Shown here: positions 1-24,782 of the stretch, piece by piece
How positions within the stretch are numbered: the stretch's first letter is position 1
How the letters are laid out: each line of letters begins with the position of its first letter
IMG/VR virus record: IMGVR_UViG_3300032214_000148
Span: 1-24,782 of that record
Reading direction: 5' to 3' (one strand)
Length of the DNA: 24,782 nt
Source of the DNA: a virus
Made by a program: the position numbers and the translations under genes
The notes under the pieces: model-generated
Database searches by the model: none
What the model saw: only the letters and a program-made list of their open reading frames with translations
Told to the model about the DNA's origin: nothing

Positions 1-809
1 ACAGAACGGATGGCGTCGATGACTTCTGCATCGGCAGCAATATAGCCACCTTGGACTCCATAGGCTTTCCCTAATGTACCATTGACTATGTCAATACGGG
101 ATTGTAGCCCAAGCTCTTCAACTTTCCCACCACCGTGGGGTCCATAGAGTCCTACCGCGTGTACTTCATCGATGTAGGTTATTGCACCATACTTATCTGC
201 TAGGTCGCAGATCTCTTTGATGTGTCCTACGTCGCCATCCATCGAGTAAACTGATTCAAATACAATGCAGGGAACATTGCCTGTTAGTTGTACAGAAGTT
301 AATATATCTTCTAGGTGATTAAGATCGTTGTGACGGAACACAGTCTTTGGCGCACGACTGTGTACCATTCCAATAACCAGACTGTTGTGATTCTCGCTGT
401 CTGATATAAAGTGTATGTTGGGAATGATCTTTGATAGAGCGATTAGTGTCCACTCGTTGGCCACATAAGCTGATGAGAACAACAGTGCTTTGGCCTTGTT
501 GTGTAGTAAGGCTAACTCGTGTTCTAGGGCCACGTGATAGTGACTGGTACCTGCTATGTTGCGAGTGCCTCCTGAGCCTGCTCCTGTGTGATCTAAGGCT
601 GTGTGCATTGCATCTAACACCACTTTATGCTGTCCCATACCTAGATAATCATTTGAGCACCAGTTTGTGATAGTTTTGATGTTGTAGGGCCCATACCACA
701 TAGCATTAGGGAACTTGCCCTTTTCACGGATGATGTCGTTGAACACACGGTATTTGCCAGTGTCCTTGAGTGTTTTAAGTAGGCTGTTAAATGGTTTCTT
801 ATCAATCAT
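1..809 (-). CDS. hemA: 5-aminolevulinate synthase (viral AlaS), 3' end outside window
   Basis: PLP enzyme condensing glycine and succinyl-CoA to 5-aminolevulinate, the entry to heme and other tetrapyrroles (Shemin pathway). About 269 residues are present from the ATG at 809; the C-terminal third lies beyond base 1. The translation has the ALAS signature throughout: [12 protein letters not shown] near residue 48, [39 protein letters not shown] and GTLGKAYG. The PLP lysine falls at residue 248, the same number as in Rhodobacter capsulatus ALAS. The N-terminal KYRVFNDI segment and the GTRNI region favour ALAS over the paralogues KBL and BioF. No Shine-Dalgarno is visible before the start; a TTTAAATA element sits 4 bases upstream. 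Divergent from the virion genes. Phage-borne alaS genes are known from aquatic metagenomes, sometimes beside heme oxygenase and bilin reductase genes, which would lie outside this window. Confidence 0.93.
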
Positions 810-813
810 ATTG

Positions 814-827
814 TATTTAAATAAATA
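814..827. promoter_or_regulatory. AT-rich divergent late-promoter-like site
   Basis: The 37-base gap between the divergent alaS and the first virion gene holds AATAAATA at 820-827 on the plus strand and TTTAAATA at 814-821 on the minus strand. Both resemble the T4-type late promoter TATAAATA. The plus copy lies about 20 bases before the start at 847, with GAGG at 835-838 as ribosome binding site. The minus copy would place transcription start essentially on the alaS ATG. Inference from motif and position only. Confidence 0.45.
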
Positions 828-846
828 TTAGACCGAGGAATTCAAA

Positions 847-1248
847 ATGGCAGATATTTTACAGTTAGACGTACCTTTGTTTATTCGCTTGCTAGAGCTG
901 GCCCGTGAGGATGTTAAACAAGACGCAGACCTACACGATGTAGCAGAAGCAGTGATCAAGATGAGCGAAAAAGGTCCCGTAACAATGGCAGACTATGACA
1001 AGATTGTGAGCTTTATGCAGAGTCAGGGCAAGCCTGCACAAGATAGTGCTGTAAACGATGACATCCGCAGATTTAGACAGATCATCGATCTAGCTGATCA
1101 AGGCCAACCTACAGAGTATTCCAATACACCCAAAGAAGAGTATGCCGCACTGGACTCAGTGACCACAGCCGCAGGAGGTGGAATGAATGGTGCCAAACAC
1201 GTTAAAGATCTTAGAGGCGACAGCTTTAGAATCTACGGAGATAATTAA
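847..1248 (+). CDS. Hypothetical T4-like phage protein, probable virion component
   Basis: 133 residues, soluble, no signal peptide or membrane segment. The first half is helical and acidic (LFIRLLELAREDVKQDADLH, then a segment with VTMADYDKIVSFMQ), and the tail is Gly/Asp-rich. I have the impression of similar proteins in marine T4-like phages but can assign no function. It opens the rightward virion cluster: its stop overlaps the start of the PA14 gene (TAATG), so the two are translationally coupled. The start at 847 is supported by GAGG about 8 bases upstream and the late-type promoter before it. Confidence 0.75.
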   Translation: MADILQLDVPLFIRLLELAREDVKQDADLHDVAEAVIKMSEKGPVTMADYDKIVSFMQSQGKPAQDSAVNDDIRRFRQIIDLADQGQPTEYSNTPKEEYAALDSVTTAAGGGMNGAKHVKDLRGDSFRIYGDN

Positions 1249-2204
1249 TGGCTGATATTAACTATTGGGGGCTAACAGGAGTAAAACGCAGCGTTACAGG
1301 AATCACGCTGACTACTGCTACTGTTGACACATTGATCACAGCCATCGCTACAGATGAGGGACTGGCAGCAGATTATTATGCTTGGAGTCTACTAAGTGAT
1401 CCCAGTAAAAATAGTTTTACCTACGGTGACAGTTCTACAAAATTATCAGCAATGGGAGTAGTTGACGGAGACACAGTGATATGCACCCCGCAACAAAATG
1501 AAACCAAACAAGAACGACAACTTCGTAAACTAGTAATAGCAGAAGCCAAACGCAAGGCATTTGGTGACATAACCAAACCCTATTATCGTGTGAACAATAC
1601 CTACGATCTTACGCTATTACCAGATACCTACAACGGTAATGTTCCTGGTGCAGACGATAACGCCAACACTGGCGGGTTATTAGAAGGTCGTCCTTGGGTA
1701 AACTATGCAGGTATTGCATTTGCCTCAAACATATGGCGCACAGACTACGAAGGCTACTTTAACGATACACCGTCATTCTTTGCCACTGCGGCACTGAAAG
1801 CAGCACCTAACGATTACAACGGTACCGATACCACAATCGCTGAGTCAAGTTTGCTAAACAATACAAGTATTCAATACCAAGGTTACTTTCTTGCTACCTA
1901 TACAGGAACCCACACCTTCTATCTAAGCTCCGATGATGGCAGTTGGATGTGGGTTGGCCCGACAGCATTAACTGGATTTACTACCGCAAACGCTCTAGTA
2001 AAGAACGGCGGCCTACACGGAGTGGTAGAAGTTAGTGCTACTATAAGTCTAGTAGCAGGCACCTACTATCCCATCCGCATACAATTTGGTAACGGCCCTG
2101 CAGGTCCTGGGGCATTGACTGCCAGTTATGCACATTCAGGACAGGCTAAGACAAGTACCTGGACTGGCAAGATATTCTATAATACAGCAACCAACGGATT
2201 CTAA
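1248..2204 (+). CDS. PA14/GLEYA-domain virion adhesion protein
   Basis: 318 residues. The N-terminal 100 residues form a virion-attachment-like module. Residues about 140-312 look like a PA14/GLEYA carbohydrate-binding domain: NYAGIAFASNIWRTDYEGYF, then IQYQGYFLATYTGTHTFYLS followed by SDDGSWMWVG, an AGTYYPIRIQFGNGPAG strand and a final SWTGKIFY-like strand (here STWTGKIFY). The SDDGS segment is the classic PA14 calcium-binding Asp pair region. PA14 domains in phage tails and adhesins bind glycans, so a role in host-surface recognition is inferred. Coupled to its upstream neighbour by TAATG and separated from the next gene by two bases, so the cluster is one transcript. Confidence 0.72.
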   Translation: MADINYWGLTGVKRSVTGITLTTATVDTLITAIATDEGLAADYYAWSLLSDPSKNSFTYGDSSTKLSAMGVVDGDTVICTPQQNETKQERQLRKLVIAEAKRKAFGDITKPYYRVNNTYDLTLLPDTYNGNVPGADDNANTGGLLEGRPWVNYAGIAFASNIWRTDYEGYFNDTPSFFATAALKAAPNDYNGTDTTIAESSLLNNTSIQYQGYFLATYTGTHTFYLSSDDGSWMWVGPTALTGFTTANALVKNGGLHGVVEVSATISLVAGTYYPIRIQFGNGPAGPGALTASYAHSGQAKTSTWTGKIFYNTATNGF

Positions 2205-2206
2205 AG

Positions 2207-3841
2207 ATGGCATTATTCCCCTCTGAACAGCCAACAAATAGTTCAAGCTACGTTCATCCTAGAGATCCGCATCTCCATAGGATTGAAAATGTTATGGAGT
2301 ATGATCTCGCTGGCAAACCGTTGTTAAGGGTTGCTGCTTCATTGTCAGCTCCTAGTATTGCAGGACAGGTATCAGCATTTGGCGAACCATTGGCAATCAG
2401 TCCTACAGCAGTTATTCAGTTAGATGCTATCTACGGAACTACCTCAGATGTTATACAAACATATAACAACGGCACAGGATCAAGTGCTGGCAGCAACACA
2501 CAGTTATTTCGTGTAGAAACTGGTACTAGTCAAGGCGGTTACGGTGTTCTACGCAGTCGTAGATTCTTACGCTATCGCCCAGGACAGGGTATTATCACAC
2601 GTTACACCGCAGCTTTTACTCAAGGTGTAGCCAACAGCCTACAGTTCGCAGGACTAGCCAATCAAGAAAATCGTGTGTCATTTGGCTACGACGGTACACG
2701 ATTTGGAGTATGCCGTAGTTCGGGTGGCAAGGCCACCATTTTGCTAATGACCATAACTACGGCTCCTAATGCTGGACAGACTGCTACCATTACCCTAAAC
2801 GGTGTAGCCTATACTGTCACATTGGCTAATACCACAGCTGACGTTGCAGTACAGACTATTACCAATCGTGTAGGTGGATTTGGTGGATGGTTGTTCCAAC
2901 AGACCAACGGTGCTATGCTATGGTTAGCACCCACCCTGGGTCCAATGAATGGGGCGTTTAGTTTTACCAGCACAGGCAATGCCACTGCTACCTTTGAGGT
3001 TAAACAAGTGGGTGTAGCACAAACAGATCATTGGACCTATCAAGAAGACTGGAACATTGACAAGATGGATGGTAGCAACGCCATCGATACTAACCCCAGT
3101 GGAATGCTTTTAGACCCTACTAAACTAAATGTCTATCAAATTAACCTGCGATGGCTAGGTGCTGGTGTTATCAGCTATGCTCTAGAAGATCAAGCCTCAG
3201 GTGCAATGGTCTATGTACATCGTGAACACTATGTAAACCAACATACTGTACCGCATACACTGAATCCCAGTTTCAAAATAACCTATGCTGCCTACAACCT
3301 TACCAATACTTCAAACGTCACAGTCGTTGGTGCCAGTATGTATGCCGCGGTTGAAGGCACTATTTTCTTAAACGAACTGACTCGCAGTTATTCTTCATCA
3401 AAGACTGGTCTGGCACAAAATCAAGTTCACCATTTGCTAACAATTAAAAACTCTGTGGTTACCAACGGACTTGCTGGCGCAAACAATGGCAACTATGTAA
3501 TCAATACCAAGGAAGCCATTATCAAAAGTCTAAGCGTATCTGTACAGTCGACAGATCCTGCTAGGGTATTTTTGTTCTTTGAACCCAGTAGTTTGTCCGT
3601 GACTCACTTGTACAATCTTATTCCACGCTGTAATGAAGTTCACAGTGAAGTGACAGGTACATTTAACCTAGCTACAGATACTCCTATCTACACAGGATTG
3701 ATAGGAATCAACGGAACTATCAACGTAGACTTGAGTGATTACCGTATAACTATTCCGCCAGGCAGTCAAGTCAGCATTGCCATAACAAGTACCAACTCAG
3801 TAAGCCCTGCTACCTGTGCTCTAACCTGGAGTGAAGATTAA
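2207..3841 (+). CDS. Large virion structural / tail-fibre-like protein
   Basis: 544 residues, beta-rich, with high Thr, Ser, Asn and Gly and low Lys, typical of phage tail appendage or baseplate-attached proteins. The N-terminus (MALFPSEQPTNSSSYVHPRD) is followed by a domain containing a repeated GQTATITLNGVAYTVTLANT-type strand pair at about residues 190-215, a fold often seen in virion surface proteins. The C-terminal part (GTINVDLSDYRITIPPGSQV) also looks like a beta-sandwich. No enzymatic motif seen. It sits between the PA14 protein and a small Cys-rich protein, with TAATG overlap downstream. A precise structural role cannot be named from sequence alone. Confidence 0.7.
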   Translation: MALFPSEQPTNSSSYVHPRDPHLHRIENVMEYDLAGKPLLRVAASLSAPSIAGQVSAFGEPLAISPTAVIQLDAIYGTTSDVIQTYNNGTGSSAGSNTQLFRVETGTSQGGYGVLRSRRFLRYRPGQGIITRYTAAFTQGVANSLQFAGLANQENRVSFGYDGTRFGVCRSSGGKATILLMTITTAPNAGQTATITLNGVAYTVTLANTTADVAVQTITNRVGGFGGWLFQQTNGAMLWLAPTLGPMNGAFSFTSTGNATATFEVKQVGVAQTDHWTYQEDWNIDKMDGSNAIDTNPSGMLLDPTKLNVYQINLRWLGAGVISYALEDQASGAMVYVHREHYVNQHTVPHTLNPSFKITYAAYNLTNTSNVTVVGASMYAAVEGTIFLNELTRSYSSSKTGLAQNQVHHLLTIKNSVVTNGLAGANNGNYVINTKEAIIKSLSVSVQSTDPARVFLFFEPSSLSVTHLYNLIPRCNEVHSEVTGTFNLATDTPIYTGLIGINGTINVDLSDYRITIPPGSQVSIAITSTNSVSPATCALTWSED

Positions 3842-4242
3842 TGTATAGAAAATATATCAACATAGTAGAAGCAGCCAACAAAGGCTGTCCCATTGCCACC
3901 TACGACCTAGAAGTAAATGTCAAGAACAGACAAACAGCCATAGACAAACATCACTACGGCCCTGCCAATCCCGATGAGCCAGGCACATACTGGAAAGAAG
4001 CAGCCAAGCAGTGGAACATTGATGAGAAGACTGCCAAAACAATGACCTGTGGTAACTGTGCGGCATTTAACATATCGGACTCAATGTACAAGTGTATACA
4101 CGACGGTATGGGTGCAGAAGCCTACGCAGCTGAAAAGACCCGCGAAGCAGCAGATCTAGGCTACTGTAATCTTTTGGCCTTTAAGTGTGCCGGATCTCGT
4201 TCGTGTCAGTTATGGCTTACCGGCGGCCCTATTGTAAAATAA
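3841..4242 (+). CDS. Cys-rich protein, possible Fe-S or metal binding
   Basis: 133 residues with seven cysteines, six of them in the C-terminal half: C70-x2-C73, C85, C109, C116 and C122 (plus C16). The spacing suggests a bound metal or iron-sulfur cluster; a HiPIP-like fold is one possibility, but the canonical HiPIP spacing is not matched exactly. The N-terminal 65 residues contain HHYGPANPDEPGTYWKEAA. Start overlaps the stop of the preceding virion gene (TAATG). The next gene is an even more Cys-rich short protein, so a metal- or redox-related pair is suggested. Function unknown. Confidence 0.65.
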   Translation: MYRKYINIVEAANKGCPIATYDLEVNVKNRQTAIDKHHYGPANPDEPGTYWKEAAKQWNIDEKTAKTMTCGNCAAFNISDSMYKCIHDGMGAEAYAAEKTREAADLGYCNLLAFKCAGSRSCQLWLTGGPIVK

Positions 4243-4259
4243 ATTCTTAGGAGCGAACA

Positions 4260-4418
4260 ATGGAAGACAATGACACAAGCTATCAACGACTAAAACCCAA
4301 ATGTTCGTGCTGGTGCACCGCACACTGCGGATTTAGCTGTATGACAGACGGCTGCGATTGCCCAGACTGTGAATGCCTTGATTGTCTAGATAACAATGTC
4401 AACCGTGGTTATAACTGA
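4260..4418 (+). CDS. Metallothionein-like small Cys-rich protein (52 aa)
   Basis: 52 residues with ten cysteines between positions 15 and 42: C15, C17, C19, C23, C27, C32, C34, C37, C39 and C42. Most are in C-x-C or C-x2-C/C-x3-C spacings, and the segment also has His22 and several Asp. This is the pattern of metallothioneins or small zinc/copper-binding peptides. Translation initiation is well supported by TTAGGAG eight bases before the ATG. The last 23 bases overlap the start of the next gene in another frame, so the two are probably coupled. A role in metal sequestration or as a compact zinc-binding regulator is inference; no known family is recognised. Confidence 0.75.
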   Translation: MEDNDTSYQRLKPKCSCWCTAHCGFSCMTDGCDCPDCECLDCLDNNVNRGYN

Positions 4419-5040
4419 TAGTCGTTTTGATCCCAACGGCTATTGGGACAAGCCCGTGGAAAAGATAGTCTATCTTCCTACTCCTGAAGATGTTGCCCTG
4501 TTTGATCAAAACGGTTACGACCTAACTGAACTTGAAAAGCACTATGCCTACAGTAATTGGACTAAGCCCAAGAAGCATCGTGAACATCGTGTTGCTCTTA
4601 AACAGCCCTGGTTTGCTCAAGAACTTAATGTCGTAGAAGGTGCAGTACTTAATCACAGTCTACTATTTGAACGCAAAGGCTACACAGGTGCTGCCCTTGC
4701 TGAACTGCAACACTGGGCCAAGACACTGCCCCTAATCAACAAAGTCATAGCCCTTAAACCCAAATGGGGATTAGACTTCTCAATGGACTATGTTGATCGA
4801 GAAGGCAATGCCTTTGAAGTTCTACACTGGGAATGGGACAGCTTTGACTATATTGAAATTGAAGCGGTGCGTAAGATTATAGAACCTGTACTGCTAGCTA
4901 TTGATTGGCAGGATGCAGGTCGTAGAATACTAGCAGAAAAATCAAAGTGGCATCACTTAGACTTCTTTGCCCAGAGCCGGTGGAAATGCAAGTACTTTGG
5001 CGTACCCGAAGAACGATTCAAAATGGTTGCTTGGCAATAA
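4396..5040 (+). CDS. Hypothetical phage protein
   Basis: 214 residues, soluble, rich in Trp, Tyr and charged residues, without signal peptide, membrane helix or a motif I recognise. It contains EVLHWEWDSFDYIEIEAV near residue 138 and ends in a basic Trp-containing tail (QSRWKCKYFGVPEERFKMV). The start lies inside the end of the metallothionein-like gene, and the stop merges with an AATAAATA late-type promoter for the next gene. The EWD/YIEIE segment could be part of an enzyme core, but that is not a basis for naming a function. Confidence 0.65.
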   Translation: MSTVVITDSRFDPNGYWDKPVEKIVYLPTPEDVALFDQNGYDLTELEKHYAYSNWTKPKKHREHRVALKQPWFAQELNVVEGAVLNHSLLFERKGYTGAALAELQHWAKTLPLINKVIALKPKWGLDFSMDYVDREGNAFEVLHWEWDSFDYIEIEAVRKIIEPVLLAIDWQDAGRRILAEKSKWHHLDFFAQSRWKCKYFGVPEERFKMVAWQ

Positions 5041-5043
5041 ATA
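5036..5043 (+). promoter_or_regulatory. T4-type late promoter motif
   Basis: AATAAATA overlapping the stop codon of the upstream gene and 27 bases before the nuclease start at 5070. It matches the T4-family late consensus (TATAAATA; NATAAATA in marine relatives). Motif and position only. Confidence 0.5.
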
Positions 5044-5069
5044 AACTACATAGATATTGAGGATCTAAA

Positions 5070-5537
5070 ATGAAGAAATTATTAGCCGTACTATTGCTGG
5101 TTCCTACACTGGCAATGCTGGTTCCTACACTGGCATTAGCACAAAAGACACCACAGGGTGCAACTTACGATGCACAAATTTTAAGAGTAACGGATGGCGA
5201 CACAGTTGTGATCGCCGCACCCTTTCTACCCAAGCCGCTCAAGCCAGAATTGGCTGTCAGAGTCTTCGGTGTTGACACACCAGAAAAAGGACACAGAGCT
5301 CAGTGCCCTAGTGAAGCCCAAAGAGGAGAAGCCGCTTCCGCTTTCACTAAAAATGCAATTGCCACCGCAGCCGCTCAAGGTGGAAAGTTTCAGGCAACTC
5401 TATATGGATGGGACAAGTTTGGTGGTCGTGTTCTCGGCGACATTCTAGTCAACGGACAGAGTCTTCGTGCTGCCCTAATTGCCAACGGTTTTGCTCGTGA
5501 ATACTACGGAGATGCAAAACAATCTTGGTGTAACTGA
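5070..5537 (+). CDS. Exported thermonuclease (SNase-like)
   Basis: 155 residues with a Sec-type signal peptide (MKKLLAV, hydrophobic core, ALA before Q25) and a staphylococcal-nuclease OB fold. Catalytic and calcium-site residues are visible: D42-G-D44 (TDGDTV), R64 and D69-T70-x-E72 (VRVFGVDTPEK), and R120 in the KFGGRVLGD strand, matching D21, R35, D40-T41, E43 and R87 of the S. aureus enzyme. It should cleave DNA or RNA with Ca2+ outside the cytoplasm, possibly degrading host or competitor nucleic acid for nucleotides. The signal peptide contains a duplicated 21-base segment. Expression is probably from the late-type promoter at 5036, and a structured intergenic segment plus terminator follow. 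Confidence 0.9.
   Translation: MKKLLAVLLLVPTLAMLVPTLALAQKTPQGATYDAQILRVTDGDTVVIAAPFLPKPLKPELAVRVFGVDTPEKGHRAQCPSEAQRGEAASAFTKNAIATAAAQGGKFQATLYGWDKFGGRVLGDILVNGQSLRAALIANGFAREYYGDAKQSWCN
5097..5138 (+). repeat. 21-bp tandem duplication in the nuclease signal peptide
   Basis: Two adjacent 21-base units (5097-5117, 5118-5138) share their first 18 bases, CTGGTTCCTACACTGGCA, and encode LVPTLAM / LVPTLAL. The duplication is in frame and lengthens the hydrophobic core of the signal peptide by seven residues, probably by recent slippage. Confidence 0.9.
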
Positions 5538-5640
5538 TCACACTACCTTAGGAACGCTTTGCGTTACAAGTGTGGCCCGGCTGCTGGGCAGGTTGTTATG
5601 GGAGTCGTGCCCCGGAATGGCAACCTAAGTGAGCATATAT
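5538..5640 (+). ncRNA. Candidate structured RNA between convergent genes
   Basis: The stretch between the nuclease stop and the terminator is non-coding and full of nested complementarity. CACACT 5539-5544 pairs with AGTGTG 5569-5574, enclosing the hairpin AACGC/GCGTT (5553-5557 with 5561-5565). GCCC 5575-5578 pairs with GGGC 5586-5589. AGGTTG 5590-5595 pairs with CAACCT 5621-5626. CTTAGG 5547-5552, in the internal loop of the first stem, can pair with CCTAAG 5624-5629, a possible pseudoknot that competes for three bases with the previous helix. It could be a processed 3'UTR RNA, a phage small RNA or a riboswitch-like element. I recognise no known family. Confidence 0.5.
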
Positions 5641-5645
5641 ACAAG

Positions 5646-5668
5646 AAAGCCCCTTCCGGGACTTTTTT
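5646..5668 (+). terminator. Rho-independent terminator
   Basis: AAAG-C-CCC / GGG-A-CTTT hairpin (one C-A mismatch, TTCC loop 5654-5657) followed by TTTTTT at 5663-5668. It ends the rightward nuclease / structured-RNA transcript just before the convergent HAD gene, whose stop codon lies at 5667-5669. Confidence 0.75.
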
Positions 5669-6251
5669 ATTCTGCTAGCACAAGTTCGTAGAGTTCACGC
5701 CAGTTCTTGACCACAGGGTAATTGCAAAGGTGATGCATATTGTGTCCGTGTTCAATAAGGATTGAGCGTAGTCCTAGATGGTAGCCGACATCGGCATTAG
5801 CAGGCTTGTCTTCAATCCACCACAGACCACTGTCACGATATGGTTCCAATGCTGAATCTTTGTCTGCACCTGTGTCCAGGCAAATAACTGATTCAATGGC
5901 ATTGCCAAACAGTTTGCGCAGATTCATTTCACGCAGTTTGCCTGCGTTCTTGTCTAGACTTAGACTTGTGATCACTCGGAATTCGTAGCCGTGTTCTTCG
6001 TGCAGTCTTTTAACATAGTAGGTAGCATCACGAAGCGCAGGAAGAAAGCCAATAGCTGCTGACTCGTTGAAAGTCTTAACAACTCGCTTGGCGTCTTTTT
6101 CTTCTAGCTCATTATAGTGGTGATGTAATTGATAGCTTTTTTTGTTATCTGCTGTTAGGGTATAACCGCGTTCTTGCATCCAAACTGAGAATGCCCATTC
6201 CCAATCTAGTAGAACACCGTCTGCGTCTGTGAGTATAAGTTTGTTTTTCAT
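5667..6251 (-). CDS. HAD-superfamily phosphatase, deoxyribonucleotidase-like
   Basis: 194 residues with the four HAD motifs in order: D9-A-D11-G (LTDADGVLLDW), the VITS motif II at about 93-96, K131 in the ADKDSA segment, and E147-D148 in WWIEDKPAN. The small helical cap between motifs I and II and the overall length fit 5'(3')-deoxyribonucleotidase-type or polynucleotide-phosphatase-type HAD enzymes found in T4-like phages. The probable role is removal of phosphate from nucleotides or nucleic-acid ends during infection; the substrate is not settled by sequence. Monocistronic on the minus strand, driven by a near-perfect sigma70 promoter whose -10 box lies five bases before the ATG, so the mRNA is probably leaderless. 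Confidence 0.8.
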   Translation of the reverse strand: MKNKLILTDADGVLLDWEWAFSVWMQERGYTLTADNKKSYQLHHHYNELEEKDAKRVVKTFNESAAIGFLPALRDATYYVKRLHEEHGYEFRVITSLSLDKNAGKLREMNLRKLFGNAIESVICLDTGADKDSALEPYRDSGLWWIEDKPANADVGYHLGLRSILIEHGHNMHHLCNYPVVKNWRELYELVLAE

Positions 6252-6256
6252 ACCAT

Positions 6257-6285
6257 ATTATAGCATAATTTAACCTTTGTGTCAA
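6257..6285 (-). promoter_or_regulatory. Consensus sigma70 promoter, leaderless start
   Basis: On the minus strand, TTGACA (6285-6280), a 17-base spacer and TATAAT (6262-6257): both hexamers match the bacterial consensus exactly. Only five bases separate the -10 box from the ATG at 6251, leaving no room for a Shine-Dalgarno. Probably an early, host-polymerase promoter. Confidence 0.85.
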
Positions 6286-6300
6286 CGGGCTAAGTAAAAG

Positions 6301-7005
6301 ATGACTACAATAATCGCAACTTTGGTGATGGTTCAAATCACTATCGCCTGTGTTACTCTATTCCTACATAGAAGCCAGGCACACAGAGCAGTACAATTTC
6401 ATCCAGTAGTAGAACACTTTATGCGTTTTTGGCTTTGGCTAACCACAGGAATGGTAACCAAACAGTGGGTGGCCATCCACCGCAAGCACCACCAGAAAAG
6501 TGATCAGGAAGGTGATCCACACAGCCCACAGATCTACGGCATTTGGCGTGTGCTATTCAAGGGCTGGATCTTGTATCACGATGCCAGCAAAGATCTTGAT
6601 ATGGTCGAGAAGTTGGGCATTGGCACACCTGATGACTGGATTGAGCGTAAACTCTATACCCCACACAGCCGCATAGGGATTCTTCTTATGTTGGTCATAG
6701 ACCTTGTTCTTTTTGGCCCTATGGGTTTAGTAGTGTGGGGTATTCAAATGATCTGGATCCCATTGTGGGCAGCTGGAGTTATTAACGGACTCAGCCACTG
6801 GTGGGGTTACCGTAACACAGATACCAAAGATACTAGTCGTAACCTATGGCCTTGGGGCATATGGATTGGCGGTGAGGAACTACACAATAATCACCACGCC
6901 GATGGTGCTAATGCCAAATTCAAACAGCGTTGGTTTGAAATTGACATAGGTTGGATCTATATCCAGATACTGTCAACACTAGGATTGGCCAAAGTACGCA
7001 CATAA
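6301..7005 (+). CDS. Membrane fatty acid desaturase
   Basis: 234 residues, an integral membrane di-iron desaturase of the acyl-CoA/acyl-lipid delta-9 type. The three histidine boxes are intact: HRSQAH at 23-28, HRKHH at 60-64 and HNNHH at 195-199. Hydrophobic segments lie around residues 3-22, 40-55 and 120-160. It would introduce a double bond into host fatty acyl chains using O2 and an electron donor, changing membrane fluidity. Phage-borne desaturases occur in marine T4-like phages as auxiliary metabolic genes. Transcribed divergently from the HAD gene. A weak plus-strand promoter (TTGTTT 6241-6246, 17 bases, CATAAT 6264-6269) overlaps the minus-strand one. A strong terminator follows. Confidence 0.88.
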   Translation: MTTIIATLVMVQITIACVTLFLHRSQAHRAVQFHPVVEHFMRFWLWLTTGMVTKQWVAIHRKHHQKSDQEGDPHSPQIYGIWRVLFKGWILYHDASKDLDMVEKLGIGTPDDWIERKLYTPHSRIGILLMLVIDLVLFGPMGLVVWGIQMIWIPLWAAGVINGLSHWWGYRNTDTKDTSRNLWPWGIWIGGEELHNNHHADGANAKFKQRWFEIDIGWIYIQILSTLGLAKVRT

Positions 7006-7006
7006 T

Positions 7007-7035
7007 AGAAAGGGCTCCGAAGAGCCCTTTCTTTT
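7007..7035. terminator. Strong, probably bidirectional terminator
   Basis: Perfect 11-bp stem AGAAAGGGCTC / GAGCCCTTTCT around a CGAA loop (7018-7021), then TTTT at 7032-7035. On the other strand the loop reads TTCG closed by C-G, the most stable tetraloop. It lies between the convergent desaturase (+) and the minus-strand gene ending at 7072. Confidence 0.9.
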
Positions 7036-7071
7036 CACTACTATAATATATACCGCTATGCGGCTAATAAT

Positions 7072-7341
7072 TTACTTCTTTACACCACTATTTACAAAAC
7101 TGTACATTTTTTCAGCAGTCTCTAAAACTTTTTCAAGTCCTGGAAACTCTGGCATACCTACTTTGGTAACGATTTGTCCAGTCTTTGCATCGCGTTCTGC
7201 AGTCATTTCCCAACCTTGGAACTTGACTTGAAAGTCTTGTTGTACCATATCCTTGGCCATAGCTAGGATGTCTGTACGGATTTCGTAGCCGTTCTTATTA
7301 AATTTAACTTCTGGTAGTTTTGGTGTTTCAAATTGTGACAT
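7072..7341 (-). CDS. Small hypothetical protein, phasin-neighbour
   Basis: 89 residues from the ATG at 7341, preceded by AAGGAG seven bases upstream. An in-frame start at 7443 would overlap the upstream gene and lacks a ribosome site, so it is rejected. The sequence has a beta-type middle (DFQVKFQGWEMTAERDAKTG) and an amphipathic C-terminal helix (LEKVLETAEKMYSFVNS). I recall similar unnamed proteins in marine T4-like phages. Second gene of a minus-strand pair with the 73-residue protein upstream; the two leaders share a TGTGTG-rich stretch and a strong ribosome site. Function unknown. Confidence 0.65.
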   Translation of the reverse strand: MSQFETPKLPEVKFNKNGYEIRTDILAMAKDMVQQDFQVKFQGWEMTAERDAKTGQIVTKVGMPEFPGLEKVLETAEKMYSFVNSGVKK

Positions 7342-7372
7342 AATTTTCTCCTTGTGTGTGTATGTCTGTACC

Positions 7373-7594
7373 TTAGGCGGTACCTTCCTTCTTTGGAAAC
7401 CAGCACTTGGTGAAGGCGTCCATTGAATACTTGGCAACGTCAATGCTGTTATGAGCTAGCATTTTGCCGAAAGCTGTTTGCGCATCGATGAAATCGTTAG
7501 CGGCTTTATTTAGTGTGGGGTCTTTGATAACTTGGTTTGTAAGGGCACGTTTGATGCCTTGAAAGCTATCGATCATGAAGTCTGGTCCGAACAT
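7373..7594 (-). CDS. Small helical protein, weakly phasin-like
   Basis: 73 residues, predicted all-helical, with the pattern NDFIDAQTAFGKML then NSIDVAKYSMDAFTKCWF. This spacing of aromatic and small residues recalls phasins, which coat polyhydroxyalkanoate granules, but the protein is shorter than most phasins and the resemblance is only by eye. It has a good ribosome site (AGGAG, six bases before ATG) and a recognisable promoter at 7625-7653. First gene of the two-gene operon with the 89-residue protein. If it is a phasin homologue it would point to a PHA-storing host. Confidence 0.6.
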   Translation of the reverse strand: MFGPDFMIDSFQGIKRALTNQVIKDPTLNKAANDFIDAQTAFGKMLAHNSIDVAKYSMDAFTKCWFPKKEGTA

Positions 7595-7624
7595 ATGTTT
7601 CTCCTGTGTGTTAATATGTGTACT

Positions 7625-7653
7625 ACTATATATGCTTTTTGTCTAAAGAGCAA
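7625..7653 (-). promoter_or_regulatory. Sigma70-type promoter for the small-gene pair
   Basis: On the minus strand, TTGCTC (7653-7648), a 17-base spacer and TATAGT (7630-7625), about 30 bases before the start at 7594. The resulting leader is about 24 bases and contains AGGAG. Confidence 0.6.
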
Positions 7654-7667
7654 GGCAAAATGCGGTT

Positions 7668-7787
7668 TTATTTTACCATTAGTGCTTTAGCTTCTTCAAG
7701 TCTGCCAGCACGAGCCAATGCTGATGCAGCACGAGCCTGGCCAATGCTGATACAAATTCCGTAGAGTGTGTTAATAAAGTTTTTCAT
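7668..7787 (-). CDS. Very small helical protein (39 aa)
   Basis: 39 residues starting at 7787, with an amphipathic N-terminal segment (MKNFINTLYGICISIGQ) followed by the Ala/Arg-rich RAASALARAGRLEEAKALM. AAAGGAATC lies upstream, and the ATG shares four bases with the stop of the preceding 58-codon gene (ATGA), so translation is coupled. The size and the Arg/Ala helix resemble small host regulators of the DUF1127 type, but key residues of that family are not clearly present. Function unknown. Confidence 0.6.
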   Translation of the reverse strand: MKNFINTLYGICISIGQARAASALARAGRLEEAKALMVK

Positions 7788-7960
7788 AGATAAGATTCCT
7801 TTTGAGAATTGAATTGTCGAACATAGTGTTCTAATTGTGCGGCATCGGTAATGCCTTTGGTGTTTAGATAGCTGTCTAAACGGCTTTGGTAGGAACTTTC
7901 CGGAAACATTTCAGCTAGTCGTTCCAAGAAACCTAGCATCATTTCTGATAATTTTTTCAT
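7784..7960 (-). CDS. Small protein, DUF3563-like
   Basis: 58 residues starting at 7960 with AGAGGA seven bases upstream. The pattern LGFLERLAEMFPES, then YQSRLDSYL, then DAAQLEHYVRQF resembles the short DUF3563 proteins common in Burkholderiales and some alphaproteobacteria, where an acidic linker joins two helices ending in E-x2-(I/V)-R. The match is by eye and not certain. It is the first gene of a two-gene unit with the 39-residue protein (ATGA overlap) and is divergent from the gene at 8094. Possibly acquired from a host. Confidence 0.55.
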   Translation of the reverse strand: MKKLSEMMLGFLERLAEMFPESSYQSRLDSYLNTKGITDAAQLEHYVRQFNSQKESYL

Positions 7961-7985
7961 TTTTTTCCTCTGTAAGTGTACGTAG

Positions 7986-8005
7986 ACTCAGTGTTTCTAC
8001 TGAGT
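7986..8005. repeat. Perfect inverted repeat between divergent operons
   Basis: ACTCAGT (7986-7992), six-base loop, ACTGAGT (7999-8005). It lies in the 133-base gap between divergent genes, in the minus-strand leader. No T-run follows on either strand, so it is more likely an operator or a 5'-UTR hairpin than a terminator. Apart from this and the promoter at 8056-8085 I see nothing else in the gap. Confidence 0.55.
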
Positions 8006-8055
8006 ATTTAGTCCGCTCTTGTGCAACCGCACATAATTCAGTACAATATTATCAT

Positions 8056-8085
8056 TTGATATAAACGAGTTAAATACACTATAGG
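8056..8085 (+). promoter_or_regulatory. Candidate sigma70-type promoter
   Basis: TTGATA (8056-8061), an 18-base spacer and TATAGG (8080-8085), with the -10 box eight bases before the ATG at 8094. This again gives a leaderless or near-leaderless mRNA, as no Shine-Dalgarno precedes that start. The overlapping GTTAAATACA is a degenerate late-type motif. Confidence 0.5.
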
Positions 8086-8093
8086 ATATTTTT

Positions 8094-8378
8094 ATGAAAC
8101 TTCGCACCAGATCAATTCTGCAGGAACTTAATAGTATTGCTGAAGTACGCAGCACAGACAGCCTCATTGAAAGTCGTGCCACTAATATTATCAATTCTGC
8201 TATTAATCTGCTGGAAAGCATACACAAGCACTACGATGCTGAAAGTGCAGACGAGCTTGAGCGCCGTCTAATCAATGCCATAAAAGGACAAGATCCTAGT
8301 AAATTTACCCGTGGTGTGCGTAGAATTGCAGAATCACGTAAACAAAAAAGAAAACTAGACGAAAGCAATGAAAACTAA
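8094..8378 (+). CDS. Small T4-like phage protein with head-targeting-like N-terminus
   Basis: 94 residues, helical and strongly charged, with a basic C-terminus (RRIAESRKQKRKLDESNEN). The N-terminus MKLRTRSILQE-L carries an L-x-E motif at residues 9-11, resembling the capsid-targeting peptides that the T4 prohead protease gp21 cuts after (L/I)-x-E. A basic small protein with such a leader could be an internal head protein, but this is inference. It starts the operon containing the nucleotidyltransferase and the ligase-like protein, overlapping the former by 11 bases. Confidence 0.6.
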   Translation: MKLRTRSILQELNSIAEVRSTDSLIESRATNIINSAINLLESIHKHYDAESADELERRLINAIKGQDPSKFTRGVRRIAESRKQKRKLDESNEN

Positions 8379-9183
8379 TCTATCCGAAGGGGGCAATGTA
8401 TTCAAAGGCCCAGACAAACAATCTTTAACACAGCGTATTGCTACGGGCGATGTTGAAGAAACCATCCTCTACATCGAAAAGATCACAGGCCTAGACTTTA
8501 CCAAAGAAAAAGACTCTGATGACAAGAAGCCTGTAAAATGGTTAGGTACTACAGGACGCAAAGAAGATCCAGATGGTACATTTGAAAAGAACAGTTCTGG
8601 CGATCTTGACCTGAGCGTAGATGCCAACGAAGTAGATAAGAAATCATTTGCAGAAAAATTAATCAGCCAGTTTGGCAAAGAAAACATCAAACTCAGCGGA
8701 GATAATGTACACTGGAAGGTGCCTATCAAAGGTGATCCTGCAAACGGATTTGTGCAGGCAGACTTTATGTTTTCAGCTAATCCTAAATTCCAACAGGGAT
8801 CAATGATTGGCGGCAAAGGTGAGTTTCGTGGTGAGCATCGCCATATTGTTCTAAGCTCAATTGCCCGTGCAAGAGGTATAAAGTACAGTCCAAAACACGG
8901 CATACTAAATCCGCAGACCGACGAACTGTTGCCCAACGGCAATGATTGGAATCAGATTGCCAAAGTATTGCTAGGACAAACTGCCACAGTAAAAGACATA
9001 CGTTCAGTAGACAGTATTCTTGATTTTATTAAAAAATTGCCCAACTACGAAGAACTAGTATCAGCAGCTAGAGAAACATTGGGCAAGCAGGGTATTACTC
9101 TACCAGAGAATACGATTTCGTTTGAAAGCAAGCAAACTGGTACACCTGCCTGGTTCCGCAGAATGATGGAAGCTGTTAAATGA
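8368..9183 (+). CDS. Pol-beta-superfamily nucleotidyltransferase-like protein
   Basis: 271 residues. The minimal nucleotidyltransferase signature is visible: a Gly-rich segment (WLGTTGR, about 58-64), then SSGDLDLSVD with D79 and D81 as the paired metal ligands, and a third acidic residue D132 in VQADFMF. This is the Pol-beta fold pattern (hG-x-n-DhD, then D). The family transfers nucleotides to RNA, DNA, proteins or small molecules; the substrate here cannot be inferred. The N-terminus, MKTNLSE-G, also matches a (L/I)-x-E cleavage site. It overlaps the following ligase-like gene by four bases (ATGA), so the two are probably made in fixed ratio and act together. Confidence 0.7.
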   Translation: MKTNLSEGGNVFKGPDKQSLTQRIATGDVEETILYIEKITGLDFTKEKDSDDKKPVKWLGTTGRKEDPDGTFEKNSSGDLDLSVDANEVDKKSFAEKLISQFGKENIKLSGDNVHWKVPIKGDPANGFVQADFMFSANPKFQQGSMIGGKGEFRGEHRHIVLSSIARARGIKYSPKHGILNPQTDELLPNGNDWNQIAKVLLGQTATVKDIRSVDSILDFIKKLPNYEELVSAARETLGKQGITLPENTISFESKQTGTPAWFRRMMEAVK

Positions 9184-10283
9184 GAGCATTTGAATTTCTA
9201 ACCGAGGCTGAAGTACCTGCTCCTAAAAAAGTAGGCCGTGAGTTTAATCACCTCGAGGATCTAGTATTCACAGAGCCCGGTGGCGCTAATAAAGCAATTA
9301 AGATCTTAAAAGATTTATCTAGCCCTGCTAAAAAGATTGCTATCAAGTGGGATGGTAATCCTACAGTGTACTGGGGTCGTGATGAGGATGGTACTTTCCG
9401 TATGGTTGGTAAGAACAACTGGGGTCGTGAGGAAGGTAAGAGTTCTAGTCCTGAAGAGTTGACAGCGTTTATCAACAGCCGAGGTAAAGGTGAAGAATGG
9501 CGAGCTAAGTTTGCAGGGGATATGGCTGCAATGTGGTCAGTCTTTGAAGAAGCTACTCCTACAGACTTTCGAGGATATGTCTACGGTGACATCCTATTTC
9601 ATCCAGGCAAGCCCTACGAAGGTGCTGATGGCCGCATAAGTTTTACTCCTAATCAAACAACCTACAGTGTTAAAGTTGGTAGTCCCGAATATCAGAAGTT
9701 AGTCAAGGCAAAGATAGCTGTAGCCGCACATCAATTGTTTGACTATTTCGGAGATAAGAGCGGTAAGCCGTTTGATAAACCTGAGCTATTTGATACAAGT
9801 CCTGCATTGGCAGTCTACGGGCAAACCTATGTTAGCCATCGTCCTGCTGTAAATGCAGACAATCTAGGTAAGATCACCAAACTGGCTAGCAGTCAATCAG
9901 CAATTGATAAATTGCTAACACCGGTTCCGGGTATGGGTTATCTACAGAATGAAATTTATAGTTTTGTTAATGCACAATCCAAAGCTAAACAATTAGACAA
10001 TATCAACACAGAAGCATTTATGGCCTTTGAGCAAAAAACTCCAGCTAAGGCTGCTAAGATACAGGCACACAGCGATGCACATCCTGGCGCTATGGACGCA
10101 TTATTTGAACTTGTCCGTGAAATTATGGCAGCTAAAAACGAAGTAATTGCAGAACTAGATGCGGCTGAAGGCAGTATTACAGCAACCACAGGCGGCAAGC
10201 CTGGCGGTGAAGGCTATGTTAGCGGTGATGACAGTGTAAAACTAGTACCACGTGATCGTTGGACACCGTTTAGAGCCGATTAA
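9180..10283 (+). CDS. Ligase-fold nucleotidyltransferase, DUF6267-like, probable packaged protein
   Basis: 367 residues. The nucleotidyltransferase/ligase motif I K-x-D-G is present at K56-W-D58-G (AIKWDGNPTVY). It is followed by a motif-III-like FRGYVYGDILF at 130-140 and a motif-V-like TYSVKV at 161-166, whose lysine would contact the nucleotide phosphate. This layout fits the T4-like phage family DUF6267, related to ATP-dependent polynucleotide ligases or RNA ligases; activity is unproven. The N-terminus MRAFEFLTE-A closely matches T4 capsid-targeting sequences (MKTYQEFIAE-A), with gp21-type cleavage expected after E9. This suggests the enzyme is packaged in the head. ATGA overlap with the upstream nucleotidyltransferase. 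Confidence 0.72.
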   Translation: MRAFEFLTEAEVPAPKKVGREFNHLEDLVFTEPGGANKAIKILKDLSSPAKKIAIKWDGNPTVYWGRDEDGTFRMVGKNNWGREEGKSSSPEELTAFINSRGKGEEWRAKFAGDMAAMWSVFEEATPTDFRGYVYGDILFHPGKPYEGADGRISFTPNQTTYSVKVGSPEYQKLVKAKIAVAAHQLFDYFGDKSGKPFDKPELFDTSPALAVYGQTYVSHRPAVNADNLGKITKLASSQSAIDKLLTPVPGMGYLQNEIYSFVNAQSKAKQLDNINTEAFMAFEQKTPAKAAKIQAHSDAHPGAMDALFELVREIMAAKNEVIAELDAAEGSITATTGGKPGGEGYVSGDDSVKLVPRDRWTPFRAD

Positions 10284-10314
10284 GGTCTCTAAACCCCTGA
10301 TTTTTTCTTTCCAA

Positions 10315-10322
10315 TATAAATA
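10315..10322 (+). promoter_or_regulatory. T4 late promoter, exact TATAAATA
   Basis: An exact match to the T4 late consensus, 31 bases after the stop at 10283, with transcription start expected near 10328, immediately before a stable hairpin. Drives the virion gene at 10369. Confidence 0.75.
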
Positions 10323-10330
10323 ATAATGCC

Positions 10331-10347
10331 GATCCCGGAGCGGGATC
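10331..10347 (+). promoter_or_regulatory. 5'-UTR stabilising hairpin
   Basis: Perfect 7-bp stem GATCCCG / CGGGATC with a GAG loop at the predicted 5' end of the mRNA. No T-run, so not a terminator. 5'-terminal hairpins protect abundant phage mRNAs from RNase E. A strong AAGGAG ribosome site follows at 10355-10360. Confidence 0.65.
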
Positions 10348-10368
10348 ATTGATTAAGGAGAAAATATC

Positions 10369-10722
10369 ATGGCAACATTAACAAGTTTAACAGTTGGTTC
10401 TACAACACTTGGTGCAAACTACGAGCAAATCGTAAACACACAAGGTATTGGCGGTCGTACACTAGTATGCACACTAGTTAAAGACGCAGGCGATATGACA
10501 GAGGCAGAGCTAGTAGCTTGCTTGAAGTCTATTGAGCAGGCAGGTGGTGACGGTACTGGTACAGACCAAGGTGGTCCAGATGCGTTTACAGTAGTTGGTA
10601 TCGCTGATTTCGACGGTTCTGACCCAGCATACATCATGCTACAAGGTACAGGCACACCAATTTCAGCACCAGTAACTGGTTTCACACTAGCTGTTGTTGC
10701 AACATTTGCACTAGCAGTATAA
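10369..10722 (+). CDS. Small abundant virion protein (probable decoration/tail protein)
   Basis: 117 residues, low in charge and basic residues, rich in Thr, Gly, Ala and Val; predicted beta-sandwich with a hydrophobic C-terminal strand (TGFTLAVVATFALAV). No signal peptide or enzyme motif. Its expression signals are the strongest in the window: exact TATAAATA, 5' hairpin, AAGGAG seven bases before the ATG, single-gene transcript and a strong terminator. The codons are also unusually uniform. This suggests a very abundant structural product such as a head-decoration or tail-surface protein. The family is not recognised. Confidence 0.7.
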   Translation: MATLTSLTVGSTTLGANYEQIVNTQGIGGRTLVCTLVKDAGDMTEAELVACLKSIEQAGGDGTGTDQGGPDAFTVVGIADFDGSDPAYIMLQGTGTPISAPVTGFTLAVVATFALAV

Positions 10723-10745
10723 TATTTCCTAGGGATGGGAAGTAG

Positions 10746-10771
10746 GGGCGGATTTATTCCGCCCTTTTTTT
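10746..10771 (+). terminator. Strong rho-independent terminator
   Basis: GGGCGGA (10746-10752), TTTAT loop, TCCGCCC (10758-10764), then seven T (10765-10771). Ends the single-gene transcript of the protein at 10369. Confidence 0.92.
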
Positions 10772-10794
10772 ATCTGCGTAAATAGTAGCATATT

Positions 10795-11190
10795 ATGCCT
10801 AGATATCAAATCATTACTCTCGTTGACATTACCCGGACATCCCCCTCGAGATCCGAAACAGATAAACTAAAGTTAGCACAGCAGGCCAACTTCAATAGCC
10901 TACTTCAGGCTATTGGTCTAAGAGCCAACGTATCCTGGATAACTGATCCTTTTAAGAAAACTGGTAGACTGCCCGATCCGTTAGACGGTGCTGCCACTCA
11001 CTGGCAATGGGTTTTTGATGTTGAACGAGATGATGTATTTTTAAAAGACAACGATCCAGTTGGCCTGTTAAAAGACGATCTAAATGGGATTCCGATTATT
11101 GGAAACTTAACTAATTCTGTAGAACTCGATCCAGCCTGTTTCTTTAGTTACAGTGACAGGACTAATATTTGGGTCAAAGAAATAGCATAA
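10795..11190 (+). CDS. Conserved T4-like phage protein of unknown function
   Basis: 131 residues, soluble, with segments I recall as recurrent in marine T4-like phages: RYQIITLVDITRTSPSR at the start, QQANFNSLLQAIGLRANVSW near 30-47, and DDLNGIPIIGNLTNSVELDP near 93-112. No catalytic motif or membrane segment. The start at 10795 has only a weak ribosome site; CGTAAATA at 10777-10784 is a degenerate late-type promoter just after the terminator. Likely virion- or assembly-associated given its neighbours. Confidence 0.72.
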   Translation: MPRYQIITLVDITRTSPSRSETDKLKLAQQANFNSLLQAIGLRANVSWITDPFKKTGRLPDPLDGAATHWQWVFDVERDDVFLKDNDPVGLLKDDLNGIPIIGNLTNSVELDPACFFSYSDRTNIWVKEIA

Positions 11191-11194
11191 TTGT

Positions 11195-11202
11195 TATAAA
11201 TA
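11195..11202 (+). promoter_or_regulatory. T4 late promoter, exact TATAAATA
   Basis: Exact late consensus five bases after the stop at 11190; it would make an mRNA with a leader of about 80 bases before the start at 11292. Confidence 0.7.
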
Positions 11203-11291
11203 AAACATACAGGCAAATCACCATTAGGCATTCTTAACTTAGGCACGTACCCGTACGGGGCTCGACTTAACATACAAAGGAAACAGCCATA
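11203..11291 (+). promoter_or_regulatory. Long 5' leader with repeats and palindrome
   Basis: An 89-base untranslated leader. It contains TTAGGCA twice (11224 and 11239 areas), AACATACA at both ends (near 11203 and 11269), and the palindrome CCCGTACGGG (11250-11259). Ribosome site AAGGA at 11277-11281, ten bases before the ATG. No known riboswitch recognised. Confidence 0.4.
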
Positions 11292-11600
11292 ATGGCCACA
11301 ACAGCAGAACGACTTGGTATAGTAGAAACCAAGGTAGCAAATTTAGACGAAAAGATTGACGAGCTCAAAGTAGACGTTAAAGATATGCACGACTGCTTAG
11401 ACAAGACCAGAGACGGTCTAATGGGCAAATTAGACGAAATGTATTCTGCATCCTGCACACAGCATTCTGAGCTGGCCAACAAAATCAGCGAACTAGAAAA
11501 ATTTAGAATGAAGTGGGTCTATATGATATCCGGTGGTGTAGCAGTATTGGGCGTAGTGTCTGGACATCTAGACAAGTTTGCCAAGTTCTTTGGTATGTAA
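11292..11600 (+). CDS. Coiled-coil protein with one C-terminal membrane helix
   Basis: 102 residues. Residues about 5-70 are a heptad-rich coiled coil (AERLGIVETKVANLDEKIDE and so on). One membrane helix spans residues 75-93 (WVYMISGGVAVLGVVSG), followed by a short basic amphipathic tail. This architecture (long cytoplasmic coiled coil and tail anchor) occurs in XhlA-type lysis accessory proteins and some holin-like proteins, so a lysis or membrane role is possible but not shown. Expressed alone from the exact late promoter at 11195 and closed by the hairpin at 11618. Confidence 0.7.
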   Translation: MATTAERLGIVETKVANLDEKIDELKVDVKDMHDCLDKTRDGLMGKLDEMYSASCTQHSELANKISELEKFRMKWVYMISGGVAVLGVVSGHLDKFAKFFGM

Positions 11601-11617
11601 AATATACCCACTTAAAT

Positions 11618-11639
11618 AAGGACCATAGGTCCTTTTTTT
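11618..11639 (+). terminator. Terminator-like hairpin abutting a start codon
   Basis: AAGGACC (11618-11624), ATA loop, GGTCCTT (11628-11634), with T-run to 11639; the next base begins the ATG of the following gene. The only Shine-Dalgarno-like sequence for that gene (AAGGA) is in the 5' arm of the stem. Confidence 0.85.
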
Positions 11640-12065
11640 ATGACAGACATACGTAGACAACTTGATCGAGTTGTCAGCAAAGAGTTAAGCCAAAACATCA
11701 TTCCCGTTCGTACAGATGCAGGAATCCTTGTGGGCTCAGTGTTGATAGTCAGTGAAGGATCAATTAAACATCTGTACAGAAACAACGAATTACTGTACAA
11801 TAACGTAAGTCTAAACGCTGTGGCTGTTAGGTTAGCTAATATACTGGCCCGGCAGCGATCCAGCATATTTGCCGATAAAATCTACGAAATAGATCAAGAA
11901 TACAGCAAATGGTTTATAGACAGCCAAACCCTTTTAAAAAATTACTACAGTGCTAAAAAATCCAAAGATTTTAATCGAGCAGATACCCTTTGGGCTAGGT
12001 ACTGTGAAAGCAGAGATCGAGCTGTCTCTGCCAAAGACCTAGCTACAAGTTTAAGTTTACTCTGA
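11640..12065 (+). CDS. Conserved hypothetical T4-like phage protein
   Basis: 141 residues, helical. A basic N-terminus (MTDIRRQLDRVVSKELSQN) is followed by a small beta region (GILVGSVLIVSEGSIKHLYR) and two long helices with Tyr/Lys-rich KNYYSAKKSKDFNRADTLWA. Function not recognised. The ATG directly follows the T-run of a terminator-like hairpin and has no ribosome site at normal spacing, so expression may depend on read-through and RNA folding. The degenerate late motif CTTAAATAAG at 11611-11620 would start transcription inside the hairpin. Its stop lies against the late promoter of the next gene. Confidence 0.68.
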   Translation: MTDIRRQLDRVVSKELSQNIIPVRTDAGILVGSVLIVSEGSIKHLYRNNELLYNNVSLNAVAVRLANILARQRSSIFADKIYEIDQEYSKWFIDSQTLLKNYYSAKKSKDFNRADTLWARYCESRDRAVSAKDLATSLSLL

Positions 12066-12072
12066 ATAAATA
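12065..12072 (+). promoter_or_regulatory. T4-type late promoter motif
   Basis: AATAAATA overlapping the stop at 12065, 25 bases before the start at 12097. Confidence 0.55.
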
Positions 12073-12096
12073 GTATATCAATCTGGATCCCCTAAA

Positions 12097-13782
12097 ATGA
12101 GAACAACAGACCTTTTTAAATTTAATAGATCGCCCAAGAGACTAAACGAATCTCTGCAAAAAACTTTCGGCACCAAGATCAATTTTGAAGATTTTGATAC
12201 TGCAAAACTAGAGGATGCCCGTAATAAACTACGCACTCAGATTCACACAGCTCGATCAGAAAGCAGTTTTAACGAAGATCTAGAAAATGAAGCTCTAACC
12301 AAAGCACAGTTTATGCACGATGCCATTGTTGCAGAACTAATGGATCGAGAAGAACACATTGTTGATACTACTGCTACAGAAGATAGTGGTTCTATAGAAG
12401 ATCAAGCCGCAAAAATTATTTCACGATTCGATCAAAATATGAATGAAATTGGTGGCTACGGAGATCCAGATTATAAAGCTGCAATTGCTGCTCTACAACA
12501 AGGTGATGTGGATTCGGCAATAGCTGCGGTTGTTGATACATACGGCAATAAGGATGGCGGCGAAGTACGCGGTATGGATGCATACATTGAAGACCTACAA
12601 GATGAGTTTGAATATCTTGTTCAAGGCGAAGATGGAGATGAGGGTGGAGACACAGATGATGCCTATGCTCTAGCATCAGCAGGTCACGGTTCAGATGAAG
12701 ACTACGGTGACTTTCCAGAAAGTATGGAAGAACGTGTGAGAGATCCAGAAGACTGGGATGAAGGCAACACAGAACCACCAAACAACTTTGCTGTTTATAT
12801 CAACGGCAAGAAGTGGAAAGTATTCAAAGGTCGTGGACAGTACGCCGACGACTATCGCGAACAACAACATTATCAGCAACTAAGAGATTGGGCTCGTAAG
12901 AAATCAGAAGCCACTGGTAAAAAGTGGGAAGTTTCTATTACTGGTGAAAACCCAACTGAAAGTGTTCAAACAGAATTAAGTACAAACACCTTAAAGTCTT
13001 ATCAAGATAAAGCAGGTAAAGAAATTGTACACACAATGACTTCCGGCGACCATATGACCACAGACAAGAGTGCAAAGAAAGTTATGAATCGTATGAAAGG
13101 CAGCGAAAAAGCTGACAACAAGATCTGGAAAAGAAACGAAAGCGCACCACCAACAGCCAAAGGCGAGCGTATGGTCAAACATATTAAAGCTGGCTATGCT
13201 AAAGATGGTAAATTAACAGATAAAGAAAAAGGTATTGCCTATGCAACTGCATGGAAGCAACACAACAAAGAATCAGTCGAAACAGGAGATGATATGACTA
13301 GACTACAAGAAGGTGAAATCCAGCAAGCGTCTGCGATTGTCACAGCAAAAACAATGGTTGACAGAGTAGGTCGTTGGATTGAAGAACTTTCTGGTATGGA
13401 GAATGATACACTCCTACAGTTAGGTGATTCTATTCGTGACGAAATGAGTCAAGAGCAGGCCAAGGCTTTTATCGAAGCTGTGGCTCCCGCAATTCAACAG
13501 GCACTAGAAACTCTAAAAGGCACACGTGACACACTATCTAGTGGAGTTCGTAGTCTAGCTAGTGGTGAGCAGCCTACAGATATGTTAGGTGCAGAGCCAG
13601 GCGCAGATATGGCAGAGCCAGATGCCATGAACGCTGAAGAACCAGTTCCGGGTGTTGACGCAGGTGCAGAAGATGAGTTTGCCGCAGCAGAACCAGCAGC
13701 CGGCGGTATGGAAACAGCAGGTCGTGAGCAACGCGAAAGTATTGACCGCCAAAGCCGTTTGATGAAAATCCTAGCAGGTTAA
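12097..13782 (+). CDS. Large acidic internal-head-like multidomain protein
   Basis: 561 residues, modular and acidic. Residues 1-90 (RSPKRLNESLQKTFGTKINF, then AKLEDARNKLRTQI and KAQFMHDAIVAEL) resemble an N-terminal module shared by several virion proteins of marine T4-like phages; it contains L-N-E-S, a (L/I)-x-E type site. Residues 228-290 (NNFAVYINGKKWKVFKGRG) form a small basic domain. A Lys-rich region around 355-395 (KHIKAGYAKDGKLTDKEKG, then IAYATAWKQ) is followed by a helical domain (SAIVTAKTMVDRVGRWIEEL) and an acidic Ala/Glu/Pro tail. The composition suits a scaffold/core or packaged protein. First gene of a three-gene unit whose other members have similar head-type N-termini. Confidence 0.65.
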   Translation: MRTTDLFKFNRSPKRLNESLQKTFGTKINFEDFDTAKLEDARNKLRTQIHTARSESSFNEDLENEALTKAQFMHDAIVAELMDREEHIVDTTATEDSGSIEDQAAKIISRFDQNMNEIGGYGDPDYKAAIAALQQGDVDSAIAAVVDTYGNKDGGEVRGMDAYIEDLQDEFEYLVQGEDGDEGGDTDDAYALASAGHGSDEDYGDFPESMEERVRDPEDWDEGNTEPPNNFAVYINGKKWKVFKGRGQYADDYREQQHYQQLRDWARKKSEATGKKWEVSITGENPTESVQTELSTNTLKSYQDKAGKEIVHTMTSGDHMTTDKSAKKVMNRMKGSEKADNKIWKRNESAPPTAKGERMVKHIKAGYAKDGKLTDKEKGIAYATAWKQHNKESVETGDDMTRLQEGEIQQASAIVTAKTMVDRVGRWIEELSGMENDTLLQLGDSIRDEMSQEQAKAFIEAVAPAIQQALETLKGTRDTLSSGVRSLASGEQPTDMLGAEPGADMAEPDAMNAEEPVPGVDAGAEDEFAAAEPAAGGMETAGREQRESIDRQSRLMKILAG

Positions 13783-13783
13783 G

Positions 13784-14131
13784 ATGAAACTATCTGATAT
13801 CTCAGAAGATCAACAACTCGATGAGTTGTTGCCTGCTCTTGGTGCAGTAGGTTCCGCACTAGGAGGCGCAGCAAAAGCAGCCGGTAGTGCAATAGCTACA
13901 GGAGCAAAGGCAGTAGGAAGCGCAGTAGGCGGTGCTGTCAAACAAGGTGCCCAGGCTATTGGTCAAGGAATGCAACAGGCTACAGATCCTAAAGCTCAGG
14001 CATTGGCAGTTCTACAAACTAAAGAACGCAAGGATGGGATTATGCAGCAGATGAAAGAGATCGATCAGCAGATGCAGGATCTTACCAAACAGAAAAGCGA
14101 ACTACAAAAAGAATTGGCGACTATAAAATGA
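13784..14131 (+). CDS. Ala/Gly-zipper protein with head-targeting-like N-terminus
   Basis: 115 residues in three parts. The N-terminus MKLSDISE-D has an I-S-E site like T4 gp21 cleavage sites. Residues 20-65 are an Ala/Gly-rich low-complexity helix with glycine-zipper spacing (ALGAVGSALGGAAKAAGSAI and onward). Residues 75-115 are a coiled coil (KDGIMQQMKEIDQQMQDLTK). A glycine zipper suggests membrane insertion or helix packing, so an internal head or injected membrane-active protein is conceivable. It starts one base after the upstream gene and overlaps the next by four bases (ATGA). Confidence 0.65.
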   Translation: MKLSDISEDQQLDELLPALGAVGSALGGAAKAAGSAIATGAKAVGSAVGGAVKQGAQAIGQGMQQATDPKAQALAVLQTKERKDGIMQQMKEIDQQMQDLTKQKSELQKELATIK

Positions 14132-14514
14132 GATTTTTTGAATTTGCAGGTGACGACGAAGGTGATAGATTCATTATGGTTCTTAGAAACTATATTGGTC
14201 GTGCGGCATCAAAGAAAGCACCAGCTAATTTAAATTGGAATGGACTAAACAGAGTTCTATCTACCAGTGGTTTTGAATTGACCGCAGACTACGAAACATT
14301 CAAAGCAATGTATGATGGTAGTCCTGCAATTCAGGCAATGGTAAAGAACTTTAACGAACGCGGTATTGAACTTAACGTGCCCGGAGCTCCAGAAGAAGAA
14401 CCTAAAGGTGACGGAACTAAAACTCCAGCAGACAGTCAGGCTGCTGTGGACCAAACTGCCGCATCAGCCGCAGCTGGACAACTTGCTCAAAGTCAGGCCA
14501 CTCCCCAGGCTTGA
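14128..14514 (+). CDS. Hypothetical phage protein, probable head-associated
   Basis: 128 residues. An N-terminal globular part (MRFFEFAGDDEGDRFIMVLR, then VLSTSGFELTADYETFKAMY) is followed by a disordered Ala/Gln/Pro-rich tail from about residue 90. The start (M-R-F-F-E-F) resembles the MRAFEF start of the ligase-like protein, although no (L/I)-x-E site follows at the expected distance. ATGA overlap with the upstream zipper protein. Its stop lies inside the -35 box of the promoter for the exonuclease gene. Function unknown. Confidence 0.62.
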   Translation: MRFFEFAGDDEGDRFIMVLRNYIGRAASKKAPANLNWNGLNRVLSTSGFELTADYETFKAMYDGSPAIQAMVKNFNERGIELNVPGAPEEEPKGDGTKTPADSQAAVDQTAASAAAGQLAQSQATPQA

Positions 14515-14539
14515 CACTCTAAAACAAAACGTGTAATAT
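14511..14539 (+). promoter_or_regulatory. Sigma70 promoter, leaderless or near-leaderless
   Basis: TTGACA (14511-14516, exact), 17-base spacer, TAATAT (14534-14539), with seven bases to the ATG at 14547. No Shine-Dalgarno fits in between. The -35 box overlaps the stop of the preceding late gene. Probably drives early expression of the exonuclease. Confidence 0.75.
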
Positions 14540-14546
14540 ATACAGT

Positions 14547-15281
14547 ATGACTGACATACTAGAATTTACCCCACCGCCTTTCGTTGAGCGATTCCAATAT
14601 AAAAATTGTGTTCAAATCAATGACCCAGTGACACGCAAACGTGTCTATCAAACTCCAGACGGAGAAAGCCTACCTAGCGTGACCACTATCCTTAGTGCTA
14701 CTAAAGATATGACTCACCTAAATGAGTGGAAGAAGCGTGTAGGCGTTGAAAAAGCACAACAAATCACTACAGAAGCCGCCGGTGTTGGTACTGCAATGCA
14801 CTCTAATTTAGAACGCTTTATTGCAGGCATCCAACGTCAACCTGGAAATAATCCTGTTCACGTGCAGGCCAATAAAATGGCCGATGTTATTATTCAAAAC
14901 GGACTTAGCAAAGTTAACGAAGTTTGGGCTATGGAACAGAGTTTGTACTATCCAGGATTGTTCTCTGGAACAACTGATCTTGTAGGTGTACACGAAGGCG
15001 AACCTGCTGTGATGGATTATAAGCAGACTAACAAGCCAAAAAAAGCAGAATGGGTAGAGGATTATTATCTACAGCTAATGGCCTATATTATGGCTCACAA
15101 CGAAGTCTACGGCACTGATATTAAAAAAGGTGTTATCTTTATGTGTAGCAGAGCCTTTGAATACCAGCAATTTACCCTAGAACCTAAAGACTTTAATAAA
15201 TGGCAGGATGCCTGGTTAAGCAAGGTTGAAGAGTACTACACAACGGGTCTGCAAGGGTTGAAGCCTCTACTAACCCAATAA
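14547..15281 (+). CDS. PD-(D/E)xK exonuclease, RecB/MGME1-like
   Basis: 244 residues with the RecB-family nuclease motifs in order: H85 (GTAMH), E130 (WAMEQSLYY), D144 (FSGTTDLVG), D157-Y-K159 (AVMDYKQTN) and Q176-L-M-A-Y180 (YYLQLMAYIM), the QxxxY motif of RecB, Cas4 and MGME1. These residues coordinate Mg2+ for single-strand DNA exonuclease activity. T4-like marine phages often encode such enzymes, thought to act in replication, recombination or host-DNA degradation. Unlike the late genes around it, it has its own sigma70-type promoter, consistent with early expression. Confidence 0.88.
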   Translation: MTDILEFTPPPFVERFQYKNCVQINDPVTRKRVYQTPDGESLPSVTTILSATKDMTHLNEWKKRVGVEKAQQITTEAAGVGTAMHSNLERFIAGIQRQPGNNPVHVQANKMADVIIQNGLSKVNEVWAMEQSLYYPGLFSGTTDLVGVHEGEPAVMDYKQTNKPKKAEWVEDYYLQLMAYIMAHNEVYGTDIKKGVIFMCSRAFEYQQFTLEPKDFNKWQDAWLSKVEEYYTTGLQGLKPLLTQ

Positions 15282-15289
15282 GATAAATA
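15282..15289 (+). promoter_or_regulatory. T4-type late promoter motif
   Basis: GATAAATA right after the exonuclease stop and 22 bases before the tail-spike start at 15311. Confidence 0.55.
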
Positions 15290-15310
15290 CCCTATAACGG
15301 GAATTTATCT

Positions 15311-17260
15311 ATGGCTGTCGTACAGATATCGAAAATACAACAAAGACGCGGGCAAAAACTACTCAACGGAATGCCCCAATTAAGCGCGGCTGAATTAGCC
15401 TGGGCAGTAGACACTCAAGAACTTTTTATAGGTAACGGCAGCGTAGCAGAAGGTGCTCCTTATGTTGGTAACACAAGAATACTAACAGAGCACGATAATT
15501 TACTAGAGCTAGCAGGCAGCTACAAGTTCGCTGAACCAGACGTATCGATCACGGCCAGTGTGTTTAGATCTATACAGTCGAAGATAGACGAGATTGAAGT
15601 TAGCCTGATTGACTTTGGTCCTGAACCCGACCCTAGTACCAATCACACTCCCTATCTAGAAACAGCTCTTACACAGCTTTTTAGAAATGCTGATACTAGG
15701 TTTAGAAAAAAATTAAAGATTCCTAACGGACACTATTATTTTTTTACAGTATTAAAAATACCTAGCAATGTTATCATTGAAGGCGAGACTAGAGACGGTG
15801 TGATATTAGATGTGGGTTCTACTGGAATTGAATTTGTCACCGAAGCTGGAACCGATAGTCTAAATTTTACCAGTACAGATCATCCAGATAATGTTCTAAT
15901 CAGTAATCTAACAATTAATTATGTTACTGGCGAAACTGATATTACAGGACTTAAACATTCTGTATTCAAAGATGTAACTTGGACATCTACCTATGTTCTA
16001 GGTGATACAGTTTCAACTCCTGTGCTGGCTTCTCAGAGCTATGACTTATCTGCTGTGGCAAGTACTGGTAATATTAATATTACTGGCACCGGCGTAACAT
16101 CAGGTACCCTTACTCAAGTTTTTACCAGCAACGTAGTTACTACAGTTAATGATTTGGTTACTGCTTTAAATTCTGACAGTTTATTTGATAATAATTTTGA
16201 AGCTAGTCGTATTGCTGAATCATTGATCATTACGGCTAAAAATACCAGCGGACTGAGTGCTCTTGAGATCGAAACTTATTTCTTGGTTAGAGTTACTCCG
16301 ACTAATACTACAGCACAGTTTGAAGTTGATCCTACTCCTACCCAGGCATCGAGTGGTATTAACAATACTCCGGCTGCACTATCTTGGGAAAATGCCGCAT
16401 ATGGAACAAGAACTACTGAAGTAGTATTTGATGGCTGTGTATTTGAATCTGCTGCTTTGCCTTTAAAGTGTATTCACACCCACGGCGAATCTGATAACTT
16501 TGACACTGAATTAGAATTTAAAGGTTGTACATTTTTTGTTTGCGACACAGGAGTGTATCTCGAAGGTGTGGCCGATAGACAAGTCAACAATTGGGAATTT
16601 ATTGATTGTGTTTTTGAAGAAATTGCCAAACAGGCAGTGTTCGTCACCTATGGTGTTGGCACAATTATTAAAGATACAAAATTTAAAAACGTGGGCAATG
16701 ATACCTTTGGTGCTGCCTATCCTTCTACTGAGATGGTTAAATTTGGCACCAAGTATGGTAACGTGGTTGAGAACTGTCAAAGTGATCGACATCAAGCTGG
16801 CGGGCTAACACTTTTAGATACTAAAGTAGGAGTACCAGAAGTTATCAATGCTGGTAACGTTACTTTCACTAATGATTATTATGCCAGCATATACCTAAGT
16901 GATACCTTTACACCATTGGCTGTTTTTTCATCTCAACAGAGATTTATCATAATTGATTACACTCTAACTTTGGGAGAATACAATAGAAAAGGCGTAATTA
17001 CACTATCGGTTAATGATGATGTTCAACAAACCGATGCTCACGTTGCTATTGCAGATAATTTTACTTATTCGACTAGTTTAGTCGCTGACCCAGGAGGAAA
17101 TATGATTACTAATTTTGAATTCAATGCAGAGTTAAAAGACAATGATGATACCACAGGTGATTCTACTCAAAGTGTTGACACAATATTATTGACATACAAG
17201 AATCCTCTTCAATTTAACTCTACGGGAACAATCTCTTACACAGTAAGATACGGTGTTTGA
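15311..17260 (+). CDS. Tail spike/fibre with Mtd-type N-terminus and beta-helix
   Basis: 649 residues. Residues 3-60 resemble the N-terminal attachment module of major tropism determinant and other tail fibres (ISKIQQRRGQ, then LSAAELAWAVDTQELFIGNG). From about residue 140 a right-handed beta-helix follows, with stacked turns such as NVIIEGETRDGVILDVGS, NVLISNLTINYV, VVFDGCVFES, LEFKGCTFFVCDTGVYLEG and WEFIDCVFEE, as in pectin-lyase-fold tail spikes. A compact domain (about 225-355) interrupts the helix. A C-terminal beta domain (about 540-649) may cap or trimerise it. Host recognition, possibly polysaccharide cleavage, is inferred; no lyase catalytic residues are certain. Overlaps the next gene by eight bases. 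Confidence 0.78.
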   Translation: MAVVQISKIQQRRGQKLLNGMPQLSAAELAWAVDTQELFIGNGSVAEGAPYVGNTRILTEHDNLLELAGSYKFAEPDVSITASVFRSIQSKIDEIEVSLIDFGPEPDPSTNHTPYLETALTQLFRNADTRFRKKLKIPNGHYYFFTVLKIPSNVIIEGETRDGVILDVGSTGIEFVTEAGTDSLNFTSTDHPDNVLISNLTINYVTGETDITGLKHSVFKDVTWTSTYVLGDTVSTPVLASQSYDLSAVASTGNINITGTGVTSGTLTQVFTSNVVTTVNDLVTALNSDSLFDNNFEASRIAESLIITAKNTSGLSALEIETYFLVRVTPTNTTAQFEVDPTPTQASSGINNTPAALSWENAAYGTRTTEVVFDGCVFESAALPLKCIHTHGESDNFDTELEFKGCTFFVCDTGVYLEGVADRQVNNWEFIDCVFEEIAKQAVFVTYGVGTIIKDTKFKNVGNDTFGAAYPSTEMVKFGTKYGNVVENCQSDRHQAGGLTLLDTKVGVPEVINAGNVTFTNDYYASIYLSDTFTPLAVFSSQQRFIIIDYTLTLGEYNRKGVITLSVNDDVQQTDAHVAIADNFTYSTSLVADPGGNMITNFEFNAELKDNDDTTGDSTQSVDTILLTYKNPLQFNSTGTISYTVRYGV

Positions 17261-17678
17261 TCTATATGGTAACGATAGATTAACAGAATGGAAAAAGTTT
17301 AGGGACACTCTGGAAACGGTCCCTAATCCTTTAGAAGAAGTTTCCAAACTTTGGAGCCGAGCTCCGTTTGTTAATCACTATCTCAATCCCCAATGTCCAT
17401 CCAAATGGCCAGATCCTTGGCATTTGGTTCTTGACGGCAAGCTAGACGATCTTGCAATCTGTCTTGGAATGCTGTACACTATTAAATTAACACAGCGGTT
17501 TATGACCACTGTTTGCGAGATACATATGTCTATGCTACCGAGAGATTCGTCCCCTAGATTTTATCTAGTAGTAGATAACTCATATGTTCTCAACTACGAG
17601 CCCAGGAAAATCCACGATCTAACGGTTCTGCAGGACTTCCAAACCAACACCATATGGCGCTGCGATCAGTTGCTATAA
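17253..17678 (+). CDS. Hypothetical T4-like phage protein
   Basis: 141 residues, rich in Trp, Leu and Pro, with PSKWPDPWHLVLDGKLDDLA near residues 49-68 and IWRCDQLL at the end. No recognised motif. I recall comparable proteins near tail-fibre genes of marine T4-like phages. The start lies inside the last codons of the tail spike, so it is probably co-translated and may act in tail appendage assembly, but that is inference from position. Its stop overlaps an exact TATAAATA. Confidence 0.68.
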   Translation: MFDLYGNDRLTEWKKFRDTLETVPNPLEEVSKLWSRAPFVNHYLNPQCPSKWPDPWHLVLDGKLDDLAICLGMLYTIKLTQRFMTTVCEIHMSMLPRDSSPRFYLVVDNSYVLNYEPRKIHDLTVLQDFQTNTIWRCDQLL

Positions 17679-17681
17679 ATA
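17674..17681 (+). promoter_or_regulatory. T4-type late promoter, exact TATAAATA
   Basis: Overlaps the stop codon of the upstream gene and lies 23 bases before nrdA. An RNR operon with a late-type element is notable, since RNR genes are early or middle in T4. Confidence 0.6.
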
Positions 17682-17703
17682 TCGAACTAGAATAGAGACA
17701 TAG

Positions 17704-20040
17704 ATGCAAATAACAGTAATTAAAAGAAGCGGACAAAAAGAACCACTCGCCGTAGAGAAGTGGCAGGCGCAGGTAGCTAAGGTTTGCAAGGGGATAGCAG
17801 ATGTTAGCCAGTCGATGATAGAGATCAAAGCTCAACCTCATTTTTATGATGGTATTACTACAAAAGAAATTGACGGTATTACTCTAAGAGCTATTGTAGA
17901 TCTCATCGACGTCGAACACAATCCTGATGTTGGACACGTTAACTATCAATACGTGGCAGGCAAACAAAGACTTAGTATGCTACGCAAAGATGTCTATGGC
18001 GATTACGAACCTCCACATTTATATGAGATAGTAAAGAAAAATGTAGCCACCGGCCTTTACACTAGTGAACTATTAGAATGGTACTCTGAAGATGATTGGA
18101 ATAGGATGAACGATATGATCGATCATTCTAAAGACGAAGAATACGGTTATGCTGCAATCGAACAACTGATTGAAAAATATCTAGTTAAAAATCGTAGCAC
18201 CAAGGAAATTTATGAAACTCCACAGGTTAGATATATGGTCGCGGCCGCTACTGTATTTCACAAAGAAGAACCGAATGCAGCGAGAATGCGCTACATCAAA
18301 GAATATTACAATGCGGCATCGGATGGCCTATTTACTTTGGCTACTCCTGTGCTTGCTGGGCTTGGCACTCCTACTAAGCAGTTCAGTAGTTGCGTTCTTA
18401 TTCGCAGTGACGATGATCTTGATAGCATTTTTGCTAGCGGAGAGATGATGGCCAAGTATGCCAGCAAACGTGCTGGTATTGGTTTAGAGATTGGACGCTT
18501 ACGTCCATTAGGATCGCCCATCCGTGGTGGTGAGATTATGCACACAGGTATGATACCATTCTTGAAGAAGTGGTTTGGTGACCTACGTTCGTGCAGTCAA
18601 GGAGGCATTCGTAATGCTAGTGCTACTGTATTCTATCCTATTTGGCATCATCAGTTTGATGATCTTATTGTACTTAAGAACAACCAAGGAACAGAAGAAA
18701 CCCGAGTCCGTCATATGGATTATGGGGTTGTGCTTAGTGCCTTCTTCTGGAGACGATTTAAAAACAAACAAGACATAACATTCTTTGATCCAAATGAAGT
18801 GCCTGACTTGTATGAAGCTTTCTACAAGAATACAGAACTGTTTGAAGAATTGTATGTAAAATATGAAAAGCGCAAGGACCTTCGTAAGAAGTCTATGAGC
18901 GCCGAGGAAGTGTTCAAGAGTGGTATACTGAAAGAACGCACAGACACGGGTCGAATATATCTCGTATTCATTGATAATGTAATGAACCAAGGTCCTTTTG
19001 ATCCTGAGTACCACACGATTTATCAAAGTAACTTGTGCTGTGAGATCCTATTACCCACCCGTCCATTTAAGCGATTAGACGACGAGAGTGGACGCATAGC
19101 GTTATGTACACTGGGATCTATCAACTGGGGATCGTTCCGAAATCCAGAGGATATGCGTAGAGCCTGTAGGATTCTACAGCGTAGCCTGTGTAACATTCTT
19201 GACTATCAAGATTTCTTGTCAATTCAAAGTAAATTAAGCAACGACGAGATACAACCATTAGGGATTGGTGTAACTAATCTAGCCTATTGGCACGCCAAGC
19301 GTGGTCTGAGATACGGTGACAAAGATGCACTGGCAGAGGTAAAGTCGTGGATGGAACATCAGGCTTTTTATCTAACAGAAGCCACAGTTGAAATGGCGAA
19401 AGAACGCGGAGCCTGCAAAGATTCAGCATATACACGTTACGGCAAAGGACAGTTTCCTTGGGAACATCGAGCCAAAGGTGTTAATGAGCTTGCAGACTTT
19501 ACTCCTGAACTTGATTGGGAACCTCTACGTAGAGATATGAAAGAGTACGGAGTTAGAAACGCCACCCTTATGGCCATTGCTCCTGTAGAATCTAGCAGCG
19601 TGGTTATCAATTCTACTAATGGTATTGAAATGCCTATGTCGCTTATTAGTACTAAAGAATCTAAGGCAGGTTCGTTCACACAGGTAGTTCCAGAATACAA
19701 TAGGTTGAAGAATAAGTATCAACTAATGTGGGAACAGAAAGACTGCGATGGTTATTTGAAAACTTCTGCGGTACTTGCTGCCTATGTTGATCAAAGTATT
19801 TCAACTAATACATTTTATAACCCCGCACACTTTGCAGATCGCAGAGTGCCTACAACGCTAATTGCTAAGAATTTAATGCAGGCACATATGTGGGGATTAA
19901 AGACATTCTACTATAGTTTAATTAATAAAGCAGGTAGCAAAGCTATCGCCGAACCTACCCCAGAAGTACAGTATAACGGACACAACGGATATCATCTAGA
20001 AATAGAACTAGAAGATGACTGCGAGTCCTGTAAGTTATGA
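17704..20040 (+). CDS. nrdA: Ribonucleoside-diphosphate reductase class Ia, alpha subunit
   Basis: 778 residues, full length for NrdA. It reduces ribonucleoside diphosphates to deoxy forms with the radical supplied by NrdB. Conserved residues: C230 in FSSCVLI and C468 in ALCTLGSIN (redox pair), N443, C445 and E447 in NLCCEI (active site), Y736-Y737 in KTFYYSL (radical transfer), and C773-x2-C776 in the tail CESCKL (shuttle to glutaredoxin or thioredoxin). An N-terminal ATP-cone-like segment (ITVIKRSGQKEPLAVEKW) suggests dATP regulation. First gene of the RNR operon; it overlaps the next gene by four bases and shares the operon with nrdB and a glutaredoxin. Confidence 0.97.
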   Translation: MQITVIKRSGQKEPLAVEKWQAQVAKVCKGIADVSQSMIEIKAQPHFYDGITTKEIDGITLRAIVDLIDVEHNPDVGHVNYQYVAGKQRLSMLRKDVYGDYEPPHLYEIVKKNVATGLYTSELLEWYSEDDWNRMNDMIDHSKDEEYGYAAIEQLIEKYLVKNRSTKEIYETPQVRYMVAAATVFHKEEPNAARMRYIKEYYNAASDGLFTLATPVLAGLGTPTKQFSSCVLIRSDDDLDSIFASGEMMAKYASKRAGIGLEIGRLRPLGSPIRGGEIMHTGMIPFLKKWFGDLRSCSQGGIRNASATVFYPIWHHQFDDLIVLKNNQGTEETRVRHMDYGVVLSAFFWRRFKNKQDITFFDPNEVPDLYEAFYKNTELFEELYVKYEKRKDLRKKSMSAEEVFKSGILKERTDTGRIYLVFIDNVMNQGPFDPEYHTIYQSNLCCEILLPTRPFKRLDDESGRIALCTLGSINWGSFRNPEDMRRACRILQRSLCNILDYQDFLSIQSKLSNDEIQPLGIGVTNLAYWHAKRGLRYGDKDALAEVKSWMEHQAFYLTEATVEMAKERGACKDSAYTRYGKGQFPWEHRAKGVNELADFTPELDWEPLRRDMKEYGVRNATLMAIAPVESSSVVINSTNGIEMPMSLISTKESKAGSFTQVVPEYNRLKNKYQLMWEQKDCDGYLKTSAVLAAYVDQSISTNTFYNPAHFADRRVPTTLIAKNLMQAHMWGLKTFYYSLINKAGSKAIAEPTPEVQYNGHNGYHLEIELEDDCESCKL

Positions 20041-20486
20041 AAACATTAAGAGAATACATTGATTTAATTACAGAGTCAACAGAAGTTAATGATGACTGGT
20101 TCAAAGCCGGAGCATTTAAAACTTTTAAAAGGCCAGCTGAAGAAAAATATGAAATTGCTACAGAACCAGGAACCGTTGACACATTAGAAGGTCCTGTTAG
20201 ATACGAAGCAGGGCATTATATTATGACTGGACCAAAAGGTGAGAAGTATCCCATAAGTCCAGAGAAGTTTAAAAATCTCAAAGACGATCAAGGAGATGGA
20301 GTTGCTACTCCAAAAAAAATCTTTAAAGTAGCTAAACTTGCAGACCACGACGGTGTGCTACACACTAGTTGGGGTGATCTCAAATATACCAAAGGTAACG
20401 ATTACATTGTACGTCACGGCGAAGGCGACTACGGTGCTGTAAAAAAAGATATTTTTAAACAAACATACGAGACATCAAATGAGTAA
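20037..20486 (+). CDS. PGDYG-like protein with capsid-targeting-like N-terminus
   Basis: 149 residues. The N-terminus MKTLREYIDLITE-S matches T4 internal-protein leaders (MKTYQEFIAE-A) in length, charge and the I-T-E cleavage site. The rest has two related repeats: residues about 45-85 (GHYIMTGPKGEKYPISPEKF) and 98-145 (GNDYIVRHGEGDYGAVKKDI). The second holds a GDYG motif like that of the PGDYG family of unknown function. It lies between nrdA and nrdB with overlaps of 4 and 8 bases, which is unusual. Either a packaged head protein has been placed in the RNR operon, or the leader-like N-terminus has another purpose here. Confidence 0.65.
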   Translation: MKTLREYIDLITESTEVNDDWFKAGAFKTFKRPAEEKYEIATEPGTVDTLEGPVRYEAGHYIMTGPKGEKYPISPEKFKNLKDDQGDGVATPKKIFKVAKLADHDGVLHTSWGDLKYTKGNDYIVRHGEGDYGAVKKDIFKQTYETSNE

Positions 20487-21579
20487 ACAACAATATAACC
20501 TAAACACAAAGACAGACTATCTATCACGTAAGATGTTTTTGGACCCAGCAGGTCCAGTTACTATTCAGCGTTTTGAAGAAGTTAAGTACAACAAGATAGC
20601 AGACTTTGAAAAAACTGCTCGTGGTTTTTTCTGGGTTCCAGAAGAAGTCAGCCTTACCAAAGACGCACAGGACTTTAAAGACGCTAGTGATGCAGTTAAG
20701 CATATCTTCACTAGCAACTTACTAAGACAAACAGCATTAGATAGTTTGCAAGGGCGTGGCCCTAGTCAAGTGTTCGCTCCAGTGATCAGTTTGCCAGAGC
20801 TAGAAGCACTTATATATAATTGGACATTCTTCGAAACAAATATTCATAGCCGTAGTTACAGCCACATCATTCGTAATATTTACAATGTGCCCAAGGAAGT
20901 GTTTAACACTATCCACGACACTAAAGAAATTGTAGATATGGCATCCAGTGTTGGCTTGTACTATGATAAACTTCATATGATTAACTGTATTATAGAAACA
21001 GGCGAAAAGATCGACGAAGAAAAACACATCAAGGCAATTTGGATGGCCCTCCACGCCAGCTATGCTCTCGAAGCGTTCCGCTTTATGGTTTCGTTTGCCA
21101 CAAGCCTGGCAATGGTAGAGAACAAGATCTTTATTGGCAACGGCAATATTATTAGCCTAATCTTACAAGACGAACTACTACACAAGGGTTGGACAGCCTT
21201 CTTGATTAACCAAGTTGTAAAAGAAGATCCTCGATTTGCCAAAGTTAAGGCCGAGTGCGAACAAGAAGTCTACGAATTATATCTAGATGTTATTCGCGAA
21301 GAAAAGGACTGGGCTGATTATCTCTTCCATAAAGGTCCCGTGATTGGTTTAAATGCTGGCATTCTAAAAGACTTTGTTGACTACACAGCCGTTGCCGCAC
21401 TAAAGGACATTGGAATCAAATATCACAATCCTGCTCCGAAATCTACTCCTATTCCTTGGTTTAACAAACACAGCGATACCAGCAAGAAACAAACTGCCTT
21501 GCAGGAAAACGAATCGACTAATTATGTTATAGGAGTTATGAGTGACGGTATTGACTATGATGCACTACCGGCGCTATAA
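20479..21579 (+). CDS. nrdB: Ribonucleoside-diphosphate reductase class Ia, beta subunit
   Basis: 366 residues; generates the tyrosyl radical used by NrdA. Di-iron ligands and radical site: D88 (ALDSLQGR), E119, H123, Y127 (FETNIHSRSY), E198 (YALEAFRF), E232 and H235 (QDELLH). The first E/H pair is spaced E-x3-H; E. coli and T4 NrdB have E-x2-H (SETIHSRSY), so one residue (N121) appears added in the metal-binding helix. The C-terminal tail ends in DGIDYDALPAL, the acidic peptide that docks on NrdA. Overlaps the PGDYG-like gene by eight bases. Confidence 0.95.
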   Translation: MSKQQYNLNTKTDYLSRKMFLDPAGPVTIQRFEEVKYNKIADFEKTARGFFWVPEEVSLTKDAQDFKDASDAVKHIFTSNLLRQTALDSLQGRGPSQVFAPVISLPELEALIYNWTFFETNIHSRSYSHIIRNIYNVPKEVFNTIHDTKEIVDMASSVGLYYDKLHMINCIIETGEKIDEEKHIKAIWMALHASYALEAFRFMVSFATSLAMVENKIFIGNGNIISLILQDELLHKGWTAFLINQVVKEDPRFAKVKAECEQEVYELYLDVIREEKDWADYLFHKGPVIGLNAGILKDFVDYTAVAALKDIGIKYHNPAPKSTPIPWFNKHSDTSKKQTALQENESTNYVIGVMSDGIDYDALPAL

Positions 21580-21585
21580 TAAATT

Positions 21586-21753
21586 ATGTATAAAGCACAA
21601 TTCAAAAGTAAAAGCCCTTTCGAGTCCTGGACAAGTATAGGCACCTTTGGTACTGAAGCCGCAGCTATTTCTGCTGCCCTACAGAAAAAACAAAAAGGTG
21701 CTATCCTTGTCAGAGTAGTAGACAACAAGGGTGCTGTAGTTTATTCAAGTTAA
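21586..21753 (+). CDS. Small hypothetical protein (55 aa)
   Basis: 55 residues, basic, with KSPFESWTSIGTFGTEAAAI and a final beta pair (GAILVRVVDNKGAVVYSS). It fills the gap between nrdB and the glutaredoxin (6 bases after the nrdB stop, 9 before the next start). The ribosome site is poor (AATAAATT), so translation may depend on coupling. Similar small proteins are common in T4-like RNR regions as far as I recall. Function unknown. Confidence 0.6.
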   Translation: MYKAQFKSKSPFESWTSIGTFGTEAAAISAALQKKQKGAILVRVVDNKGAVVYSS

Positions 21754-21762
21754 GGAAATAAA

Positions 21763-21993
21763 ATGAAAGCTATTGTATGGAGCAAGTATCACTGCCCCTA
21801 TTGCGATCAGGCCAAGGCATTACTGAAACAAAAAGGTATTGAATTCGAAGAGCGTAAAATTGGAGACGGTTGGACTAAAGAAGAACTGTTAGAAGCTGTA
21901 CCCTCAGCAAGAACAGTACCACAGATTTTTCTAGGTGAAGAGCTAGTGGGCGGATTTAATGAACTAAAGAAAAGGTTAGAAAATGCTAATTGA
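21763..21993 (+). CDS. Glutaredoxin
   Basis: 76 residues with the dithiol active site C11-P-Y-C14, the TVPQIF cis-proline loop and the glutathione-binding GGFNEL segment. A compact phage-type glutaredoxin, functionally like T4 nrdC, that reduces the NrdA tail cysteines with glutathione. Position within the RNR operon supports this. Ribosome site AAGGAAAT before the ATG. The last 11 bases overlap the following gene. Confidence 0.95.
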   Translation: MKAIVWSKYHCPYCDQAKALLKQKGIEFEERKIGDGWTKEELLEAVPSARTVPQIFLGEELVGGFNELKKRLENAN

Positions 21994-22273
21994 TAAAGGT
22001 GTAACTATCGGTGAAGTTGTTACTCTGAAACTTACCAGCGGTGAAGAGCTAGTTGCTAAACTAGTAGATGATGGACCGATGTTTTACAAATTGAGTCATC
22101 CACAGGTTAAAGGTCTGGGACCAAAAGGTCCTGGACTGATGCCATATCTGTTTACCGTCAATCCCGATAAAGAAGTAAGACTAAACAAAGGCACAGTAGT
22201 AGTTATTGAAGCTACCGATAAATCATTTGCTGATCAATTTATTCAGAGCACTACAGGTATTGCTCTAAGATAA
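21983..22273 (+). CDS. Small Sm-like-fold phage protein
   Basis: 96 residues. The N-terminal half (EVVTLKLTSGEELVAKLVDD, then YKLSHPQVK) looks like an Sm/LSm-type five-strand barrel, as in small phage proteins of unknown function. Sm folds often bind RNA, but the diagnostic RNA-binding residues cannot be confirmed by eye. It overlaps the glutaredoxin by 11 bases and is followed by virion genes, so it marks the end of the RNR operon. Confidence 0.6.
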   Translation: MLIDKGVTIGEVVTLKLTSGEELVAKLVDDGPMFYKLSHPQVKGLGPKGPGLMPYLFTVNPDKEVRLNKGTVVVIEATDKSFADQFIQSTTGIALR

Positions 22274-22274
22274 A

Positions 22275-22844
22275 ATGGCTTTTAATTATATTGTTACTCA
22301 GAATATACCGCTGCCAAGCGGCATAGTTGGAGATCAATATCCCGATGTTGGAACAATTCCCGGCGCAGGTTATATTCCATCGGCGTATTCAGGCGGTGAA
22401 GTAGATTTTAATATCCAATTTGTCTACACAGATGGAACAGATACTGCTCCTGTAATAGAAATTCTTATTCCTTCAAACTTGGGAGTGGAAGGAATTACAG
22501 TGACACTAGTTGGGGCTGATACTGTAAACATTAAAGGTCGTCCGGCAAACATTTTTACAGACGAGTTATACCAATTTGTTTTTAAAGACGGAACAGTAAA
22601 AACTCTATTGCCGTTAAACAACGAACCTTATAAGAGTATTGTAAAGTGGGCACCGCCCAGCAGTAGAGAAAAGCTGGCTACCTATAATTTCACCGCTAAA
22701 TATGACGACAATCCTGCGGCTACAATACCTATAATAGGGGCTACGGAACCTGCGCCGATAAAACAATTTTTTTATTATCGCTACGAACCTAGTTTAGAAT
22801 TGTTTAAATCCTTAGTAGCTAAAGGACCAAATTATAAGGAATAA
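22275..22844 (+). CDS. Virion structural protein, baseplate/tail region
   Basis: 189 residues, beta-rich, with GEVDFNIQFVYTDGTDTAPV and a Tyr-rich end (IKQFFYYRYEPSLELFKSLV). No enzyme motif. It lies one base after the Sm-like gene and three bases before the PAAR protein, so association with the baseplate or spike is likely by context. It could act as an adaptor; the family is not recognised. Confidence 0.65.
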   Translation: MAFNYIVTQNIPLPSGIVGDQYPDVGTIPGAGYIPSAYSGGEVDFNIQFVYTDGTDTAPVIEILIPSNLGVEGITVTLVGADTVNIKGRPANIFTDELYQFVFKDGTVKTLLPLNNEPYKSIVKWAPPSSREKLATYNFTAKYDDNPAATIPIIGATEPAPIKQFFYYRYEPSLELFKSLVAKGPNYKE

Positions 22845-22847
22845 ATT

Positions 22848-23162
22848 ATGCCACCAGTAGCTAGAGGCAACGGTACAGATAGCGTGTTTAGTAAGACCGG
22901 CACAGCTAAAAAGTGTCCAGCACCAATCGGTACAGCAACTAATGCTTGTTCTGGAGATGTTTTGATTAATAACATCGGTGCAGTGAGACAAGGTGACTCT
23001 GTTGCACCACACCCAGCAGCAGGATGCGGCAATGATGGCAGTGCTGTAACATCAGCTAGCGGCACAGTATTTGTCAATGGCAAGGCTTTGGCTAGGATTG
23101 GTGACGAATACACAGGTGACAACACTATTACATCGGGGAGTTCAAATGTCTTTGCAGGTTAA
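22848..23162 (+). CDS. PAAR-motif baseplate spike-tip protein (gp5.4-like)
   Basis: 104 residues, the size of PAAR proteins that cap the gp5/VgrG spike. It is Gly/Ser/Thr-rich with PPVARGNGTDSVFS at the N-terminus, VRQGDSVAPHPAAGCG in the middle (His and Cys for the tip metal) and GKALARIGDEYTG near the end, the usual PAAR repeat layout. It sharpens the spike that pierces the outer membrane, so the phage is a contractile-tailed myovirus. Ends inside the start of the DUF454 gene. Confidence 0.88.
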   Translation: MPPVARGNGTDSVFSKTGTAKKCPAPIGTATNACSGDVLINNIGAVRQGDSVAPHPAAGCGNDGSAVTSASGTVFVNGKALARIGDEYTGDNTITSGSSNVFAG

Positions 23163-23574
23163 AATTAAAAAATCATTTTGGAATGTCTTAGGTTTCCTAA
23201 GTCTAGGTATGGCATATATTGGAGTAATTACTCCCGGAATTCCTTATTCGCCATTTATAGTATTTTCAGCCTATTGTTTTTCCAAAGGCAGTGAACGTAT
23301 GCATCGTTGGATTTACAATCATAAAATATTTGGACCTTTCCTTACCAATTGGAACGAAAAACGTGTGTTCCCTCAAAAATTACGCTATTTGATGTTGACA
23401 ATGATGTCAATAAGCCTTATACTAATGTGGACAAGTGGAGTTAAACCTATAGGCATTATCAGCACAGCAATCTTTATGGCCTTGGTAGCTGTATGGGCCT
23501 GGAGATATCCTAATACTCCCGAAGAACACGATCGTAGAAAACTAAACAACGAGAAAATTGGATGGCTCAAATAA
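23146..23574 (+). CDS. DUF454 (YbaN-like) inner-membrane protein
   Basis: 142 residues from the ATG at 23146, supported by GGGGAG ahead of it; a longer in-frame start at 23071 would run through the PAAR gene and is rejected. The family signature is clear: LGMAYIGVITPGIPYSPF, then AYCFSKGSERMHRWI, then FGPFLTNW and a basic KRVFPQKLRY. Hydrophobic segments lie at about 11-43, 78-97 and 100-120. DUF454 proteins are small bacterial inner-membrane proteins of unknown function. Overlaps the PAAR gene by 17 bases and the next gene by 13. Confidence 0.85.
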   Translation: MSLQVKIKKSFWNVLGFLSLGMAYIGVITPGIPYSPFIVFSAYCFSKGSERMHRWIYNHKIFGPFLTNWNEKRVFPQKLRYLMLTMMSISLILMWTSGVKPIGIISTAIFMALVAVWAWRYPNTPEEHDRRKLNNEKIGWLK

Positions 23575-23813
23575 CTATTGAAGAATTAATTGACATTGCC
23601 TTTGCACACGAAGAAGGCGATCCGTTTGATTGGGGCGTTTTCAAAGACGGCAAAGAACAGGCAATGGCAATGATCGGAGCCAGTGTTTTGGAACAGTTTG
23701 ACAAAGAAATCGTTACAGATGCTGACAGATTAATACTTTTAGCTACCATAACAAAGTTAATAACTGAAAATATGATCCTTCACACCAAATTGATGTCAAC
23801 AAAATCGGCTTGA
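23562..23813 (+). CDS. Small conserved T4-like hypothetical protein
   Basis: 83 residues, acidic and helical: ITIEELIDIAFAHEEGDPFDWG, of which the DPFDWG turn is the most distinctive part, then VLEQFDKEIVTDADRLILLA. I recall similar DPxDWG proteins in marine T4-like phages. The start overlaps the DUF454 stop region by 13 bases. No catalytic motif. Function unknown. Confidence 0.7.
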   Translation: MAQITIEELIDIAFAHEEGDPFDWGVFKDGKEQAMAMIGASVLEQFDKEIVTDADRLILLATITKLITENMILHTKLMSTKSA

Positions 23814-23853
23814 TAGGCGTTAAATATATACTAACCCCTTAAAGGAGATTGTT

Positions 23854-24204
23854 ATGAAGAAGATTGTTACCGGTATTATTTTGGCTACTCTTGCTCTAGG
23901 CGCAAGTGCAGAATACAATCCAAATCATCATCCTAGACACACAACCAATTCTATGGCACAGGGCCGAGGATGGGTTGGACCACAACACCATCATCACCAC
24001 GCTCGTGGCCACGGTTGGGGTTGGGTAGTACCAGCAGTTATTGGCGGAGCAGTAGTTTATGCCGCGACAAGACCGCAGGTCATTGAGCAACAGGTTATTG
24101 TACAGCAACCTCCAGTGGATATTGTTTACATTAACGGAATTGCCTATCGTAAACAAATTATGGTAGTCAATGGTCAGTACCAAGAGGTCTTGGTAAGACT
24201 ATAA
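23854..24204 (+). CDS. Exported His-rich protein
   Basis: 116 residues with a clear Sec signal peptide (MKKIVTG, hydrophobic core, cleavage after A19). The mature part has a His cluster (H25, H26, H29, H45-H49, H53), then a Gly/Ala hydrophobic segment ([17 protein letters not shown], 58-74) and a Gln/Val-rich tail ending in a beta hairpin ([20 protein letters not shown]). The His cluster suggests divalent metal binding in the periplasm; the hydrophobic segment may insert in a membrane. AAGGAG seven bases before the ATG. No known family recognised. It could act in the envelope during infection or come from a host gene. Confidence 0.72.
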
Positions 24205-24244
24205 CACACACAGAAAAATTAACATAACAGGAAAAAGTAACATA

Positions 24245-24448
24245 ATGGTAACAGGAAAAGTAAAGTGGTTTAACGATGCCAAAGGATTTGGTTTCATTAC
24301 TCCCGACGATGGTGGCGCAGATTTATTTGCACACTTTTCACAGATTAATTCGAGTGGCTTCAAAAGTCTACAAGAAGGACAGAGTGTAAGGTTTGAAGTA
24401 ACTCAAGGTATGAAAGGCGCACAGGCTAGTAACATCCAGCCTGCCTAA
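24245..24448 (+). CDS. Cold-shock domain protein (CspA family)
   Basis: 67 residues, full length. RNA-binding motifs RNP1 (KGFGFI) and RNP2 (DLFAHF) are intact, with the start [14 protein letters not shown] and an acidic DDGGADLF loop. It is probably an RNA chaperone or translation antiterminator acting on phage or host mRNA. The ribosome site is distant (AGGAAAAAG ahead of a TAACATA spacer), and the sequence AACAGGAAAA occurs both before and just after the start codon. It ends 14 bases before the tmRNA acceptor region with no terminator between, so the two may be co-transcribed. Confidence 0.93.
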
Positions 24449-24462
24449 AAGAATTGTTGTAA

Positions 24463-24517
24463 TCCCTTCAAAGCGAAGGACTTTTGGACGCGGGTTCGAC
24501 TCCCGCCTGGTCCACCA
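24463..24517 (+). ncRNA. ssrA: Permuted tmRNA, acceptor piece (3' part with CCA)
   Basis: The 3' portion of tmRNA, encoded upstream of the 5' portion. It has TTTTGGACGCGGGTTCGACT..CCGC, closely matching bacterial tmRNA 3' ends. The T stem GCGGG (24490-24494) / CCCGC (24502-24506) closes a TTCGACT loop. The acceptor strand CTGGTCC (24507-24513) and A-CCA (24514-24517) follow. A hairpin CCTTC/GAAGG (24465-24479) lies just upstream. No D or anticodon arm precedes it, so it is not a tRNA. The acceptor strand pairs perfectly with the start of the coding piece at 24609. The exact mature 5' end is not determined. Confidence 0.93.
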
Positions 24518-24608
24518 AAAGAGGAGTAGAGTATGGACGATGATCTGGTTAGATTTTTAATCGGGATAGTAACAGTGATCGTTGTTGGAGCAATAATCCT
24601 TTTTTGAT
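24518..24608 (+). other. tmRNA intervening segment (removed on processing)
   Basis: 91 bases between the CCA of the acceptor piece and the GGGCCAG start of the coding piece. In permuted tmRNA genes this segment is excised to leave two RNA pieces. Here it contains a Shine-Dalgarno (GAGGAG 24521-24526) and a complete small ORF. Confidence 0.85.
24533..24607 (+). CDS. 24-aa single-pass membrane peptide inside the tmRNA spacer
   Basis: 24 residues: an acidic N-terminus (M-D-D-D), then a hydrophobic stretch from Leu5 to Phe24 with one Arg at position 7 and Gly at 11 and 19, ending directly in TGA at 24605-24607. GAGGAG lies six bases before the ATG, an optimal distance. The ORF fills the tmRNA spacer and ends one base before the mature coding piece. 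It would be translated only from unprocessed precursor. One-helix peptides of this kind in phages include holin-like, antiholin-like and superinfection-exclusion peptides; none is identified. Confidence 0.6.
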   Translation: MDDDLVRFLIGIVTVIVVGAIILF

Positions 24609-24782
24609 GGGCCAGTCATGGTTTCGACAGAGGTAGATAGTAGAGACGGCAACACGGTAGGCGATGACCGTAAATCAAGCAAAACCTATAAACGCCAACG
24701 ACGACGTTTACGCAATGGCCGCTTGAGCCTTGCCGGGGTAGTCATACCTTGTAATCCAAAATGACAATAGGCTCTTCGGGGC
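24609..24782 (+). ncRNA. ssrA: Permuted tmRNA, coding piece with tag ANDDVYAMAA (3' end outside window)
   Basis: The 5' portion of tmRNA. GGGCCAG (24609-24615) forms the acceptor stem with 24507-24513 (seven pairs, one G-U). Then comes the conserved ATGGTTTCGACA D-loop region. A hairpin ACGGT (24654-24658) / ACCGT (24667-24671) fits the first pseudoknot. The tag frame starts at GCC 24694 and encodes ANDDVYAMAA with stop TGA 24724-24726, close to the E. coli tag ANDENYALAA and ending in the AA needed by ClpXP. After the stop, GAGCCT (24725-24730) pairs with AGGCTC (24769-24774), and GTCAT (24741-24745) with ATGAC (24761-24765). It acts in rescue of stalled ribosomes with SmpB, which is not in this window. 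Confidence 0.93.

Follow-up and report, generated by a model that had tools for sequence, protein, structure and literature searches.

Predicted T4-type capsid-targeting leaders on polymerase-like, ligase-like and other proteins of an uncultivated jumbo phage

Can a set of otherwise unrelated phage proteins be recognized as head cargo by a short N-terminal leader, cut off by the prohead protease? This question is raised by a 24.8-kb window (the whole stretch of DNA analysed), which is the entire fragment of a T4-like jumbo phage, uncultivated and of freshwater origin. According to the initial annotation, six of its proteins (starting at 8094, 8368, 9180, 12097, 13784 and 20037) share N-termini ending in (L/I)-x-E, the cleavage consensus of the T4 protease gp21. 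All six ORFs are present at these coordinates with the described N-termini, and for ~25 of the 37 genes called in the window there is an orthologue in a syntenic 353-kb relative (G001).

A search for a gp21 gene in the 24.8-kb window, whose record is a fragment, found none. The expectation of such a gene in the lineage was borne out by G001, which encodes a homologue of the gp21-type prohead protease (Peptidase_S77, E 1.6e-24) with conserved catalytic segments, the GEL-x-HP and GVSSRG segments of T4 gp21 being kept. The product of the gene at the gp22 position (between gp21 and gp23) has the highest (L/I)-x-E excess both in G001 (18 vs 6.9; rank 1 of 446) and in RaK2 (24 vs 7.1, p 3e-7; rank 1 of 261).

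The bare motif is a poor guide to leaders. Within the first 22 residues it occurs in 14 of the 37 window genes vs 6.0 expected, and in 109 of the 446 G001 genes (24%) vs 80 expected (18%), an N-terminal over-representation of only ~1.4-2.3x. With a background of about one in five proteins, its mere count was rejected as proof of a leader. The pattern M[KR]...hydrophobic-[LI]-x-[DQKSTN], which contains no Glu, is equally enriched (28 vs ~7-8), so hydrophobic N-termini account for part of the (L/I)-x-E excess, and the enrichment of M[KR]...[LI]-x-E, being confounded by them, was likewise rejected as proof on its own. A tight T4-like pattern, M[KR].{1,9}[DEN][FYWIL][LI].E (picked post hoc), is found 8 times in G001, where shuffles or internal positions predict 0.2-0.3. 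In RaK2, 6 of the 33 proteins annotated as virion components have a tight leader (its length window also picked post hoc) vs 8 of the 224 others (p 0.004); with M[KR] required, there was no significant enrichment in RaK2 (2/33 virion proteins vs 11/224 others). One G001 protein (269523, MKTFKEYLAE-G; here and below a hyphen before the last residue marks the predicted cut) aligns from residue 1 with a PHROG bearing the name 'virion structural protein'.

Family conservation of individual columns was used to tell the six candidates apart. A conserved (L/I)-x-E column pair is not seen in most control families of the window; two of them (7784 and 11292), probably helical, also show it, so the test is not perfectly specific. 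The (L/I)-x-E signature of gp21 is thus near background as a bare motif and gains meaning where P1 and P3 are fixed within families. The features best supported by this comparison, together with one overlooked in the initial annotation (3841), are:

3841..3870, + strand: predicted leader MYRKYINIVE, cut predicted after E10 (MYRKYINIVE-A)
8368..8388, + strand: predicted leader MKTNLSE, cut predicted after E7, giving the mature N-terminus GGNVFK
8368..9183, + strand: putative family X DNA polymerase-like nucleotidyltransferase (AlphaFold model, invariant residues)
9180..9206, + strand: predicted leader MRAFEFLTE of the DUF6267 protein, cut predicted after E9 (FLTE-A)
9180..10283, + strand: DUF6267 protein; its model points to a nucleotidyltransferase similar to ATP-dependent RNA/DNA ligases (Pfam, invariant residues, structural matches)
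20037..20075, + strand: predicted leader MKTLREYIDLITE, cut predicted after E13
20037..20486, + strand: PGDYG-domain protein between nrdA and nrdB (Pfam PGDYG 1.7e-09, residues 52-144)

Among 57 distinct homologues of the 9180 protein, E9 is kept in 98% and L/I7 in 100%, with ten different residues at P2. A cassette is inserted immediately 3' of the leader in 13 loci, and a leader of this type is found together with the cassette in a different ORF (L035). The Pfam DUF6267 match (1.4e-18) begins only at residue 23, and the leader has pLDDT < 50, the 9180 and 8368 leaders both being disordered in the models. DUF6267 proteins of cyanophages and XaC1 lack a leader; neighbouring genes there do have one (MRFLDFIKE-A in P-TIM40, MISFDQFLSE-K in S-CRM01). 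The stretches of RaK2 and GAP32 that were examined contained no DUF6267 homologue. The body carries a K-x-D-G motif I (K56-W-D-G59), invariant across 27 sequences, as well as invariant Y135-G-D137, E344-G-Y346 and K354, of which EGY344-346 and K354 were assigned by eye to ligase motifs IV and V. As modelled, the protein resembles ATP-dependent ligases, and nearly all matches listed are ligases or related transferases, the best VIA Z being just 5.4. Sequence searches of the PDB found no relatives, and no paper naming DUF6267 was found in the open-access literature.

The 8368 gene overlaps that of 9180. In the 8368 family (55 distinct homologues) both P1 Glu (E7) and P3 L/I (L/I5) are present in 55/55, the leader being 6-10 residues long and hypervariable upstream of the site (mean entropy 2.33 vs 0.67 in the body). 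Leaderless homologues in Atu_ph07 and Phosso begin MGG..F, so their start coincides exactly with the Gly-Gly predicted for the mature protein. Another homologue, PA5oct gp253, was identified as a structural protein by ESI-MS/MS and has no obvious (L/I)-x-E leader (start MSGNAFGQLEP); the leader is therefore not always required for packaging, and another packaging signal may be in use in PA5oct. The nucleotidyltransferase pattern G[ST]-x-G...D-x-D...D is represented by invariant G60-T-T-G63, D79-L-D81 and D132 (GTTG...SGDLDL...D132). The AlphaFold model resembles family X DNA polymerases, every match listed being Pol beta, lambda or mu (VIA Z 9.6 over 181 residues at 3.6 A; Foldseek E 2.6e-3, without a sequence match in the PDB).

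For 20037, an (L/I)-x-E leader was seen in nearly all of the 36 homologues examined, the leader sequences themselves differing; unrelated siphophages have the domain too, with alignments mostly beginning at residues 21-47. A further member is the 3841 protein, whose homologues occupy 80 loci and keep P1 and P3 in every N-terminus recovered (e.g. MYRKYINIVE-A, MRSYISLIE-A, MRQYINILE-A and MRKYITIVE-A).

The remaining candidates are less clear:

8094..8378, + strand: small conserved virion protein (homologues annotated); its N-terminus, proposed as a leader, probably belongs to the domain
12097..12150, + strand: candidate leader MRTTDLFKFNRSPKRLNE, cut predicted after E18
13784..13825, + strand: candidate leader MKLSDISEDQQLDE, predicted site revised to E14 (LDE-L)
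14128..14514, + strand: protein with a leader-like start MRFFEF lacking (L/I)-x-E, matching RaK2 ORF136 in position

In the 12097 family E18 is 98% conserved, and 37/37 distinct genes have Glu at P1, L/I at P3 and Ser at P1'; because the entire N-terminus is conserved this is less diagnostic, and a leader is plausible. For 13784 (19 sequences) the site named originally, ISE-D after E8, was rejected since E8 is not conserved across the family; L12 and E14 of a second site are, with D, N, S or R at P2. The 8094 protein, whose homologues in RaK2, GAP32, PA5oct and Atu_ph07 are annotated as virion structural proteins, was rejected as a leader protein and probably is not one: the N-terminus lies within the conserved domain, covered by homology from residue 5, and the motif is lost in RaK2 and GAP32. 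Its alignment, invariant throughout, is uninformative on site conservation. No conserved (L/I)-x-E site was found in the 14128 family; RaK2 ORF136, which is annotated as a virion protein and starts MKFRDIVKITE-D, shows a weak profile match to 14128, and both lie directly 5' of an exonuclease gene. Three of the six proposed leaders (9180, 8368, 20037) have thus held up under family comparison, with 12097 plausible, 13784 retained at another site and 8094 dropped.

Overall, we consider it likely that T4-type leaders are present on 9180, 8368, 20037 and 3841 (and probably also on 12097 and 13784) and are cut by a gp21-like protease, their cargo being injected. The lineage has the leaders, with their modularity and their fixed P3 and P1 residues; it also has a gp21 homologue and an (L/I)-x-E enrichment in the protein at the scaffold position. 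The leader, a short N-terminal peptide, would dock its protein into the prohead core and the gp21-type serine protease of the phage would cut after the Glu of (L/I)-x-E, a reading favored by P1 and P3 being fixed while P2 (9180) or the upstream residues (8368) vary, by the leaderless 8368 homologues beginning at the predicted mature GG, and by gp21 in G001 together with the (L/I)-x-E-rich gp22-position protein. The same leader type is found on unrelated proteins, whose bodies also occur without it (9180, 8368 and 20037 families); leader swapping in the 20037 family and the cassette insertion after the 9180 leader suggest a movable module. We infer that the mature protein would remain in the head, packaged with the DNA and injected with it, as backed by the MS-annotated PA5oct gp253 and the virion annotation of 8094 homologues. 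At least two cargo bodies are modelled as nucleic-acid enzymes (family X polymerase-like and ligase-like), and with such bodies behind leaders, enzymes probably travel in the phage head and enter the host together with the DNA.

A chance origin, short hydrophobic starts often holding (L/I)-x-E and six having been picked from many ORFs, suits 8094 and the first 13784 site and agrees with the G001 background and the equally enriched non-Glu patterns. For 9180, 8368 and 20037 it is nevertheless largely refuted: P3 and P1 stay fixed while P2 is free, leaders are swapped, and homologues without a leader begin where the cut is predicted. As a general account we deem it very improbable. Somewhat less remote is that the N-termini are uncleaved protein-protein docking peptides whose conserved Glu serves binding, as the 14128 start, retained without the site, might suggest; the hypervariable residues right before L-x-E in 8368 and the homologues starting at the cut point instead argue that the Glu is a processing site, making this improbable as well. 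Leader proteins might also be targeted to the core and cut, yet have their role within the head (as scaffold or in condensing the DNA), not in the next host. Several are indeed small, basic or of low complexity (in G001, 136245 and 209963; in the window, 13784), but 8368, 9180, 133582 and 303064 are nucleotidyltransferase-like and S-CRM01 has a kinase-like protein with a leader, activities that make more sense inside a cell, so we regard an in-head role as unlikely.

Under the preferred reading, leader-directed injection, the flagged enzymes (polymerase-, ligase-, cytidylyltransferase- and kinase-like) would be candidates for the proteins that act first after infection. It is conceivable, if rather doubtful, that widespread freshwater jumbo T4-like phages inject a gap-filling and nick-sealing pair (8368 and 9180) that repairs incoming DNA or host tRNA before phage expression. 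Many injected internal proteins of T-even phages were discovered via this leader (PMC12373910); scanning sequences for it could list the injected proteome of unculturable phages, provided that it reads alike in jumbo and cyanophage relatives. No paper joining capsid-targeting leaders with metagenomic phages was found in the open-access literature.

Among known systems, Rak2-like phages (RaK2, GAP32, Atu_ph07) have the same locus, with head-protein genes between the gp41 helicase and nrdAB, including the 8094 homologue and several virion proteins, some with leader-like starts (RaK2 ORF136); they differ in that the 8368 homologues of Atu_ph07 and Phosso have no leader. In phiKZ and SPN3US, ejection proteins are packed in the head and cut after Glu by a gp21-related S80 prohead protease (gp175/gp245) (PMC5694885). 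Cleavage of head proteins after Glu by a gp21-related protease is predicted here too; several of their propeptides, however, exceed 100 residues, and the motif there is S/A-x-E, compared to 6-18 residues and L/I-x-E here. The closest parallel is the T4 capsid-targeting sequence (internal proteins I-III, Alt) processed by gp21, likewise a short MK/MR leader with hydrophobic-(L/I)-x-E and then a small residue (MKTYQEFIAE-A in IPII/IPIII); the FLTE-A site predicted in 9180 is identical to that of T4 gp23. As in T4, one leader type is placed on unrelated bodies, in a lineage with a gp21 homologue and an (L/I)-x-E-rich gp22-position protein. The present leaders, from uncultivated freshwater jumbo phages, are more varied, down to 6 residues (as in T4 Alt), and T4 cargo consists of anti-restriction inhibitors and an ADP-ribosyltransferase, whereas here it appears polymerase-like and ligase-like. 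The leaders and their cargo are new examples of the known T4-type kind, in which such enzymatic cargo is unusual.

The window takes in the whole of a 24,782-base IMG/VR record and represents part of the genome of a T4-like jumbo phage. Viral contigs contain 259 relatives of the window's DUF6267 gene (9180; window genes are named by start coordinate). One of these lies on G001, a 353-kb contig with orthologues of roughly 25 of the window's 37 called genes, and the gp41-to-nrdAB region of RaK2 is syntenic with the window block 8094-21579. Side observations in the window are:

1248-2204, plus strand: protein with a GLEYA/PA14 adhesin-type domain, possibly a tail adhesin
5070-5537, plus strand: staphylococcal-nuclease-like protein whose hydrophobic start resembles a signal peptide
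6301-7005, plus strand: fatty acid desaturase gene (Pfam FA_desaturase, 4.4e-15), a phage-borne host-type lipid gene kept in 47 related records
7072-7960, minus strand: three small conserved genes with clear ribosome-binding sites within a plus-strand region (no significant Pfam match for 7072 and 7373, no PHROG match for 7072 and 7784)
12097-13782, plus strand: protein with the motif KGERMVKHIKxGYAKDGKLTDKEKxIAYATAWK, shared with the interior of several cyanophage proteins and resembling a small mobile cassette
24425-24782, plus strand: ARAGORN tmRNA-like gene (predicted end 24817, tag ANDDVYAMAA) reaching the record end and overlapping the end of cold-shock gene 24245; may be a false call

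The initial annotation proposed that 8094, 8368, 9180, 12097, 13784 and 20037 begin with T4-like capsid-targeting leaders, short peptides ending in (L/I)-x-E (P3 to P1), and all six ORFs and their N-termini match its description. Counting the bare motif is weak evidence (14 of 37 window genes versus 6.0 expected; 109 of 446 G001 genes versus 80). Requiring MK or MR plus a hydrophobic residue improves the signal, with versions not ending in Glu enriched too. A tight, T4-like version, in which an acidic residue or Asn is followed by a hydrophobic one, L/I, any residue and Glu, was found 8 times on G001 versus 0.2-0.3 expected, Glu occupying 8 of its 20 N-terminal slots versus 7% at internal positions; because this pattern was picked only after inspection of the data, the case was rested on comparisons between relatives.

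Among 57 distinct homologues of 9180, P1 is Glu and P3 Leu or Ile, with ten residues at P2. The stretch ahead of L-x-E in 55 distinct homologues of 8368 differs in letters and length (6 to 10 residues), and L/I-x-E↓GGNVFK (arrow, predicted cut) is unchanged throughout. P1 codons alternate between GAA and GAG with the residue kept. The 37 distinct 12097 genes retain Glu at P1, Leu/Ile at P3 and Ser at P1'. Protein 3841, overlooked initially, bears a leader too, and the N-termini recovered from its 80 loci retain P1 and P3. The conserved column pair is absent from most control families and present in 7784 and 11292, both probably helical. For 13784 the proposed ISE-D is lost in relatives (e.g. 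MKLKEFSQDQKLDE), while another site, LDE↓(L/I)LP, persists. The leader proposed for 8094 is not supported: conservation is uniform across its N-terminus, which aligns with PA5oct and Phosso proteins from residue 5 onward and has lost the Glu in RaK2 and GAP32. Its homologues in RaK2, GAP32, PA5oct and Atu_ph07 are annotated as virion structural proteins, and we count 8094 as a virion protein but not as a demonstrated leader carrier.

The leader behaves as a movable module. In Agrobacterium phage Atu_ph07 and Sinorhizobium phage Phosso, the 8368 homologues begin MGGRAF and MGGAAF: they lack a leader, their Met sits immediately ahead of the Gly-Gly of the predicted mature protein, and upstream there is no ATG in frame. 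DUF6267 lacks a leader in cyanophages and XaC1, while adjoining genes there have one, among them those for a P-TIM40 protein resembling cytidylyltransferases and a kinase-like S-CRM01 protein. The 20037 family (PGDYG-domain proteins) joins its conserved body to a variety of leaders, almost all of which end in (L/I)-x-E (two loci, L149 and L169, being exceptions or unclear); the domain also occurs in unrelated siphophages, where alignments mostly begin behind the leader. A KWSKKYKSSINC...KGFSQKAHC cassette directly follows the 9180 leader in 13 loci, and the two occur together in another ORF as well.

The predicted structure of 8368 resembles those of family X polymerases (VIA, Z 9.6, 181 residues), and the three Asp residues expected of such enzymes are present, suggesting a family X polymerase-like protein. 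The 9180 model weakly matches RNA and DNA ligases (Z up to 5.4) and keeps K-W-D-G and other ligase-like motifs, so that 9180 may be ligase-like. Both models show the leader as disordered. Further leader-bearing G001 proteins include a cytidylyltransferase-like and a nucleotidyltransferase-domain protein. The single PHROG profile phrog_455 matches both the DUF6267 protein, at its start, and the cytidylyltransferase, further in, which suggests fusion of the two in some phages. A related locus (L088:16580-17134; G001 136580) encodes a leader protein, MKLYEILTE↓G, with a C-terminal DUF6321 domain and a CWPGHRKVGT motif.

As to presence in virions, the PA5oct homologue of 8368 is marked ESI-MS/MS, and in RaK2 the tight leader occurs in 6 of 33 annotated virion proteins versus 8 of 224 others (p 0.004; wider window, p 0.0125), looser patterns giving no significant difference. 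G001 269523 (MKTFKEYLAE↓G) matches from residue 1 a PHROG named virion structural protein, its family keeping L-x-E with A, S, V, T or F at P2.

The gp21-like protease gene anticipated by the initial annotation is present in the lineage, as Peptidase_S77 at 219,269 of G001, whereas a search of the window fragment found none; the G001 protein retains two segments of T4 gp21, GEL-x-HP and GVSSRG. The neighboring gp22-position protein has the top (L/I)-x-E excess among 446 proteins (18 versus 6.9), as does its RaK2 counterpart (24 versus 7.1), which is expected for a scaffold digested by a gp21-type protease. The leader, its modular use and the lineage's protease gene rest on direct observation. 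We infer as the most likely mechanism that the leader docks these proteins into the prohead core, where a gp21-type protease would cut them after Glu; the products would remain inside the head and be delivered with the DNA into the next host. Leader docking, cleavage and injection have precedent in T4 (PMC3012670, PMC5694885, PMC12373910), and KYLAE↓S of the G001 major capsid protein is placed like FLTE↓A of T4 gp23. The cargo, in contrast, is unlike the known T4 set, and it is in this cargo that the novelty of the finding lies.

Follow-up and report, generated by a model that had tools for sequence, protein, structure and literature searches.

Two questions in a viral tmRNA locus

The 3' end of the 24,782-nt viral stretch that we analysed (the window) raises two questions: whether it holds a phage-encoded tmRNA gene in two pieces, and what occupies the space between those pieces. 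A phage-encoded permuted tmRNA had been proposed there from the sequence alone, and covariance searches bore this out. The Rfam model beta_tmRNA (RF01850) matched positions 24413-24782 with 157.1 bits (E = 6.8e-49; gathering score 84), the match being truncated solely by the 3' edge of the window, and tmRNA_permuted (RF04321) matched positions 24455-24726 with 147.3 bits (E = 1.6e-29; gathering score 47). ARAGORN reported one tmRNA in the window, with the tag ANDDVYAMAA*, and was concordant with Rfam in placing a circularly permuted tmRNA gene at the window end. The gene and its upstream neighbour have these parts:

24245-24448, + strand: cold-shock protein gene (CspA/CspE-like; PF00313, E = 3.8e-30), directly upstream, its stop codon 6 nt before the start of the tmRNA model
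24455-24517, + strand: tmRNA acceptor piece (3' tRNA-like part), from the RF04321 and RF01850 alignments, with the P2 strand, the T-arm, the acceptor 3' strand (24507-24513) and A-CCA (24514-24517)
24609-24782, + strand: tmRNA coding piece (5' tRNA-like part), from RF01850, with the acceptor 5' strand (24609-24615), the D-loop motif and the tag region; it continues past the window
24694-24726, + strand: tag reading frame ANDDVYAMAA*, from ARAGORN and the sequence

The order of the pieces is that of a circularly permuted tmRNA: acceptor strand, T-arm and CCA precede D-loop and tag, and a 7-bp acceptor stem joins them. As the sequence-only reading had noted, a T-arm with CCA (24490-24517) lies upstream of a tmRNA 5' region (24609 on), and a D-loop motif (TGGTTTCGACA) and a tag ORF ending in AA are both present; the tag frame has a hydrophobic, Ala-rich end. 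The acceptor stem (24507-24513 with 24609-24615, GGGCCAG/CTGGTCC) is likewise real, but it is not perfect, as had been stated, because it consists of six Watson-Crick pairs and one G.U pair at position 3. A G3.U70 pair is what tmRNAs usually have as their AlaRS signature. In L248, the closest homologue, the 350 nt downstream contain a tag ORF and a terminator-like hairpin with a T-run; no second T-arm/CCA was found in these 350 nt, which argues against an ordinary tmRNA 3' end downstream of the window.

The T4-like identity of the source phage is plausible. Gp23 (PF07068) was matched in 8 of 18 related records, with sizes up to 364 kb, the window itself being a 24.8-kb fragment. We rejected a T4 late promoter (TATAAATA) at the locus: there were three matches, none of them near it, and their number was not above chance. 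Elsewhere, the window carries a phage-borne 5-aminolevulinate synthase gene (3-809, - strand; TIGR01821 above cut-off, truncated at the window start, no PHROG family matched) and a gene for a DesA-family fatty acid desaturase (6301-7005, + strand; NF049918 above cut-off), also on this phage contig.

Phage-encoded two-piece tmRNAs are already described in methylophage Melnitz and other aquatic phages, in a report that surveyed 18,146 phage genomes and counted 53 two-piece structures (Buchholz 2022, PMC9004378); phage permuted tmRNAs also appear in PMC11915505. The window tmRNA is a further example of these. Permuted tmRNAs are likewise present in seven cultured phages (L707-L713) whose records lack a tmRNA annotation: Xanthomonas XacN1, Pseudomonas SM1 and PA_L9, Alcaligenes QDWS595, Bordetella PHB04, Stenotrophomonas QDWS359 and Acinetobacter BUCT628.

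A small ORF is nested in the intervening segment

What sets the locus apart is not the phage permuted tmRNA itself but the protein gene that its intervening segment contains. The sequence-only reading had made no mention of a small ORF between the two tmRNA pieces, where the following features lie:

24518-24608, + strand: intervening segment (IVS), 91 nt between the CCA and the 5' acceptor strand, absent from the mature tmRNA
24518-24525, + strand: 5' strand of the IVS terminal stem, AAAGAGGA, which pairs with 24597-24604 and holds most of the Shine-Dalgarno sequence
24521-24526, + strand: Shine-Dalgarno (SD) sequence GAGGAG, read from the sequence, 6 nt ahead of the ATG
24533-24607, + strand: nested ORF MDDDLVRFLIGIVTVIVVGAIILF, 24 aa, with its ATG at 24533 and its TGA at 24605-24607, 1 nt before the acceptor 5' strand
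24597-24604, + strand: 3' strand of the IVS terminal stem, TCCTTTTT, which overlaps the final codons of the nested ORF

The window IVS starts AAAGAGGAG. The nested peptide has one predicted membrane helix (hydropathy 3.1 over 17 residues); that this 24-aa cargo helps lysis, or alters host membrane proteins, is a guess in either case. The locus might instead be an ordinary phage permuted tmRNA whose IVS is a plain processing hairpin and whose ORF is accidental, and the length of the window frame is in keeping with this, since an open frame as long arises in 20% of shuffles. The window ORF is short and its length alone is not significant, so the case for it depends on L248 and on the wider family. 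At the corresponding place in its IVS, L248 codes for MDDDLARFAMGILAVIVVGALILF, and the two ORFs differ by eight synonymous and seven nonsynonymous changes (pN/pS 0.30).

Spanning ORFs among viral permuted tmRNAs

Viral contigs were searched for permuted tmRNAs in two ways, with DNA patterns and through the Csp protein encoded upstream, and ARAGORN together with a regular expression set the gene boundaries. An SD-led ORF spans the IVS in 108 of 208 distinct viral permuted tmRNAs, with 51 unrelated families by BLASTP, a fraction that is enriched because part of the sample was gathered by searches designed to find such ORFs; about half of the collection has no spanning IVS ORF. In less biased samples, spanning SD-led ORFs occurred at 11 of 49 and 1 of 27 loci, and at 17 of 33 next to csp (the Csp protein query fetched 80 viral loci, which gave 33 distinct permuted tmRNAs).

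We compared the frequency of spanning ATG ORFs with shuffles in four classes of IVS length, in which the sequences are distinct but not all independent. Complete scans found such an ORF in 14 of 15 IVSs of 140-170 nt (shuffle mean 0.27, maximum 2) and in 19 of 42 IVSs of 102-132 nt (shuffle mean 1.6, maximum 6). Among the matches listed, 13 of 43 IVSs of 70-98 nt had a spanning ORF (shuffle mean 5.1, maximum 11), as did 4 of 21 IVSs of 47-67 nt, which is the chance rate (shuffle 3.9). The excess in the longest class argues against accidental ORFs, as does the fixed place of the SD. By contrast, ORF-less hairpin IVSs in many phage and all sampled bacterial permuted tmRNAs would fit an accidental origin. 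So would the stop: 60 ORFs end exactly 1 nt before the acceptor strand, but many ORF-less IVSs likewise have TGAT immediately ahead of the acceptor, so that a stop there is not special. Of the remaining ORFs, most either stop 7-13 nt short of that strand or continue into the tmRNA; for those that enter the tmRNA 5' region, the end positions are tentative. In L714, L747 and L797, IVS ORFs lack an SD and have AAATAAA or TAAATAT ahead of them; the hosts of these phages may use another start signal.

Every ORF-bearing IVS comes from a metagenome contig. The cultured phages with a permuted tmRNA that we examined all have ORF-less IVSs, and when 50,697 phage records were searched with two tmRNA queries and with the window flank, the matches were partial, most of them covering the 3' tRNA-like piece, and no ORF-bearing IVS was among them. 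A scan of genome contigs yielded no permuted tmRNA among the matches listed, which says little. As bacterial controls we used 37 permuted tmRNAs (viral locus L631 excluded); none of the 6 betaproteobacterial and none of the 31 alphaproteobacterial genes has an IVS ORF, ruling out the IVS ORF as a general trait of permuted tmRNAs. Bacterial IVSs are mostly short (25-43 nt in the six betaproteobacterial genes; median 37 nt in the 31 alphaproteobacterial genes).

Coding constraint and products of the IVS ORFs

In comparisons of IVS ORFs, mismatches at the first, second and third codon positions numbered 695, 309 and 1029. pN/pS was 0.32 in the 24-aa MND group and 0.19 for L319/L254 and L275/L276; the family MKIDITAEHE (L256/L273/L326) showed no synonymous bias, with a ratio of 0.94 on few changes. 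A single membrane helix is suggested by the look of 41 of 99 distinct IVS ORF products. The IVS of L260 encodes an 84-aa thioredoxin with WCGPC (PF00085, 4.1e-21; NCBIfam TIGR01068, 3.4e-21 but below its cut-off), and that of L604, a different phage, encodes a thioredoxin too. One product is a PGDYG-domain protein (PF14083, 3.4e-6), which has this domain in common with a window ORF at 20037-20486; others are a short Cys/His-rich protein and the products of 105- and 124-aa ORFs without a confident family. Synonymous-biased change in homologues and a thioredoxin gene in the same slot are at odds with accidental ORFs, an explanation that, for the group, is largely refuted by these two observations and the complete scans with shuffles. 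We regard it as highly improbable that the locus is an ordinary permuted tmRNA with an accidental ORF.

Two further arrangements were seen. A tRNA-Asn gene occupies the IVS of the phage permuted tmRNA of L110, and in L248 and L260 peptides of the same look are also encoded adjacent to the tmRNA, in the stretch from csp to the T-arm.

The IVS as an exchangeable slot

Twenty-four genes with identical sequence over the 38 nt before and the 24 nt after the IVS (62-nt flanks) enclose either ORF-less hairpins or ORFs, of which at least nine are unrelated to one another. The nrdA-nrdB neighbourhood of the window recurs in relatives that are roughly 70-86% identical in DNA, depending on the piece, and whose IVS content differs: L408, L106, L801 and L604 have IVS ORFs other than that of the window, and L165, L025 and L736 have none. 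L260 and L604 are 96.6% identical over the tmRNA and its thioredoxin-bearing IVS, and 76-79% identical elsewhere. Judged by these comparisons, the IVS is an exchangeable cassette slot within the tmRNA gene.

Identical flanks around many different inserts also resemble a recombination target, and the tmRNA may have decayed or been repurposed, leaving a locus that is mainly a protein cassette, with the tmRNA sequence kept as a stem-loop or a site of recombination. Consistent with such decay, no SmpB family match was found in 18 related phage records. The RNA itself argues otherwise. Across the ORF inserts of 83 distinct genes the acceptor stem is 100% paired and covaries, with several Watson-Crick types at pairs 4-6; the T-arm is kept, and G3.U70 is present as G-T in 81 of the 83 ORF-bearing rows, as it is in the window stem. 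Tag frames of viral permuted tmRNAs are varied, and nearly all end in AA. We give decay or repurposing of the tmRNA very little credence. Some loci (L260, L275, L294 and others) have unusually long tags, such as ANADTFDFSAMSFTGNTVRGAANESRFALAA, with a repeated FTGNTV core.

A terminal stem holds the Shine-Dalgarno sequence

The window fold has a z-score of -4.0, with the SD paired. In 83 ORF-bearing IVSs, 89% of cells are paired between the first and last 12 nt, versus 70% with swapped partners (maximum 73%), and AAGGA lies at pairs 2-6 of the IVS stem. This stem is weaker in ORF-bearing than in ORF-less IVSs (-7.8 versus -11.9 kcal/mol).

An SD buried in a processing stem, with a stop codon that adjoins the cleavage site, is what one would expect if the nested frame were regulatory, with ribosomes on the IVS delaying or triggering tmRNA processing whatever peptide they make; the use of the slot by many unrelated peptides fits this as well. 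The amino acid sequence is nevertheless kept within families, and one cargo is a recognisable thioredoxin. We consider a regulatory frame an unlikely explanation of the locus, although a regulatory role could hold in addition to the main explanation.

A model for the locus

We consider it probable that the locus is a functional-looking phage-encoded two-piece tmRNA gene whose IVS has turned into a slot that takes small protein genes. The sequences themselves show the anatomy of the tmRNA, the nested ORFs with the constraint on their coding sequence, the exchangeability of the slot, and the stem. We infer co-transcription, processing, translation, competition between translation and folding, and rescue activity; for processing, translation, gating and rescue, the basis is what is known of permuted tmRNAs.

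The tmRNA probably shares a transcript with the upstream cold-shock gene, in which the acceptor stem and the 10-12-bp IVS stem would be coaxially stacked. Cleavage at the CCA/IVS and IVS/acceptor junctions, by RNase P and 3' processing, would yield the two tmRNA pieces; the IVS piece would be a complete mini-mRNA, its ribosome-binding site a few nucleotides inside one terminus and its stop codon 1 nt short of the other. Because the start site would be paired within the IVS stem, which is G.U-weakened in ORF-bearing members, translation is expected upon opening of the stem; translation of the precursor would compete with tmRNA folding and processing. That the upstream cold-shock protein opens the SD-sequestering stem is only a hypothesis. 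The tmRNA would act in ribosome rescue with SmpB, presumably the host protein, and the cargo would be the 24-aa membrane peptide in the window and other peptides or proteins, such as thioredoxin, in relatives.

More tentatively, as a possibility that we think somewhat doubtful, these may be three-product loci, in which tmRNA maturation frees a ready-made spacer mini-mRNA with an exchangeable coding cassette and the stem that guides processing also gates translation of the cargo. The released message would end 1 nt after its stop codon, so that even light trimming would turn it into a non-stop mRNA, a substrate of the tmRNA from the same transcript.

Comparison with known systems

At loci of this kind a conserved functional RNA gene appears to house exchangeable protein genes, with dozens of unrelated families at one excised place. 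Being mostly short and lying within an RNA gene, the IVS ORFs may escape annotation; the slot points to a set of small phage proteins, many of them membrane peptides, and offers a direct way to ask how phages couple maturation of a rescue RNA to protein expression. In open-access full text, our search turned up no previous description of permuted tmRNAs with protein genes in the IVS.

The Melnitz tmRNA, as the accessible passages of PMC9004378 present it, is also a phage-encoded permuted tmRNA in a large myophage; it differs in being of the alphaproteobacterial type and riboswitch-linked, and no IVS gene is reported in those passages. As for what an IVS can contain, a tRNA-Ala and a repetitive element are the only cases named in the accessible part of the tmRNA database paper (PMC11915505). 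The former case shares with ours a gene nested in the IVS, but there it is a tRNA, in one nominally archaeal case, whereas here it is a protein gene. Homing endonucleases encoded by group I introns of tmRNA genes (PMC11915505) are likewise proteins whose genes sit in a removed stretch of a tmRNA gene. In our case that stretch is a permuted gene's IVS instead of a self-splicing intron, and the encoded proteins are varied and small. We rejected a group I intron with a homing endonuclease at the window locus, where the insert lies between the CCA and the 5' acceptor strand, not in the T-loop region as in such introns, and where no match to an intron family attained the gathering threshold anywhere in the window. 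With the beta-type permuted tmRNA (RF01850; RF04321) the locus shares gene order, T-arm, G3.U70 acceptor stem, D-loop motif and tag frame, as well as IVS ends that follow the pattern TAAG..CTTATGAT seen in some betaproteobacterial genes; the difference is that the window IVS is 91 nt long and coding, whereas that of the six sampled bacterial genes is a 25-43-nt hairpin.
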